A stretch of DNA of 64,000 nucleotides from Pseudomonas syringae. GTDB taxonomy: Bacteria > Pseudomonadota > Gammaproteobacteria > Pseudomonadales > Pseudomonadaceae. Positions 1 to 64,000 of the stretch are shown in pieces; within the stretch, counting starts at the first letter, position 1; every line of letters starts with the position of its first letter. The translations under genes were made by a program, and so were the position numbers. The stretch spans positions 434,001-498,000 of the forward strand of contig NZ_CP066265.1 in NCBI RefSeq assembly GCF_023278085.1. Direction: 5' to 3'. The notes below the pieces were generated by a model. It had not been told where the DNA came from. It made no database searches and worked only from the letters and a program-made list of their open reading frames with translations.

Positions 1-274
1 CGATCTGGCTGTCCATCAGCACAATGGCGCTGATCCCGGTATCGCGTAACGCCCGGCCCGGCTGCATGGGGGCGAAGCCCTGCAGTTGCGCGCGGATATC
101 CGGAGAGGCGTTGCACAGCACCCAGTTCACGCCATCGTCGGACAGTGCAATGGAAGACTGGGTACGCGCTTGCGCCCGCAGGCTGCCATCGCGAAAACCT
201 GCGCAATTGACGCAGTTGCAGTTCCACTGGGGGAATCCACCGCCAGCAGCGGAACCTAGAATCTGGATGTACAT
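1..274 (-). CDS. pqqB: PqqB, PQQ biosynthesis protein (N-terminal part, runs off the window)
   Basis: The reverse strand from an ATG at 274 encodes [19 protein letters not shown] followed by a short Cys-rich stretch, the N-terminus typical of PqqB. PqqB belongs to the metallo-beta-lactamase fold superfamily and acts as an oxygenase on the PqqA-derived intermediate in pyrroloquinoline quinone synthesis. The gene follows pqqA on the same strand, and a GGGAGC sequence 5' of the ATG can serve as ribosome binding site. About 91 codons are visible; the rest lies outside the window. Confidence 0.93.
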
Positions 275-340
275 GTCAGCTCCCGGCACACAATCTGGAA
301 CAAAAAATAGCTCACAAGAATAAAAAACCATCACAACCAT

Positions 341-366
341 AAAAAAAGCCCCGGCGAACCGAGGCT
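341..366 (-). terminator. Hairpin terminator/attenuator between pqqA and pqqB
   Basis: On the reverse strand an 8-bp stem (AGCCTCGG paired with CCGGGGCT, one G-T pair) closed by a TTCG tetraloop is followed by seven T. This is a canonical intrinsic terminator. It lies between pqqA and pqqB, so it probably lowers transcription of pqqB and later genes relative to the PqqA peptide. Confidence 0.85.
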
Positions 367-382
367 TCACAGCGCACTGAAA

Positions 383-457
383 TCAACGGCTTGCGAAGTA
401 CATGGTGACTTCAAAACCGATACGCAAATCAGTGTAAGCAGGTTTAGTCCACGACAT
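383..457 (-). CDS. pqqA: PqqA, precursor peptide of PQQ
   Basis: A 24-residue ORF on the reverse strand, too short for ordinary ORF callers, starts [12 protein letters not shown] and ends in FASR. It holds the EVTMY motif in which Glu16 and Tyr20 are cross-linked by PqqE and become the PQQ skeleton. A strong GAGGAG ribosome binding site lies 6-7 bases before the ATG, fitting the high expression expected of a substrate peptide. It sits between pqqF (upstream, same strand) and pqqB, the arrangement found in the P. syringae group. A terminator follows directly. Confidence 0.97.
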
Positions 458-610
458 AAAAATCTCCTCGGATAAGTGCAGCGGTGGGTGACTACATCTT
501 AGTGCATCGTTGAAGGCATACGTTCAGATGCTTAGGGAGCTATGTTACTCATTTTAACAATTCAGCAGGGCCAGAATCTGCATGAAAGACCATTACCGTT
601 CAGGTAAGGA

Positions 611-2914
611 TCAGATGCTGGCCGCAGGGGCCGGGCGATTGGCCACAATCAGCCAGCCGCCCGTGGCGTCGATCAATTGATCGCTGGCCGCCAGTAACGA
701 GTGTGTATCCAGATTTGACAGAGCACTGCGCAGTGCTTGCGCATGATCGCCTTGATGCCCTGCAAGGCAGGCGTGCCACTGCAGGTCGGCGTGCTGCTGA
801 TCGGGCATGTTCATGGGGTCGAACTGTGCTGACAGCGCCTGGATCTGCTCGGGCAGATCGGTGCCGCGAACGAGATCCTGCAGTGCGCCGATGAAGGCTT
901 CGATGTGCTGGAACAATTGCTCGGTGGTACAGGTGGGCGACTGAACGCCAAACAGCATACCGGTCCGTCCGGCGATTTGTCTGATGCCGCTAAATACCGC
1001 GTAACCCAGTTGCAATTCGACTCGCAGCTTTTGGTAGAACGGTGCCTGCAGCAGGTGCGCCAGCATACGCCACGCGGCCTGGTCTTCTGCAGATTCGCTG
1101 GGAGCGGGACAAAACACCAGCACCGCGTCTTCCGAAGAGGACGATGCTTCAGTCGCCCAGCGTTTGCCTTTTTGAATGGCGGGCAGCGTCAACGGGGTTG
1201 TTTGTGGCGTTCCGGGGCTTGCGTCCAGTGCCGCGTTGATCAGCGCCTGAGTGGCGGCGCAGCAGCCGTGAGTAAAGCTGATCCAGCGCGAGTCAGCCCA
1301 AAGGGTGTGCAGATCGTCGACCGTCTGCTTGCTCTCGGTGTTCAGCGCGTGATCAGCAAGCCGCTTGAGCAACTGACGAATGGGAATCAACGCGGGCTCG
1401 GCCTCGCGCACAAGCGTTGCCGAAGACGGTTGGCGTAGCCGCCGCAAGCTGTGCGTGAGGATGTCGGCCATGGGCGCCCGCAGACCGTTCAACTGCAGTT
1501 GCCAGAACGGGCCATACGCGCTGAACGTGACGATCACACCGGCTTGTCGGGCCTCCTCAATCAAGTCTTTCAGGCTGACATTGAGCGACTGCCAGAGCGC
1601 GGGTTGTGGTGATGACAGCTCCCAGCGCACATAAAGCGCTGCTTCAGCGCCGTCATTCGGGGTTGAACTCAAAAACGGATTGGGCGACGGCAGACGCCAG
1701 TCAGTGTGTTGGTCGTCCGACTTATCCACTGCCGCTAAAGTGATCAGGGCGCCTGACGTGAGTTGTTCAAGCAAAACGCGGAGTGCCGTTGCGCCGTGTG
1801 CGCTTAATTGCGCCGGCAGCGCATGGCAATGGTGATGCGCCAGCGCCAAAGGTCCGCACAGGTGCAGACGCCGCTGTTGCAGACGCTGATATTCTTCGAT
1901 CAGCGCAGGCCAACGGGGCTTGAAGAACTCAAGCCAGCTGAAGAGCAGGGTGCTTATGAGGCCAGCGTTCGCCAGGGCGCCTTTGCACTCGACATCCAGC
2001 AGCAGTTGCCCATCGAACTGATACAGCGGCGAGGCTTTCAGCGATTCGGTCAGGCCTCTTTCGATCAGTTCGGCGACCAGCCCGCCGGGCTGTGCGTTGT
2101 TCAGCCAGTGACAGAGAAACGCTACTGCCTCGTCTGCCCGTTCCGGCAAACCTTCGCAGGCGAACAGCAGATGTTTCTGGTCGCCTGTTTGTCGAGGGCT
2201 GGTTGAGCGAGTGTGTAGCGGCGGAGGCGGCTGTTGTTTGAGCTTTTTTCCGCTGGCGAATAGCGCGCCGTATTTTTTTGCCAACGTCTCCAGCTCAGTC
2301 AAGGATTGCGGCCCGCTCAGGCACAGGGTCATCTGTCCGGCTTGATAAAAACGGCTGTAGAAGTCGTTCAACGCCCGTTGAAATGCCGGGTTGGGCACTG
2401 ACAGGCTGTAGCGATTGCCTGCATGGAAACCGCGCAGCGGATGCTGTGGATTGATCGGCGCGAGCAAGCGCATGTGGTGCTGTGCTTCAACATCGCCCAG
2501 CCACGCGATGAACTCGGCGTGCAGCACTTCGCGTTCGCGCAATTGATCGGCAAGGGTCATGCGCGGCCGGGCGAGCATGTCGCACAGGCGCTCCAGTCCT
2601 TGGGCGAAGGCTGCTTGCGGCAGCTCGAAGAAAAAGTCGGTGGTGCGCTCGCGGGTGCTGGCATTCACCTGGCCGCCATGACGCTGCACGAACGTCATCA
2701 GGTTTTCCCCGGACGAAAAACGCTCGGTGCCGAGGAAAAACAGATGCTCCAGAAAATGCGCCAGCCCGGGCCACGCGTGCGGCACGTCATGACTGCCCGC
2801 CGCGACCCGCAACGAGGCCGCGCTACGTTTGAGCCGCGAGTCGTGACACACAATCACACTCAGCCCGTTGGCCAGCGTGATGCGTCGGGTGTCAGCGGGT
2901 TGCGGGGCAGGCAT
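611..2914 (-). CDS. pqqF: PqqF, M16-family zinc protease of PQQ biosynthesis
   Basis: This 767-residue protein has the inverted zinc motif HFLEH of the M16 (pitrilysin/insulinase) family at residues 53-57, inside the usual PGLAHFLEHLFFLGT context, followed by the N-terminal M16 domain and a long, weakly conserved C-terminal half. PqqF is thought to work with PqqG-like partners to cut the modified PqqA peptide and release the cross-linked Glu-Tyr. Its position just upstream of pqqA on the same strand, 153 bp away, separates it from other M16 proteases. The start is an ATG; the length is normal for PqqF. Confidence 0.93.
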   Translation of the reverse strand: MPAPQPADTRRITLANGLSVIVCHDSRLKRSAASLRVAAGSHDVPHAWPGLAHFLEHLFFLGTERFSSGENLMTFVQRHGGQVNASTRERTTDFFFELPQAAFAQGLERLCDMLARPRMTLADQLREREVLHAEFIAWLGDVEAQHHMRLLAPINPQHPLRGFHAGNRYSLSVPNPAFQRALNDFYSRFYQAGQMTLCLSGPQSLTELETLAKKYGALFASGKKLKQQPPPPLHTRSTSPRQTGDQKHLLFACEGLPERADEAVAFLCHWLNNAQPGGLVAELIERGLTESLKASPLYQFDGQLLLDVECKGALANAGLISTLLFSWLEFFKPRWPALIEEYQRLQQRRLHLCGPLALAHHHCHALPAQLSAHGATALRVLLEQLTSGALITLAAVDKSDDQHTDWRLPSPNPFLSSTPNDGAEAALYVRWELSSPQPALWQSLNVSLKDLIEEARQAGVIVTFSAYGPFWQLQLNGLRAPMADILTHSLRRLRQPSSATLVREAEPALIPIRQLLKRLADHALNTESKQTVDDLHTLWADSRWISFTHGCCAATQALINAALDASPGTPQTTPLTLPAIQKGKRWATEASSSSEDAVLVFCPAPSESAEDQAAWRMLAHLLQAPFYQKLRVELQLGYAVFSGIRQIAGRTGMLFGVQSPTCTTEQLFQHIEAFIGALQDLVRGTDLPEQIQALSAQFDPMNMPDQQHADLQWHACLAGHQGDHAQALRSALSNLDTHSLLAASDQLIDATGGWLIVANRPAPAASI

Positions 2915-2993
2915 GAGTGCGTCCGGAAGGGCTTGGGAATCTGAGCGTCATGCTAGCGGATTAGCAGCCAGGTTCGCGAGCATGCTGAAGAGT

Positions 2994-3106
2994 GGACGCG
3001 GAGCGTCCAGAACTGCATGCCCACGCGGAGCATGGGCACGATGGGAATCGGTGGATTAGCGTGCCGACGCTCCGCGTCGGAACGCATCTCGTGACGCTCT
3101 GCGTAA
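2994..3106. repeat. Cluster of four short palindromes with a GCGGAGC core
   Basis: Four palindromes share the core ACGCGGAGC (or its complement) with different paired arms: GGACGCGGAGCGTCC at 2994-3008, a 21-bp one at 3018-3038 with arms TGCCCA/TGGGCA, CCGACGCTCCGCGTCGG at 3064-3080, and an imperfect one at 3091-3106. They lie between the 3' end of the nitrilase-family gene and the start of pqqF. The same family recurs at 46.9-47.2 kb. They resemble REP-type intergenic repeats of the P. syringae group. Confidence 0.7.
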
Positions 3107-3133
3107 TCTCCACGCCGCGCTGTGCATGCAGCG

Positions 3134-3940
3134 TCAGCTCTGGCTTTTGCTCAGTGACGCGTACAGCTCTGGCCGACGATCCGCAAAGTAGTCATTGGCG
3201 CTTCTGGCTTGCGTCAACAGTGCCTTGTCCAGCGTGCCGATCATCAGTGTTTTATCCGGGCCTGCCAGTGCCGGGCGGCTGCCGTCCGGGGCGCAGAGGC
3301 TGCTGAGCCCGCAATAGACAATCTCGCCCTCGCTGCCGCAGTAGTTGGCGTACACCACGTAACAGTGATTCTCGAACGCTCGCGCCCGTACGGTCACGTC
3401 GCAGACGAAATCGTAAGGCACCATGTTCGCCGTCGGCACCAGAATCAGCTCGGCACCGGCCAAGGCCAGGCGGCGGGTGTTTTCGGGAAACTCGACGTCG
3501 TAACAAATCAACAAGCCGAGTCGCCAGCCGTTCAGCTCGACCACCGGGAAATGATCCTCGCCTGCCGTGAACATCGACTTGTCCAACCCGCTAAACAGAT
3601 GCGTCTTGCGGTAGTTGCACAGGCGTGTGCCATGACTGTCGATCAGTTGCACGGCATTGTAGATCTGCTGATCGGCCCCGCGCTCCGGATAGCCGTACAG
3701 GATGGCGATGCCGTTGGCCTGGGCAATGGCGGCAATGTGCGTCGCCGCCGGGCCATTCTGCGCTTGTGCCAGCTCACTGACTGCCTGTGCGCCGATGTTG
3801 TAGCCGGTCAGAAACATCTCCGGACAGATCAGCACCTGCACGCCTTGTGCCGCGGCTACGATAGCCTGCTGTTCCAGTCGGGTCAGGTTGCCACTGACAT
3901 CCAGCGGCAAGGGAGGGCATTGATACAGCGCAACGCGCAT
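3134..3940 (-). CDS. davA: 5-aminopentanamidase (delta-aminovaleramidase), nitrilase superfamily
   Basis: The 268-residue protein is a carbon-nitrogen hydrolase with the catalytic triad visible: Glu41 (CPEMFLTGYN), Lys112 (YRKTHLF) and Cys146 (LLICYDVEFPE). It closely resembles DavA of P. putida, which hydrolyses 5-aminopentanamide to 5-aminovalerate and ammonia. The preceding gene on the same strand, 15 bp away, encodes lysine 2-monooxygenase, which makes that substrate, so the two form one operon for L-lysine catabolism. The enzyme should be cytoplasmic. An indole-acetamide hydrolase role is less likely because those enzymes are of the amidase-signature family. Confidence 0.9.
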   Translation of the reverse strand: MRVALYQCPPLPLDVSGNLTRLEQQAIVAAAQGVQVLICPEMFLTGYNIGAQAVSELAQAQNGPAATHIAAIAQANGIAILYGYPERGADQQIYNAVQLIDSHGTRLCNYRKTHLFSGLDKSMFTAGEDHFPVVELNGWRLGLLICYDVEFPENTRRLALAGAELILVPTANMVPYDFVCDVTVRARAFENHCYVVYANYCGSEGEIVYCGLSSLCAPDGSRPALAGPDKTLMIGTLDKALLTQARSANDYFADRRPELYASLSKSQS

Positions 3941-3955
3941 GGTGTTTTCCTTCTG

Positions 3956-5635
3956 TCAGTCAGCCAGCGCAATCGGGCCGATTTCATGGAACGCGTCGCC
4001 AGGGCCAGGGTTGTCGGCGTGGGTCTTGCCACCGAAGTGATTCATGATGCCCCACACCGCGTTCAGCGACGTCTGTACCGCGCCTTCGACCCAGGCTGGC
4101 GTCCACGACACATCGTCACCGGCGATGAACAGGCCGCGCTGTTCGCTGGGCATGTCCTGCTGCATGAAGTGCGCGTACATGCGCTGGTTATAGCGGTAAT
4201 GACCCGGCAGCGCACCCTTGAAAGCACCTAGGAAATGCGGGTCGGCTTCCCACGAAACAGTGATCGGATCGCCTATGATGCGCGCCGCAATGTCCACTTT
4301 CGGGTAGATCTTCTTCAGCGCATCCAGCGCCAGTTTCACGCGCTTTTCGATAGGCTGCGGCAGCATCTTCAGCGCGTCGCTCATCCATGAGTAGGACAAG
4401 CAAATCACGCCCGGCTTGTCGTCGCCGTTGTCGAACAGGTAAGTGCCGCGAGTCAGGCGGTCGGTGAGGGTCATGCTCATCAGGTCGCGACCGGTTTCCG
4501 GGTCTTTGTCTTTCCAGAACGGCCGGTCGACCATCACGAAGGTTTTTGATGACTGCATGTAACGTGTGCGGTCCAGCGCCATCCACATCTTCTGCGAGAA
4601 CAGCGATTCCTCGCACTCGATCTGGGTGGTCAGCAGCCAGCTCTGGCAAGTGGTCAGCACTGCCGCATACTGCCGGGTGTCGCCCCAGTTATCGGTGACA
4701 CTGAAGTTGCCGTCCTCGGCCCGGGCAATGCGCTTGACGCCGGTACGCGGTGCGCCACGATGCAACGATGACAGGCTGGTGCCCTTGGGCCAGTGTGCGC
4801 AACGTTCCGGCACATGGTTCCACAGCCCGACCGGTACTTGCTGCACGCCGCCGACGATCAGGTGCTGGTGTTCGTCGCAGTTGGTCATGACCACGCGGAA
4901 GATTTCCAGCATCGAATTGGGGAAGTCCGAATCCCATCCACCTGTGCCGAAACCAACCTGGCCGAACACTTCGCGATGGTAGAACGATAGCTTGGCGAAG
5001 GCTTCGGAGGTGGCGACAAAGTCATAGAACGTGCGGTCGTCCCACAGCGGCACCAGCCTGTTCCACAGCTCTTTGAGACGCGGCACATCGCGGTCGCGAA
5101 TCGCCTGCTGGATGTCGGCGAATTGCGAGCCGCTTTCCAGTGCATCAGCCCAGGCGTCAGCGACTTCCTGAAACAGCGCAGGCAAGTCCGAGAGCATCTG
5201 GGCGTAATACGTGGTGCCTTCCAGGTCGATAACAGTGCTGCCGGACGCCGCCGTCAGCGGGTTGGGAAACGGCCTGGACTCCAGGCCCAGCTTGTCGACG
5301 TAATGAAAGAATGCGGTCGAAGACACTGGAAAACGCATACCGCCCAGTTCGGCCACGATGCCCTTGGCGCCTTCGAACTCTTGCGAGCGCAGACGACCGC
5401 CCATTTTCGAGGCTTCGTATACGACCGGCTTGAGGCCCATCTTCATCAGTTCGTAAGCGGCCACCAGCCCGGCGATACCGGCACCGACGATCGCTACTTC
5501 CGCGCCATGATGCTCCGCCGGAATACTGCCCAGACCTTTCGGATGCTCGATCCAGTCATCGAAGGCAAAGGGGAAATCCGGGCCGAACAGGGTGATCGGC
5601 TTTTTGCCGTTGGCGGGGTGACGATTGGTTTTCAT
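3956..5635 (-). CDS. davB: L-lysine 2-monooxygenase, flavin amine oxidase family
   Basis: This 559-residue flavoprotein has the FAD dinucleotide-binding motif GAGIAG at residues 51-56 with the ribose-binding Glu74 and the following GGR (79-81). The whole sequence, including the N-terminal HPANGKKPITLFGPDFPFAF stretch and the C-terminal FIAGDDVSWTPAWVEGA, strongly resembles DavB of P. putida. It decarboxylates and oxidises L-lysine to 5-aminopentanamide. Related tryptophan 2-monooxygenases (IaaM) are often confused with it; the DavA partner and the Lrp regulator next door favour lysine. The length matches DavB. Confidence 0.9.
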   Translation of the reverse strand: MKTNRHPANGKKPITLFGPDFPFAFDDWIEHPKGLGSIPAEHHGAEVAIVGAGIAGLVAAYELMKMGLKPVVYEASKMGGRLRSQEFEGAKGIVAELGGMRFPVSSTAFFHYVDKLGLESRPFPNPLTAASGSTVIDLEGTTYYAQMLSDLPALFQEVADAWADALESGSQFADIQQAIRDRDVPRLKELWNRLVPLWDDRTFYDFVATSEAFAKLSFYHREVFGQVGFGTGGWDSDFPNSMLEIFRVVMTNCDEHQHLIVGGVQQVPVGLWNHVPERCAHWPKGTSLSSLHRGAPRTGVKRIARAEDGNFSVTDNWGDTRQYAAVLTTCQSWLLTTQIECEESLFSQKMWMALDRTRYMQSSKTFVMVDRPFWKDKDPETGRDLMSMTLTDRLTRGTYLFDNGDDKPGVICLSYSWMSDALKMLPQPIEKRVKLALDALKKIYPKVDIAARIIGDPITVSWEADPHFLGAFKGALPGHYRYNQRMYAHFMQQDMPSEQRGLFIAGDDVSWTPAWVEGAVQTSLNAVWGIMNHFGGKTHADNPGPGDAFHEIGPIALAD

Positions 5636-5788
5636 GACTGACCTTGGTAGGCAACGGCGAAAAACAACAGTCTAGAGAATGACGCGCGCGTTAATAAGAC
5701 GCAAAGTGTCGTCACTATGATGGTTATTTGTGCGAAGTGACGAAGCGTCGCTGCGATTTGTAGGGTTCGGCATGATTGCTTGTCGCAG

Positions 5789-6256
5789 TCAGACCGGCTG
5801 CCCGCGATCAATCTTGCTGCTGAGGATGATTGATGTGGTGGTTTTCTCGACGCCATCCACGCTGCCGATCAGGTCGAGCAGCTCATCCAGCTGTTCAGGA
5901 GAGTCGGTGCGCAGCCAGGCCACGTAATCGAACTCGCCACTGACCGCACACAATTGCTGAACCTGTGCCAGCGCACTCAGGCGGCGCAGCACTTCCTTGC
6001 CCGACCGGGGTTGCACGGTGATGCCGACATACGCCTGTAATCCACCGTCGACCACCCGCTGGCCAAGGCGCACGCCGTAGCCGGTAATCGCCTTGCTGCT
6101 TTCCAGCCGTGCCAGCCGCGAGGTCACTGTGGTGCGCGCGATGCCCAGTTGGCGAGCCAGCATGGCAACGCTTTCACGTGCATTGATTTGCAAGGCGGCG
6201 ATCAGTTTGCGATCAATTTCATCCAGCGCGGGTGGACGTGTGTCAGGCACGGGCAT
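5789..6256 (-). CDS. Lrp/AsnC-family transcriptional regulator
   Basis: The protein (about 155 residues from the ATG at 6256) has the N-terminal AsnC helix-turn-helix (LDEIDRKLIAAL, then ARTTVTSRLARLE) and a C-terminal RAM ligand-binding domain (AYVGITVQPRSGKEVLRRL, then GEFDYVAWLRTDSPEQL). A longer frame begins with TTG at 6292 and would overlap the next gene; the ATG is preferred because AAGGA lies just before it and the frame then begins four bases after the previous stop codon. In other pseudomonads this gene accompanies davBA, so it probably senses lysine or a breakdown product. Confidence 0.9.
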   Translation of the reverse strand: MPVPDTRPPALDEIDRKLIAALQINARESVAMLARQLGIARTTVTSRLARLESSKAITGYGVRLGQRVVDGGLQAYVGITVQPRSGKEVLRRLSALAQVQQLCAVSGEFDYVAWLRTDSPEQLDELLDLIGSVDGVEKTTTSIILSSKIDRGQPV

Positions 6257-6260
6257 TTCC

Positions 6261-7406
6261 TTAAAACTTCCAGCGCTTGGCGGTCTTGGCAAGACGCGCC
6301 TGCAACCCGTCCAGGTTGTGCCCCAACTGTTGAGTCATCAAGTGATAGCCCATCAGTTCGGCAGGAATGACCGGCTGCATCGCTGGCGTTTCGGTAGCTT
6401 CCGTCGTGCGTGCCAGACGTTCGGTCGCACCGGTTTGCAGGGCACGGGCCATGCCGATCAGTTGGCGGCGAATCTGTCGGTAATCACCGTCCAGCGATGC
6501 CTTCAACGACTCGTCGGCTATTTGATTCAGGTTCGCGGGGCGAATGTTGGCGAGAATTTCCAGCGTGCTGAGGCACATCCGGAAATGTCCCTGAATGGCG
6601 TCCAGCTCGACCATGGACATCTTCACTTCCTTGGACACCGACGGCAGCAACGAGCGCAATTGCAGCATGGTCGCGTTGAGCCTGGCGGTCAGTTTCAAAT
6701 GCTCATCAGCCGTGACTGGCTGGCCTTGCACGATGCGCCCATAGACCTTTGCGCAGTCACGCAGGCCGCTGGCCAGGTTGTAGCGCCAGGAAAACACGGC
6801 GTACAACGGCAGCGCGAAGGAGAACGCCAGTGCCAGCGCGATACCGATCAGGATGTCCACGGTGCGCCACAGCCCGTCGCTGATCGGGTTGTAACCGTGC
6901 CCGGCCACGATAAACAGGGTGATCGCCGACAGCAGCGCGGTATACCCGCCCTTGCCAATAGCGTGGTAAGCGAAGAAACCGCACAGCACCGACATCATCG
7001 CGTAGGTCAGCAGCGGCATTTCCAGATAGCCCTGCTGCACCACCACAATCAGACCCAGCCCGGCCCCGATCAGCGTGCCATAGGCCCGCTCCACGGATTT
7101 CTTGCCGATGTTGCCGTGGTGCTGCAAGCCACCGATCACGATCAGCATGGTGACCGACGCCCACTCGCCATGCGGCAGGTTGAGGCCCGTGGTCAGCAGG
7201 ATGGTCACCAGCAGCCCGATGGCAATCCGCGCCGCATGGATCAGCCGCGCATGCCGGTAACGGCGATACGGGTCCAGCAAAGGACGCAGAACAGGGCGAA
7301 GCCAGGAGGGTATGAAAGCAGAGCGCGAATTCGTCATGCGTAAAGAGACCGCGAGGGTAGGGAAGAAATCCCTGATTGGATGATGGTATTTGTCAGTAAG
7401 CCACAT
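6261..7406 (-). CDS. FUSC-family inner-membrane protein (aromatic acid exporter-like)
   Basis: The 381-residue protein starts with a basic stretch and then has about six hydrophobic segments (for example residues 60-77, 84-94, 105-125, 130-170 and 188-206), followed by a cytoplasmic C-terminal half rich in helices. This is the fusaric acid resistance (FUSC)/AaeB half-transporter layout; the substrate is unknown. Its stop codon lies four bases before the Lrp regulator start, so the two are probably co-transcribed. Start choice is uncertain: no strong ribosome binding site precedes the ATG at 7406 or the in-frame ATG at 7337. Confidence 0.8.
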   Translation of the reverse strand: MWLTDKYHHPIRDFFPTLAVSLRMTNSRSAFIPSWLRPVLRPLLDPYRRYRHARLIHAARIAIGLLVTILLTTGLNLPHGEWASVTMLIVIGGLQHHGNIGKKSVERAYGTLIGAGLGLIVVVQQGYLEMPLLTYAMMSVLCGFFAYHAIGKGGYTALLSAITLFIVAGHGYNPISDGLWRTVDILIGIALALAFSFALPLYAVFSWRYNLASGLRDCAKVYGRIVQGQPVTADEHLKLTARLNATMLQLRSLLPSVSKEVKMSMVELDAIQGHFRMCLSTLEILANIRPANLNQIADESLKASLDGDYRQIRRQLIGMARALQTGATERLARTTEATETPAMQPVIPAELMGYHLMTQQLGHNLDGLQARLAKTAKRWKF

Positions 7407-7639
7407 CTGACAGGAGATGGGTGGAGATTGTTGCCGATCAGCACGAGCACTATCGCCTGGCTTATCGGACAGTAAAGGCGCTCCTCGGGTGGCGAAAGGC
7501 AGTTTTAAGGCTATTTAAGGTTGCTTTATATGCCGCTTTATGAGGTTTAAAGTGTGATTTCGTGATTCATTATCTCCGCGTTCATGATTACGAATGTGCT
7601 ACTTTGTTGATCCTCGTGTCTGCTTGCTGGTAACTGCTG

Positions 7640-7963
7640 ATGAAGGCTTTTTTCCCCGTTCAAAGCACTGACACGCTTTTGCGGATTGCTCTGCTGGTGA
7701 AGCAGGCCAGGCTGCAACAAGGCGTCCGCCAGATTGACCTCGCCGAGCGGCTGGGTATTTCGCTGCGCACGTTTCGCCGTATCGAAGCCGGCAGCGCAGA
7801 CGGCGTATCGCTGCGCGACTTTATGTTGGTGGTCTGGGCCCTGGGTGTGTCGGAGCGTTTGTTTCAGGGGCTCAGGGAAGACGCATCGTTCAGTGTGGAG
7901 CAGCTTGAGGCCGCTGACCGTAAGCGGGTTCGTCTGCCCAGGAACAAGCCGGAGGACTTCTGA
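7640..7963 (+). CDS. HipB-like antitoxin, XRE-family DNA-binding protein
   Basis: The 107-residue protein carries a Cro/C1-type helix-turn-helix at about residues 20-70 (LAERLGISLRTFRRIEAGSADGVSLRDFM). The next gene is a HipA-family kinase, overlapping by one base (TGATG), so the two are translationally coupled as in hipBA toxin-antitoxin operons. It should neutralise the HipA-like protein and repress its own promoter; I did not find a clear inverted-repeat operator in the 230 bp upstream. Confidence 0.85.
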   Translation: MKAFFPVQSTDTLLRIALLVKQARLQQGVRQIDLAERLGISLRTFRRIEAGSADGVSLRDFMLVVWALGVSERLFQGLREDASFSVEQLEAADRKRVRLPRNKPEDF

Positions 7964-9189
7964 TGGCTCAGGCTTACATCTACATGGAATGCCCTGTCAG
8001 TGGACAGACGCTTACGCTGGGCAAACTGACGATTCTGGCCGGGGTCGGAACGTTTCAGTATTCGCCTGACGCGGTGCAGGAAAATATCTGGGTGCCGGAT
8101 CCGTTCAGGTATCCATTGTCCACGCGTTCTTATTCTGTAACTAAAAATGGCGGCGTGCCCGGCTTCATTGATGACGCCATGCCCGATGGCTGGGGAGAGC
8201 GGTTGTTGCACCGCGTCGAAAGGGGCCCATTGGATTCTATTCAACTGCTGCTCAAATCCCCGAACGGTGACAGAGCGGGCAATATCATGGCTGGCGTGGC
8301 TCGCGAGCCGCAGCCCGGGTTGGGTCAGACGCCTCCGAAAGCCTTACACGCCAAAGGTCTTGATCAGTTCATCGACGCCTGCGAAGCAATCTATGACAGC
8401 CAGCTCAGTGCCGAGCAACTGGAAGCCCTGAAGGTCAGGGATCAGCGATCTTCAGCGGGTGGCGCTCGTCCAAAGCGTACCTATCTGGGGGACAAAAAAC
8501 TGATTCTGGCAAAGCCTAGGGATACATTCGATCACTATGATCTGCCCTCTGTGGAACATGCCTGCATGACGTTCGCAGGGCTTAAAGGGCTTCAGGCAGC
8601 CAACACCTCCCTATACCGTGGCGAAAGAATCAATACGCTTCTGATCGAGCGCTTCGACCGGACGTTTGATGAGCAGACCGGCCGTTTCAGAAGGCTGCCG
8701 ATGCTCAGTGGGCTGACTCTTCTGGATGCCGAGTGGAAAGCGCGTAGCCATCCTGATTGGCAATACGCAGCGCTCGCTGATGAGCTCTATCGTCGTGGTG
8801 CCCCGGGTCAGGACCGGCGAGAGTTGTATCGGCGCATGGCTTACAACGTGCTGGTCGGCAACGCCGATGACCATCCCCGCAACCACGCGGTTATCTGGAA
8901 AGACGGCACCTGGCGGCTTTCGCCCATGTACGACGTATTGCCGATACTGGACGTAGGGCCTGCTCAGGCACTCGCCATGTCCGTCGGCATCGAAGGGCCG
9001 CGGCTCAATCGAGGTAACCTGTTGAGCCAGTACCGTCACTTTGGACTGAGCAGGTCAGAAGCCGAAGCCGCGCTGGATGAAGTAGCGGGTTGGGAAGCTG
9101 AATTGCATGACTATTACAGCCAGTTCCTTGCTGGAGCAGAACTGGATGCTGCGGTCACCGCGACCAGCGGGGCACGCTTGAAGCGTTAG
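7963..9189 (+). CDS. HipA-family serine/threonine kinase toxin
   Basis: The 408-residue protein has the HipA family hallmarks: the N-terminal subdomain 1, the Gly-rich SAGGARPK loop at 164-171 (equivalent to the autophosphorylated Ser loop of HipA), the catalytic NADDHPRNH motif at 300-308 (Asp302, Asn307) and the metal-binding YDVLP at 323-327. HipA kinases phosphorylate aminoacyl-tRNA synthetases (GltX in E. coli) and induce growth arrest. All key residues are present, so the toxin appears intact. It forms an operon with the XRE antitoxin upstream. The actual target in this organism cannot be read from the sequence. Confidence 0.88.
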   Translation: MAQAYIYMECPVSGQTLTLGKLTILAGVGTFQYSPDAVQENIWVPDPFRYPLSTRSYSVTKNGGVPGFIDDAMPDGWGERLLHRVERGPLDSIQLLLKSPNGDRAGNIMAGVAREPQPGLGQTPPKALHAKGLDQFIDACEAIYDSQLSAEQLEALKVRDQRSSAGGARPKRTYLGDKKLILAKPRDTFDHYDLPSVEHACMTFAGLKGLQAANTSLYRGERINTLLIERFDRTFDEQTGRFRRLPMLSGLTLLDAEWKARSHPDWQYAALADELYRRGAPGQDRRELYRRMAYNVLVGNADDHPRNHAVIWKDGTWRLSPMYDVLPILDVGPAQALAMSVGIEGPRLNRGNLLSQYRHFGLSRSEAEAALDEVAGWEAELHDYYSQFLAGAELDAAVTATSGARLKR

Positions 9190-9192
9190 CAA

Positions 9193-9828
9193 TCATCCTC
9201 GACGCTTGAGGTTTCGCACGTGCTCACGATGGGTCGCCCGGTTGGGTTGTCGTCGGTTGGTTAGCAGTGCGTTCACAAGGGCCTCCACCTGCGCTTCATT
9301 GAAGACCGGCTGCTGGAACGAGCGGATATAGCGAATGAAGCCTGCTCCATGGGTCACGTTCACGGGCATTGGCGTCTTGAACGTGCTGTCCCCCATAAAA
9401 CTGATCACCGAGTGCAGGCAGGCCATGTCTACGCCGAGAGTCGCTTCCAGTGCTTTGAGGTGTTTGTAGTTCTGCCGTAACGGGTTCTGGAACCTGAGTG
9501 TCTGTCGGTAGATTTTCTGCGTCCATTGCGCCTGCTGTTCGCTACCAAAAATCCAGCCACGCATATTCTTGGTTTCCAGCACAAAGATGCCGAAGGGCGA
9601 GATGAACACATGGTCGATCTGCGTTGTGCCGTCTGCCGTGTCCAGAGTGACATTGTGTACGCGGCGATAGACGGCTTTATCCAGTTTCCAGTGCGCAAGC
9701 AGGCGTACCCACAGCTCGCCAATATGACCTTTGGCCCATGATGATTTGAGCAGTGAGAGCACCAGCAAGGCGGGAAGCAACCACGTCATGATGTTGATGG
9801 CCGGGGCGAAGATGGCGCTGTAATTCAT
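9193..9828 (-). CDS. NERD-domain protein with N-terminal membrane segment
   Basis: From the ATG at 9828, preceded by a good AAAGGA site, the protein is about 211 residues. It begins with a hydrophobic segment (INIMTWLLPALLVLSLL) followed by a NERD (nuclease-related) domain, with TTQIDHVFISPFGIFVLETK holding the conserved Asp and the Glu-x-Lys of nuclease-like folds. Function is unknown; NERD proteins are suspected DNA-processing enzymes. It converges on the HipA-like gene with only four bases between the stop codons. A longer frame to 9906 has no better start signal. Confidence 0.8.
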   Translation of the reverse strand: MNYSAIFAPAINIMTWLLPALLVLSLLKSSWAKGHIGELWVRLLAHWKLDKAVYRRVHNVTLDTADGTTQIDHVFISPFGIFVLETKNMRGWIFGSEQQAQWTQKIYRQTLRFQNPLRQNYKHLKALEATLGVDMACLHSVISFMGDSTFKTPMPVNVTHGAGFIRYIRSFQQPVFNEAQVEALVNALLTNRRQPNRATHREHVRNLKRRG

Positions 9829-9890
9829 GGGATTCCTTTCCATGGCTTTCGAGTAGGTCCGACAGGTTTTCGGAGCCGTACCGGAATTCT

Positions 9891-10112
9891 TTACCGCGTA
9901 GGCCAATTGATCTGATAGCGCGTACTGCGCCCGCCACCGTCAAGCAGGCGATTGAGCACTTTGACCTGTGCGGTGAGCCGAATAAGAGGATTAATCGGCT
10001 CATGAGATGAGCCGAATGTGCGAGCTATTCGGCTCATCGTCCAGTTGTGGCTGTGGGCTTTACGTCGCAGGCTGTTCAAATCCATCGACGTCGGGCTTCG
10101 TATGTTATTCAC
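9891..10112 (-). pseudogene. Possible remnant coding sequence with winged-helix-like C-terminus
   Basis: A 73-codon open frame on the reverse strand ends in QVKVLNRLLDGGGRSTRYQIN, which resembles the C-terminal winged-helix tail of Fic-type or AlbA-type proteins. There is no full-length domain, and the frame overlaps both the palindrome cluster at 9974-10037 and the region upstream of the acetyltransferase gene. It may be the tail of a lost gene. I am not certain it is coding. Confidence 0.25.
9974..10037. repeat. Two inverted repeats of the motif ATGAGCCGAAT
   Basis: Four copies of an 11-bp motif occur in 64 bp: TGAGCCGAAT at 9974-9983 facing AATCGGCTCAT at 9993-10003, and ATGAGCCGAAT at 10007-10017 facing a perfect ATTCGGCTCAT at 10027-10037. 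Each pair is an inverted repeat with a 9-base spacer. They lie between two divergent genes (NERD protein and acetyltransferase), which would suit an operator, though a coding remnant encoding Met-Ser-Arg-Ile repeats is also possible. Confidence 0.65.
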
Positions 10113-10139
10113 GCTAGCCGCAATAATCAGGAGAAAACG

Positions 10140-10646
10140 GTGATCGCATATGACCTGCGCCTGTCGAAAGACAGCGATCTACAAGAGTTGATGCGTATCT
10201 CGGCGCAGGCCCGGGCTCGCTACAAGACAATTCCCTCACTGGCTCACGTTGCCGACATTCCTGCGCTGAGCGCAGACCGATTCCAGGTCTGCCGGGTGGT
10301 CGTTGCTGTCGATCAGAGTAGTGATGAAATCATTGGCTTCGCAGCCTCGCGACTTCTCGATGGTTTGTTGTACCTGGACAATGTCTCCGTTGACCCTCGC
10401 GCTTCGGGCAATGGCATCGGGACAGCTCTGCTGTCCTCCGTTGTAGCGTATGCGCGTGACATTCCGGTTCAGGGAGTAAGCCTGACGACTTTTCGTGAAC
10501 CGCTCTGGAACGGGCCGTGGTTCAGAACGCATGGCTTTGGTCCCATGCCGGACGCTCACATTGGCGAAGGGCTGAGGAGGGTCATGGATCGTCAGTCACT
10601 GACTTTCAGTCCTGCGACGCGTGAGACGTTGTGGCGTCTGCTTTGA
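10140..10646 (+). CDS. GNAT-family N-acetyltransferase
   Basis: The start is taken as GTG at 10140 because AGGAG stands 6-7 bases before it; the frame stays open upstream but without a start signal. The resulting 168-residue protein shows the GNAT fold: beta4 LLYLDNVSVDPRASGNGIGTALL with the acetyl-CoA pyrophosphate loop (RASGNGIG, a Q/R-x-x-G-x-G variant), then VSLTTFREPLWNGPWFRTHGF as motif B with the usual late aromatic residues. Substrate unknown. The gene is divergent from the NERD gene and is followed by 210 bp without any gene. Confidence 0.85.
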   Translation: MIAYDLRLSKDSDLQELMRISAQARARYKTIPSLAHVADIPALSADRFQVCRVVVAVDQSSDEIIGFAASRLLDGLLYLDNVSVDPRASGNGIGTALLSSVVAYARDIPVQGVSLTTFREPLWNGPWFRTHGFGPMPDAHIGEGLRRVMDRQSLTFSPATRETLWRLL

Positions 10647-10855
10647 CGCGCGCGTAATCCGATCCGCGCGATCAACTCAGCGGCGCACGGCACCTTGATT
10701 GATCTCGTCCTCTGAGCTCAGGCGGTGCTCTCCGCTATCAGGGTTTTCGGCCTGCTGAGTCGCATCGACGCTAATCCCCGCAGCCCCCCGCAGAGCTTTT
10801 CGCTCTGCGATCATGATCTATTATCACCGCAGCGTCTGTATGGCGTTGGATCGGA

Positions 10856-11671
10856 TTATTCCGGTGTTTGTGCGCCGCTGGTCCTGGACAGCTCAGCAGG
10901 CCGGGTTGCCGCATTGAAGAACGCCAAATGATAGGCCAGGCCGACGAAGACCGCGCCGCCCACCGCGTTGCCCAAAAATACCGGAACGAAATTGTCGCCG
11001 AACTGCGCCCAGCTCAAGGCGCCAGCGAAGATCGCTGCAGGTATGACGAACATATTGGCGACGATGTGCTGAAAGCCGATTGCGACGAATGCCATCACCG
11101 GAAACCACATGCCGACCACTTTACCGATCACGTCCTTGCTCGCGTAGCTGAGCCACACCGCCAGGCACACCAGCCAATTGCAGCCGATGCCCGAGATGAA
11201 GGCCTGTTCAAAACTGGCACCCACCTTGGCATTGGCGATGGCTACGGTCTTGGCCATGAAGGGGCCTTCAGTCAGGCCCACCAGATGGCCGAAACAATAG
11301 GCGACGAACAGCGCGCCGATCAGATTGGCCAGCGTCACCAGCACCCAGTTACGCACCAACTGGCCCAGGCCGATACGCCCGGCGAACAGCGCCATTGGCA
11401 GGCTCATCATGTTGCCAGTCAGCAACTCGCCGCCAGCGAGCACCACCAGAATCAGCCCGACCGGGAACACCACAGCGCCAAGCAGATTGCCCAGCGACGC
11501 CCACTCGTGGGGGATCATGGTGCTGACATGAATGTCGAGGAGAAACCCGAGAGCGATAAAAGCCCCTGCCAGAAAGCCCAGAATCATTAACGAGGAAAGG
11601 CTCAAATGAGCCTTCTTGACGCCGCTTTCGACGGCAATTTCAGCAATTTGCTGCGGGGTGTTCAGAGACAT
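10856..11671 (-). CDS. Formate/nitrite transporter family channel (FocA/NirC type)
   Basis: The 271-residue protein has six hydrophobic helices and the FNT signatures GGELLTGNMM near residue 81-90, GIGCNWLVCLAVW near 160-172 and the FQHIVANMF repeat motif near 200. FNT proteins form pentameric channels for formate, nitrite or hydrosulfide in the inner membrane. No catalytic neighbour (formate or nitrite enzyme) is adjacent, so the substrate cannot be decided. It is the last clearly chromosomal gene before the island. Confidence 0.88.
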   Translation of the reverse strand: MSLNTPQQIAEIAVESGVKKAHLSLSSLMILGFLAGAFIALGFLLDIHVSTMIPHEWASLGNLLGAVVFPVGLILVVLAGGELLTGNMMSLPMALFAGRIGLGQLVRNWVLVTLANLIGALFVAYCFGHLVGLTEGPFMAKTVAIANAKVGASFEQAFISGIGCNWLVCLAVWLSYASKDVIGKVVGMWFPVMAFVAIGFQHIVANMFVIPAAIFAGALSWAQFGDNFVPVFLGNAVGGAVFVGLAYHLAFFNAATRPAELSRTSGAQTPE

Positions 11672-12358
11672 GATGGGCTCGTGCGTGGTCGTGGGCTGAG
11701 CATGAGGACTAAAAGCTCAAGCGGTACGCGCATCTGTCGCACCAAGCGAGAACGTTACGGAATGTTTCGGAAGATGGCTAATCGGATGTTTTGATCAACT
11801 GATTGAAAGGGTCAATGACTCAGGATACTTCCGTGCGGGTTGGGCTCATGGTGGGGTTGGTGAGCAGGTTGCTGAGGCTCAGGAGTCCGGTGGGCTTGGC
11901 AGTGGGGTAGGGATGGTGAGGTCTGGTAGATTCTGTTTCGTGTGCTGCGACGGATTGCTTTTGGGGGAGGTGTTTATGCGTTTCTTTTATAGATACCAGA
12001 TGAGCTGCAATTGAATCGTCCAAACACACAGAAGTCGCGCAATGCTTGGCTTTCAAAGGTGGTGGGCCCACACGGATTTGAACCGTGGACTGAAGGATTA
12101 TGAGTTGCCTAGAAACACTGAAAGCTAAGCAAAAACTCGTGTGACCTAGCCTATGTACAATTAGCTTAAAGTAGTGCATTTATTGGAGCTAAGCGTAATT
12201 GAGCAGGTTTTTCAAAAGCTTGGTGCTGTACCGCAGATGTACCTTTTAAGGGCCCAAAAGGACTGGTGCTAAAGGCGAGCAAGGCCAATCCAGTTTTAGT
12301 AATGACCGGTTTGCTCCGGTAGCACCGACTTCGAAAAAATGTCTGCGTTGCCAAACGC
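11672..12358. other. Non-coding border of the island
   Basis: The 390 bp before the first tRNA-derived repeat show no supported gene. The 250 bp after it resemble, in patches, the left end of the second element: the strings AAGTAGTGCATTTATTGG and CTGTACCGCAGATGTACCTT here match AAGTAGCGTGATTAGTGG and CTGTACCGCTGGTGTACCTT near 18.16-18.23 kb. This is decayed left-end DNA of an integrative element. Reading frames here are short and overlap the tRNA copy. Confidence 0.6.
12060..12105 (-). repeat. Decayed tRNA-Ile2 3' end, left attachment site of the outer element
   Basis: The sequence matches the 3' half of the tRNA at 36668-36744 from the CCA end to the anticodon, with four substitutions (GGATTTGAACC for GGACTCGAACC, and GACTGAAGG for GACCAAAGG). 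It continues with GTTGCCTAGAAAC, the same junction sequence as the copy at 18.09 kb and unlike the real tRNA. A damaged version of the tRNA terminator (AAGTCGCGCAATGCTTGGCTTT) precedes it. It is therefore an old att site, not a functional tRNA gene. Confidence 0.8.
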
Positions 12359-13543
12359 TCACTCTCCCCAGACATCAGCAGTTCCAGCGCGGATTGCGGC
12401 CACCACAAATTTGGCGGAGAGGAGGCAGCCGATTCGATGAAAAGCGTCCCCTTTATTCTTGCCGCCGTCATCGACGACAGCCTTCGCCGCGAAGAAAGCA
12501 GTACGTTTACGAGCATGCCTAGCGGCCTCGTAGATGGAGTAAATCTCCATATCAAACCCCGTTAGCTTTCGCTGCCCGACCCTCAATGTAGAGGTTTTGC
12601 CTTCCTCGGCGATTACGGCGCTGCCGCTGCTGGTGATCGCATCAGATACAATTCTGCAAGTCACTCGCTCGCTGCCTTTCGGCAATTCTGACTTGCCGGG
12701 ATCTAGATTGGCTTGGAGAGTCGACATTGTCGGCCCTGATGCTACCTCTACCAGTTTGTTATGCACGTCCACTTCAAGCTGCACGTCATAGTGCTCGGAT
12801 TTGAAGCCCTCTGTGCTCCATTTGCCTGCGTCATGTTGATGGCAGCTCTGAGTCACTAACAAATCGTATATCTGTGATTCTCCAGCAGCACCGCCGCATA
12901 TTCCACTCATGCATACCAGCCGGGGCTCGAATCTTTCCAGTGCGAAAGCAGCAGCGATTGCAGCACCAACGAGTCCCATGCGGTTCGCTCGAACAATTAC
13001 AGATTTATAATTACCAATCCTGACTTCTCGGCAACTTAGGCCTGAAATTGTAGTTACCGATCCCCAAGTATCAGTGAGCTTTTCGAATGCATCGACTTCT
13101 TTCTCCAACGCACATACAATGACCACATCGAATTTTTTTGCTGGCTGAGCCGCCATCAATTTTATCTTCAGAGCTTCTCGCCACTTACCATGATCATTGA
13201 ACGGAATGACATTGATATCAACTAGATTAAGGTCGTGCACAAAATCTCCATCATCGAGGGCATGTTGAGTCAAAACGATAGCCGGCGTCTTAAAAGATTT
13301 GCTCTGATAGTCTCGTGTGGTTTCAACTAATTGTTCATGATGATCTTCAATGGAATTATCTTTAGCTGAACGCGGTACTAGCAGGTCTAGAAGTATTAGA
13401 TCGAAACGTACATCAGAAACCGCGCGTGCGTAATCTAGCCAGTTCTTCTTTCTTTGAATGACAGCGTCGGGTTTGATTTCAATAACATACGCATGAATCT
13501 GTTCATATTTTTCGTCTTCATCTTCTAGTATCAAGATATTCAT
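12359..13543 (-). CDS. dtcC: DtcC-like effector: receiver domain fused to nucleoside phosphorylase domain
   Basis: The 394-residue protein has an N-terminal receiver domain (acidic ILEDEDE at 5-11, phospho-acceptor Asp53 in LILLDLLVP) and, from about residue 137, a PNP/MTAN-type nucleoside phosphorylase domain: VCALEKEVDAF at 143-153, the MSGICGG phosphate/substrate loop at 212-218, the ribose-binding Glu333 in GFDMEIYSIYEAA and the catalytic Asp358 in KAVVDDG. In Detocs, this effector cleaves ATP to adenine and ribose-5'-triphosphate when phosphorylated after phage infection, draining the cell of ATP. It overlaps the preceding receiver gene by four bases (ATGA) and has GGAG five bases before its ATG. 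Assignment rests on domain order across the three genes; all key residues are present. Confidence 0.88.
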   Translation of the reverse strand: MNILILEDEDEKYEQIHAYVIEIKPDAVIQRKKNWLDYARAVSDVRFDLILLDLLVPRSAKDNSIEDHHEQLVETTRDYQSKSFKTPAIVLTQHALDDGDFVHDLNLVDINVIPFNDHGKWREALKIKLMAAQPAKKFDVVIVCALEKEVDAFEKLTDTWGSVTTISGLSCREVRIGNYKSVIVRANRMGLVGAAIAAAFALERFEPRLVCMSGICGGAAGESQIYDLLVTQSCHQHDAGKWSTEGFKSEHYDVQLEVDVHNKLVEVASGPTMSTLQANLDPGKSELPKGSERVTCRIVSDAITSSGSAVIAEEGKTSTLRVGQRKLTGFDMEIYSIYEAARHARKRTAFFAAKAVVDDGGKNKGDAFHRIGCLLSAKFVVAAIRAGTADVWGE

Positions 13544-14010
13544 AGTTGCTCCAGTATCTCAATGATATCTATTTTCCATTGGTCATCGTCCTCAACGTAT
13601 CGTACGCAACCAGCAACCTCTATTCCAAACTTATCTGATATTTCCTGTTTGGCCATGTTCACAGGTATCGGAAGGCTTTCTATCTCAATGTCAGGATACT
13701 GAGTTAGAATAATACAGTGGGTATGGTTTGAAGTACTCGCTATTTCAAATAATACATCTAGCCCGCCCGAAGACAGAGGGAATGGGGAACCTGCTCCAGC
13801 CTGAGGCTCGTGGCTGTGAATGGACATGTCGATGATTGCCAGGTTAAATATTTGTGATGCTAATAATGCAGTCGCCGACGCAAGTGCCTGACATTCTATT
13901 ATTTCTATTTTTAACTTAAATATGCTGCTTAAATGCGAGCGAATGCCTTCCATTTTGAATTGATCGTCTTCGACGACCAGGCATTTCAGTTTGTCAATGT
14001 TCAAGAGCAT
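13540..14010 (-). CDS. dtcB: DtcB-like stand-alone receiver protein
   Basis: This 156-residue protein is a single receiver domain: LVVEDDQ at 11-17 supplies the acidic pair, Asp61 in LAIIDMSIHS is the likely phospho-acceptor and a CIILTQY strand supplies the conserved Thr; a Lys lies in the following VNMAKQE. It lacks any output domain. In Detocs the middle gene acts as a phosphate sink that drains the kinase and prevents accidental effector activation. It overlaps the kinase gene by 17 bp and the effector gene by four, so the three are translated together. Confidence 0.85.
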   Translation of the reverse strand: MLLNIDKLKCLVVEDDQFKMEGIRSHLSSIFKLKIEIIECQALASATALLASQIFNLAIIDMSIHSHEPQAGAGSPFPLSSGGLDVLFEIASTSNHTHCIILTQYPDIEIESLPIPVNMAKQEISDKFGIEVAGCVRYVEDDDQWKIDIIEILEQL

Positions 14011-16858
14011 ATACGAGCCTCGCTTGTACTTCGTTGCCTAAGACTGCATATTGGTCAAGCTCAAAGTCCGGACGATTGCTTGCAAGAAGAAGCAATTTTG
14101 ATATGCCGCTCTTTTTGTCGTAAAGATTTGCATCTTGAAAACCCGCATTTTTTCTATTTTCTATTTGCAGTGATATTTCAGTCGGGTCGTCCGTTGGTTT
14201 AATGAAAGAGCTAATTTCTATAATTAAGTGTTTTTTAACTCCTGGGATTATTTCAAACTTTCGTTTGAGTGGTCGGTTACGATCTGCGTATTTGGCCGCA
14301 TTGCCAACTACAATAGCAAGGGAGTCGTAAATTAAATGATAGAAATTTCCGACAAGTTCAATGTCCTCCTCCCCAGGATCAGCGTTTCCCGGATCAAAAT
14401 CTGGTATTGTGTCTTTTACTTCTGCAACCGTTGCAGCGAAAAGCAAAGATACTGACGCTTTGGGTGCTACAATCGACGGTCGCTTAAACCAACCCAGCAT
14501 TGTGGAAAGTTTTCTATCAATTGCTATTTCCAACTCTCTTCTGAAAGTTTCTGCAAGTGCATTATTGACTGTTGCTGCAATTGGAACCAACTCTTCGTGC
14601 AAAAACTTTTCATTTTTTAACGGTGTTTGCTGTGCTTTCAGGTAGCGAATCACTGCTACCAAATCTAGCTCTGCAAGACGCCAGCAATAATCGATTATGA
14701 CTGGGCTAACATCAGCAGTTGACGCGCTTTCAACATAGCTATTGCTGATATTTGTGACGGCGGCCGCCAGTACATCTTGTTTGCTGGAGCTATACATTTC
14801 GGGCGTCAGAAGCCCTAATGGCTTAGATTTTGAGTGAACATGCAAACGTTCGGTGATGATTTTTTCAATAGCATTATTATAATTATCTTTCCAAGTGTTC
14901 CACTTGGCTGTGAATTGCGAGTTTTCAAACAAAGGCTTGAATTTTGTAGATTTTTCTACCGAGTTTATAACGCTCGAATATACATGTCCGTGAAAAGTGC
15001 CATGGCGAATTCTGCGGCCTATGTATGAAGCGATACCGAATACTGCATTAGAACAAAACGCATTATAGCTCTGAGTCATCACCATCGAAATTATTGTCTC
15101 GTCACAGGTGACAGATGTGCCTTTTTTCCCCAGTCCCGTTGATGTAAGAGCGCTACCTAGCTCAATCATCATTTCATCTTCAATCCATGAGGAAAAGCGA
15201 GACGGGTCGACATAGATTCGATGGTCATCAATCTCGTTTCGAACTCTATTGATTTGATGATCAATTCGTACAGCGCGAGCTCGCTGAAAATAGTGCTCGT
15301 CCTTGGTAAATTCAGCCATCCATTCGTGTAATGATGCTCGGATTTCTGGAATGTCAGCACGATGTGGTGCGAGCTTAGTAAGCTTCGCTAAGAAATCCTC
15401 AGTAGCAATATCATATATATATTCTGCGATATATGGATGAGAGTCTTCGTAGTATTTCACGAGCTTAACTAGTGAGCCTTCGTGATATTTGAACGCTATG
15501 TCTTCTAAGAGTTTTCTCAAAAGGAAGCTATCAAGTTCGTTTTTACTTCGCTTGCCAAGAAGCAGAAATAAGATTAATTTGACTAACTCGTCCTTGGCGA
15601 GCTTGGCTGCTGTGCGAACCGAATTAATAGGAACCGTACGAGCAAGCTCGCCAGTCAGCCCCATAAGAGTAAGTAGGTCTTCTTTATTAAAACCTATCTG
15701 ACCCTCTGATTCAGTGAGCCAGTAATTGAATAGCGCGGATCTAGTAACATTACCTGACATCTCAAGATTGGCTAAAGTAGAGTGCTTATGTTTCGTAAAC
15801 TGGGAGTCCCCCACGAGTTCATTCAGATCGGTACCGTTACCGATCCAGGCAGATAGCTTTTCTTTCAGCTCGCCAGGTAGCAAGTCTGTCTGTTCACGTG
15901 AAGTGTCGTAGTAATTGTCAGTTAAGATTCGATATTCTCTAACTGTTTCATATTCCAGCCAAGCACTGCTTTGTTTGAAAAAAATATATTCACTTTCGCT
16001 TGCTGTAGCGTCGTAGGTGTTTATTAAATTTTCGAAAAGCCTAGGCTGGCCGAGAGTGTCCGCGATCTCATTTATTGCTGGAAGTTTTTCTATTTTAAGA
16101 AAGTGTCTGTTGAACTTTATCAGAATTATAGCGTCGAGTAGAGAACATTTTAATATCTCTTTTAGATATTCTTCAAAATCTTTTACAGAGGAGGCAAATG
16201 GTTGAATGCTAAGTTTTGATAGAGTCCGGGTGTAACGGTTTATGGTGCCTCGATCCACAATGTTCAGAACAGCTCTTTTACTTGTTAAAATACTCTGGTC
16301 TTGAGTGTAGGTGTGGATTAATGATGATGTCACTACTCCTTTAATTCCAGCCTGTAGTATTAGCTTCTCAATTCGCTCGTCAACGTTTCCCTCTTCAAGG
16401 TTCTCTCGTATAAGAACTATGCGTCTTAACAGTGAGTGGCTCCAGCCATCATGTTTCAGTGTTTCAATTATTTTTTCTACGCAAGCCGAAAAACTTTTGG
16501 TGGAGTATAATAAGTCTATGTTATATAGTGAGTTGGTAAGCTGAAGTAACCTTTTTCTATTTGTACGCGTGCTGTCTTCAATGCTACCTAGTAATTCGTT
16601 GAGATCTAAGTTTCTATACTCTTGAAGAGTGTCAAAAAAAGGTGGGTTTCTTGGAAATAAATCAGATTTTCTTACTGCTTTTGTCAGGGCTGAGCTATTT
16701 AAAATGGCTTCTAAAGCTTTGAGTTGTGCGTTTCCAAAATTCTTGCTGAGTTTGGCTAAGCGTGTAATAGCGTTTCCGTCTTTATCGCTTAGTATCGCCC
16801 TTAGTTGGTTTCTTGTTCTTATATCAAATTGTCTAAGCTTTTCTTCCCTGCGCATCAT
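13994..16858 (-). CDS. dtcA: DtcA-like sensor kinase with C-terminal GHKL ATPase domain
   Basis: From the ATG at 16858 (AAGGA five bases upstream; a TTG at 16879 is also possible) the protein is about 954 residues. Most of it is helical with no recognisable motif and probably senses infection. Near the C-terminus is a histidine-kinase-type ATPase: the N-box VGNAAKYAD (Asn about 853 in this numbering) and a late KKSGISKLLLL loop. I could not place the phosphorylated His with certainty. Base composition is distinctly AT-rich compared with the chromosome. It is the first gene of a three-gene overlapping operon whose order, kinase-receiver-receiver/phosphorylase, is that of Detocs. Confidence 0.82.
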   Translation of the reverse strand: MMRREEKLRQFDIRTRNQLRAILSDKDGNAITRLAKLSKNFGNAQLKALEAILNSSALTKAVRKSDLFPRNPPFFDTLQEYRNLDLNELLGSIEDSTRTNRKRLLQLTNSLYNIDLLYSTKSFSACVEKIIETLKHDGWSHSLLRRIVLIRENLEEGNVDERIEKLILQAGIKGVVTSSLIHTYTQDQSILTSKRAVLNIVDRGTINRYTRTLSKLSIQPFASSVKDFEEYLKEILKCSLLDAIILIKFNRHFLKIEKLPAINEIADTLGQPRLFENLINTYDATASESEYIFFKQSSAWLEYETVREYRILTDNYYDTSREQTDLLPGELKEKLSAWIGNGTDLNELVGDSQFTKHKHSTLANLEMSGNVTRSALFNYWLTESEGQIGFNKEDLLTLMGLTGELARTVPINSVRTAAKLAKDELVKLILFLLLGKRSKNELDSFLLRKLLEDIAFKYHEGSLVKLVKYYEDSHPYIAEYIYDIATEDFLAKLTKLAPHRADIPEIRASLHEWMAEFTKDEHYFQRARAVRIDHQINRVRNEIDDHRIYVDPSRFSSWIEDEMMIELGSALTSTGLGKKGTSVTCDETIISMVMTQSYNAFCSNAVFGIASYIGRRIRHGTFHGHVYSSVINSVEKSTKFKPLFENSQFTAKWNTWKDNYNNAIEKIITERLHVHSKSKPLGLLTPEMYSSSKQDVLAAAVTNISNSYVESASTADVSPVIIDYCWRLAELDLVAVIRYLKAQQTPLKNEKFLHEELVPIAATVNNALAETFRRELEIAIDRKLSTMLGWFKRPSIVAPKASVSLLFAATVAEVKDTIPDFDPGNADPGEEDIELVGNFYHLIYDSLAIVVGNAAKYADRNRPLKRKFEIIPGVKKHLIIEISSFIKPTDDPTEISLQIENRKNAGFQDANLYDKKSGISKLLLLASNRPDFELDQYAVLGNEVQARLVYALEH

Positions 16859-17390
16859 TAATTCCTTGTGGTCTTGCAACCATTGAAAAATGGTAATAAA
16901 CCATTGCTAGTGCGAAATCTATGGGATGGCTCTTAGGTTTTCATGTGGGAATAAGCTCGCACATATTATAAAGCGGTTGATCGGTTAGCTGTGTTTGTTG
17001 CGGGCCGAGTTTGTGACGCGCTAAGGATCGAAGCTGAGTTGCTATCTGTGGAGATCATGGACATCTCCGCCGCTGCTCGCCATCAGGCTCCAGAAGTACC
17101 AATTTTTTTCCAGCACGAATATCCCGATTGCTCGCGGGCTACGGTAGGACGTGATGGTAAGCGCTGAGCCAAGCTGCTACCCCTCCGGTCAATGTTTCTT
17201 TCTTGAACGCCCTGAGCGTGACTGGCAGTATTGCTAAAAAGCTCAGCGAGCTAAGCCTGCAGCACCTGCTTTTGATGAGTACAACGAAGTCCATTTCTCA
17301 TCATCTTAGGATTTAGAGTTGGCCCAGTTTAACGGTATATGTCATGGTGGCACAATGCTTCGGCGCCTATCGAGGTTTTACGCTTTCTAT
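16859..17390. other. Gene-poor stretch with a 61-codon orphan open frame
   Basis: No intact gene is visible in these 530 bp. On the plus strand an open frame from about 16985 to the TGA near 17167 reads LAVFVAGRVCDALRIEAELL and onward for about 61 codons with a protein-like composition but no start codon or ribosome binding site. I do not recognise it. The stretch probably contains decayed genes of the outer element. Confidence 0.4.
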
Positions 17391-17986
17391 GAGGCGCACC
17401 ACACGCTTTTTTAGATCAACCTAATGCCGGCGCAAGGATGTTATCTCTGACGAGCGCATGCCGGTCTCCAGTGCGATTCGAACAATCCAGCCTAGCGCTG
17501 GATTACTGTGCGCGTTTACGACAGCCAGCAACCGACGTTCCTCTTCCGCAGATAGGCGCCGATCTCTGCCTTCGCCTGGGCTCGGCTTTCGGATGTTAAG
17601 CACCGGGTTGAAACTTAGCTCCAACCCCCCTTCCTGACTTGCCACGACTGGTGATAGGGGCTAGGCGCGTATTTCGGTAATTGGCGATGATCTCTGCAGA
17701 GAGCGCTGCCATTGGATACTTGCCCAGATGGCTTATCAACTGCTGAGCCTTGGTTGCCTAAGCGCCCTGAGTAGCCGGCTTCTTTGTCGGGCTGACCTCA
17801 GCCAGATAGCGTTTCAAGGCCATTGCCAGAGTTATTCGCTAGGAGCCACTTCTCTGGATGTACACACCCCTCACCATTTCGTCTTCTGTGCGGCGAGCCC
17901 AGTCCTCGGCGTCGCGCTTGGTGCGAAAGGCTTTGGCATTGGCCGGCTAGCCGGTTTTCCGCACCAAGGCTTTCCAGGTGCCAGCG
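17391..17986 (-). pseudogene. Wrecked tyrosine integrase of the outer element
   Basis: This stretch is a diverged copy of the intact integrase gene at 35475-36539. A 74-codon fragment (17421-17645) reads LSFNPVLNIRKPSPGEGRDR and continues to TGMRSSEITSLRRH, nearly identical to the intact protein and including the first catalytic Arg. The copy lacks the start codon and first residues, has an internal deletion of about 70 bp near 17650, in-frame stops in the N-terminal part, and ends before the His-Arg-His-Tyr half of the active site. It cannot make a working recombinase, so the outer element is no longer able to excise by itself. Confidence 0.9.
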
Positions 17987-18016
17987 AAGGACTGGTCCAG
18001 CTGTTTTTCTCGCAGA

Positions 18017-18096
18017 CAGCAAAAAGCCGCGCAATGCGCGGCTTTGAGTATGGTGGGCCCACACGGACTCGAACCGTGGACCAAAGGATTATGAGT
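18017..18096 (-). repeat. 80-bp perfect copy of tRNA-Ile2 3' end plus terminator: internal attachment site
   Basis: Bases 18017-18096 are identical to 36634-36713, covering the tRNA terminator hairpin and the tRNA from its CCA end through the anticodon loop. Identity stops inside the tRNA at ATGAGT; the real gene continues CCTCTGC, this copy continues TGCCTAGAAAC. It marks the junction between the two tandem elements and would serve as attL of the inner element, with the intact tRNA as attR. Confidence 0.9.
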
Positions 18097-18518
18097 TGCC
18101 TAGAAACGCTGTTAACCAAGCTAAATCAGGCGCAGCCTGACGTAGGTACAGTGAGCTGAAAGTAGCGTGATTAGTGGGTTAAGCGTAACTTAGCGAAATG
18201 GGTGAGAGCTAAGGTCTGTACCGCTGGTGTACCTTTTTGTGTCGAAAGATACGACGTCATTTTTGGTAGATGGGGAGCGACGTCTCCGTGTGTCTTGAGG
18301 ATTTGTAGAGCTTGCCATCGCGCGCATCCTGGTCGCTTATTCTTGGGTTAGACATAGGGTGCAAGCGTGCTTAGGGAATGGCTGCGGCGTCACTGGGCGT
18401 GCCTGCAAGCGTCTGGCGAAGGTGGCAGATCCAGAGCAGATTCAATCCGAAAATAATGTAATAACCCGGAGCTTGTCCCAGTTAAAATATAGCAAAATGC
18501 CTTACGCAACGACCTGGA
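18097..18518. other. Left end of the inner element, no gene seen
   Basis: About 420 bp follow the att copy without a supported gene. The first 140 bp are related to the equivalent left end at 12.1-12.25 kb. The rest contains the promoter region of the GHKL-ATPase gene, but I see no convincing promoter boxes. Confidence 0.5.
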
Positions 18519-20912
18519 ATGACCCGCGTTGTTAGAGATCGAAAGGGGAAGACGAGCTTGGCTCAAAAGGACGATTTACACTTTGACGTGAGCACTGGCC
18601 TCAAGCGGGTATTAGGTCGGGAACTCATCACGGATGACGAGGTTGCAATTTTTGAGCTCGTCAAAAACTCATTCGACGCTGGCGCTGACAGCGTCCAGCT
18701 CCATTTCAGCGACGACAGCATCATCATCGCGGACAACGGCTCGGGTATGTCCTATGAAGATCTTACAGGCAAGTGGCTGTTCGTCGCCTATTCCGCTAAA
18801 CGCAGTGATCGTCCGGAAGACGACTTCCGTAACGTAGCCGCTGAGCGCCGGCACTATGCCGGCAGCAAGGGTATAGGGCGTTTCTCGTCTGATCGGTTAG
18901 GAGAAGAGGTTGTCATACAAAGCCGACCCAAAGGAAAATCTAAAGTTGTCCATCGTCTGACGGTCGACTGGGGACTGTTCGAAAAGGATGCTAAGGAGCA
19001 TTTCGAGAAAATCCCAGTCCGTTATTTAGAGCAAAGCTCATTCCAATTGCCAAGTGAGCTGAGCAAATTCGAGGCTACTGTCAGACATGGCACGGCAGTC
19101 ACTATCAATCGGCTGAGGCGACCCTGGTCCCGGTCTCGAATTCTTAATCTAAAAGCGTCGTTAGCGAAGCTGATAAACCCTTTCGGCGAAGAAACTGACG
19201 GATTTGGCATTCACATAACCGCCCCGTCTGAGGATGAGGAGGACAAGAGGCTTATTGCCGCTCATTCCAAGGAAGGCGACGAGCCTCTTCCCAAAGATCT
19301 GGTCAACGGCCAGATCGGTAATTTCATTTTTGCAACCTTGCAAGACAAGACTACTTTTATTCGGGTTAGCATTGAGGGCGATGAGCTGCATACCGCGCTC
19401 ACTGACCGTGGCGAGGTTATCTACAGGATTGTGGAGCCAAATCCGTATCCTCATTTATCAACTGCAGATTTTAGATGTGAGATCTACTATCTCAACCAGT
19501 CAGCTAAAATAACCTTCGCTCGACGTGTTGGCCTTCCTTCAGTTCAGTTCGGATCCGTGTTTCTGTTTAGGAATAGTTTCCGCGTCTACCCAATCGGTGA
19601 AGATGGTGATGACTGGTTTGGGTTTGCCAGGCGCAAGCAGCAGGGCTATGCGCGCTTTTTGGGCACGCGCGAAATCATCGGCCGGGTAGACGTTTCTGGT
19701 GCTGATGAAGATTTTCAAGAAGCCTCCAGCCGCAACCAGGGATTGATTGAGACGCCTGCGGTAGAGCAGTTGCAAAAGGCCGTGATGGAGCATTGCTTAA
19801 AGCGGCTGGAGAAGTATGTAGTTCCAGTATCGTGGGTTGATAAGCCCGATGCGAATACCGATGATCTTTCTAGATTGATGACTGACCCAGGTAGAGCTCG
19901 CGTAACAGCTGCTGTAGCTAACCTCGTGGACAACGATAAGGTTCAGCTTATTGAGTACAGCAAGCGACTCGTAGATTTGATTAACGAGCGCTCCAGCGAT
20001 TTTGAGACATCTTTAGTTGGTCTGCGTGCAATTGCTGAAAAAACCGGCGACCCGGACCTTCTTGATCGACTTGATTCGGCCGAGCGTCGTTTTGATGATT
20101 TAAAGAAGTCTGAGAACGACGCCCGACGGGTAGCTGATACTGCTTTGGCTGCGGCTGAAGCCGCGAACCGCCGCGCTGACACGGCAGAGGCTGAGGTAGA
20201 AACGGAGCGGCGTCGTGCACATTTTCTTGAGTCTTTCGTAAACGTTGACTCGGCTACGATCCTTAACCTGCATCATCAGGTAACGATCTATGCTGTGGAC
20301 ATTGCTCAGCAGATAGAGAATTTTCTAACCGAAACTGCCGATCAGACAATGGTGTCGCGTGAAACTGTTCTCAAAACGCTAGAGCAGATGGCTTACCTTA
20401 ATAAAAAGGTCATGTCGGTAACGAAGTTTGCAGCAAGAGCAAAATTCAAACTCGACTCCGAAAAAATCGAGACCGATCTCGCTGCGTTTTTTTATGATTA
20501 CATCGACCAAATCGCCCGTACAACCGGCAGCGTAAGGCTGCAAATAGTTGTTGAGAATCTTCACCCCGGTATGACGCGAAGGTTTAACCCGATAGACGTT
20601 TCGGTAATAGTGGATAATTTAATAAGTAATGCAAGAAGAGTCAGGGCTCCCTCTATTAAATTTGTTCTGACACAACAGGATAAAAGTGGCCTAACGATCC
20701 ATGTTAGTGATAATGGACGTGGTCTGTCCGCTGGTACGAATCGCTCACGTATATTTGAAATGGGATACACAACCACTCAAGGGTCAGGTATTGGCTTGTA
20801 TCATGTACGGCAGGCACTTGGCGAAATGGGTGGAAGTATTGAACTCGACGATCAATTGGAAAAGGGTTTGGGCTTCGTCATCAAAATCGCCGCGAAAGGA
20901 AGAAAATCGTGA
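18519..20912 (+). CDS. Protein with two GHKL ATPase domains (Hsp90/MutL-like plus histidine-kinase-like)
   Basis: The 797-residue protein starts with an Hsp90/MutL-type ATPase: N-box FELVKNSFDAGA (45-56), DNGSGM (72-77) and GSKGIGRFSSDRLGE (115-129). A middle segment has the SFRVYPIGEDGDDWFGFARR block (353-372) typical of this ATPase family. Residues about 510-570 form an Arg/Ala/Glu-rich coiled coil. A kinase-like module follows: ILNLHHQVTIYA with His585/His586 as possible phospho-acceptors, then a second ATPase with N-box IVDNLISNARR (697-707), DNGRGL (731-736) and GSGIGL (755-760). Its last bases overlap the GTG start of a receiver gene. This suggests a sensor kinase with an extra ATP-driven clamp domain. 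The ribosome binding site at the ATG is weak. Confidence 0.88.
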   Translation: MTRVVRDRKGKTSLAQKDDLHFDVSTGLKRVLGRELITDDEVAIFELVKNSFDAGADSVQLHFSDDSIIIADNGSGMSYEDLTGKWLFVAYSAKRSDRPEDDFRNVAAERRHYAGSKGIGRFSSDRLGEEVVIQSRPKGKSKVVHRLTVDWGLFEKDAKEHFEKIPVRYLEQSSFQLPSELSKFEATVRHGTAVTINRLRRPWSRSRILNLKASLAKLINPFGEETDGFGIHITAPSEDEEDKRLIAAHSKEGDEPLPKDLVNGQIGNFIFATLQDKTTFIRVSIEGDELHTALTDRGEVIYRIVEPNPYPHLSTADFRCEIYYLNQSAKITFARRVGLPSVQFGSVFLFRNSFRVYPIGEDGDDWFGFARRKQQGYARFLGTREIIGRVDVSGADEDFQEASSRNQGLIETPAVEQLQKAVMEHCLKRLEKYVVPVSWVDKPDANTDDLSRLMTDPGRARVTAAVANLVDNDKVQLIEYSKRLVDLINERSSDFETSLVGLRAIAEKTGDPDLLDRLDSAERRFDDLKKSENDARRVADTALAAAEAANRRADTAEAEVETERRRAHFLESFVNVDSATILNLHHQVTIYAVDIAQQIENFLTETADQTMVSRETVLKTLEQMAYLNKKVMSVTKFAARAKFKLDSEKIETDLAAFFYDYIDQIARTTGSVRLQIVVENLHPGMTRRFNPIDVSVIVDNLISNARRVRAPSIKFVLTQQDKSGLTIHVSDNGRGLSAGTNRSRIFEMGYTTTQGSGIGLYHVRQALGEMGGSIELDDQLEKGLGFVIKIAAKGRKS

Positions 20913-21832
20913 GACTGGATTTTAACGTGCTGTGGGTGGACGACCAGCCAGATGGCGTGGCCGCACAAATCAGGAGTATCAGGTCGAGAATGGCCGCAGA
21001 GGGTTTTGAATTCAGACCCCGGCAGTGCACGACGATTACCCAGATGGAACAAGTCATTTCCGATGACGTATTTACAGATGAGGTGGACCTAATTCTTGTG
21101 GACTGGGATCTTGGTGGCGGCGTAGTTGGTGAGGACGCAATCGATCGCATTCGGCAAATTGTTCAGTATAAAGACGTGGTGTTTTACTCCGGCCAGGCTA
21201 CTGTCGTAGAGCTGCGTGAGAAAGCTTTCCACAAGGAGCTTGAAGGCGTCTACTGTGCCAGTCGGGCTGAACTTGTTGAGGAGGTAGTTGGGGTCTTCGA
21301 GTCACTTATTAAGAAGGTTCTCGACCTTGATCATACTCGGGGCATCGTCATGGGAGCTACGAGTGACATAGATCATATGGTCAACACTTGTTTGACTCTA
21401 GCTCACGGCAAGCTCGATGACGCAGGCAAGGCTAGATTTATAGAGGAGGCGATGAAGCGGGTAGTGGAGCAGGTTGAGAATATTACAAGGCAGGGAGAGA
21501 AGCTGAAGGGGACACCTAGCGTCGAGGCCCTATTCAAGACTCACATGCTTTTTACGTCTGATCATCGTCTTCGCATGCTGGCAAATATTCTGGGGATGGC
21601 CGAATTCACGCCCTTTGCAGGCTCCGTGGCTACGGTTAAAGCGTATCGCGAGGGCGTTGTCCATGAGCGTAATACCCTCGGACATGCGGTTTTAGTCCCT
21701 CAAGGAAAGCCAGACACTGTCATCGACGACACTGGTAAAGCTGTTGATATTGCGCAGATGCGAGAGCTTCGCAAACTAATTCTAGGTCTGCGCACAGATT
21801 TCCGCGTCCTTCTGGACGCCATGCAGTCTTGA
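20909..21832 (+). CDS. Receiver-domain protein with HEPN-like RNase motif
   Basis: The start is GTG at 20909 (AAGGAAG just upstream), overlapping the kinase stop by four bases. Residues 1-130 form a receiver domain with Asp11/Asp12 (LWVDDQ), phospho-acceptor Asp65 (LILVDWD) and a VVFYSG strand. The remaining 170 residues are helical and contain VHERNTLGHAVL, in which R254-N255-x3-H259 fits the R-polar-x3-5-H motif of HEPN ribonucleases. I infer a phosphorylation-controlled RNase, by analogy with receiver-effector defence proteins; no family name can be given. Its 3' end overlaps the methyltransferase gene tail-to-tail by 51 bp. Confidence 0.78.
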   Translation: MRLDFNVLWVDDQPDGVAAQIRSIRSRMAAEGFEFRPRQCTTITQMEQVISDDVFTDEVDLILVDWDLGGGVVGEDAIDRIRQIVQYKDVVFYSGQATVVELREKAFHKELEGVYCASRAELVEEVVGVFESLIKKVLDLDHTRGIVMGATSDIDHMVNTCLTLAHGKLDDAGKARFIEEAMKRVVEQVENITRQGEKLKGTPSVEALFKTHMLFTSDHRLRMLANILGMAEFTPFAGSVATVKAYREGVVHERNTLGHAVLVPQGKPDTVIDDTGKAVDIAQMRELRKLILGLRTDFRVLLDAMQS

Positions 21833-23089
21833 GATCACCTCTGTTTTACTGAGTCCTACAGCAGCGGTCTCTCTTGTCAGCAGATCTACCAACATCTCCC
21901 CAATTGCGCGTGCAGCAAGTGGTGGTACTGCGTTAGCCACTTGCGTGAAACGAGGTACTTCCTGCTTGCGACGATGCCCACCGGAGGTGTACTTACCTTG
22001 GAACGAGTACCAATCCGGAAAGCTTTGCAGTCTCGCGTTCTCTCTAACGGTTAGTGTCCGTGGCTCAGAATAGTGAAGGAGGTCGTCAGGCATGCTTGTA
22101 ATTGTCGGTGATGGGCGATCAGGGTCTAGAACCCGAAGAGCAAGCTTTTTGAGGCCAAAACGAGCGCGCATTTCTGCACCGATGCTTACGTTGAGGCGAC
22201 CTTCTGCATGGCTAAGCGCGATGATTTCCTTAAAGCGGGATACGATGTTTCCGTTATGACGAGCTAAGCGTAGGTTGTCAGGAGATTCGCACCCTGCATT
22301 CATCAGCTTTTGGTAGTGAGTGAGCGGACCGGCATAACGAGTTTCCTCGAAACCCTTACTCTCTGTAGATGGCCGGGTGCCGCAGTGCGCCGTCTCAAAA
22401 TCGGAAATCGCCGAACCGGATGATACCGGTGCTTTCAGGCGCAGAGAGCGCAGGAATGAGGGAAGGCTGTTTTGTAGGTGTATGAAAGGGTCAGGTACAT
22501 CTAGTTCTGAGCGAAAAGCGAGGACAAAGTAGCGTGTTCTTCTCTGCGGCACACCGAAGCACGAAAGGTCAATAAGCTGCTCATGCACCGTATAGGCATT
22601 AGACAATCGAGCTTTGAGTGCTTGCGAAAAATTCTTGATCTCCCCTTCTGCATTGAAATCAAGTGTGAATCCTCGCACGTTCTCTATCAAGACCGCCCTG
22701 GGTTTTATGATATCGACCAGGTTTAAGTAAGAGTCAAATAGTTGATTACGTGGATCATCATGCTGACGCCTACCTGCGCTAGAAAAACCTTGGCACGGAG
22801 GCCCGCCGACAAGGATATCGATCTCACCAGAAATCTCTTCAAGCTCTTCTCGGTAATTGGTGAGAAGCTCGACGATGCCTAAGGGCTCTTCAGGGAGCCA
22901 CTGCGGCCATGCGTATCGAAAGGGTGATCCTTCCGCTAGCAGGTTTGTCTGTAGTGTGGCAAAAGCGAACCTATCACGCTCTATAGCAAAACGGCCAGTC
23001 AAGCCCGCTTGCATCAACCCGAGAGACAGACCTCCGCAACCCGCGAACGCGTCAATAAAGGTCAGTGGCTTGGTAGGTGATCGTGGCAT
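21782..23089 (-). CDS. DNA (cytosine-5-)-methyltransferase
   Basis: The 435-residue protein has the ordered motifs of m5C methyltransferases: motif I FIDAFAGCGGLSLG (S-adenosylmethionine binding), motif IV GGPPCQGFSSAGR with the catalytic Cys, motif VI ENVRGF, motif VIII QRRTRYFVLAF, and the C-terminal QVANAVPPLAARAIGE (motif X). It should methylate cytosine in a specific DNA sequence, which cannot be read from the protein. No recognisable restriction endonuclease or Vsr gene is adjacent. It converges with the receiver-HEPN gene, overlapping by 51 bp. Confidence 0.92.
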   Translation of the reverse strand: MPRSPTKPLTFIDAFAGCGGLSLGLMQAGLTGRFAIERDRFAFATLQTNLLAEGSPFRYAWPQWLPEEPLGIVELLTNYREELEEISGEIDILVGGPPCQGFSSAGRRQHDDPRNQLFDSYLNLVDIIKPRAVLIENVRGFTLDFNAEGEIKNFSQALKARLSNAYTVHEQLIDLSCFGVPQRRTRYFVLAFRSELDVPDPFIHLQNSLPSFLRSLRLKAPVSSGSAISDFETAHCGTRPSTESKGFEETRYAGPLTHYQKLMNAGCESPDNLRLARHNGNIVSRFKEIIALSHAEGRLNVSIGAEMRARFGLKKLALRVLDPDRPSPTITSMPDDLLHYSEPRTLTVRENARLQSFPDWYSFQGKYTSGGHRRKQEVPRFTQVANAVPPLAARAIGEMLVDLLTRETAAVGLSKTEVISRLHGVQKDAEICAQT

Positions 23090-23656
23090 CGTTTTTTCAG
23101 ATCTTTAGGAGTTATGGGTGCGTCTGCGCAATTATGCCTGACCCGAAGGGGTTAGAGCCAGGTCGCAGAGTCTTGACGATAATTATGTCGGCGATTGAGG
23201 TCGGCTATCAGAGGTACTTTGTCCACTCACCTACGCAGCGCTAGAGGCGGACAGCTTGCCATTAGTCACATCTGGGTCAGGCCAGGGCCTCATCCACACT
23301 CCTGCAACCCTAACCGAGCGAGTCTAGGAGCGGTTAGCTGAAGCGAATATCCCCAGTGCAGTACAGGGTTTAGGCTGCATTGAATTGGCTAGTCTCGAAT
23401 ATTGCCAAAAGCCTCATTCCCCCCAATCGGATTTCCTGTTGCTTGATGACCATGGCGGTTTTAGCGATCAACAAGCTCACCTTGCTCATTGGACGGGCGC
23501 GGGGGCTTGCTTGTGTCCGTCAGCAGAATGCTTAGCTAGGAGCACGCCTTTCCTGGATCCTAGGTGATCCTTCAGGGACGATTCTTGGGAGTTCTTCATC
23601 ACCCTCGATTCTCCGATACGTAAAGCACTCCAAGTCATGACGATGTCAGGTGGAAA
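23090..23656. other. 567-bp gene-free stretch
   Basis: I see no gene here. A 60-codon frame on the plus strand (23385-23567) has no ribosome binding site and no protein-like features. The first bases must hold the methyltransferase promoter. Confidence 0.5.
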
Positions 23657-24400
23657 TTATCCCCCTAAAGATCTCCAGGCATAATTGGCGCTCAAAGCGA
23701 TGGCCACGGCAGAGCTATGCAGAATTACTGGGAGTGATAGTCCCCCTGATTGAATGCGAGCGACGGCAAAAATCAATCCGAGAGATAGCATTAGCGCATG
23801 CGTTGGCCAGAAACTATAACTTTTGAAGTGGGCATACATGAAAAAAACAGCTGACATGATCACTGCAGATATTGCTATGTAAATATTATTCTTAAAAGGT
23901 AAGATCCCAAGGATGAAATGCCTGAATATAATCTCCTCTACGATAGGCGGCAGTACTAACAGCGAGAGAATCATCAGTAAAAACTGCGGCTCACTTTTGC
24001 CTAATCCAAGCCCTTGCATCGTCAGTTCTCTCCCGAGACCGAGTGAGATGGAAATACCAATACTCACAGCGTAAGCGATTGCCACCGATGTTAGTCCGAT
24101 GACTAGATGACGGCTCTTGATGGTGCCTAGTAAGCTTAGGTGTGGGTTGAATCGCTTCTGCAGAAACAGCGTCATGACGAGTAAAGCTGCAGGTGGTCCA
24201 TAGAGAATAGGGATGTCATAGGCAATCAGAGTGGTGTATGGAGTATGTTTCATGAGCAGCTTAACGAGCTGCCGGTAAATCACGTAGACGGCAGGGCCTA
24301 TGAGCAGCCACGGCATCAAGGCCAAACCGTGATTCCCCCAAAAGAGGTGCCACATTTTTGGTCTGTGTGTTTCAGTGTCGTTAGTAGCTTGGTCTGCCAT
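23657..24400 (-). CDS. CPBP-family intramembrane metalloprotease
   Basis: From the ATG at 24400 (a GTG at 24409 is also possible) the protein is about 247 residues with several membrane segments. It has the CPBP (Abi) signatures: VEEIIFRHFILG, the EExxxR motif with two catalytic Glu, and FMYAHF supplying the FxxxH motif. CPBP proteases process prenylated or other membrane proteins; in bacteria many lie with bacteriocin or phage-resistance genes. Two 18-bp palindromes stand 27-80 bp upstream of the start, the same sites that precede the mobilization relaxase gene, so it is probably regulated with conjugation genes. Confidence 0.85.
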   Translation of the reverse strand: MADQATNDTETHRPKMWHLFWGNHGLALMPWLLIGPAVYVIYRQLVKLLMKHTPYTTLIAYDIPILYGPPAALLVMTLFLQKRFNPHLSLLGTIKSRHLVIGLTSVAIAYAVSIGISISLGLGRELTMQGLGLGKSEPQFLLMILSLLVLPPIVEEIIFRHFILGILPFKNNIYIAISAVIMSAVFFMYAHFKSYSFWPTHALMLSLGLIFAVARIQSGGLSLPVILHSSAVAIALSANYAWRSLGG

Positions 24401-24426
24401 TGTCTTCACTTCTCGTACTGTTCAGA

Positions 24427-24444
24427 TTTTCGCGCCCGCGAAAA
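24427..24444. promoter_or_regulatory. 18-bp palindrome (copy 1)
   Basis: TTTTCGCGCCCGCGAAAA. It lies 27 bp upstream of the CPBP protease ATG, close enough to overlap its promoter. Part of a family of five sites in this element. Confidence 0.75.
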
Positions 24445-24462
24445 TGGCTCGTGTCACCGGTT

Positions 24463-24480
24463 TTTTCGCGGGCGCGAAAA
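24463..24480. promoter_or_regulatory. 18-bp palindrome (copy 2)
   Basis: TTTTCGCGGGCGCGAAAA, 36 bp from copy 1 (start to start). The near-perfect two-fold symmetry and the pairing suggest a dimeric repressor binding twice. Confidence 0.75.
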
Positions 24481-24619
24481 TCTATCGTTGCTGGTGATAC
24501 CCAGCGCGACAAGTCACCCTGGCTCTCACCAGCTCGTTTGGAAGCACAGTGTTGAGTGTCCAAACGAGCTCCAAGCACTATTTGCTCACCGCGCAGATGA
24601 GGTTTCGAACCGTCCATGA

Positions 24620-24637
24620 TTTTCGCGCGCGAGAAAA
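24620..24637. promoter_or_regulatory. 18-bp palindrome (copy 3, imperfect)
   Basis: TTTTCGCGCGCGAGAAAA, a variant with a weaker right half. It lies between the CPBP gene and the 3' end of the coiled-coil membrane protein gene. Confidence 0.6.
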
Positions 24638-24686
24638 TGAAGAGACCCCGATGAAGTAGAAACAGCCCGGCGTTCTGTCACGGCTA

Positions 24687-25793
24687 TCAATTTTTAGCTC
24701 CCGTCAGCGGGTTGTAGCCTTGGGCAGCGCATCTGGCTCTCGCCATGATGCTGGCCGTACATTCCCTCTGCTTCGCTGCTGCCGCAGCTTCCGATTGGCG
24801 TTTTGCCGCCGCTAGTCGGCGCTCGGAGTCTTGCTCTACTCGGCGAGTAGCCTCGGCGGCTGAGCTGGCCTGGCGATCAGTGTCACGTTGGCGTTGAATA
24901 GACAGGCGTTGTAGTCTCTGTTGCTCACGTTCTGCCTGCTGCTCTGCCTGTCGAGCGTCTCGCTCTACCTGACGTGCTTGATTCTGAGCGTCTAGCTTTG
25001 CCTGTTGCGCCTGCCTTTCTGCGTCTCTCTCCGCTTTACGGATCGCGCTGCTGAGCGTGTCAATCGATGCTGCAGGTGTAGGTATCGGCTGCTTCCGCTC
25101 AGATGGCTGTTCTCTATCGTAATCATCGGAAGTTTGCTCTGCCACTGCTGCTGGCCCGAGCGCCCCTGCCTTATCGCCGTTCAATTGCACATCTAGCCGA
25201 TGAACCAGGTTCTCAGTCTGAGCCTGTAGCTTGAATCCCTCTTGCAGCACTGGTAGGGCATCAAGTACGCCATCTGACAAGCGCTGATAGTCGAAGCGAG
25301 AGGGCCGCTTGACCTCAAGCGCGCTTAGAAATAATTTTCCCTCGACGCTCAGCGGCACCTGTTGTTTCGTAAGATTTTTGAACGGTGATGTCTCGATAAG
25401 CTGCTGTGCCTGATCGTATTTTTCCTGTTGTGCCGCTGCTTTCTGAAGGACCTGTTCCTGGCTTGGAGCTTTGATACGTGACAGCTGCGCCTGGAGGTTA
25501 GACGTTTGTTGGGTTGCAACTTCTCGCAGCCACTCAGGCTGGTCCGCTATCAAAACTTGCAGGCGAGAAAGTGCTGCTTCAGTGTGTTGCACCGATTGGG
25601 CGCTTAGCGCATTGATTGCTTCAAGGCGTTGAACGGCCTCGTCAGCTTTCATGGCGGGGTATCGGTAGGCATACACGACTGCAGCTAGAAGCAGGGCCAA
25701 TGCGAGGAGGGTGGCTGGAGAAGTGGACCCTGGCCAATACCAGCAACCCTCTTTTTCACGCATCACGGGCATTCGGATTTCAGTAGTCATCAT
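24687..25793 (-). CDS. Membrane-anchored coiled-coil protein of the mobilization operon
   Basis: The 368-residue protein has a short N-terminus, one membrane segment (about residues 27-46, ATLLALALLLAAVVYAY), a helical periplasmic or cytoplasmic middle, and a strongly charged Ala/Arg/Gln/Glu coiled coil at about 240-345 ending in a short Cys-containing tail. I do not recognise a family. Its start overlaps the stop of the coupling-protein gene by four bases (ATGA), so the two are co-translated and the protein probably helps the coupling ATPase. Confidence 0.7.
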   Translation of the reverse strand: MMTTEIRMPVMREKEGCWYWPGSTSPATLLALALLLAAVVYAYRYPAMKADEAVQRLEAINALSAQSVQHTEAALSRLQVLIADQPEWLREVATQQTSNLQAQLSRIKAPSQEQVLQKAAAQQEKYDQAQQLIETSPFKNLTKQQVPLSVEGKLFLSALEVKRPSRFDYQRLSDGVLDALPVLQEGFKLQAQTENLVHRLDVQLNGDKAGALGPAAVAEQTSDDYDREQPSERKQPIPTPAASIDTLSSAIRKAERDAERQAQQAKLDAQNQARQVERDARQAEQQAEREQQRLQRLSIQRQRDTDRQASSAAEATRRVEQDSERRLAAAKRQSEAAAAAKQRECTASIMARARCAAQGYNPLTGAKN

Positions 25794-28438
25794 GCAGTAC
25801 CCCCGTGTTGTTTCGGGTACAACCGGATTACGTCACGACGTTGAATACGTCCACGATTGATGATTGCTATCGCAGTACCAGGTATGGCGAGCAACGTATC
25901 AATCTCATCAGGCTGGATAAGGGGCGACAGCTCTAGCTGTAGCGAGGGACGCTGCGGTGCTTGAGTTGAGTCATCCGGCACTACCATTCCATTCAGCCAG
26001 TTCATGGCCTTGGGAGTCCACTGACGGTGCCAGAGGCCGATAGCGTAAGACAGACGTGGCGCGCCAAAGCGACTCTGTCTGTTCAGCGTTGTCGATTGCA
26101 TTGCTTGATCCGTACCGGAGTTAGCGTATAGGCCAAGGTCGCTTGCCGCGTCTGGTAGTCCTTGGAAGCTTTGCGTTGAGGCCTTCCACACATGGCCACT
26201 GCGCTTGGAAACGTAATTGTTTGAATCGTCTGTACGGGGTGCTAAAGCAATGATACTGGCCAGATTACCGAGCATCTGAACCGCACCATCACGCTCCAGG
26301 CGTTTGTATAAACCGTCGACGTTTTGCGTTGCAAACATTAGGTACAGGCCCAGGCTGCGTGCTACAGGAACAGTCTCTAAGTCTGCTTTGGTCAATAGGT
26401 TCTGAACTTCGTCAGCGGCAAGTAGCACGGGCCGGTGACCTTCCAGACTTTTCCAATTGTCGCCGCGTTTTTTCACCGCGTCGTAGACTCGTCGCATGCA
26501 TAGGGCCGAGATCGCAACCCCGCCAATACCATATTCCGACTCCGGTAATAGAAGTCCGATTTTCTGGCCGGTCATTACACCCTCAACCCTGAACTGGGTA
26601 TTAGTAGTATTGACCCATGGCCCGAGCTTTTCTTGAAGCAGGATGTTCCCCAACCAAGTCCGCAGCATGTTACTGATGCAACCTGCAGTCTTCTCTGGGA
26701 AATCCGGATACTCCAACAACCAATAGTGAGCGGCTGCGAGCAGGCGCCCGCTATGGTCAATCTCATTTGAGATGGAATCTAGCCAGTCCGCTCGCTCCTG
26801 ATGGCTTGCCAGGCAAAATTGCTGGATTTGTGTCAGCGTATAGGGAAGATCAGGATGGGCTTCCACTAGGATTGCCGCCATACGCAGCATCAGGCGGGCA
26901 GAGTCTCGCCAGAAGGTATCTCCTTTCCCGTCGTCGCAAACGTCGGGCAACACATCAGCCAGAGCATCTGGCGTCATCTCATAGATAGGATTGAATGGGC
27001 CGTGGTCTGGGCTGATGAGCGTATAACCGTCGATACCATGGAACTCAAGCGGCAGTGCACCCTTGCCATCGAGAACCAGAAGACCTCCTAGATCGCCATC
27101 GATCCACTGTTTGGTGAGCGGACGAATGACCCCTGAAGTTTTGCCCGTGCCGCTAGCTCCTAGCACACCGACATGAGTAGCCAGATCTGTAACCGACAGG
27201 CCAAACGGTATACCCGCTTCAGTAGGCGCTAGGGGGTCACGTCGTTGCGCTAACAAGCCAGTACTGGTTCCGAGTTGGATGAAAGGAGAGCTGTCCGTTT
27301 TGGCGTTTTTAATTTGCTCATTCCGTGCTTCCTCCAAGTGCTGGAAATACGCGCGCCCGGCTTTGTCGATTAACAGTTCGGTACCGCTTTCACGTACGGC
27401 TTGATCAAGCAGCATTGCGCGAACCGTAAGAGGGGATTTGGCCGTGAAGGTAAGATAGATTGCGAAACCCCACATACCTAAAACGTATAGCCAATTAATC
27501 AGCTGAGCATCCAGGCGAATGAATGTGTCGAGATGTTCACGATAGGACGCCGAGAGTCCCACAAAAATCAGGGCTGGAATGATGACTATTTTGATGACGA
27601 GGAGGAATACAGACGGGTCCGTTTCCTTCTGTGCCGGTTGTGCTTTTTCCTGATCACGTGGAATCCAGAAGGCAAAACGTTTCCACACCAAAAGGGCGAA
27701 ATAATCCAGGACCGCAAGCATGGGCGATGAGATTGCGAGAGCCGGAGTTAGCATTACCAAGCCAACCATGAACAGCACAGCCTTGGTGGTCATCCACTCA
27801 GAACGAACAGCTGAAAACTCTAGGTCGGTGGCTAGTACTTGTCCCGTGACAGACTGGCCGTTGGAGTCTGTCACCAAAAGCCGCGCGCGGTCTGCCAAAT
27901 CGGGTGGAGTTCCTGGCTCCAAATCACGAATAACGCACCGGGAAATGATGCTTTTCACTGAGTCGATTTCATCCTGACGCACGGGTGTTTTTGGCAGGAG
28001 TACTTGAGCGATCAGAGGGCCAAATAGTGTTGCAGAACAACACAGCAAAACGCTAAGCCATACAGTGATAGTAAACGCCAGTGGGACGAGAGTGTCATTT
28101 GTCGTCGTTCCTGCTTTGTTTACTAAAATATAGGTAAACAATAATCCGATGAGCATCAGCGCAGGAATAACCAACCACGTTCGTTTTGCCCAAATACGTT
28201 GCGCGAGGAAAACACCAATTTGAGACAGCGAAAGCCTCTGAGCCATCCTTTCGATATGATCATTTGATAATCCATCATGCTCAGTATCCGTCCCGCTGAT
28301 CCAGTAAACTTGTGGATCTAGCACACCCTCATATTTGCGCATGATGACAGTACGCATTCGTTCCTGCTCGTGATGTAGAAGCCAGTACTTTGTCTTTGAC
28401 ACAGGGTCATCAAAAAAACGATTTTTTGAAATGCTCAT
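25790..28438 (-). CDS. Type IV coupling protein-like ATPase (TraD/TraG/VirD4 type)
   Basis: The 882-residue protein has five or six membrane segments in its first 335 residues (about 88-106, 118-148, 221-251, 278-296, 313-332), then an AAA+ motor with Walker A GASGTGKTS (427-435), a VLDGKG strand, and Walker B LLAADEVQNLL followed by the sensor-type FATQNVDGL. This is the layout of conjugative coupling proteins that feed relaxase-bound DNA into a type IV secretion channel. No channel genes are present in this element, so it should use one supplied by another plasmid or element. Confidence 0.85.
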   Translation of the reverse strand: MSISKNRFFDDPVSKTKYWLLHHEQERMRTVIMRKYEGVLDPQVYWISGTDTEHDGLSNDHIERMAQRLSLSQIGVFLAQRIWAKRTWLVIPALMLIGLLFTYILVNKAGTTTNDTLVPLAFTITVWLSVLLCCSATLFGPLIAQVLLPKTPVRQDEIDSVKSIISRCVIRDLEPGTPPDLADRARLLVTDSNGQSVTGQVLATDLEFSAVRSEWMTTKAVLFMVGLVMLTPALAISSPMLAVLDYFALLVWKRFAFWIPRDQEKAQPAQKETDPSVFLLVIKIVIIPALIFVGLSASYREHLDTFIRLDAQLINWLYVLGMWGFAIYLTFTAKSPLTVRAMLLDQAVRESGTELLIDKAGRAYFQHLEEARNEQIKNAKTDSSPFIQLGTSTGLLAQRRDPLAPTEAGIPFGLSVTDLATHVGVLGASGTGKTSGVIRPLTKQWIDGDLGGLLVLDGKGALPLEFHGIDGYTLISPDHGPFNPIYEMTPDALADVLPDVCDDGKGDTFWRDSARLMLRMAAILVEAHPDLPYTLTQIQQFCLASHQERADWLDSISNEIDHSGRLLAAAHYWLLEYPDFPEKTAGCISNMLRTWLGNILLQEKLGPWVNTTNTQFRVEGVMTGQKIGLLLPESEYGIGGVAISALCMRRVYDAVKKRGDNWKSLEGHRPVLLAADEVQNLLTKADLETVPVARSLGLYLMFATQNVDGLYKRLERDGAVQMLGNLASIIALAPRTDDSNNYVSKRSGHVWKASTQSFQGLPDAASDLGLYANSGTDQAMQSTTLNRQSRFGAPRLSYAIGLWHRQWTPKAMNWLNGMVVPDDSTQAPQRPSLQLELSPLIQPDEIDTLLAIPGTAIAIINRGRIQRRDVIRLYPKQHGGTA

Positions 28439-28483
28439 TGTTATCGCCTATACAAAAAGTGATTAAGGTGCGGTCGGTAAACG

Positions 28484-28924
28484 CTAATTTTTTCTTGGCC
28501 GCTCACGGCTTGCGAGGAGTGCGTCTCCCGTTCGCTTCCACTCAGTCCTTACCGCATCGGTGACGGACGTTTCCTCAATCCCAATCAGAGCGCCTAGTAA
28601 CTCGCCACGATCAATCAACGGGCTTCCTGTCTTCGTATCGACGAGGCCCGCCAATATGAGTAGGCCCGCTGCTTGATAGAGCTCGCGGTCCCGGGCTTTA
28701 CGTGCAGATTCTTTCTCTGCATTAACAATACGAGCTACATCGCTTCTGGCCTTCTGTGCCTTGGCTTCTGCCCACTCTGCCTTGATGAGAAAACTGAGCT
28801 TTCGCTCCTCGTCATTTGTTCTAGGAATTTTCTCTGAAAGCATCAGTAGTAATCGCTGTTGATCACTTGGCGATTTCAGATTTTTTATGTGGAGAATTCT
28901 TTCGCTAAGCCATTTGTCTTTCAT
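28484..28924 (-). CDS. TraD-like mobilization accessory protein
   Basis: The 146-residue protein has a charged helical N-terminal part (EWAEAKAQKARSDVARIVNA) and a C-terminal ELYQAAGLLILAGL...GELLGALIGIEE block, which resembles the small TraD/MobC-type relaxosome accessory family found beside MobA/TraA relaxases. It is the first gene of the reverse-strand operon with the coupling protein (46 bp apart) and divergent from the relaxase gene. The match is by pattern only. Confidence 0.6.
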   Translation of the reverse strand: MKDKWLSERILHIKNLKSPSDQQRLLLMLSEKIPRTNDEERKLSFLIKAEWAEAKAQKARSDVARIVNAEKESARKARDRELYQAAGLLILAGLVDTKTGSPLIDRGELLGALIGIEETSVTDAVRTEWKRTGDALLASRERPRKN

Positions 28925-29096
28925 TTCGCTTAATTACGCTAAGTTTGCTTTTAGGGTTTTAATTATAACTATTATATGTTTGATGTGCGCGCGGACTGCT
29001 TTATCCTTCCAGTATTGGAAGGCGCGCTTAGTTGTTTCTTCGTTCCTCAGAAACAGCGCGCCCTGCCGGGGGCAGAAGCGAAAATCAAAAGCGGAT

Positions 29097-29114
29097 TTTT
29101 CGCGGGCGCGAAAA
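29097..29114. promoter_or_regulatory. 18-bp palindrome (copy 4)
   Basis: TTTTCGCGGGCGCGAAAA, identical to copy 2. It lies in the 256-bp divergent region between the accessory-protein gene and the relaxase gene, where the transfer origin and both promoters are expected. Confidence 0.75.
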
Positions 29115-29136
29115 TGAAGCGTAGTGCTAAGACTTA

Positions 29137-29154
29137 TTTTCGCGGGCGCGAAAA
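29137..29154. promoter_or_regulatory. 18-bp palindrome (copy 5)
   Basis: TTTTCGCGGGCGCGAAAA, 40 bp from copy 4 and 27 bp before the relaxase ATG, the same 27-bp distance that copy 1 has to the CPBP gene. This equal placement supports an operator role. Confidence 0.75.
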
Positions 29155-29180
29155 TTTAGACACGTCGAGATAATCCGCAT

Positions 29181-30656
29181 ATGGCTATTGGCCGTTTAAG
29201 CATGAAGGTGGGAAAGGTTGGAAAGGCAGGACCACATGCGGCCTATATCGCCCGTGAAGGTAAGTATGCCGCGCGGCTAGATCGAAACGAAAAACTGGAG
29301 GCGACCGAGTCCGGGAACATGCCGGCTTGGGCTCAGCATTGTCCCCAAGAGTTTTGGAATGCCGCCGACGCGAATGAGCGCAAAAATGGCACTACTTATC
29401 GCGAGATGGAAATAGCGTTGCCTCGTGAGCTTTCACCACAGCAACGCGCTGATCTGGTGCATGACTTTGTGCGCCAAGAAATAGGAACGCGCCACGCATA
29501 TCAGTGGGCAATTCACTCGCCGAAAGCAGCAGACGGCAACGAGCAGCCCCATCTGCATTTGATGTTCAGTGAAAGGCAGTGTGATGGCTTTGCACGTGAT
29601 CCTGAGCAGTACTTCAAGCGCTATAACTCTAAGAATCCAGCGATTGGTGGTGCTCGTAAGGGCTATGGCCCAAGCGCCGGACTCACGCTGAGTGCGGCTG
29701 AACGTAAAGCAGAGTTACGTCAGTTGCGATACCGCTGGGAGACGAGCTGCAACACACATCTACAACGAGCAGGGTTTGCAGAGAGGATCGACATGCGCAG
29801 TCATACCGAACGGGAGACTGGGTTAACCCCAGAGCGGAAATATTTGCCTAGCGAGTGGAGAGATCCGTTGCTACGCGCAAAAGTGATCGACTTCCGACAG
29901 GCCCGAGCAGAGCTTTCCCGATCTCGTGATGATTTACGGCGTGAAGTGCCTAGCGCTGGAGCTGAGATTATTAGCCTTGAGAAAGAGCGTGAGCGGCGAA
30001 CCCACATGCAAAAAAACTCGGGCGGTAGCCCGCAACAGACCATCATTGCGACCGGTCCAGTCGAGAGGCAAAGCGACGTGTCAAATACTTCCAATCGTAG
30101 TTCTACTGATAAAAAAAGAGCTGAGCGAATGAGTAGAGAGGAGGCTGGACGAATCGCTACCGGGCTCTCCCAAAAAAATGAGCGCCGCGAGAATCTTGAA
30201 ACCATACGACAGATCGAAAAAATCCCGCAGGCGGAAAAGTCAGCTCAAGAGTTGCGAGATCAAAAAGAACGATCAGACCAAGAGAAGAGCATCCGCGATC
30301 AGGTCCGTAGGATGGAGCAAGCGCGAAGCGATGAAGGAGATCGTTTGATTAACCAACTGCAGCAGGAGAGGGAGGGAGGAAGTGCCTGCGTACCTAACGC
30401 GATGGAGCAGATGAACGCCCAGTCGGCCCGTAGTGGAAAGGCACTGGATCGCGGCCATGTAAACGGTCAGAACGTTTCCAGCATTGAGCAAATGCGAACC
30501 AGGGCAATCGAGCGAGGTCACTTCAAGGATCAGGCCCTAAAGCCCGACCACGACCGTCCCAGTGTCTCTAAAACGCTTGAGCAGATTAGGTCCGACGCCG
30601 AGACACGTCGTCTTGCGAAAGAGCAGAATTCCAATGAGACAGACATCGAACGCTGA
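29181..30656 (+). CDS. MobA/MobL-family relaxase
   Basis: The 491-residue protein has the MobA/MobL (MOBQ) N-terminal domain: MAIGRLSMKVGKVGKAGPHA leading to AAYIAREGKYA with Tyr22 as the likely nicking residue, and the metal-binding HLHLMFSER motif (His124, His126) after HAYQWAIHSPK. Residues about 250-491 are a highly charged helical tail with repeated EQMR/EQIR-like segments. It should nick the element at oriT and pilot the strand into a recipient. The oriT is probably in the divergent region upstream; I could not identify the nick site. Confidence 0.9.
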   Translation: MAIGRLSMKVGKVGKAGPHAAYIAREGKYAARLDRNEKLEATESGNMPAWAQHCPQEFWNAADANERKNGTTYREMEIALPRELSPQQRADLVHDFVRQEIGTRHAYQWAIHSPKAADGNEQPHLHLMFSERQCDGFARDPEQYFKRYNSKNPAIGGARKGYGPSAGLTLSAAERKAELRQLRYRWETSCNTHLQRAGFAERIDMRSHTERETGLTPERKYLPSEWRDPLLRAKVIDFRQARAELSRSRDDLRREVPSAGAEIISLEKERERRTHMQKNSGGSPQQTIIATGPVERQSDVSNTSNRSSTDKKRAERMSREEAGRIATGLSQKNERRENLETIRQIEKIPQAEKSAQELRDQKERSDQEKSIRDQVRRMEQARSDEGDRLINQLQQEREGGSACVPNAMEQMNAQSARSGKALDRGHVNGQNVSSIEQMRTRAIERGHFKDQALKPDHDRPSVSKTLEQIRSDAETRRLAKEQNSNETDIER

Positions 30657-30669
30657 CGTCATTTAGCTA

Positions 30670-30936
30670 TCACATCTCTAGCTGCTGCCGCACCTTGGGC
30701 GGTAGCCAATCCAATTCAGGAAGATTGATTTCCTCAAGGGCCTGCAGCATGGCTTCCAACTTGCGACGGTGTCTCTGAAGAGCATCTTCGAGTGATTCTT
30801 TTGGTAGCGTGCTGAATTCACAAAGCTCCGAATCGTCGAAAATTCCTCGCCAAATGGCAAGGCTGAGCGGGGTTTTGTCCAAGGTGATGAAATAGTCTCG
30901 CCAGTAGCTAGGTTGCTCGATAGATGCGGTCGTCAT
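30670..30936 (-). CDS. Small unknown protein downstream of an XRE regulator
   Basis: An 88-residue protein (YWRDYFITLDKTPLSLAIWRG and an acidic helical C-terminus, LEAMLQALEEINLPELDW). It overlaps the upstream XRE-like gene by 29 bp on the same strand. I do not recognise it. The coupling to a DNA-binding antitoxin-like protein makes a toxin or partner role possible, but nothing in the sequence shows an active site. Confidence 0.5.
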   Translation of the reverse strand: MTTASIEQPSYWRDYFITLDKTPLSLAIWRGIFDDSELCEFSTLPKESLEDALQRHRRKLEAMLQALEEINLPELDWLPPKVRQQLEM

Positions 30937-31195
30937 ATTTTTTGTAATCCTCGATTTTTTTTCGTATCTCTTCCAAGTCGATCAGGGCGTTAGTTTGAAA
31001 GCGACCGATTAGAAGCTTGCTTAGCTGCTGCTGTGGAACGTCCGCCAATCGTGCTGCGTCACCAAGTGACAGCCCTTTTTCCTCGATGAGTCGGATTATT
31101 GAGGAGACCGTTTGTGCTTTGGCCAGCATTTCCTCCGCTTCAGGATCGCCAAGATCCGCGTATACGTTCCCGCTGCTTGCTTCGACCTCAATCAT
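30908..31195 (-). CDS. XRE-family antitoxin-like regulator
   Basis: The start is the ATG at 31195, with GGGGA eight bases upstream; a TTG at 31210 is less likely. The roughly 95-residue protein has the ASSGNVYADLGDPEAEEMLAKA lead-in and the helix-turn-helix LSLGDAARLADVPQQQLSKLLIGRF typical of XRE antitoxins that partner HigB/Gp49-like toxins. No HigB-like gene is present here; instead an unknown 88-residue gene follows. Confidence 0.75.
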   Translation of the reverse strand: MIEVEASSGNVYADLGDPEAEEMLAKAQTVSSIIRLIEEKGLSLGDAARLADVPQQQLSKLLIGRFQTNALIDLEEIRKKIEDYKKYDDRIYRAT

Positions 31196-31308
31196 TATGG
31201 TGGTCCCCAAGCTGTATTAAGATGATTATAAAAGGATTAAGGCGCTGTGGATTATCTGCGCAACCCTTCAGTGGTGAGGCTTGTAGCCATTTTGGGTTGT
31301 GAATAATT

Positions 31309-31396
31309 TAGCCAACCGTACGGTAGTTGTTAGCCGACGGTACGGTACATCCGAGCCAACGGTACGGGGCTGTCTAGCCAATGGTACGGTACTTAT
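31309..31396. other. Four 22-bp iterons, likely replication origin (oriV)
   Basis: Four direct repeats start at 31309, 31331, 31353 and 31375, exactly 22 bp apart, each of the form TAGCC-A/G-A-x-GGTACGGTA with a variable tail. The last one contains the stop codon of the trfA-like gene. Iterons next to a TrfA-type initiator are the classical origin of broad-host-range plasmids. Confidence 0.85.
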
Positions 31397-32282
31397 TTTT
31401 TGATTTAGAGCCGCTGCTTTTTCTCGCAATGTGCCTAGCCTGGCTGCTGGTTGGGGTTTTTGTGAAATGCACGTTGCCACCGCTGATTTCGTAGCTGAGC
31501 GGCTGGCCGTGCAGATTGCTTGCGTGCTGCAATGCGTCCAGAGCCCTTCGGATATTTTGCTCACGGCTTGATGTAGAGCTGTCGAGACTGCCAGCCATCT
31601 TCATTAGCGTATCAATAGATACAGGGAAGGGCTCAGCATGGCTCGATAAATACCCATGTAGCCACTGTGCTAGTGGTTTCGAGTTCAGACTTCTGCGAAC
31701 GGCCCAATCAATATGGGTAAAGTCATTTGGTCCAAACAGGTAAGAAAGCTCAAGGTTCAAAGTGATAATGAGCTTTTGCTCCATATCGTCTCTATAGATC
31801 GAGTCAATCAGGCCGCCTGTATAGGAATGCTGTTTAGTACTTAACTCAAGCGTGCCCGCAGCGAGGCGGAACAGGCGCTTGTAGAGCGTTTTTCTATTAT
31901 TTCCGGCATCTGTCTTCCCTTGTAGTTTCAGAAGCTCGTATGCGCTGGTTTTAAAAGATTTTCCCATTGGCTTTCGGCGAGCGATATGCAACAACGTAAT
32001 CCAGACATCTAAATCGCCCTGGTCTAAACGTGGCCCTGTGTATCTCATTTGCGTAGGCCTCTGAGTGTAAATTTCGGCGCGCTGTAGGAATGCGTTGCTA
32101 GCCGAGCGACTGGACCCGAAAAGCGCAGATCGGAGAGTGATATTGGGTACGCCTCTCACTTCGTCTGGCCAGCTCGTCAGCACCTTTTCAGACCGGATTG
32201 GTTCCAGTGATACCACCGTCGGATTGGGTGGCAGCTTGGATGCCCGCTCCACTAATCGCGATAGTTTGGTCACTGCTGACAT
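31374..32282 (-). CDS. TrfA-type plasmid replication initiator
   Basis: The 302-residue protein resembles TrfA, the initiator of RK2-like replicons: PNITLRSALFGSSRS near residue 45-59, RLDQGDLDVWITLLHIAR near 83-101, KTLYKRLFRLAAGTLEL, and SKPLAQWLHGYLSSHAEP. TrfA proteins bind iterons as monomers and open the origin. The four iterons at its own 3' end support this. It lies one short gene away from an HTH protein (32292). Finding it inside a chromosomal element implies that the excised circle may replicate. Confidence 0.85.
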   Translation of the reverse strand: MSAVTKLSRLVERASKLPPNPTVVSLEPIRSEKVLTSWPDEVRGVPNITLRSALFGSSRSASNAFLQRAEIYTQRPTQMRYTGPRLDQGDLDVWITLLHIARRKPMGKSFKTSAYELLKLQGKTDAGNNRKTLYKRLFRLAAGTLELSTKQHSYTGGLIDSIYRDDMEQKLIITLNLELSYLFGPNDFTHIDWAVRRSLNSKPLAQWLHGYLSSHAEPFPVSIDTLMKMAGSLDSSTSSREQNIRRALDALQHASNLHGQPLSYEISGGNVHFTKTPTSSQARHIARKSSGSKSKNKYRTIG

Positions 32283-32291
32283 GGGCTAGTC

Positions 32292-32510
32292 TTACGCTTC
32301 GTCGATAAAGCGAGCTATGCCAGCTACGCGGAAATAGACGCGTCGGCCAATTTTGATCCTGCAGGGTTTTAAGTTTCGCGCGATTTCGTTGTCCCCCGAC
32401 AATGTAATGCGCAGCCCTTCAGGGCTGCGATGAAGGATCTCTGCAACCTGAGAAAGTGACAGGAGGGGAGATCCTCCGTTGCTGGTCAGAATGAGTTCTT
32501 CGGTCGTCAT
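32292..32510 (-). CDS. Small helix-turn-helix protein (excisionase-like or regulator)
   Basis: The 72-residue protein has one DNA-binding motif, SPLLSLSQVAEILHRSPEGL, followed by the strand pair CRIKIGRRVYFRVAGIARFID, the layout of AlpA/excisionase-type winged helix proteins. It lies nine bases upstream of the replication initiator gene on the same strand. It could be the excision factor of the element or a replication regulator. Confidence 0.7.
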   Translation of the reverse strand: MTTEELILTSNGGSPLLSLSQVAEILHRSPEGLRITLSGDNEIARNLKPCRIKIGRRVYFRVAGIARFIDEA

Positions 32511-32599
32511 GTTTCTTTGCCTACAGTGAGTAATGTAGGTAGAACATTACGAGTAATTACGCCTAGAATGAGGCGAATGTTTTTAACTTCTAGGTTGAC

Positions 32600-34018
32600 A
32601 TGGCGCGCCTCGATTATCTGACGAATCTGCTCAATGTTTACGATCACGATCCTCGTTGCCCAGTCCAGTTTGCTTCTGGCTACAGAGCGGTGTTAAGTCG
32701 GCTTAACGCATCCTCGAGCCTGACCTCAAGGCGCTATCCTATCTGGCCTCTGGTAAGGACGAATTTGGATGGGCCGTTTGAACAGTGCCTAGCTAGCTAC
32801 GAGGGCGAGTGGGCCAAGAGCTTGCTGACTGGTGCTCGGCTGTCGGAAATGGCCCATATCCCCCCACCATTTTATGCAGCACCTTACGTTGCGCACCCTG
32901 AAACGGATGACGGCGGTCTGACAGCAGATGTTCTGGCTCGCGGTGTGATACCCGATAGGCCAGAAAATATGCCGGAGATCGACTGGCAGCTCCAGAACTT
33001 GGATCGCTGGGATTCGAATATTAAGTTCGCAATTTGTAGCTTGCTCAATCCGGAGGGTGCACCGTTCGAAGGCGCGGAACCGCTTTGTGGGGCTTTGGAG
33101 TCTGTACGTGACTTGTTTCGATTAATGCGCCACTTCAGGCCTTTACGTACAAAGGCACTGAGGGACTTTGATGCCGCTATAGATGACCGGACCCGTCCAC
33201 AGGATGGCGGTTACTGTGAGCTTTGCTGGCGTGTAAGCATTCGGTCCAGCAGACTGCAGGAGCTTGCAGCCCAGCAGCGTTACGAGGTCGGCGAAATTGT
33301 CCGTTCAGGTCAGTGCCAGCTCTCTGCTGAAGAACACGACGCCAGGCTGGCAGAGGCTTGGTTGCTGGAAAGCAGCCTCAAGCTTTCTCCATCCAGTACT
33401 TTGATATCGAAAGCAGAGGCTGCAAAGTTACGCGTCGTATTCGAGCGGTTTCGTATCGAGAAAATCGTGGCGGGGAACCTAAGCTACCGGTACTGCGCCG
33501 TACACAAGCCCGGATCGGCTAAATACCATGCTGACTTACGCTACAAGGCTGCGTTTCATAATCATCTATCTGCGCTCGGCAGGTCGGGAAGATCTGAGTT
33601 TGCGTTCAATTTTCTGCCTCCCAGCTCCCCTGATATTCAGGAAATAAGAAAGCTCGCCTATGACCAGGTGCACTCAGGCTTGCACGTTGTGACGACAGGT
33701 AAGCCCTCATCACTTGGGCTACGCGAAAAAGTTTGGCTCATGCACGAAGAGGGTATCAGCCAATCAGAGATGGCAAGACGGTTGGGAATATCGCGTCAGG
33801 CGATATCAAAAGCCAAGAAAAGCCTAGAGTCATTGATGAATACGCACCATGCAGGCAGCTACATCAACCCGCTAACCGGCGAGGCGCAGGTTCCGGAACC
33901 AATTAGAAAGGCGATAAGGGATGCCACCATGAAAGGGCTATCGATCACGGTAATCGCTAAGGAGGTGGGGCTCAGCAAGGGTACTGTCGATGGTCTGGTA
34001 CGTCTGATGGAGGGCTAA
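32600..34018 (+). CDS. Unknown 472-residue protein with two helix-turn-helix motifs and Cys/His pairs
   Basis: I do not recognise this protein. Residues about 1-230 are without known motif; a possible zinc site is formed by YCELCWR and, further on, YCAVHKPGSAKYHADLRYKAAF. The C-terminal part has two helix-turn-helix motifs: GISQSEMARRLGISRQAISKA and GLSITVIAKEVGLSKGTVDG. It is divergent from the HTH/trfA operon. A transcription regulator or a phage-derived DNA-binding protein specific to these elements is the best guess. Codon use is ordinary for the host. Confidence 0.65.
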   Translation: MARLDYLTNLLNVYDHDPRCPVQFASGYRAVLSRLNASSSLTSRRYPIWPLVRTNLDGPFEQCLASYEGEWAKSLLTGARLSEMAHIPPPFYAAPYVAHPETDDGGLTADVLARGVIPDRPENMPEIDWQLQNLDRWDSNIKFAICSLLNPEGAPFEGAEPLCGALESVRDLFRLMRHFRPLRTKALRDFDAAIDDRTRPQDGGYCELCWRVSIRSSRLQELAAQQRYEVGEIVRSGQCQLSAEEHDARLAEAWLLESSLKLSPSSTLISKAEAAKLRVVFERFRIEKIVAGNLSYRYCAVHKPGSAKYHADLRYKAAFHNHLSALGRSGRSEFAFNFLPPSSPDIQEIRKLAYDQVHSGLHVVTTGKPSSLGLREKVWLMHEEGISQSEMARRLGISRQAISKAKKSLESLMNTHHAGSYINPLTGEAQVPEPIRKAIRDATMKGLSITVIAKEVGLSKGTVDGLVRLMEG

Positions 34019-34349
34019 AAGCAAAAGCACAGTGCTAGCCGCTTTTGCTCCGGCGGATTTTCAGCCGGGGCAAAAGCGGCTGAAGCTTTGACTAGTGACG
34101 ATGGCGTTGGGTCAGGTGGGTCACTGAGTTGCCCACTCGTCCGTGCATTTATCGACCAGTACAATTGCGTTCTGATTAAGCGAACGTTTGCATCTGATCT
34201 GACTAGCGCATTGCATTTTACGAGCGGCAGATACCTGCCAGTGGCAGACGTTCGCGATATACAACCAGATACCTGTTTGCACTCTAGGAGGGATTAAAGA
34301 TTACTAATTTTTTCGTATCCCTGGAGTTAGGGGGTGGATTAGCCAATCC
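34019..34349. other. Intergenic stretch with an 18-bp hairpin
   Basis: Two 18-bp arms, AGCCGCTTTTGCTCCGGC at 34037-34054 and its complement (one G-T pair) at 34064-34081, are separated by nine bases. The hairpin begins 19 bp after the stop codon of the 472-residue gene and is a likely transcription stop for it, though no long T run follows on the plus strand. The rest shows no gene. Confidence 0.55.
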
Positions 34350-35279
34350 CTACTCTTTCCTCAGAGGCATTTCCCGCCGTTCGTAAATGTTTAGGAGTCT
34401 TTCACTCCCAATAACCCATCGCATTGCCATATTGATGGTCATCGTATTGGCGGCATCCAACGATTCGTTCGTTATAACCTTGGTGCTGAAGGGCGCGAAA
34501 TTCATTTTTTTGCCAAGGAATACCGCTGTGGCAGGTGCCATAAGCATAGCCACCCGGGGTGTGAGCGGCATGAATGCCGCTACGTCATCCCGACGGCCAA
34601 TATCATACCCTGAAAGCGGCCAGTGCCCCGAGGCGACATCGCCAAAGTCATAGCACGGGCGATCACATGTCAAAAAACCTTTCTCTGGAGATATCCAGAA
34701 CTGAATGTTGAGCGATTTGAACCGCTGCAACAGTGTCGACTCTCGGAAGTGCTGGATAAAAGTATATGGCTCGGTCAAGACATTCGCTAGTTCAGGCCCG
34801 ACCGTGGCATCTGCTTTTAGCTCCCCATGCTTAAACAACATCATCGCAGGAGTACGTGCATAAGAGAGTGCGGCAAACTCCTTCAGCACAATCATGAGCT
34901 CAGGTGATCGTTTAGCAATTTCTGCAAGCGCGGATGCGAGGCCGTGCCCCAGGTCCTGAAGCGGCATTTGTTTTTCGACCTCTGTAAGGATCGAGTCTAT
35001 GAAACGCATCGTCTTCGCATATGCAGACTCGAAATCTCCAAACCACTTCTCATGCTCGTTATCGGGAGCTGCTTTGTTGGACTCGTAGAACCAATTTGAA
35101 GTCAGCAGAGCATTCGGGCCTGTGTCTCGCTCTTGTTTTTTTACAAGGTCATGAATCCACACTACACAGTCCTTGGGGTAACCGTCTACCTGCCATCGAC
35201 GCGGCGACCATCCTTTCTGATAGGTGCGCGCAACATAGTGCTGGCTCCTCGTAAGATCTTGATCCGTCATAATTCTCAT
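34350..35279 (-). CDS. DUF4238-like protein
   Basis: The 309-residue protein begins after a short lead with SQHYVARTYQKGWS, the HYVxRxY/F motif typical of DUF4238, and has FWISPEKGFLTCDRPCYDFGD and PLTPRVAMLMAP near the C-terminus in place of the usual SDNP-like motif. Function is unknown; such genes are frequent cargo of mobile elements. It lies next to the integrase. Either the ATG at 35279 or the in-frame one at 35270 may be used. Confidence 0.7.
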   Translation of the reverse strand: MRIMTDQDLTRSQHYVARTYQKGWSPRRWQVDGYPKDCVVWIHDLVKKQERDTGPNALLTSNWFYESNKAAPDNEHEKWFGDFESAYAKTMRFIDSILTEVEKQMPLQDLGHGLASALAEIAKRSPELMIVLKEFAALSYARTPAMMLFKHGELKADATVGPELANVLTEPYTFIQHFRESTLLQRFKSLNIQFWISPEKGFLTCDRPCYDFGDVASGHWPLSGYDIGRRDDVAAFMPLTPRVAMLMAPATAVFLGKKMNFAPFSTKVITNESLDAANTMTINMAMRWVIGSERLLNIYERREMPLRKE

Positions 35280-35474
35280 GTACCGTTTTTTAATGGTTCA
35301 GAACTTGGGCCATAGGGTGCATAGCAGCGGTTATAGGGCTTGAAGTTCACCGAGATCCCGCAGTTAGGTCCCTCCTGGCGCATTGGATTTCCTGCTTTTG
35401 CCCCGAAATTTTATCCGAATGATTGGTCACGTAGAATGTGTACCGACGAGCAAGCCCATGCGATTACCCAGTTA

Positions 35475-36539
35475 TTAGCGTCTTGCCGGGAGTTTGTCTA
35501 ATTTGCCAACTAGATCCTCCGCGCGCAGATGCGTGTAGCGCTTGAGCATCTGCATTGACTTATGCCCGCTGATGGCGGACACCTCTTGGTCAGAAAGGCC
35601 ACCCTCTACCAACCGGCTGACTGCCTCATGGCGAAGATCATGAAAGCGAAGGTCCGGCATGCCCAGCTTCGTTTTCAGCTTGCCCCACGTTTTGGTGAAG
35701 GCATATGCGCTGCGCTTGCCCTCTTTGCCAGGCTCCCCAAAAAAAACCAGATCGCAGTCGATTGGGCGAATAGGATTGCTCATCGCCAGTTGGAACGTGT
35801 CAGTGGCCAGCCGGGTCAGCGGCACGGTACGTGAGCTATCGTTTTTGGTATCAGAGAGTCGCACCACGCGCTTTTTCAGATCGACTTGATGTCGGCGCAA
35901 CGAGGTTATCTCCGACGAACGCATGCCTGTCTCCAAGGCGATTCTAACAATCCAGCCAAGCATTGGATTGCTGTGCGCATTCACTGCGGCCAGCAACCGC
36001 CGTTCCTCTTCGGCAGAGAGCCGTCGATCTCTTCCTTCTCCCGGGCTTGGCTTGCGGATGTTCAGAACCGGGTTGAAGCTCAACCCCAACCCCCACTCCT
36101 GAATCGCTACGGTAAAAAGATGGCTCAGGAGGGCCAGCTCAAGGCGCACTGTATTGTTGCTTGTCGGTTTATCGCGATTGGTGATCGATGTTAAGCGCGT
36201 GTCCCGATACTTAGCGATGATTTCCGCAGATAGCGCAGCCATCGAGTACTTACCCAAATGGCTAATCAGTTGCTGAGCCTTAGTTGCCTCAGCCCGCTGT
36301 GTGCTCAGTTTCTTCGTTGGGCTGATTTCGGCTAGATATCGCTTCAATGCAATGGCCAGTGTCATGCGCTCGGAGCCACTTCGTTGAATGTACACGCCTC
36401 TGATCATTTCATCTTCTGTGCGGCGGGCCCAGTCTTCGGCATCACGCTTTGTACGGAAGGTCTTCGCGTTGGCGGGCCAGCCGGTTTTCCGCACCAGGGC
36501 TTTCCAGGTGCCGGCGTCTGTTTTGACGATGGTGGCCAT
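35475..36539 (-). CDS. Tyrosine integrase of the inner element
   Basis: From the ATG at 36539 (GGAG 10 bases upstream) the protein is 354 residues; longer frames run into the tRNA region and lack a start signal. It has an N-terminal DNA-binding part (TWKALVRKTGWPANAKTFRT), a core-binding domain, and the catalytic residues of phage integrases: Arg in ETGMRSSEI, HDLRHEAVSRL, SGHKSMQMLKRYTHL with the nucleophilic Tyr. It lies 128 bp from the tRNA end and is transcribed away from it, the usual arrangement for integration into tRNA 3' ends. A decayed homologue sits at the same position beside the inner att copy. Confidence 0.93.
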   Translation of the reverse strand: MATIVKTDAGTWKALVRKTGWPANAKTFRTKRDAEDWARRTEDEMIRGVYIQRSGSERMTLAIALKRYLAEISPTKKLSTQRAEATKAQQLISHLGKYSMAALSAEIIAKYRDTRLTSITNRDKPTSNNTVRLELALLSHLFTVAIQEWGLGLSFNPVLNIRKPSPGEGRDRRLSAEEERRLLAAVNAHSNPMLGWIVRIALETGMRSSEITSLRRHQVDLKKRVVRLSDTKNDSSRTVPLTRLATDTFQLAMSNPIRPIDCDLVFFGEPGKEGKRSAYAFTKTWGKLKTKLGMPDLRFHDLRHEAVSRLVEGGLSDQEVSAISGHKSMQMLKRYTHLRAEDLVGKLDKLPARR

Positions 36540-36639
36540 GCTATTTCTGCTCCAAAAACGTACCGTTGTTTTGGCACTGTACTGATTTTGTACCTGTGGA
36601 CCATAGGATTGGTCCAGCTGTTTTTGTCGCGGGCAGCAA

Positions 36640-36662
36640 AAAGCCGCGCAATGCGCGGCTTT
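36640..36662 (-). terminator. Terminator of the tRNA-Ile2 gene
   Basis: On the reverse strand AAAGCCGCGC, loop ATT, GCGCGGCTTT is followed by a T run. This 10-bp stem immediately follows the tRNA CCA end. It is duplicated perfectly at 18.02-18.05 kb. Confidence 0.9.
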
Positions 36663-36667
36663 GAGTA

Positions 36668-36744
36668 TGGTGGGCCCACACGGACTCGAACCGTGGACCA
36701 AAGGATTATGAGTCCTCTGCTCTAACCAACTGAGCTATGGGCCC
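36668..36744 (-). tRNA. tRNA-Ile2 with CAU anticodon (lysidine type)
   Basis: A 77-base tRNA including encoded CCA. The acceptor stem pairs GGGCCCA with TGGGCCC, the D arm is AGCTCAGTTGGTTAGAGC, the anticodon loop CTCATAA, and the T arm CCACGGTTCGAGTCCGTGT. The anticodon CAU could mean Met or Ile; base pairs C4-G69, C5-G68 and the G27-T43 wobble are those of the E. coli minor tRNA-Ile that TilS converts to lysidine, so Ile2 is favoured. It lies directly downstream of the rpoD region and is the target site of both elements. Confidence 0.92.
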
Positions 36745-36759
36745 TCAGTAGGCCGCGGA

Positions 36760-39249
36760 TTATAACGGCGGTTTCGCGGCTGTGCTATCCGAAACGTCCG
36801 AAAGATTCATAAGAAGAAACCTCGCGCTGAATTCTTCGGGGAGGAGGGGCAGGCTGCTGATGTAGCCTTGCATCTGTTCGCAGCCTTCGGTGGCGAGGAA
36901 TTGTTGCTGTTCGCGGGTTTCGACGCCTTCGGCGATCACGGTCAGTTGCAGGCTTCGGCCCAGTGCGATGATGGCGCGGACGATGGCGGCGTCGTGGGTG
37001 TCGTCGGGCAGGCCGCGGACGAAGGACTGGTCGATCTTGAGGATGTCCAGTGGCAGGCGTTTGAGGTAGCTCAGTGATGAGTAGCCGGTGCCGAAGTCGT
37101 CGATGGCCAGTTGCACGCCGAGTTTTTTCAGTTTGTGCAGCACCTCCAGTGCTTCCTGCGTCTGGCTCATGATGAAGTTCTCGGTGATTTCCAGTTGCAG
37201 ACAATCGGGCACCAGTCCGTTGTCTGCCAGTAGCTTTTCGATGTGTTCGACCAGGTTTGGCTGGTGCAGTTGGGCGCCTGCCAGGTTGACCGATAGCGGG
37301 CCGAACGGCTGAAAGGTTTTGCGCCACTTGCCCATTTGACGGCAGGCTTGCTCCAGCACCCAGTCACCGATTTGCAGGATCATGCCGTTCTCTTCGGCCA
37401 GCGCGATGAAGCTGTCAGGGGGCACGTCGCCGAAGGTCGGGTGGTTCCAGCGAATCAGTGCCTCAGCACCCACCAGCGTCTGGGTCAGCAGGCTGATCTT
37501 GGGCTGGTAGAACAGGCTCAACTGATTGCGATCCAGTGCGCGCCTCAACTCCTGCTCCAGTGCGATGCGCTGGCTGGCCTGCTCCGTCAGGTCACGGGTA
37601 TAGCTTTCGACCCGGTTGCGGCCCTTTGCCTTGGATTGGTACATGGCGGCGTCGGCATTTTTGACCAGCGTCGTGACGTCACTGCCGTCTGTGGGGAACA
37701 GGCAACTGCCGATGCTGGGACTGATGAAGAGCTCGTGTTCACCGGCCTGAAAGGGTGCGCTAAAGCAGGCCAGCAGTTTATGGGCGATGGTCAGTGCGTC
37801 GCCGGGTTGCAGCAGACCGGGCAGCAGGATGATGAACTCGTCACCACCGAGCCGCGCGACGGTGTCGATATCCCGCAGGCTCTCCTTGAGGCGATGTGCA
37901 ATGCCCTTGAGGAGCAGATCGCCGACCGGATGGCCCAGGCTGTCGTTGATATGCTTGAAGCGGTCCAGATCCAGAAACAACACAGCACCAAGACCGCCTG
38001 ACTCCTCGCTGTGCAGCAGCGCTGACTGCAGGCGGCTCTCGAACAGGGTTCGGTTGGGCAGGCCGGTAAGCGGGTCGTGATGCGCCTGATAGTCCAGTCT
38101 TGCCTGCGCCTGTTTAAGGCTGGAGATGTCGGCGAATACTGCGACGAAATGCGTCAGGAGGTCATCTTTGTTGCGCACGGCGCTGATGGTCAGCCAGCCT
38201 GGGTAGATCTCGCCATTCTTGCGGCGGTTACTGATCTCGCCCTGCCAGTGACCTTCGGCGCTCAGTTGATGCCACATCGCTGCATAGAATGCGCTGTCAT
38301 GCTGACCTGAGGCGAGCAGGCGCGGTGTCTGGCCGATGGCTTCGCTCTCGCTGTATCCGGTAATCGCACTGAATGCCCGGTTGACAGCCGTGATGCGCTG
38401 ATCGGTGTCGGTGATCAGTACGCCCTCGGCAGTGCTTTCGAAGACCGTGGCCGCAAGATGCAGTTTTTCCTGCATTTGCTGGTTTTGGGTGATGTCCCGC
38501 GAGATCGTCAGCAGGCAGTCTTCACCCGCGATCACAATCGGCTGCGATGACAATTCACAAATCCGGATGTTGCCACTGGCGTCGCGCAGGCGGGCTCTCA
38601 AGTCGCGCACGGAACCATGGCTTTTAAGTCGCTCAATCAGGGTGTGCCGATCATTCAGGTCAGCCCAGATGCCCAGGTCGAACGTCGAGTGCGCAACGCA
38701 TTGCTGTTCGCTGTACCCGGTAATGCGGCAAAACCCTTCATTGACTTCCAATACCATCCCGTCCTCCTGGCGGGTTATTGCCAGTCCGTCGGGCGAGTTG
38801 TGGAAGGCGTTGGCAAACTTCTCTTCGGAGAATTGCAACTGCTGCTGGGCTTGTTTGAGCTGGGTAATGTCGCGGACGATTACCAGCACGGCTGGCGTTG
38901 AGCAAAAATCGAGGGGCTGGGCTGACATAAGGCCCGAAAAGGTGTAGCCGTTCTTGCACCGAAAAGGGACTTCCAGGTTGTGGATAATGCCTTTTTGCAG
39001 TTGCTCCAGAATGTTTGGCCCCATGCCGGGCACTGCCCACAGATTCAGCGCGGTAGGGGTTCTGCCAATCGCCTCGTCAATCTCAATACCCGTTTGCTTC
39101 GCGAACGCCGCGTTGGCATCCATGATGTGCCCGTTGACAAGGCTGGCGATAATCATGATGTCCGGGCATTGCGCGAAAACCGTGGCGAACTTGCATTCCG
39201 ACAGGCGCAACGCTTCCAGGACGCTGTTATCGATTATTACTTCACGCAT
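36760..39249 (-). CDS. PAS-PAS-PAS-GGDEF-EAL cyclic-di-GMP protein
   Basis: The 829-residue protein has three PAS-type domains (about 17-135, 140-257, 263-380), a GGDEF domain (about 385-550) with intact GGDEF at 468-472, and an EAL domain (about 560-815) with EALIRW at 596-601 and DDFGTGYSSL later. Both catalytic signatures are complete, so it may both make and break cyclic-di-GMP. No membrane segment or signal peptide is visible; it is probably cytoplasmic, sensing redox or small ligands through PAS. It is a single gene between rpoD and the tRNA. Confidence 0.9.
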   Translation of the reverse strand: MREVIIDNSVLEALRLSECKFATVFAQCPDIMIIASLVNGHIMDANAAFAKQTGIEIDEAIGRTPTALNLWAVPGMGPNILEQLQKGIIHNLEVPFRCKNGYTFSGLMSAQPLDFCSTPAVLVIVRDITQLKQAQQQLQFSEEKFANAFHNSPDGLAITRQEDGMVLEVNEGFCRITGYSEQQCVAHSTFDLGIWADLNDRHTLIERLKSHGSVRDLRARLRDASGNIRICELSSQPIVIAGEDCLLTISRDITQNQQMQEKLHLAATVFESTAEGVLITDTDQRITAVNRAFSAITGYSESEAIGQTPRLLASGQHDSAFYAAMWHQLSAEGHWQGEISNRRKNGEIYPGWLTISAVRNKDDLLTHFVAVFADISSLKQAQARLDYQAHHDPLTGLPNRTLFESRLQSALLHSEESGGLGAVLFLDLDRFKHINDSLGHPVGDLLLKGIAHRLKESLRDIDTVARLGGDEFIILLPGLLQPGDALTIAHKLLACFSAPFQAGEHELFISPSIGSCLFPTDGSDVTTLVKNADAAMYQSKAKGRNRVESYTRDLTEQASQRIALEQELRRALDRNQLSLFYQPKISLLTQTLVGAEALIRWNHPTFGDVPPDSFIALAEENGMILQIGDWVLEQACRQMGKWRKTFQPFGPLSVNLAGAQLHQPNLVEHIEKLLADNGLVPDCLQLEITENFIMSQTQEALEVLHKLKKLGVQLAIDDFGTGYSSLSYLKRLPLDILKIDQSFVRGLPDDTHDAAIVRAIIALGRSLQLTVIAEGVETREQQQFLATEGCEQMQGYISSLPLLPEEFSARFLLMNLSDVSDSTAAKPPL

Positions 39250-39460
39250 AGGGGGCTCACGTCCGTCTCGGACTATCGCTGATGTGACATGACCCTTGCG
39301 GAAAACATTGAGCCAAGGATTACCCGAAGCATTGTGTCTGTTGTATTACCTAGTTGTAGGTCAATTCGTCAGGGCCTGCAATTAGATTGAAGTCTGACAG
39401 TGCCAGGGTTTATCAGATGTGTGTTCGTCCGCACGTTTTGATGTCGACGAGCCGAAACGC

Positions 39461-39486
39461 AAAACCCCCGGCATGCCGGGGGTTTT
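39461..39486 (-). terminator. Terminator downstream of rpoD
   Basis: A perfect 26-bp palindrome with arms AAAACCCCCGGCA/TGCCGGGGGTTTT lies 19 bases after the rpoD stop. It ends the rpsU-dnaG-rpoD transcripts and, being symmetric, could work in both directions. Confidence 0.9.
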
Positions 39487-39504
39487 GTTGACTCGCGGGT
39501 GCGA

Positions 39505-41352
<1,848 letters not shown>

Positions 41353-41419
41353 AACACCCTATCCACTGAAGGTCTTGGCGGGCAAAAAACAAGCCGAGGA
41401 TTATACCCGAGCTATGACC

Positions 41420-43375
41420 TCACGCGCCAGTTGAGGTCGGGGTTTGTGCTGGAACATTGCGATTTAGCAGTTCCCGAAGCTGAATTTTCTCTTCTGGGCT
41501 CAGCTCGGTTTGACGAGCTTTGCTTATCAGATGTTCCAGACTGCGCTCGCGTTGGCGAGCGGATAGACTAGTTATAGTGTCGAAAAACTGTTGTTCAAGG
41601 TTATCGGCCTCAATCAGCCATTCCTTTTCGGCCAGGGCGCGTAACAATCGACCCTGTTCCGTCCCGTGCCAGCGTGCTATCAACTGTAACGACCGAAGGT
41701 TGGGATTCTTTTGCCTGGCTTCAATCAGCGCGACCAGTAATTGTGCGTTTGACTGGTCTTCTGCCGCGAAGTGGCTGGCATTTTCGACCTTTTCGGCCAG
41801 TTCCGGGTGATGCAGCAGTGTTCTCAGTGCGGCCTGCATTGGCGGTTCGACGGCGGTCGGTACACGCGGCGTGCGCGGTCCGAAGTCCTGCCGCTTGCCT
41901 TTTTTGCCCGAGAACGTGTTGTCCCACTTTTTCTGATTCGGGCCGCCGTTTTTCTTTGGCGTCCATTCCTGCTGTGCTTCGTAACCGCCTTGTGGCTGAT
42001 AGTCGGCGAAGTCAGGCATCGCGTCGTAGTCGACATATGGATTATAGCTGGGTGGTGCGTCCGCCGGTGCGCTCTGCACCAGCTGACTGACCGCCTCCCC
42101 GCTAAGCCCGGTAATTTCACTCAGGCGCTGACGCATCAGCGTGCGCAGGTTGGCGCCCGGTACTTTATCGATCAGCGGCGCCGCGAGGGTGGCCATGTGT
42201 GCCTTGCCTTCCAGCGAGCGCGGATCGGACTCTTTGGTCAATTGCTCGAAAAAGTAATCGGCCAGCGGCTGCGCGTGCTGATTGATACGCGCCTTGAACG
42301 CGTCGGTGCCTTCGGAGCGCACCAGCGTATCCGGGTCTTCGCCTTCCGGGAGAAACAGAAAGCGCGCCCTTCGGCCATCCTGCAGGCATGGCAGTGCAGC
42401 CTCGAGCGCTCGCCACGCGGCGTTGCGTCCGGCCTGATCGCCGTCGAAGCAGAACAGCACGTTGGGCACGACTCGAAACAGGCGTTTCAAATGTTCTTCA
42501 CTGGTCGCCGTGCCCAGTGTTGCCACCGCATTGCGCAGACCTTGCTGGGCCAGGGCGATGACGTCCATGTAGCCTTCGACGACAATGATCTCGTCGAGGT
42601 TGCGATTGAATTTGCGCGCCTCGAACAGCCCGTACAGCTCCTGACCCTTGTGGAACACAGGGGTTTCCGGGGAGTTCAGGTACTTGGGTTTGTCATCGCC
42701 GAGGACGCGGCCGCCGAAGGCAATGATGCGCCCGCGCGAATCGCGGATCGGAAACATCACCCGGTCGCGGAAGCGGTCGTAGCGTTTGCCGGTCTCTGCG
42801 TTTTCGATCAGCAGGCCTGCGTCGATCATGACTTTCTGCTGTAGCGCGTCGCTGCTCAGGTGTTTGTACAGGTTGTCCCAGCCGGGTGGCGCGAAGCCCA
42901 GGCCGAAGTCCCGTGCGATCTCGCCCGACAGCCCGCGCCCTTTGAGGTAATCCACTGCTGCCTTGCGCGCCGGATGGCTTTTCAGGGCCTGACGATAGAA
43001 CTCGGCAGCGGCGTTCAGCAGCGGGTAGAGCGGGGAGTCTGTCGGCTGGCGTGGCTTCTGGCCTTTTACGCCTTGTTCGCGTGGCACTTCCATGCCGGCG
43101 GCTTTGGCCAGGTCTTCGACCGCCTGGGGGAAATCCAGGTTGTCGTGATCCATGATGAAGCCGAGCGCGTTACCGCCCGCGCCGCAGCCAAAGCAGTAAT
43201 AGAACTGTTTGTCCGGGCTGACACTGAAAGAGGGGGTTTTCTCTTTGTGGAACGGGCAGCACGCGCTGTAATTCTTCCCGGATTTCTTGAGCTGCACGCG
43301 AGAACTGACAACATCGACGATGTCGGTGCGGTTCAGAAGGTCGTCGATAAAGCTCTGGGGAATCAGCCCGGCCAT
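41420..43375 (-). CDS. dnaG: DNA primase
   Basis: Taken from the ATG at 43375 (MAGLIPQSFIDDLL, the usual start), the protein is 651 residues; a GTG nine codons upstream is less likely. It has the CHC2 zinc finger (CCPFHKEKTPSF and YYCFGCGAGG), the Toprim catalytic core (EIIVVEGYMDVIAL and CFDGDQAGRNA) and a C-terminal DnaB-binding domain. It makes RNA primers at the replication fork. It stands in the rpsU-dnaG-rpoD cluster. Confidence 0.98.
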   Translation of the reverse strand: MAGLIPQSFIDDLLNRTDIVDVVSSRVQLKKSGKNYSACCPFHKEKTPSFSVSPDKQFYYCFGCGAGGNALGFIMDHDNLDFPQAVEDLAKAAGMEVPREQGVKGQKPRQPTDSPLYPLLNAAAEFYRQALKSHPARKAAVDYLKGRGLSGEIARDFGLGFAPPGWDNLYKHLSSDALQQKVMIDAGLLIENAETGKRYDRFRDRVMFPIRDSRGRIIAFGGRVLGDDKPKYLNSPETPVFHKGQELYGLFEARKFNRNLDEIIVVEGYMDVIALAQQGLRNAVATLGTATSEEHLKRLFRVVPNVLFCFDGDQAGRNAAWRALEAALPCLQDGRRARFLFLPEGEDPDTLVRSEGTDAFKARINQHAQPLADYFFEQLTKESDPRSLEGKAHMATLAAPLIDKVPGANLRTLMRQRLSEITGLSGEAVSQLVQSAPADAPPSYNPYVDYDAMPDFADYQPQGGYEAQQEWTPKKNGGPNQKKWDNTFSGKKGKRQDFGPRTPRVPTAVEPPMQAALRTLLHHPELAEKVENASHFAAEDQSNAQLLVALIEARQKNPNLRSLQLIARWHGTEQGRLLRALAEKEWLIEADNLEQQFFDTITSLSARQRERSLEHLISKARQTELSPEEKIQLRELLNRNVPAQTPTSTGA

Positions 43376-43858
43376 GGCGTTCTCGTCATTCAAGCGTGTC
43401 ACAAAAATATCGGATGACTCTACGAGTCTTCCGTCAGCCTGTCAGCCGTCTTTTGTGCGACGACAGCAATACGCGGGCACGTCTTTGTGTCCGAAGGTCG
43501 GCGCTGAAATCGGCAGGAGTTGAGTGCATGATGGTCGAGTTGATCATCGGGCCGCAGCCTTGGATGTTCATCTGATATCAAACGAGACGCTGCCTTGGCT
43601 GAGCTTCTTGCGAAGTCATCAAGGCATACTCGTCTTGTTCACTGGCCGTCTTGTTGCCCGTGTGGGCATGACCAGTGTTGCCTGCAAGCAGGCCGGACGT
43701 GCTTGACTGAAACCCGGGTCGCATGTGCGGCCTGGACATCTGTCAATTAGCTAGCGCGAGGCTCTCGCTGCTATACAGCTCTAACAGTGCTGCAACTGCC
43801 GACAGCCCAGCTGGTTGGCTGGGCAAGGCAGAAGCTTGCGACGCACGTCTGTAAATTA
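43376..43858. other. 480-bp spacer between rpsU and dnaG
   Basis: No gene is visible. On the reverse strand a hairpin (GCCCAGC, six-base loop, GCTGGGC; 43805-43824) lies about 35 bases after the rpsU stop. It has no T run, so it is at best an attenuating or processing site, a role known for this spacer in other bacteria where rpsU is expressed far more than dnaG. Confidence 0.5.
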
Positions 43859-44071
43859 ATACAGACGAACGGCGCGGCGCTGTTCGCGCTGGACTTTCTT
43901 GGCGTGGCGTTTGACAGCAGCTGCTGCCTTGCGCTTACGCTCCGAAGTCGGCTTCTCGTAAAATTCGCGGCTACGAACTTCAGCCAGAACACCGGCTTTT
44001 TCGCAGGAGCGCTTGAAACGACGCAGAGCTACGTCGAAGGGTTCGTTCTCTTTAACTTTGACGGCTGGCAT
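43856..44071 (-). CDS. rpsU: 30S ribosomal protein S21
   Basis: The 71-residue basic protein ([20 protein letters not shown], ending [11 protein letters not shown]) is a standard S21. S21 helps the 30S subunit select mRNA start sites. It is the first gene of the rpsU-dnaG-rpoD cluster and is divergent from tsaD, 198 bp apart. Confidence 0.98.
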
Positions 44072-44269
44072 CCAGAGCTACCTTCATTCATTACCGGGGT
44101 CAACGCTTCGTGCAAACACTGCACAAAAGTACGTCGGTTTTTAAGGGTTGCGGATGTTAACCCCTCATTGAGAGGAATGCAAAGCCTCTGATCGAAAACC
44201 GCTGGTCGGCACCTCGGGCGGCGACTATTATGCGCGCCTTCAAATCTGCCCCCTACAAGGCGCAAACCC

Positions 44270-45295
44270 ATGCTAGTACTGGGATTAGAAACCTCCTGCG
44301 ACGAAACCGGCGTCGCGTTATACGACAGCGAACGCGGTTTGCTGGCGGATGCTTTATTCAGTCAGATCGACCTGCACCGCGCCTACGGTGGCGTGGTGCC
44401 GGAGCTGGCATCGCGCGATCACGTCAAGCGCATGCTGCCCCTGATTCGTCAGACGCTGGCCGAAGCGGACTGCGTGGCCACTGATATCGATGCCATTGCC
44501 TACACCGCAGGGCCCGGTCTGGTCGGTGCGCTGCTGGTCGGTGCGTCATGCGCCCAGGCGCTGGCGTTTGCCTGGGATATTCCGGCGCTGGGCGTTCACC
44601 ACATGGAAGGCCACTTGCTGGCCCCGATGCTGGAAGAAAACCCGCCGCAGTTTCCGTTCGTCGCTTTATTGGTGTCCGGTGGTCATACGCAGTTGGTGCG
44701 CGTCGACGGAATCGGTCAGTACGAGCTGCTGGGCGAGACGCTGGATGATGCTGCGGGCGAGGCGTTCGACAAGACCGCCAAGATGATGGGCATGCAGTAT
44801 CCGGGTGGTCCGGAAATATCAAAAGCGGCCATGCAGGGTGTGCCGGGACGGTTTGTCTTTCCCCGGCCAATGACGGATCGTCCGGGCCTGGCGTTCAGCT
44901 TCAGCGGCTTGAAAACCTCGGCGCTCAATACCTGGCAGCAGTGCCAGAGTGCCGGAGACGACAGTGAGCAAACCCGCTGCGACATCGCGCTGGCGTTCCA
45001 GCAGGCGGTGGTGGAGACTTTGACCATCAAGTGCAAGCGCGCGCTCAAGCAGACCGGGCTCAAGAGCCTGGTCATCGCTGGCGGCGTCAGCGCCAACAAG
45101 GCGCTACGGGTGTCACTGGAAAGTATGCTGAGCGATCTGCATGGGCATGTTTACTACGCCCGCCCGGAGTTTTGCACCGACAACGGCGCAATGATCGCCT
45201 TTGCCGGCTGTCAGCGCTTGCAGGCTGGGCAGAAGGAAGACTTGAGTATCAGCGTGCAGGCGCGCTGGCCCATGGAGCAGTTGTTGCCGCTGTAG
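44270..45295 (+). CDS. tsaD: tRNA N6-adenosine threonylcarbamoyltransferase
   Basis: The 341-residue protein begins [19 protein letters not shown] and has the metal-binding HHMEGH motif (His111, His115) and the ATP-binding [11 protein letters not shown] strand of the Kae1/TsaD ASKHA fold. It transfers threonylcarbamoyl to A37 of tRNAs that read ANN codons, together with TsaB and TsaE. It is divergent from rpsU, as in many gamma-proteobacteria. Confidence 0.97.
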
Positions 45296-45360
45296 TTGTC
45301 GGGTCTGTAGTTGTCGGGGCTGCGAAGGCAGGCAACGGTGAGCGGCATTCACGTCCCCTC

Positions 45361-45930
45361 TCAGAAATGCCGTTCGCGCCCGGCGAGCAGGTCGCGTAGA
45401 TTGCCGCGATGGCGCCAGACGATGAGCAAGGTCAGCACGCTCATTGGCAGCAACGCATGCGGTTCCTGCCAGGCCAGTAATGGCAGCGTCAGGGGTGTGG
45501 CGATCAGTGCCGCTAGTGAGCTGGTGCGGGTCAGGTACAGCGTCAGCAGCCAGGCCGCTATCGCCAGGGCTGCCGCTGGCGGGTAAAGGCCGAGCAGCAC
45601 GCCGGCGGCGGTTGCGACGCCTTTGCCACCGCGGAACCGAAAGTACAGCGGGAAGAGATGGCCCAGCACTGCGCAGACGCCGATCCAGCCTTGCTGTGAT
45701 GGATCAAGGCCCCAGCTACCGGCGAGCCATACCGGAATCAGGCCTTTGCAGAGGTCGCCGAGCAAGGTCAGGATGGCCAGTTTTTTTCCGGCCAGACGCA
45801 GCATGTTGGTCGCACCGGCATTGCCGGAGCCACTGGCACGAGGGTCCGGGCTGCCGCTGAGGCGACTGAGCAGGATGGCGAAGGACAGCGAGCCGAGCAG
45901 GTAGGCGAAGGTCGCCAGTAACCAAAACAT
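45361..45930 (-). CDS. plsY: Glycerol-3-phosphate acyltransferase PlsY
   Basis: Using the ATG at 45930 ([20 protein letters not shown]) the protein is 189 residues with about five membrane helices. The conserved loops [11 protein letters not shown] and [14 protein letters not shown] are present. PlsY transfers the acyl group from acyl phosphate to glycerol 3-phosphate at the inner membrane, the first step of phospholipid synthesis. The longer frame to 46047 is rejected because it runs into folB. It is divergent from folB. Confidence 0.96.
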
Positions 45931-46003
45931 GCTAACCATTCCGGGCGAGGATGCCCTGATTCTAACGGCGCATCGCGCCCTTGTCGTGCAGTGGAGAACA
46001 GGC

Positions 46004-46357
46004 TTGGACAGAGTTTTCATCGAGGGTCTTGAGGTCGATACGGTCATCGGCGCTTACGACTGGGAACGTGGCATTCGCCAGTGCCTGCGTCTGGACCTCA
46101 GTTTTGCCTGGGACAACCGACCCGCTGCTGCGGGTGACGACCTGAGCAAGGCACTCGACTACGCCAGTGTTTCAGCGCGAATTCAGGCTTTCGCCGAGCA
46201 GGCGCAGTTTCAACTGGTCGAGACCTTCGCCGAGCGTCTGGCTGAAGTGTTGATGAGCGAATTCAACATCCCCTGGTTGCGTTTGAAACTGACCAAGCCC
46301 GGTGCTGTTGCTGCGGCAGCCGGTGTCGGCGTGGAGATCGAGCGCGGATGTCGCTGA
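46004..46357 (+). CDS. folB: Dihydroneopterin aldolase
   Basis: The likely start is TTG at 46004, giving [20 protein letters not shown], the normal N-terminus, with GGAG eight bases upstream; the ATG at 45929 would add 25 unmatched residues. The 117-residue enzyme converts dihydroneopterin to 6-hydroxymethyl-dihydropterin in folate synthesis. A rare TTG start may keep its level low. It overlaps folK by 10 bp. Confidence 0.94.
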
Positions 46358-46872
46358 CGCGGATTTTCCTCGGCCTGGGGAGCAATATCGAGCGCGAACG
46401 GCATCTGCAGGCAGGGCTGGATGCGCTGGATGGCTTTCTGACCGACATGCGCTGCTCGCCGGTTTTCGAGAGCCATGCGGTGGGCATCAAGAGCGGGCCA
46501 TTCTTCAATCTGGTGGTGTCGGCGCTGACCGACCTGCCGCTGGCGGAGCTGGATCGCCGCCTGAAAGTCATCGAAGCCGATAACGGTCGCTATGCCCCGA
46601 ACCGAGTCGGTCTGCCGCTGGACATCGACGTGCTGCTGTATGGCGAGCAGGTCGGTAACTTCGACGGGCTGATTTTGCCCAGGGCAGAGATTCTGAAGAA
46701 TGCCTTCGTACTGCGCCCGCTGGCGTTGATCGCCCCCGAACGTCTGCATCCTGGGGTGGGTGCGTCATTCAGCACACTCTGGGCTGATGCGCAGATTGAC
46801 CAGCAGCTTTGGCCTGTGGCTTTTGAGTGGCGCGGTGTGCCGCTGACGCCTGAGGATTTGCTGCGTAGTTGA
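46348..46872 (+). CDS. folK: 2-amino-4-hydroxy-6-hydroxymethyldihydropteridine pyrophosphokinase
   Basis: The 174-residue protein shows the HPPK motifs: [11 protein letters not shown] at the N-terminus, FFNLVV, and GLPLDIDVLLYG with the two metal-binding Asp, then FVLRPLALIAP. It transfers pyrophosphate from ATP to the pterin made by FolB; the two genes overlap and form one operon. Confidence 0.96.
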   Translation: MSLTRIFLGLGSNIERERHLQAGLDALDGFLTDMRCSPVFESHAVGIKSGPFFNLVVSALTDLPLAELDRRLKVIEADNGRYAPNRVGLPLDIDVLLYGEQVGNFDGLILPRAEILKNAFVLRPLALIAPERLHPGVGASFSTLWADAQIDQQLWPVAFEWRGVPLTPEDLLRS

Positions 46873-46904
46873 GGTCGCAATCACGCTCCAGCGAATCCCT
46901 CTCG

Positions 46905-47043
46905 TGCCAAGGCTCCGCGTTACACGCAAGTCCAACTGACTATCTTGCCAAGGCTCCGCGTTACACGCAAGTCCAACTGACTATCTTGCCAATGCTCCGC
47001 GTTACACGCAAGTCCAACTGACTATCTTGCCAATGCTCCGCGT
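46905..47043. repeat. 41-bp tandem repeat, three copies and a partial fourth
   Basis: Units start at 46905, 46946 and 46987 and a fourth, broken one at 47028, each exactly 41 bp. Each unit starts TGCCAAGGCTCCGCGTTACA (or AATGCTCC) and ends AACTGACTATCT. The unit contains half of the GCTCCGCG core of the nearby palindromes. Confidence 0.9.
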
Positions 47044-47056
47044 TGGCATGCATTGG

Positions 47057-47213
47057 GTGACGCTCCGCGTCACAAATCTGCAGCCTGACGCGGTATCAAG
47101 CGCCAAGGATTCTCAGGCTTTGGTGCAGCCTGTATCTCGGGCCGGGTTGAGTAATGCGCCATGGCTGCAATGTGACGCGGAGCGTCACGAAATGCATTAT
47201 CACGCGGAGCGTG
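47057..47213. repeat. Palindromes with GCGGAGC core
   Basis: GTGACGCTCCGCGTCAC at 47057-47073, GTGACGCGGAGCGTCAC at 47172-47188 and CACGCGGAGCGTG at 47201-47213. They belong to the same family as those at 2994-3106. With the tandem repeat they fill the 445-bp gene-free stretch between folK and cca. Confidence 0.75.
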
Positions 47214-47317
47214 GGAACGAGATTTATCGAGGTTTCAGCCCGATTTTCAGGCTCATCGAGACTTATGTATAACGCCGAGCGCTGGAGCGTGGCAGCGATA
47301 ACTTGTGCGCGAAGCAG

Positions 47318-48547
47318 TCAGGCAGCATGCTCCGCTTTGTAGGCTTTCAGCGCTTTCAAGCGCTCGTTCTTCAGCGCGTCGCCCAGTTCCTTGCCCTTCA
47401 AGCCTTGTTCCAGCAGTGGTTGCACCGACACTGCCCGGGCCGCCTCGGCTGCGCCGCGCAGGTAGTCGGCCTGTGGATAACTGCGCTGTTCAAAGCCATG
47501 CCGTCCGCGCGCGTCCATCTCGCAGGCGGCAATGAACTCTTCGAACCGCTGCGGGCGGCGGTAGACGTCGAAGCTGTGTAACAGCTCCAGCAAGGTCGAG
47601 GGTTTCAGTTCCAGCGCCCGGTGCCCATGGGTGTGGTACTGACCAACCAGCAACGCCAGTTCCTGACATTCCCTCGGCACGCGAAAGCGCTCGTTGACCG
47701 CCTTGATCAGCCGCAAGCCCGTGTGCTCGTGGGCGATGTGTCGGGGCCATTCGGCCTCAGGCGTCAGCCCCTTTCCCAAATCATGCAGCAGGCACGCCCA
47801 GCGCACGCTGAGTGGGTGCTGGTGAATGGCTGACTGCTCAAGCACGCTGAGCACGTGTGCGCCGGTGTCGATTTCCGGGTGATGCGCAGCCGGTTGCGGC
47901 ACGCCAAACAGCGCTTCGACTTCAGGCATCAATTCGTTGAGCGCGCCACAGTCATGCAGCACCTGGATGAACACCTGAGGCTGCTTTTCCATCAGTGCGC
48001 GGGAGATTTCTTTCCAGCTCCGCTCAGCGGTCAGCGCCTTGAGTTCGCCTGATTCACTGAGCTGCCGCATCAGGTCAAGGGTCTCGGGCGCAATCGTGAA
48101 ACCGTAGTCGGCGTAGCGTGCGGCAAACCGGGCGACGCGCAAGACCCTGAGCGGATCTTCGGCGAATGCGGGCGAAACGTGGCGTAAAATACGCGCTTCT
48201 AGATCCTGCTGGCCATTGTAGGGATCGGTCAGATTGCCGTCCTTGTCTTCCGCCATGGCATTGATGGTCAGGTCACGGCGGATCAGGTCCTGCTCAAGGG
48301 TAACCTCCGGGCTGGCGTGAAAAACAAACCCGCCGTAGCCGACGCCGCTTTTACGCTCGGTGCGTGCCAGCGCGTATTCCTCGTTGGTCAGCGGATGCAA
48401 GAACACCGGAAAGTCTGTGCCGACCGGGCGATAGCCCTTGATCAGCATTTCTTCAGTACTTGCACCCACCACTACCCAGTCAATATCAGTGACAGGCTGT
48501 CCCAGCAGGCGATCACGTACAGCACCGCCAACTTTATAAATCTGCAT
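47318..48547 (-). CDS. cca: Multifunctional CCA tRNA nucleotidyltransferase
   Basis: The 409-residue protein begins [16 protein letters not shown] and has the catalytic Asp21/Asp23 (TDIDWVVVG), the [16 protein letters not shown] motif, and a C-terminal HD domain ([11 protein letters not shown]). It adds or repairs the CCA end of tRNAs and may also have phosphohydrolase activity through the HD domain. Its Shine-Dalgarno GGAGG lies within the hairpin at 48554-48599. Confidence 0.97.
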
Positions 48548-48553
48548 AAAAAA

Positions 48554-48599
48554 CCTCCGTAAGCGCGACAGGATAAACCTTGCGTCGCGCTTACGGAGG
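48554..48599 (-). promoter_or_regulatory. Hairpin terminator that also hides the cca ribosome binding site
   Basis: Two perfect 16-bp arms (CCTCCGTAAGCGCGAC and its complement) enclose a 14-base loop. On the reverse strand the second arm ends in GGAGG, followed by TTTTTT and then the ATG of cca. It is therefore an intrinsic terminator for the spoVR operon upstream and at the same time a structure that buries the cca Shine-Dalgarno. Confidence 0.85.
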
Positions 48600-48644
48600 C
48601 TAAAACTGCATGAATGGTGGTCTGGTCATTCTCGCGTCCAGCAA

Positions 48645-50207
48645 CTACAGGTGTACGACCGCCAGATCACGCCGGGAAAACTCACTGTCGGCATGCTCGC
48701 CTTTCGGGGGAACGTGATGGACTTTGACCACCTCATCGCCCTGAAGGGTTTCCAGGTGGATATCAAAACCCCATAGCCGATGCAGATGCTTGAGCACCTC
48801 GTCGGTCGAGTCACCCAGTGGTTTGCGGTTGTGCTGCTGGTGACGCAGGGTCAGCGAGCGGTCGCCGCGCCGGTCGATACTGTAGATCTGGATGTTGGGC
48901 TCACGATTGCCGAGGTTGTACTGCGCCGCGAGGATTTCGCGGATGGTCCGATAACCGTTTTCATCGTGAATGGCGGGCACCAGCAGGTCTTCTTTCTGGT
49001 CGTCGTCCATGATGCTGAACAGCTTGAGGTCGCGGATGACCTTGGGCGACAGGTACTGCAGGATAAAGCTCTCGTCCTTGAAGCTGCTCATCGCAAACTT
49101 GATCGCCGTCAACCAGTCAGTGCCGGCAATTTCCGGAAACCACTGCCGGTCTTCATCGGTCGGGTGTTCGCACATCCGCCGGATGTCCTGATACATGGCA
49201 AACCCGAGGGTGTAGGGGTTTATGCCGCTGTAGTAAGGGCTGTCAAAGCCCGGCTGGTAGATAACACTGGTGTGCGACGTCAGGAACTCCATCATGAAGC
49301 CGTCGGTGACCAGGCCTTCGTCATACAGGTCGTTCATCAGCGTGTAATGCCAGAAGGTCGCCCAGCCTTCGTTCATCACCTGGGTCTGGCGCTGTGGGTA
49401 GAAGTACTGCGCAATCTTGCGCACGATCCGCACCACTTCGCGCTGCCAGGGCTCCAGCAGCGGCGCGTGTTTCTCGATGAAGTAAAGAATGTTTTCCTGT
49501 GGTTCGGCAGGGAAGCGGGCGTTGTCTTCCTTGCCGGCCTTGTCAGCGCTTTTCGGAATGGTCCGCCACAGATCGTTGATCTGCCGTTGCAGGTGCTCCT
49601 CGCGGTCCTTCTGGCGACGCCGTTCTTCTTCGGCAGAAATCGGGTAGGGGCGTTTATAACGGTCCACGCCGTAGTTCATCAGCGCGTGGCAGGAGTCGAG
49701 CAAGTCCTCCACGGCGTCGATGCCATGGCGTTCCTCGCACTGCATGATGTACTGCTTGGCGAACACCAGGTAATCGATGATCGAACTGGCGTCAGTCCAG
49801 GTGCGGAACAGGTAATTGCCTTTGAAGAAGCTGTTGTGCCCATAGCAAGCGTGGGCAACGACCAATGCCTGCATGCAGATGGTGTTTTCTTCCATCAGAT
49901 AAGCGATGCACGGATCGGAATTGATCACGATCTCGTAGGCCAGACCCATCTGGCCTCGTGAGTAGGATTTTTCAGTGCTGAGGAAGTGTTTGCCGTAGGA
50001 CCAATGGTGGTAGCCCAGTGGCATGCCTACCGAGGCATAGGCGTCCATCATTTGCTCGGCGGTGATCACTTCGATCTGGTTGGGGTAAGTGTCCAGGGCG
50101 TAACGCTCGGCAATCCTGCCGATCTCCCGGTCATAGGCCCGTATCAGTTCGAATGTCCACTCTGACCCGGTGGAAAGGGGTTGGCGTTTCTGCTCTCTGG
50201 CGGTCAT
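48645..50207 (-). CDS. SpoVR family protein
   Basis: The 520-residue protein matches the SpoVR/YcgB family, with [30 protein letters not shown], and [20 protein letters not shown] as recognisable blocks. Its molecular role is unknown; in E. coli and Pseudomonas it is made with PrkA and YeaH under stress and nitrogen starvation. It overlaps the yeaH-like gene by four bases. Confidence 0.93.
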
Positions 50208-51475
50208 GACACTAACCTTCGCTGGAAGAGTTCGCGGAATACCGGATAGATATCACCGGCAGAGACCAGCTGCTGCTGGGCAAACGTATCGGCATACTCT
50301 TCGCCGATGCGCTCGTATTCGTACCACAAGGCCTGATGTTCACGCGGCGTGATTTCCACGTACGTGTAGTACTGCACGAAGGGCATGATCTGTTTGGTGA
50401 GGATTTCCCGGCAGATCGGCGAGTCATCGTTCCAGTTGTCGCCGTCCGAGGCCTGTGCTGCATAGATGTTCCAGTCGCTGCTCGGGTAGCGTGCCGCCAT
50501 GATTTCCTGCATCAGTTTCAAGGCGCTGGAGACGATGGTGCCGCCGGTTTCCCGGGAATAGAAAAACTCTTCCTCGTCCACTTCGCGGGCGCTGGTGTGG
50601 TGGCGAATGAACACAACATCGATCTTGTCGTAGTTACGCTTGAGGAACAGGTACAGCAGGATGAAAAATCGCTTGGCGATGTCTTTGGTGGCCTGGGTCA
50701 TGGAGCCGGAGACGTCCATCAGGCAGAACATGACCGCTTTGGAGCTGGGATTGGGCTGTTTGACCAGCAGGTTGTACTTGAGGTCGAACGTGTCGAGATA
50801 AGGGACGCGTCGAATGCGTGCCTTCAGGCGTTCGATTTCTACTTCCAGCTCCTGAATGTCACCGAAATTGTCGGGCTCTTCGCGCTTCATGCGCTCGAGT
50901 TCGCTGGTCGTTTCCCTGAGTTTGGCGCGGCTGCTGCCAGACAGTGCGATACGCCGTGCATGAGCCGAGCGCAGGGTGCGAATGATGTTGATGCGAGACG
51001 GGTTGCCTTCGTTGCTGATCCCGGCGCGCACAGTCTTGAAGGTGTCGGTTCCGGTCAGGTTGCGTTTGACCAGGTTGGGCAGTTCCAGGTCCTCGAACAT
51101 GAACTCAAGAAATTCTTCCTGGGTGATCTGGAACGAAAATTCGTCCATGCCTTCGCCGGAGTTACCCGCCTTGCCAGGCCCCTTGCCGCCAGCGCCGCCT
51201 TGCGGGCGGGCGATGTGCTCACCGGTGGTGAATTCCTTGTTGCCGGGGTGAACCACCGTCTGTTTGCCACCACGCCCGTGATGCAACACCGGCTCGTCGA
51301 TGTCGCGCCCGGGAATGCTGATCTGTTCGCCATGTTCCATGTCGGTAATGGAGCGTCGACTGACGGCTTCCTCCACTGCCTTCTTGATATGGTCACGGTA
51401 ACGGCGCAGAAACCGCTGCCGGTTTACCGTGCTCTTGTTCTTGCCGTTGAGACGTCGGTCGATCACATAACTCAT
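50204..51475 (-). CDS. YeaH/YhbH family protein (DUF444)
   Basis: The 423-residue protein begins with a basic stretch [20 protein letters not shown] and has a VWA-like fold in its second half, with the metal site [10 protein letters not shown] (D-x-S-x-S). Proteins of this family work with the PrkA kinase; the YeaG-YeaH-YcgB operon is conserved in gamma-proteobacteria. It lies 121 bp after prkA. Confidence 0.93.
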
Positions 51476-51487
51476 AGGCCCCTCCGG

Positions 51488-51590
51488 GGAGCTTCAAGTT
51501 GAAAGCTTCAAGCTGCGAGCGAATGCGGCGTCAGCCCTCCATTCAGGGCTTGACCGCAGTTCGCTTGCAGCCGATAGCTTGAAGCTTGCA
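51488..51590. repeat. Complex inverted repeat between prkA and the yeaH-like gene
   Basis: Outer arms GCTTCAAGCT (51505-51514) and AGCTTGAAGC (51576-51585), with matching GAGCGAATGCGG and CCGCAGTTCGC inside and a central GTCAGCCCT/AGGGCTTGAC pair. A multi-stem REP-type element that may set the relative level of prkA and later genes. Confidence 0.7.
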
Positions 51591-51596
51591 CCTGCC

Positions 51597-53519
51597 TTAT
51601 TGCGACTTGCGCACGCGCAGATACCATTCGGATAGCAGCCGTACCTGCTTGTCCGTGTAGCCCCTCTCGACCATTCGTGTGACGAAGTCGTTGTGTTTCT
51701 GCTGATCCTCTTTGCTGGCTTTGGCGTTGAAACTGATAACCGGCAGAAGGTCCTCGGTGTTGGAGAACATTTTCTTCTCGATCACCACACGCAGTTTTTC
51801 GTAACTGAGCCAGGTCGGGTTCTTGCCGTTGTTATTGGCGCGAGCACGCAGCACGAAGTTGACGATTTCGTTGCGGAAATCTTTCGGGTTGCTGATGCCG
51901 GCCGGTTTCTCGATCTTCTCCAGTTCCTCGTTCAAGGCCACGCGGTTGAGAATTTCGCCGGTTTCCGGGTCGCGGTATTCCTGATCCTGAATCCAGAAGT
52001 CTGCGTACAGCACGTAGCGATCGAAGATGTTCTGGCCGTACTCGCTGTAGGATTCCAGGTACGCGGTCTGGATTTCCTTGCCGATGAATTCGATGTAACG
52101 CGGCGCCAGGTATTCCTTGATGAAACGCAGGTAGCGTTCGCGGGTTTCGGCCGGGAATTGCTCCTGTTCGATCTGCTGTTCCAGCACATAGAGCAGGTGG
52201 ACCGGGTTGGCAGCGATTTCGTGCGGGTCGAAGTTGAAGACCTTGGACAGGATCTTGAACGCGAAACGCGTGGACAGGCCGTTCATGCCTTCATCGACGC
52301 CCGCACTGTCGCGGTACTCCTGAATCGACTTGGCCTTTGGATCGGTATCCTTCAGGTTCTCGCCGTCATAAACGCGCATCTTCGAGTAGATATTGGAGTT
52401 GTCCGGCTCCTTGAGGCGCGACAGCGTGGTGAACTGCGCGAGCATTTTCAGGGTGTCTGGCGCGCAATGCGCCTTGGCCAGCGAGCTGTTGAACAGCAGC
52501 TTGTCGTAAATCTTGATCTCGTCGCTGACGCGCAGGCAATACGGCACCTTCACGATGTAGATACGGTCGATGAAGGCTTCGTTGTTCTTGTTGTTGCGGA
52601 AGCTGTGCCATTCCGATTCGTTGGAGTGCGCCAGCAGAATACCGGTGAACGGAATCGCCCCCAGCCCCTCGGTACTGTTGTAGTTGCCTTCCTGGGTGGC
52701 GGTCAGCAATGGATGGAGGACCTTGATCGGCGCCTTGAACATCTCGACGAATTCCATCAGGCCCTGGTTGGCCCGGCACAGTGCGCCCGAGTAGCTGTAT
52801 GCATCGGCGTCGTTTTGCGGGAATTCTTCCAGTTTGCGGATATCGACCTTGCCGACCAGCGCGGAGATATCCTGGTTGTTCTCGTCGCCCGGTTCGGTTT
52901 TCGCGACAGCGATCTGATTGAGAACAGAAGGGTAGAGTTTTACGACCTTGAATTGACTGATGTCGCCCCCGAACTCAGCCAGACGTTTGGTCGCCCAGGG
53001 CGACATGATGGTGCTCAGGTAGCGTCGCGGAATCCCGAAGTCTTCTTCGAGAATCGCACCGTCCTCACTGGCATTGAACAGGCCCAGGGGCGATTCGAAA
53101 ACCGGCGAGCCCTTGATGGCGTAGAACGGGACTTTTTCGATCAGTTGCTTGAGTTTTTCAGCCAGGGACGATTTACCACCGCCCACCGGGCCGAGCAGAT
53201 AGAGGATTTGTTTCTTCTCTTCCAGGCCTTGGGCGGCATGGCGGAAATACGAGACGATCTGGTCGATGCACTCTTCCATCCCGTGGAAGTCGGCAAAGGC
53301 CGGATAGCGGCGTATGACTTTGTTGGAGAATATTCGCGATAACCGGGAATTGACGGACGTGTCCACCAGTTCGGGTTCGCCAATGGCGAGCAGCAGACGT
53401 TCTGCGGCAGAGGCATAGGCGCTGCGATCCTGTTTGCAGAGCTCAAGATACTCCTGTAACGAGAGCTCTTCCTGTCGTGTGCTTTCAAAGCGGTCTTTGA
53501 AGTGGCTGAATATACTCAT
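51597..53519 (-). CDS. PrkA/YeaG family serine protein kinase
   Basis: The 640-residue protein has an AAA+ type N-terminal domain with Walker A GPVGGGKS (110-117) and the PrkA-specific C-terminal domain. It is the first gene of the prkA-yeaH-spoVR operon, which responds to stationary phase and nitrogen stress. The bacterial PrkA phosphorylates itself and unknown targets. Confidence 0.94.
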   Translation of the reverse strand: MSIFSHFKDRFESTRQEELSLQEYLELCKQDRSAYASAAERLLLAIGEPELVDTSVNSRLSRIFSNKVIRRYPAFADFHGMEECIDQIVSYFRHAAQGLEEKKQILYLLGPVGGGKSSLAEKLKQLIEKVPFYAIKGSPVFESPLGLFNASEDGAILEEDFGIPRRYLSTIMSPWATKRLAEFGGDISQFKVVKLYPSVLNQIAVAKTEPGDENNQDISALVGKVDIRKLEEFPQNDADAYSYSGALCRANQGLMEFVEMFKAPIKVLHPLLTATQEGNYNSTEGLGAIPFTGILLAHSNESEWHSFRNNKNNEAFIDRIYIVKVPYCLRVSDEIKIYDKLLFNSSLAKAHCAPDTLKMLAQFTTLSRLKEPDNSNIYSKMRVYDGENLKDTDPKAKSIQEYRDSAGVDEGMNGLSTRFAFKILSKVFNFDPHEIAANPVHLLYVLEQQIEQEQFPAETRERYLRFIKEYLAPRYIEFIGKEIQTAYLESYSEYGQNIFDRYVLYADFWIQDQEYRDPETGEILNRVALNEELEKIEKPAGISNPKDFRNEIVNFVLRARANNNGKNPTWLSYEKLRVVIEKKMFSNTEDLLPVISFNAKASKEDQQKHNDFVTRMVERGYTDKQVRLLSEWYLRVRKSQ

Positions 53520-53763
53520 GACGTCACCTCGCTCGATACGTAGAGCCGGCGGCGAATCATCAGTCGATGCTGGCAGCGTCTGAGCATCCAGATGCTGTTT
53601 ACCCCCCAGAACACCATAAAAGTAACTACCGATGACCCACGCGCCGGTGTACCGGCTCTCCCCTGAATACGGATGGCCTGAGGCTTAGGATAGTTCGGAT
53701 TCGGAAAGATAAAGAAGGGATGCGCGAGAAGAGGGGCTGACCGTTCGTCAGATGCAGCGCGAG

Positions 53764-53780
53764 CCCGCGTATAACGCGGG
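53764..53780 (-). terminator. Hairpin downstream of glpE
   Basis: CCCGCGT, ATA, ACGCGGG form a 7-bp stem 27 bases after the glpE stop. No T run follows on the reverse strand, so it may be an RNA-end stabiliser or a weak terminator. Confidence 0.45.
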
Positions 53781-53806
53781 ATCAGCTGTCATAAAAATAT
53801 TTTGTA

Positions 53807-54127
53807 TCAGCCTTGTGCGGTTTCGGCCGGATAAGTGGCGCGCCACAGTTCGAAACCACCGTCCACGCTGTACACGTCAGAGAAACCCTGACCGACCAGA
53901 TAGGCTGCAGCATTCTGGCTGGAGTTGCCGTGGTAGCAGACCACGACGAGCGGTTTGTCCAGGTCGGCCTTGGCGATGAAGTCGGCAATCGAGTGATTGT
54001 CCAGGTGCTGGGAATCAGGAATGTGATTGCTTTGAAAAGCCTGCGCGTCACGAACATCGACCAGTACGGCGCCCTGTTCGCGCAGTGCCTGAGCCTGTTC
54101 AGGCGGGATACGTTTGAATTCGGTCAT
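53807..54127 (-). CDS. glpE: Thiosulfate sulfurtransferase GlpE
   Basis: The 106-residue protein is a single rhodanese domain with [11 protein letters not shown] and the active-site loop CYHGNSSQ (Cys64). It transfers sulfur from thiosulfate to cyanide or thioredoxin. It overlaps apaH by four bases and ends the lptD operon. Confidence 0.93.
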
Positions 54128-55029
54128 TGCTTGGGCTCCTGAGCCTGAGGTTGCTGAGTGTCGGCGCTACCGGGCTGCATACCGATGATGAGGGGGCCGG
54201 GCGCGGCATTGCCTACAGCATCGCAATTGCATTGATGGCGTTCAAGCGTATCGACGTTGAACAGGGTCATGGCGCCACCCCAGACACAGCCACTGTCGAG
54301 CGCAAAGACTCCGGGTTCGTCGCAACGACCTTCCAGTGCCGCCCAGTGGCCGAAAATGATTTTCACGTCTCGGGTCTTGCGGCTCTGGTGGCTGAACCAG
54401 GGCGCGTAGCCAGGTATCGCGGTGCCGACCCCTTCCTTGCTCTTCAGATCGAGCTTGCCGTCTCTGGTGCAGAAGCGCATGCGTGTGAAGTAGTTGGTGA
54501 TGACCCGCAAGCGCGTTACGCCGGACAGGTTACTGTCCCATTTGGCCGGTTCATTGCCGTACATGCCATCCAGAAACGCGCCGTACGCCTGGTCGTCCTG
54601 AAGCACCTGTTCAACTTCGGCAGCGCACTTGAGGGCTTTTTTCAAGGACCATTGCGGCGGGATGCCGGCATGCACCATGGCGACGTTGCGGCCTTCGTCG
54701 TAGTGCATGAGTTTCTGTCGGCGCAGCCAGCCCAGCAACTCATCGCGATCCGCTGCTTCGATGATTTCGCGCAGCGTGTCACCTTTCTTCAGGCGCTCCA
54801 CATTGCGGGCCGCCGCGAGCAGGTGCAGATCATGGTTGCCCAGCACGCAGACCAGCGATTCCCGGATGTTGTACAGGTAACGCAGGGTTTCCAGTGACTG
54901 GGGGCCGCGGTTGACCAGATCGCCCACCAGCCACAATTGATCCCGGGAAGGGTCGAAACTGACGTGGTCCAGCAGGCATTTCAGGGGATCAAGGCAACCT
55001 TGCAGGTCGCCGACCGCGTAAACCGCCAT
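54124..55029 (-). CDS. apaH: Symmetrical bis(5'-nucleosyl)-tetraphosphatase
   Basis: The 301-residue metallophosphatase has [14 protein letters not shown] and GNHDLH motifs at the N-terminus. ApaH cleaves Ap4A to two ADP and removes Np4A caps from RNA. It overlaps apaG by one base and glpE by four. Confidence 0.96.
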
Positions 55030-55409
55030 CAGTGCAGCGAACCCGGGACCGCAAGGCGGAAGGGCACGATCACGGCGTCGAAGCGTTTACCGTCTTCGGC
55101 CAGCATCTGATAAGTGCCCTGCATGGTGCCCACCCGGGTGGTCATGACCGTGCCGCTGCTGTAAGTGTGGCTCTGCCCCACTTTGATCAGCGGCTGCTGA
55201 CCCACGACCCCTTCGCCACGGACTTCCTCGACATGGCCGTCACCGTCAGTGATCACCCAGTGCCGTGACAGCAGCTTGGCGGGCAGTGTGCCGTTGTTAA
55301 GTACCGTGATGGTGTAGGCGAACGCAAAGCGGTTCTGCTCGGGCTGCGATTGTTCTGCGAGAAAGCGCGTGACGACGCTGACGTCGACCTGATAACGAGA
55401 ATCGGACAT
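55029..55409 (-). CDS. apaG: ApaG protein
   Basis: From the ATG at 55409 ([17 protein letters not shown]) the protein is 126 residues, a single ApaG/DUF525 beta-sandwich with [20 protein letters not shown] and [18 protein letters not shown]. The longer frame to 55430 lacks support. The biochemical role is not settled; the gene accompanies apaH in gamma-proteobacteria. Confidence 0.95.
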
Positions 55410-55522
55410 GCAGTAGGCCTTGAAATCCATTGCGAAAAAACGCGCGTGTGCGGCAGATAGGACAGTCTAGGACAAGTAGACGGAAAGATACGACTGAATA
55501 ACCGTTTACCTGTCCCGGGAGC

Positions 55523-56329
55523 TTACTCCGTCACAACCTTTTCACTGAGCGTGTCGGCGAGGCGCACGAATGCGGCCAGGTCCAGTTGTTCGGGGCGCAG
55601 GCTGCCATCCACTCCGGAAGCGGTGATCTCGTCGCTGCTGAGCAGCAGCTTGAGCGTGTTGCGCAAGGTCTTGCGACGCTGGTTGAACGCTTCACGTACC
55701 ACCCGCTCCAGGACACGGTGGTCCTTGGCCGGGTGGGGCAGTGTTTCGTGCGGTACCAGACGCACAATGGCCGAGTCCACTTTCGGCGGCGGATTGAACG
55801 CGCCCGGCCCGACGTTGAACAAGTGTTCCACGCGGCAGTGGTACTGAACCATGATCGACAAACGGCCCCAGTCACCCCCGCCAGGCCCGGCCGCCATGCG
55901 CTCGACCACTTCCTTCTGCAGCATGAAGTGCATGTCGCGAATCAGGCTGGCGTTTTGCAGCAGGTGAAAGATCAGCGGCGTGGAAATGTTGTACGGCAGG
56001 TTGCCGACCACGCGCAGGCTGTGTGGCGCTGCACCGAGGCTGTTGAAATCGAATTTCAGGGCATCGCCTTGATGCAGGCTGAAGTTCGGCTTGCTGGCGA
56101 ACTGGCTGTTGAGGATCGGGATCAGGTCCTTGTCCAGCTCGACCACGTCCAGTTGGGCACCACTGTTGAGCAGGCCTTCAGTCAGTGCGCCCTGGCCGGG
56201 GCCGATTTCCAGCAGGCGCTCTTCGGATTTGGCCCGAATGGCCCGCAGGATCTTGTCGATAACGCCTGCATCGTGCAGGAAGTTCTGCCCGAAGCGCTTG
56301 CGCGCCCGGTGTTGGTATTGCTCGGTCAT
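55523..56329 (-). CDS. rsmA: 16S rRNA dimethyladenosine transferase
   Basis: The 268-residue protein (also known as KsgA) has [14 protein letters not shown], the S-adenosylmethionine motif [12 protein letters not shown] and the catalytic NLPYNIS. It dimethylates A1518 and A1519 in helix 45 of 16S rRNA. It overlaps pdxA by four bases. Confidence 0.97.
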
Positions 56330-57315
56330 GAATGGGTCTCGGCCATCTGGTAAGCGGTTTGCAGTGCGACGTGCAGGCTGCCGGTGTCGATGTTCGCGCT
56401 GCCAGCCAGATCCAGCGCTGTGCCGTGATCGACAGAGGTGCGGATAATCGGCAAGCCGAGCGTCACATTGACGGCTGCGCCGAAACCTTTGTATTTCAGC
56501 ACGGGCAGGCCCTGATCGTGGTACATCGCCAGCACCGCATCGCAGTGCTCCAGATATTTGGGGGTAAACAGAGTGTCGGCGGGCAGTGGGCCGCGTAAAT
56601 CCAGGCCTTCGCTGCGCAGACGCTCCAGAGTCGGTTCAATGATGTCGATTTCCTCTCGACCCAGATGCCCGCTTTCGCCCGCATGAGGGTTGAGGCCGCA
56701 GACCAGGATGCGCGGGTGGGCGATGCCGAACTTGTTGACCAGATCGGCGTGCAGAATGCGTGTCACGCGCTCAAGCCGTTCAGGCGTAATGGCATCGGCC
56801 ACGTCACGCAGGGGCAGGTGAGTGGTCACCAGTGCCACACGCAGGTCGCCGGTTGCCAGCATCATCACCACCTGTTCGGTGTGGGTCAGTTCGGCAAGAA
56901 ATTCGGTGTGTCCGGAGAAGGCGATCCCGCCGTCGTTGATCACGCCCTTGTGTACCGGGGCGGTAATCATGCCGCTGAACAGCCCGTCGATGCAGCCTTG
57001 CCCGGCGCGGGTCAGGGTCTGAAGTACGAAGGCAGCGTTGGCTTTGTTCAGCACGCCGGTGACGACCGGGGCTGCCAGAGGCGTGTCCCAGACGTACAGG
57101 TTGCCAGCAGGTGCTGGCAGGTCGGGGAGGGCGTCCGGGGTGACATAAAGCAGATTGACTGCCACGCCCAGTTGCGCGGCCCGCTCAAGAAGCAGGCTAC
57201 GGCTGGTGATGGCAATCAGGGGGTAGGGCTGAGGCTGCGTGGCGAGCAGCAGGCAAAGGTCAGGACCTATGCCGGCCGGCTCGCCGGGTGTCAGTGCGAA
57301 ACGCTTGGGTTTCAC
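56326..57315 (-). CDS. pdxA: 4-hydroxythreonine-4-phosphate dehydrogenase
   Basis: The 329-residue enzyme begins with [15 protein letters not shown] and has the metal-binding His in [24 protein letters not shown] and [12 protein letters not shown]. It oxidises 4-phosphohydroxy-threonine in vitamin B6 synthesis. It overlaps both neighbours by four bases. Confidence 0.97.
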
Positions 57316-58640
57316 TGTGCAGCCTGGGTCGCGCCAGGGAGTTTGATTTCAACGTAGGCTTCGTCACGGATCTGACGCAACCAGGTTTGCAGCTCTTCGT
57401 CGTACTTGCGGTTACGCAGTACGCTCAGCGCTTGCTGCTCACGAGCCTGACCGGTTGCATCTGTGGCACGACGGCCAAGAACTTCCAGGACGTGCCAGCC
57501 GTAGGCGGTCTTGAACGGTTTGGACAGCACGCCTTGCGGCGTATCGTTCATGACAGCGCGGAATTCAGGAACCAGCGAGTTAGGGTCAACCCAGTTCAGA
57601 TCACCGCCGTTGAGCGCCGAGCCCGGATCTTCCGAGAAGCTTTTGGCCAGCGCAGCGAAGTCTTCGCCGTTCTGGATGCGCTCGTAGATCTTCTCTGCCA
57701 GAAGCTTGGTCGCTTCCTCGCTGCGGATTTCGCTTGGCTTGATCAGGATATGACGCACATGCACTTCATCACGCATCTGTGCCTGACCCTGACCACCACG
57801 CTTTTCGAGCAGCTTGAGGATAATGAAACCACCTGGCGTACGCGCCGGAGGTGTCACGTCACCAATAGGCATCGAGCTGAGCATGTCACCGAACGGCGGC
57901 GGCAGCTGAGCGGCTTTACGCCAGCCCATGTCGCCACCTTCCAGTGCGTTTTCGCTGGAAGAATTGGTGGTGGCGAGCTTGCCGAAATCGGCACCTTTCT
58001 TCAGCTGGTCATAAATGCTCTTGGCCTTCATGGCTGCAGCCTGGATGGTCTCCGAGGAAGCACTGTCCGGTGTCGCGATCAGAATGTTGGCCAGATGAAA
58101 CTCTTCAGACAGCTGAGCCTTGCCCTGATCGGAGGCCAGGAAGTTCTTCACTTCCTGTTCGGAGACCTGGATACGTTCAGCCACCCGGCGCTGACGCACC
58201 CGGCTGATGATCATTTCCCGGCGAACCTGCTCGCGCGCATCGTCATAAGACAGGCCGTCGTGCGCCAACGCGGCGCGGAACTGCTCCACGCTCATGTTGT
58301 TGCGCTGGGCAATGGTGCCGATCGCCTGGTTCAGTTCTTCATCGCTGACACGAATGCCGGCCCGCTCACCCATCTGCAATTGCAGGTTTTCCAGAATCAG
58401 ACGATCCAGAACCTGTTTTTGCAGTGCTTCGGCTGGCGGTACGCCAGAGCCGCGCTTGGCGATGGTTTGCTGAACTTCACGAACACGCTGGTCCATCTGG
58501 CTTTTCATGATCACGTCGTTATCGACGATGGCCACAACACTGTCCAGAGGTTGAACCGCGGCGTGTACAGCTCCGCTCAGCAGTAACGCGCCCAGCATCA
58601 GCGGGCGCAGACAATCAGAAAGCTTGGTCTTCACGTTCAC
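57312..58640 (-). CDS. surA: Periplasmic chaperone and peptidyl-prolyl isomerase SurA
   Basis: The 442-residue protein has a signal peptide ([14 protein letters not shown]), an N-terminal chaperone domain and two parvulin domains (about residues 185-280 and 295-395, the second with [20 protein letters not shown]). It helps outer-membrane proteins such as LptD to fold. Its start lies inside the 3' end of lptD (26-bp overlap). Confidence 0.96.
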
Positions 58641-61398
58641 GATAACCTTGGATGCCTTTGTCGAGGAAGCTGTCTACCTTGGCGCCAGTCACACCGCCGA
58701 GCCCCTTCAACACGATTTGTAGGAATATGCCGCGGTCGCCTTTCTCGTTCTGAGGCGCTGCCTGGCTGAACTCGTCGTAGTCGATCCAGTAGCGGTTGAC
58801 CAGACGCATTTTCCAGCAGCAGTTGTCGTATTCGAACCCACCGAAAGCTTCGAGGGTGCGTTGACGGTTGTAGTCATACTGCCAGCGGCTGATCACGCTC
58901 CACTGCGGCACAATCGGCCAGATGACCGAGAAGTCGTGCTGCTGGATCTTGTAGTAGTCCTTCACGTAGTTCGGTGAACCCGGAGTCCCGTAGTCACCGC
59001 CACCGACGACCCAGCGGCCAGTGCTTTCGTCGTAACGAATCTGGTCGTTGCGATAGCGATAGCCAAGGTTGACGACCTTGTTGGGTTCGGCTTCAGGCTG
59101 GTAATGGAACATAGCGCTGCCCGAACGGGTGCTCTTGCTGTCCGGATCCCAGTTGAAATCGGAGTTGAAGCGCCAGTCGCGGTTGAAGCGGTATTCGTAT
59201 TCCAGGGCGTAAGGCGAAACGTTGGCCTTGGCGTCATCGCGATCTGCGAACACGACACCTGGCAACTGCACCTTGCGGTCTTCGAAATACAGGGCCTGAC
59301 CGATGCTGAAGCGTTGACGTTCGAAGCCGTTGTCTTCGATCCAGCGGTTGGTAACACCCAGCGACAGCTTGTTCTCGTCGCCGATGCGGTCGGAACCGGT
59401 GAAACGGTTATCACGGAACAGCGAGGCATAGTTGAACGTGCTTTCGCTGGTGTCGAATACCGGGATGTCGTTCTGGTCTTTCTCAGGTACATAGAGATAG
59501 AACAGGCGCGGTTCCAGGGTCTGGCGATAATCCTTGCCGAACCAGTTGGTATTGCGATCGAAATACAGACCGCTGTCGACGCTGAAGATCGGCACGCTGC
59601 GGCTCTGGCTGCTGCTGTACTCTTCGCCGGCGAGAAGCGTTTGCTTGCCTCTGCTGTCCAGATCCAGATCGTACTGGGTATAGACATACTTGAGCTTCGG
59701 CGTCAGGAAACCGTAGCTCCAGTTCATCGGCAGGCTGACGGACGGCGCCAGATTCAGACGATCACCGTTGGCGCGAGCCAGACCTGTGATGTTGTTGTCG
59801 AGGCGTGTCTCGGAGTTGCCATTTTCGTCGATGAACGCGCCGCTGCGCAGATCACGTTCGAAACGAACAGCCTCGGTCTGATAATCGAACTTCAGGCCGC
59901 CCGGGCTATACGGCAGCGTGCCGTTGACCGTCAGCTGTGGCAGACGGTTGTAAGGCGTGATGTTCGCGACCGTCGCCAGCTTGTAGGCCTGAGCGTTGAG
60001 CACTGCCGAGTAGCTGTCGCCACGGTAGGTCAGGGAGCCCTGCTGGGTGATGTAGTCGGTTCTCTTGACGCCGATCTGGTCGGTTTCCAGATCCTGGAAG
60101 TAGTACGGGTCGCTGATGTCGGTGTAGTCGACCTTGGTCAGCCAGCGCGTATCGAGCCCGCCAACGTGCTGCCAGTTGATCATCCAGCGGGTCTTGTCGT
60201 AGTCCGACTGCAACTTGCGCTCGTCGTTCTCGTCGTTCAGGTACGCGCCGCCGAACTGGCCTTCGCTGCCCTTGGTCAGATAACGGAACTCGCCTTCCAT
60301 CAGCAGACCGCGGTCTGCCATGTAGCGCGGGTACAACGTGGCGTCATAGTTCGGCGCCAGGTTGAAATAGTAAGGGGTTACCAGCGTGAAGCCGTTATCG
60401 CCGCCTGCCGCAATGGTCGGTGGCAGGAAGCCGGACTGACGGCGGTCGTCGATCGGGAAGTAGATATACGGCGTGTAGAGTACCGGTATGTCCTTGACCC
60501 GCAGGGTAACGTTGGTCGCTGTACCAAAGCCGGTGGCCGGGTTCAGCGTGATGTTGTTGCCCTTGAGTGTCCAGGCGTTGCTGTTCGGTTCGCACGTGGT
60601 GTACGTGCCGTCCTTGAGGCGGATGATCGCGTTCTCTGCACGCTTGGCGTACAGGGCGTTACCGCGAATATTCGACTTGTGCAGGACGTACTCGGCGTTG
60701 TCGACACGGGCTTCGCCGGTATCGAGCTGCAACTCTGCCTTGTCACCGACGATCAGCGCACCGTTGTCGCGCAAACGGACATTGCCGTTCAGCTCGCCAC
60801 GGTTCTCGGCCTGATGCAGAGCGGCCTCCTGGGCCTCTACCTGCATGCTGCCCTGACGCATGACGACATCACCGGCGAGTGTCGCGACCTGCGCGTCCTG
60901 TTCGTATCGCGAAGCCTTGGCTCCCACGAACATCGGCGCTTCGCTCATCTTGGTCTTGTCGTCCATGCCCGGGCGAACAGGCTCGACGTAAGCGCCCGAG
61001 CAATACGGGCCGGTTTCGGCCAGTTGTGCTGCGGTAAGCTTGTCGCGAGGAACCCAATCGAGGTGGCTGTAGTCAGCACTACGCGACTTCAGGCCTTTGC
61101 CCTTGGCTTCGGTGACCAGTTGCGTGCCCGCAGCCTGCCCACTCGAAGAAGAGGTGCTCTCTGATGAGACCGTGCCGTTGGAACTGACCGACGTCGTGTC
61201 ATGCACGGGGCGCGGAGGCAGGTCTACAGCAGCAGTACTGGATTTCGGCGCACAGTTCCAGGCACCCGAAGCAGAGACTGAGCAGTCATACTGTTCCGCG
61301 GCGACCACGAACTGAGTGGCCAGAGGTTGCATCGCCAGCAGACTGCCGGTTACGAGCAACGGAAATTTTTTACGAAACGCGGGGGATTTCAATGCCAT
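58615..61398 (-). CDS. lptD: LPS-assembly protein LptD
   Basis: The 927-residue outer-membrane protein has a signal peptide (residues about 12-33), the extra N-terminal segment of Pseudomonas LptD, the OstA-like periplasmic domain ([20 protein letters not shown], then [16 protein letters not shown]) and a large C-terminal beta-barrel with the late CC pair (DNCCWKM). With LptE it places LPS in the outer leaflet. It is the first gene of the operon lptD-surA-pdxA-rsmA-apaG-apaH-glpE. Confidence 0.97.
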
Positions 61399-61527
61399 CT
61401 TATTAGTCCGGGCTTCCTGCGCGCCATCTGCCCGCGGGGGGGCCGCACGCCTCTCGATGGGCTGAAAAAGATTCCGGATAATAAAGCATGACCCGCTTGA
61501 CGGCTAGCGCCGTCGGAGACCCTTGTA

Positions 61528-62553
61528 ATGTCAGATCAAGATATACGCCTTCAATCCTTGAAAGTTTGGCTCGATGAGCAGCTGCCAGCGTTGTTTGCAG
61601 CGCAGAATTGGGGCGCCGTGCCCCCGGCCACGTTGACTGCGGCCAGCAGTGATGCAAGTTTCCGCCGTTATTTTCGCTGGGAGGGCGCCGGTCGAACTTT
61701 TATTGTCATGGACGCCCCTCCACCGCAGGAAAACTGCAAACCGTTCGTGGATATTGCTCATTTGCTGGAAAAGTCGGGCATTAATGTTCCGAAAATTTAT
61801 GCCGAAGACCTGACGCAAGGCTTTTTGTTGCTCAATGACCTGGGTCGCCAGACCTATCTGGACGTGATTGACGCCAATAACGCCGATGCACTGTTCGCCG
61901 ACGCGATCCAGGCGCTGCTGGCGTACCAGCAGTTGCCGATGGACGCGCCGCTGCCCAGCTACGACACGGCTTTGCTGCGTCGCGAGCTGGAGTTGTTCCC
62001 CGAGTGGTACGTGAAGCGCCATCTGGGCATCGAAATGGACGAGGCGCAACAGGCCGACTGGCAGCAGGTCAGCGAGCTGCTGATCAACAGCGCCCTTGCG
62101 CAGCCCAAAGTCTTGGTGCATCGCGACTATATGCCGCGCAACCTGATGATCAGTGAGCCCAATCCCGGCGTGCTGGATTTCCAGGATGCGGTGTACGGCC
62201 CGGTCACCTACGACGTAACCTGTCTGTTCAAGGACGCTTTCCTGAGCTGGCCGCAAGAGCGGGTCAGTGACTGGCTCAAGACGTACTGGGTCCAGGCGCG
62301 CGCCCTCGGCATCCCGGTGCAGGACGATTTTGCAGCCTTCGAGCGCGCCAGTGAGCTGATGGGCGTGCAGCGGCATCTGAAGGTCATCGGGATTTTCGCG
62401 CGTATCTGCCACCGCGATGGCAAGCCGCGTTATCTGGACGATGTGCCGCGCTTCTTCGCCTATATAGAAGCGGTGTTGTCGCGACGTCCAGAGCTGGCTC
62501 AGTTGGGGCAATTGCTCACCAGCTTGCAGCAACCCGCAGAGATCTCTGCCTGA
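61528..62553 (+). CDS. amgK: N-acetylmuramate/N-acetylglucosamine kinase AmgK
   Basis: The 341-residue protein is of the aminoglycoside-phosphotransferase fold, with the catalytic VHRDYMPRNLM and the metal-binding VLDFQDAVYGP motifs. In Pseudomonas AmgK phosphorylates MurNAc at C1, in the recycling route that avoids de novo UDP-MurNAc synthesis and gives intrinsic fosfomycin tolerance. It is divergent from lptD and followed by murU, as expected for this route. Confidence 0.92.
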   Translation: MSDQDIRLQSLKVWLDEQLPALFAAQNWGAVPPATLTAASSDASFRRYFRWEGAGRTFIVMDAPPPQENCKPFVDIAHLLEKSGINVPKIYAEDLTQGFLLLNDLGRQTYLDVIDANNADALFADAIQALLAYQQLPMDAPLPSYDTALLRRELELFPEWYVKRHLGIEMDEAQQADWQQVSELLINSALAQPKVLVHRDYMPRNLMISEPNPGVLDFQDAVYGPVTYDVTCLFKDAFLSWPQERVSDWLKTYWVQARALGIPVQDDFAAFERASELMGVQRHLKVIGIFARICHRDGKPRYLDDVPRFFAYIEAVLSRRPELAQLGQLLTSLQQPAEISA

Positions 62554-63276
<723 letters not shown>

Positions 63277-64000
63277 ATGCTGTGGCCCGGCACACTGATC
63301 GGCGCAGGTATTGGCTATGCCATCGCCAGCATTCCGGGCACGATGCTCGGTGCATTGTTGGGTCAGGCGCTGGACCGGCGATTGAAACTGCATAGCTGGG
63401 CGCAGGTGCGCGAGCGCCTCGGCGGCCGTGCGGCGATTGCTCAGGACGGGCTGCTGTTTGTACTGCTGGGGCGACTCGCCAAGAGTGAAGGGCGGGTGGT
63501 GGCCAGTCACATTCATCAGGCCCGGACCGAAATGCGCCGCCTGAACCTCAACGAAGCCGACCAGTTGCGCGCGATCAATGCGTTCAAGCGCGGCCGGGAT
63601 GGTGCTGACGGGCTGCGCAGTTACCTGCGCGGTTTGCAGCGTCAGCCGGACATGGCCGAAGAGCTGTTGCGTGCCTGCTGGCGAATGGCCTGGGCCGATG
63701 GCAAGGCCTCGCGGGTCGAGCGCGAGCTGATCGGTGTCTGGGGCATGTGGCTGGGCTGGTCACAGCAGCAGGTCGAGGCGCTGGCCGCCGAATACGACCC
63801 GATGAAGCGCTCGCCGATCAGCGTTGGCGATGATTACAGGGGCGCGATGAGCCTGCTCGGCGTGAAGCCGGACACTGATCCTCTGAGCGTCAAGCGGGCT
63901 TATCGGCGCCTGCTCAGTCGTCATCATCCGGACAAGATCGCCGGTTCGGGCGCCAATGCGCAGCAGGTACGGATGGCAACCGAGAAAACCAGCGAGTTGC
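63277..64000 (+). CDS. DjlA-like J-domain protein (truncated by window end)
   Basis: The protein starts with an N-terminal membrane segment (TLIGAGIGYAIASIPGTMLG), continues with a TerB-like helical domain (LFVLLGRLAKSEGRV, then ACWRMAWADGKASRVER), and reaches a C-terminal J-domain with the HPD motif (SRHHPDKIAG). This is the order of DjlA, a membrane-anchored DnaK co-chaperone. It begins right after the murU stop (TGAATG). The last residues lie outside the window. Confidence 0.9.
   Translation, partial: MLWPGTLIGAGIGYAIASIPGTMLGALLGQALDRRLKLHSWAQVRERLGGRAAIAQDGLLFVLLGRLAKSEGRVVASHIHQARTEMRRLNLNEADQLRAINAFKRGRDGADGLRSYLRGLQRQPDMAEELLRACWRMAWADGKASRVERELIGVWGMWLGWSQQQVEALAAEYDPMKRSPISVGDDYRGAMSLLGVKPDTDPLSVKRAYRRLLSRHHPDKIAGSGANAQQVRMATEKTSEL

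Follow-up and report, generated by a model that had tools for sequence, protein, structure and literature searches.

Within the window, by which we mean the whole 64,000-nucleotide stretch of Pseudomonas syringae DNA that was analysed, three intact genes lie at 18519-23089. Open reading frames and Pfam matches identify them as encoding a double-GHKL kinase, a receiver protein and an m5C methyltransferase. The open reading frame list agrees with the first-pass annotation on the position of each frame, on the four-base overlap between the kinase and receiver genes, and on the methyltransferase gene converging with that pair. The features are as follows.

17988..18096, no strand: copy of the tRNA-Met 3' end resembling an attachment site, immediately upstream of the trio (96% identity over 109 bp)
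18519..20912, plus strand: double-GHKL sensor kinase, 797 aa (open reading frame; HATPase_c_3 and HATPase_c)
18612..19220, plus strand: N-terminal paraMORC/MutL-like GHKL ATPase of the kinase, residues 32-234 (NCBIfam BbrUII/HgiDII model; HATPase_c_3 at 41-171)
20274..20276, plus strand: His586, proposed phospho-acceptor in an L-H-H-Q box (second His conserved)
20592..20888, plus strand: C-terminal histidine-kinase catalytic ATPase, residues 692-790 (HATPase_c, 1.6e-20; N700, N704, G755, G757 and G759 invariant)
20909..20912, plus strand: stop/start overlap of the kinase and receiver genes, 4 bp (frame coordinates)
20909..21832, plus strand: receiver protein with a probable HEPN half, 307 aa, GTG start (open reading frame)
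20909..21319, plus strand: receiver domain, residues 1-137, with Asp65 at 21101-21103 (profile and model evidence; Asp65 invariant)
21326..21826, plus strand: predicted HEPN-type domain, residues 140-306, with R254 at 21668-21670 and H259 at 21683-21685 (motif, profile, model)
21782..21832, no strand: overlap of the converging receiver and methyltransferase gene 3' ends, 51 bp (frame coordinates)
21782..23089, minus strand: m5C DNA methyltransferase, 435 aa (open reading frame; PF00145, DNA_methylase, 4.3e-50)

The kinase has two ATPase modules, matched in Pfam by HATPase_c_3 at residues 41-171 (1.9e-22) and by HATPase_c at residues 692-790 (1.6e-20). Among 14 aligned kinases of two families (10 of window type; L041, L064, L024 and L026 excluded), the residues E46/N50, D72-G74-G76 and G115-K117-G118-G120 are invariant in the N-terminal ATPase, as are N700/N704, G733/G735 and G755/G757/G759 in the C-terminal one. 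We take these to be N, G1 and G2 boxes, and both their invariance and the two Pfam matches agree with the two full sets of such boxes described previously. In the L-H-H-Q box, the second His is present in 10/10 aligned kinases of window type, and the first is Met in L040. Residues 32-234 also match the NCBIfam model of the BbrUII/HgiDII restriction enzymes (E 3.1e-24; 85.5 of 550 bits, far under the cut-off), covering positions 13-199 of the 659 in this family model. The partner of HgiDII is an m5C methyltransferase. In the trio kinase, a helical linker and histidine-kinase modules stand where the remainder of such a restriction enzyme would be. A Pfam scan of the trio and of two flanking genes found no restriction endonuclease domain, which is consistent with the earlier description of a methyltransferase without an endonuclease partner, and an ordinary type II restriction-modification (R-M) pair was rejected since no such domain is present in the partner genes.

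The identification of the second protein as a receiver is supported by profile evidence, by an invariant Asp65 and by the AlphaFold2 model; it has the fold and the acidic residues, including the phospho-acceptor Asp, of a receiver (REC) domain. The search for relatives of this protein gave 1101 at E<=1e-3. In our alignment of 46 sequences, the window copy and 3 loci stand beside 42 of 154 proteins (from the best 120 of the 1101 relatives plus a further search), and a further receiver alignment combined 27 of those 46 sequences with 3 loci. Asp65, R254 and H259, the three residues to which the first-pass annotation had pointed, are invariant in 46/46 aligned proteins, window included, and D12 is also among the family-invariant residues. 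In Pfam, the window copy gives just a marginal receiver match (Response_reg_2, E 0.049). The usual beta5 lysine appears, as judged by eye, to be replaced by an invariant arginine, R119, and signalling by this receiver may therefore be unusual. No DNA-binding domain scored above the Pfam cut-off in the receiver proteins scanned; in that of L040 there is a sub-threshold match to an HTH-type DUF inside the receiver part (16.8 of 33.4 bits).

The C-terminal half of the receiver protein is very probably a HEPN domain, judging from its motif, its profile and its model. R254-x4-H259 is a conserved instance of the HEPN motif R-x(4-6)-H, and both residues are among five that are invariant over 12 loci. 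HHalign comparison with PF18735-type HEPN proteins (15 proteins, 10 of them over the Pfam cut-off and 5 under) gave scores of 28.8 and 36.2 (P 8e-4 and 6e-5), beating 100/100 permuted controls with maxima of 18.1 and 15.8; the corresponding probabilities were moderate, 24-65%, and against a smaller set of 6 HEPN sequences only, the probability was 0.9%. Pfam HEPN_RiboL-PSP matches 2/46 aligned sequences (P0152/P0153, 4e-5), under its curated cut-off. The AlphaFold2 model of the 307-aa protein (mean pLDDT 82.8, pTM 0.64) shows a receiver and, after it, a helical domain; R254 sits at the end of a helix and H259 directly beyond, in a region where pLDDT is about 65-75. When the whole model was compared with solved structures, the matches listed were to receiver domains. 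A fold other than HEPN would have spoken against the first-pass call; so far, the domain is modelled as helical and its profile matches HEPN. The call is supported by the helical model, the place of R254 and the profile match, but not by Pfam, which finds no HEPN match in the window copy even at E<=10.

The three genes travel together through distantly related bacteria. Kinase, receiver-HEPN protein and methyltransferase are clustered in 12/12 loci (the window and 11 others), with receiver identity down to 22%. This recurrence indicates that the trio is no chance grouping, and it answers the question of co-occurrence raised by the first-pass annotation, as the methyltransferase belongs to every cluster. 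The kinase gene adjoins the receiver gene in all 12 (in L041 it is a fragment at a contig end), and the two overlap by 4 bp in 10/12, by 1 bp in L017 and by 11 bp in L042. The place of the methyltransferase gene varies: it is convergent in 9 loci, co-directional in 2, and separated by three genes in 1. The 3' ends of the receiver and methyltransferase genes overlap in some convergent loci and leave a short gap in L014 and L041. The distances of the three proteins correlate with each other (r 0.96, 0.92 and 0.94 over 11 loci, L041 being omitted as most of its kinase is missing; Mantel 0, 2 and 0 of 2000), and without G434 r is 0.96-0.98 over 10 loci. In G434 the methyltransferase, at just 34% identity, is found on the far side of a DndH-like module, so its link with the kinase is less direct. 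Vsr is a repair enzyme linked to 5-methylcytosine, and its gene adjoins the set in L015 (domain scan) and, by eye, in L064. In six genomes (G583, G619, G719, G734, G971 and G711) the match is limited to 38-109 receiver-part positions within longer frames, and these were not counted as loci. The family is rare, being present in 2 of 298 genomes of the genus, the strain's own included. No relative was found among the plasmids or phages searched, among viral contigs (where a pattern matched 64 stretches, no relative among them) or, at the DNA level, in E. coli genomes. Chance adjacency of the methyltransferase was rejected as an explanation: the genome has two PF00145 matches in 5.6 Mb, that of the trio and one in a 215-aa frame, so that about 1% would be expected per 20-kb neighbourhood.

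The first-pass annotation knew of no named system with this set. This holds only in part. A two-component-like system of HEF_HK, Response_reg_2 and C5 methyltransferase near R-M genes was described by Bellieny-Rabelo et al. in 2021 (PMC8011034), but its receiver proteins end differently. This sister set consists of a HATPase_c_3+HEF_HK+HATPase_c kinase, Response_reg_2, a C5 methyltransferase and, in some genera, Vsr; it was reported from 628 strains, its output being left unassigned, and the portion of the text available proposes neither an effector nor a defence role (PMC8011034). Both families share the HATPase_c_3 and HATPase_c kinase, the adjoining receiver gene, the C5 methyltransferase (12/12 loci here; in the genus, the cluster includes a GHKL gene and a methyltransferase at 6/6 Response_reg_2 loci) and sometimes Vsr, and their receiver domains are related (HHalign P 1e-4). 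They differ in kinase length (771-833 aa in the trio family versus 981-1023 aa in the sister family), in the His box (L-H-H-Q, or M-H-Q in L040, versus H-E-F or H-E-L in 4/6 sister kinases, by eye) and in receiver protein length (301-324 aa versus 553-592 aa in 5 intact frames of 6), and the C-terminal part, HEPN-type in the trio family, is unrelated in the sister family. The sister receiver alignment holds five sequences, without L026, where the Response_reg_2 frame is split in two. PF19192 matches 25/46 aligned receiver proteins at E<=0.1 (best 4.2e-5), but the window copy (14.2), L015 (17.3) and P0154 (15.9) score under the gathering threshold of 27 bits, and HEF_HK (PF19191) has no match at E<=0.1 in the window kinase or in those of L017 and L015. 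Plain membership in the PF19191/PF19192 system was therefore rejected, and the trio is a new, very probably HEPN-armed variant beside this sister family.

An alternative, put forward for the sister family in PMC8011034, is that the trio is a two-component-like control of R-M with no killing effector, in which the kinase would respond to a nucleotide or to stress and the receiver would tune the expression or activity of the methyltransferase or of nearby R-M genes. Sister sets do occur near R-M genes (PMC8011034), and type-I-like R-M genes lie upstream of the trio in L011 (open reading frame list, by eye). However, the scanned receiver proteins have no DNA-binding domain above cut-off, no constant endonuclease neighbour was seen by eye in the open reading frame lists (few neighbours were domain-scanned), and the RxxxxH pair, needless for a mere regulator, is kept down to about 20% identity. 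We consider this explanation quite unlikely.

The surroundings of the trio suggest defence. The neighbouring segment has a Detocs-like operon at 12359-16879, at a distance of 1.6 kb, and the trio sits on an integrated mobile element with a relaxase, a coupling protein and an integrase; over 109 bp, the copy at 17988-18096 shares 96% identity with 36605-36713, which lies at tRNA-Met. The defence-island setting proposed earlier is supported by these neighbours, and from this context the trio may have an anti-phage role. Detocs consists of a kinase, a receiver-only protein and a receiver-effector, and is not known to include a DNA methyltransferase; the target of its kinase is a receiver joined to an enzyme that does harm. 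Its PNP-type effectors belong to PF01048 (PMC10952713). The trio would share this mode of signalling, with a predicted HEPN domain instead of the PNP-type effector and a methyltransferase in addition; as the open reading frame list shows no receiver-only gene within the trio, it does not have the composition of Detocs. HEPN domains of the Ymh family are also known fused to paraMORC ATPases in R-M neighbourhoods (PMC3710099). The trio likewise has a paraMORC-like ATPase and a predicted HEPN domain in an R-M context, whereas its HEPN is carried by a separate receiver, which would answer to a kinase. A kinase/receiver-HEPN/methyltransferase defence set was not found among the literature matches listed, subscription papers lying mostly outside the scope of the search; in a DefensePredictor figure legend, HATPase and REC appear among systems that are predicted but not validated (PMC13092281).

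The same mobile element would also suit an addiction module, a role that R-M systems can play (PMC8011034). The receiver-HEPN protein would then be a toxin silenced both by methylation and by the kinase (phosphorylated meaning off); a cell that lost the cassette would be killed, and selfish persistence would come first with phage defence secondary. Against this, the open reading frame list has no separate antitoxin gene within the trio, and an on-switch and an off-switch are equally compatible with the invariance of Asp65 and the coupling of the kinase gene. We regard an addiction module as unlikely.

The explanation that we favour, at roughly an even chance, is that the trio is an R-M-like defence cassette in which a phosphorelay-controlled RNase takes the place of the DNA-cutting enzyme. 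The methyltransferase, whose enzyme class is clear from PF00145, would mark the host's own DNA. The paraMORC-like N-terminal ATPase of the kinase is expected to close as a DNA clamp, and the kinase would watch for invading DNA, most simply DNA that lacks the mark. Once triggered, the C-terminal kinase module would autophosphorylate at His586, from where the phosphate would move to Asp65 in the receiver, as conservation and gene coupling suggest. This would free or dimerise the HEPN half, which, from what its family does, would cut RNA through R254/H259 and stop growth or phage production. We prefer this explanation because the residues that it requires (D12, D65, R254 and H259) are family-invariant, because clustering persists through changes in gene order with correlated protein distances, and because profile and model evidence supports both receiver and HEPN; the lack of a DNA-binding domain above cut-off, the Detocs-like neighbour on a mobile element and the 5-methylcytosine-linked Vsr point the same way. 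It is weakened by a HEPN call that rests on profile, motif and model topology with moderate HHalign probabilities, and R119, the G434 methyltransferase link, the HTH-type match in L040 and the rarity of the family also count against it. The methyltransferase could, moreover, be retained for another reason. Another explanation would be that the kinase monitors the methyltransferase or host methylation, and that the RNase is triggered when a phage blocks methylation rather than by unmodified phage DNA as such. The presence of the methyltransferase in every locus fits this, as does its requirement for a transcript of its own in the 9 convergent loci, which follows from the orientation. However, contact between kinase and methyltransferase lacks support, and sequence cannot separate such a guard from the R-M-like cassette; we consider it improbable.

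The trio may represent a new class of R-M, in which self and non-self are read through methylation, the signal passes by His-Asp phosphotransfer to an RNase, and the cell meets foreign DNA by destroying RNA. Kinase and receiver would form a modular scaffold, with exchangeable effectors (HEPN, or a different part of 400 residues in the Response_reg_2 branch) and DNA-marking partners that can likewise be exchanged (a DndH-like module in G434 among them). We put this forward tentatively, as somewhat less than evenly likely. If true, a two-component phosphorelay, mainly known for gene regulation, would join methylation-based self recognition to an RNA-directed suicide response, bridging the gap that separates restriction-modification from abortive infection. 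The sister set reported from 628 strains (PMC8011034) would then have a suggested function as well.

Open reading frame calls confirmed the three-gene set in the window as it had been described in the first-pass annotation:

18519-20912, plus strand: protein 1, double-GHKL kinase (797 aa; open reading frame and Pfam)
20909-21832, plus strand: protein 2, receiver-HEPN protein (307 aa; GTG start within the 3' end of gene 1)
21782-23089, minus strand: protein 3, m5C methyltransferase (435 aa; open reading frame and family match)

Pfam places two ATPase domains in protein 1, HATPase_c_3 (1.9e-22), of the MutL/Hsp90 type, at the N terminus and HATPase_c (1.6e-20), of the histidine-kinase type, at the C terminus; the region between them gave a weak alanine zipper score. 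Its residues 32 to 234 match the BbrUII/HgiDII restriction-enzyme model with a score far below the model cutoff; GHKL ATPases encoded at restriction-modification (R-M) loci are known to have this paraMORC-type relationship (PMC2292703). In protein 2, residue 119, at the apparent position of the receiver's usual conserved post-beta5 lysine, is an arginine that is invariant in 46 of 46 aligned sequences. Besides protein 3, the genome has one match to the m5C methyltransferase family, in a 215-aa frame.

A mobile element is integrated at tRNA-Met, spanning about 18.0 to 36.7 kb, and the trio is located just within its left end. The element also carries the following genes:

25790-28438: TraG/TraD-like coupling protein
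29181-30656: MobA/MobL relaxase
35475-36701: integrase

Three copies of the tRNA-Met 3' end (12032-12105, 17988-18096, and 36605-36744) bound two tandem integrated segments. The second segment (12.0 to 18.0 kb), bounded by another tRNA-end copy that is 84% identical, lies to the left and retains its integrase only as a truncated relic (17382-18084). A CAAX prenyl endopeptidase (Rce1-like) gene (23657-24409, minus strand) lies between the methyltransferase and the mobilization genes, and the latter are flanked by four copies of a 31-nt repeat (24422-24488 and 29092-29162) whose palindrome-like core reads TTTTCGCGGGCGCGAAAA in three copies and TTTTCGCGCCCGCGAAAA in one. These repeats are perhaps binding sites or terminators. 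The left segment also contains an operon that resembles the defense two-component system Detocs, in that a receiver and a PNP-domain protein stand beside a large third protein:

12359-16879, minus strand: Detocs-like operon, three products

The 156-aa receiver matches PADLOC PDC-M60B (2e-19) and Response_reg (4.4e-5), and the 394-aa product has a PNP domain (PNP_UDP_1, 1.1e-12). The 961-aa product has no family match, and no model indicates a kinase. Two signaling-type systems are thus found side by side in one island.

Relatives of protein 2 were sought first in GTDB-based genome contigs, where six loci were found (titled Aeromonas, Paucimonas [MAG], Eremiobacteraeota MAG, Achromobacter, Pseudoxanthomonas [MAG], and Acidobacteriia MAG); the gene order kinase, receiver, methyltransferase and the convergent orientation are shared by all six. 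Overlapping genome sets gave matches in 2 of 298 genomes for the genus (the window's own included), 4 of 369 for the class, 7 of 398 for the phylum, and 2 of 230 and 2 of 239 around genomes G870 and G819, respectively. These searches added five loci, in G226 (L017), G434 (L040/L043), G819 (L041), G870 (L042), and G1116 (L064), giving 12 with the window; six partial receiver-only matches from the class and phylum searches are outside this count. The receiver protein of G226, a genome labeled as belonging to the window's genus, is 100% identical to P0121, a protein named from Pseudomonas palmensis.

The first-pass annotation had raised the question of whether the methyltransferase accompanies the other two genes elsewhere, and it lies within the cluster at all 12 loci. 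The order is less constant: the methyltransferase is convergent with the kinase and receiver genes at nine (the window, L010 to L015, L041, and L064), upstream and codirectional at L017 and L042, and upstream with three intervening genes in G434. Kinase and receiver genes overlap at every locus, by 4 bp in ten, 1 bp in L017, and 11 bp in L042. Identity matrices computed over the 11 loci whose genes are full length correlated for kinase and receiver (r = 0.96; Mantel, 0 of 2000), kinase and methyltransferase (r = 0.92; 2 of 2000), and receiver and methyltransferase (r = 0.94; 0 of 2000), rising to 0.96 to 0.98 when G434 was left out. The gene set is real and well conserved, and the fact that its order varies yet its membership is constant is the pattern of a functional unit.

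In G434 (L040:8035-15920 and L043:1850-7266), the kinase/receiver-HEPN pair is preceded by a DndH-like ATPase (PADLOC E = 1.7e-79), a 515-aa protein, an AAA-like protein (an apparent ATPase, judged by eye), and a different m5C methyltransferase. The DndH-like and AAA-like genes are two of the three that intervene. Here the same alarm is possibly joined to another DNA modification defense.

A defense role of the trio is plausible. The gene set, the domain content, the conserved phospho-acceptor (Asp65) and RNase-type residues (R254 and H259), and coinheritance are all present. By analogy with its MORC and MutL relatives, the N-terminal ATPase of the kinase may act as a DNA clamp. Methylation by protein 3 would be the self mark, the kinase would transfer phosphate to Asp65, and release of the HEPN RNase would arrest growth, where phosphorylation could mean RNase on or off. 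At 9 of 12 loci the methyltransferase gene runs on the other strand and so must be transcribed separately, and this, together with the overlapping kinase and RNase genes, fits such a system. Two observations speak against a purely regulatory role: the RxxxxH pair is invariant in the receiver protein, and no DNA-binding domain scored above the cutoff in the receiver proteins scanned.

A sister family is described in PMC8011034, according to which HATPase_c_3+HEF_HK+HATPase_c kinases show 91.6% linkage to Response_reg_2 proteins over 644 regions and C5 methyltransferases and Vsr occur near these genes; its authors suggest that the set controls R-M as a two-component system of the cytoplasm. Response_reg_2 occurs in 6 of 298 genomes of the window's genus, with a GHKL gene and a methyltransferase at all six loci. 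Its receiver domain is related to that of the trio (P = 1e-4), whereas its 400-residue C-terminal part, represented by five sequences, matched neither the C-terminal half of the trio's receiver protein (P = 0.76) nor HEPN (P = 0.46). By eye, its four aligned kinases have H-E-F or H-E-L where trio-type kinases have L-H-H-Q. Related receiver domains with different C-terminal parts and kinase histidine motifs indicate one scaffold with two outputs; judged from these sequences, the trio is a branch separate from the Response_reg_2 family, with a recognizable effector. The Response_reg_2 proteins of L024, L025, L027, L028, and L029 are 553 to 592 aa long, 400-residue C-terminal region included, and in the three scanned this end gave no Pfam family above the cutoff. 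It is a candidate effector.

The earlier statement that no named system has this set holds for the HEPN-armed branch, as no paper describing it or its mechanism was found in the literature searched, but not for the sister kind (PMC8011034). The kind of system has been known in outline since 2021; as far as the literature searched goes, the HEPN-armed branch and its proposed mechanism are new.
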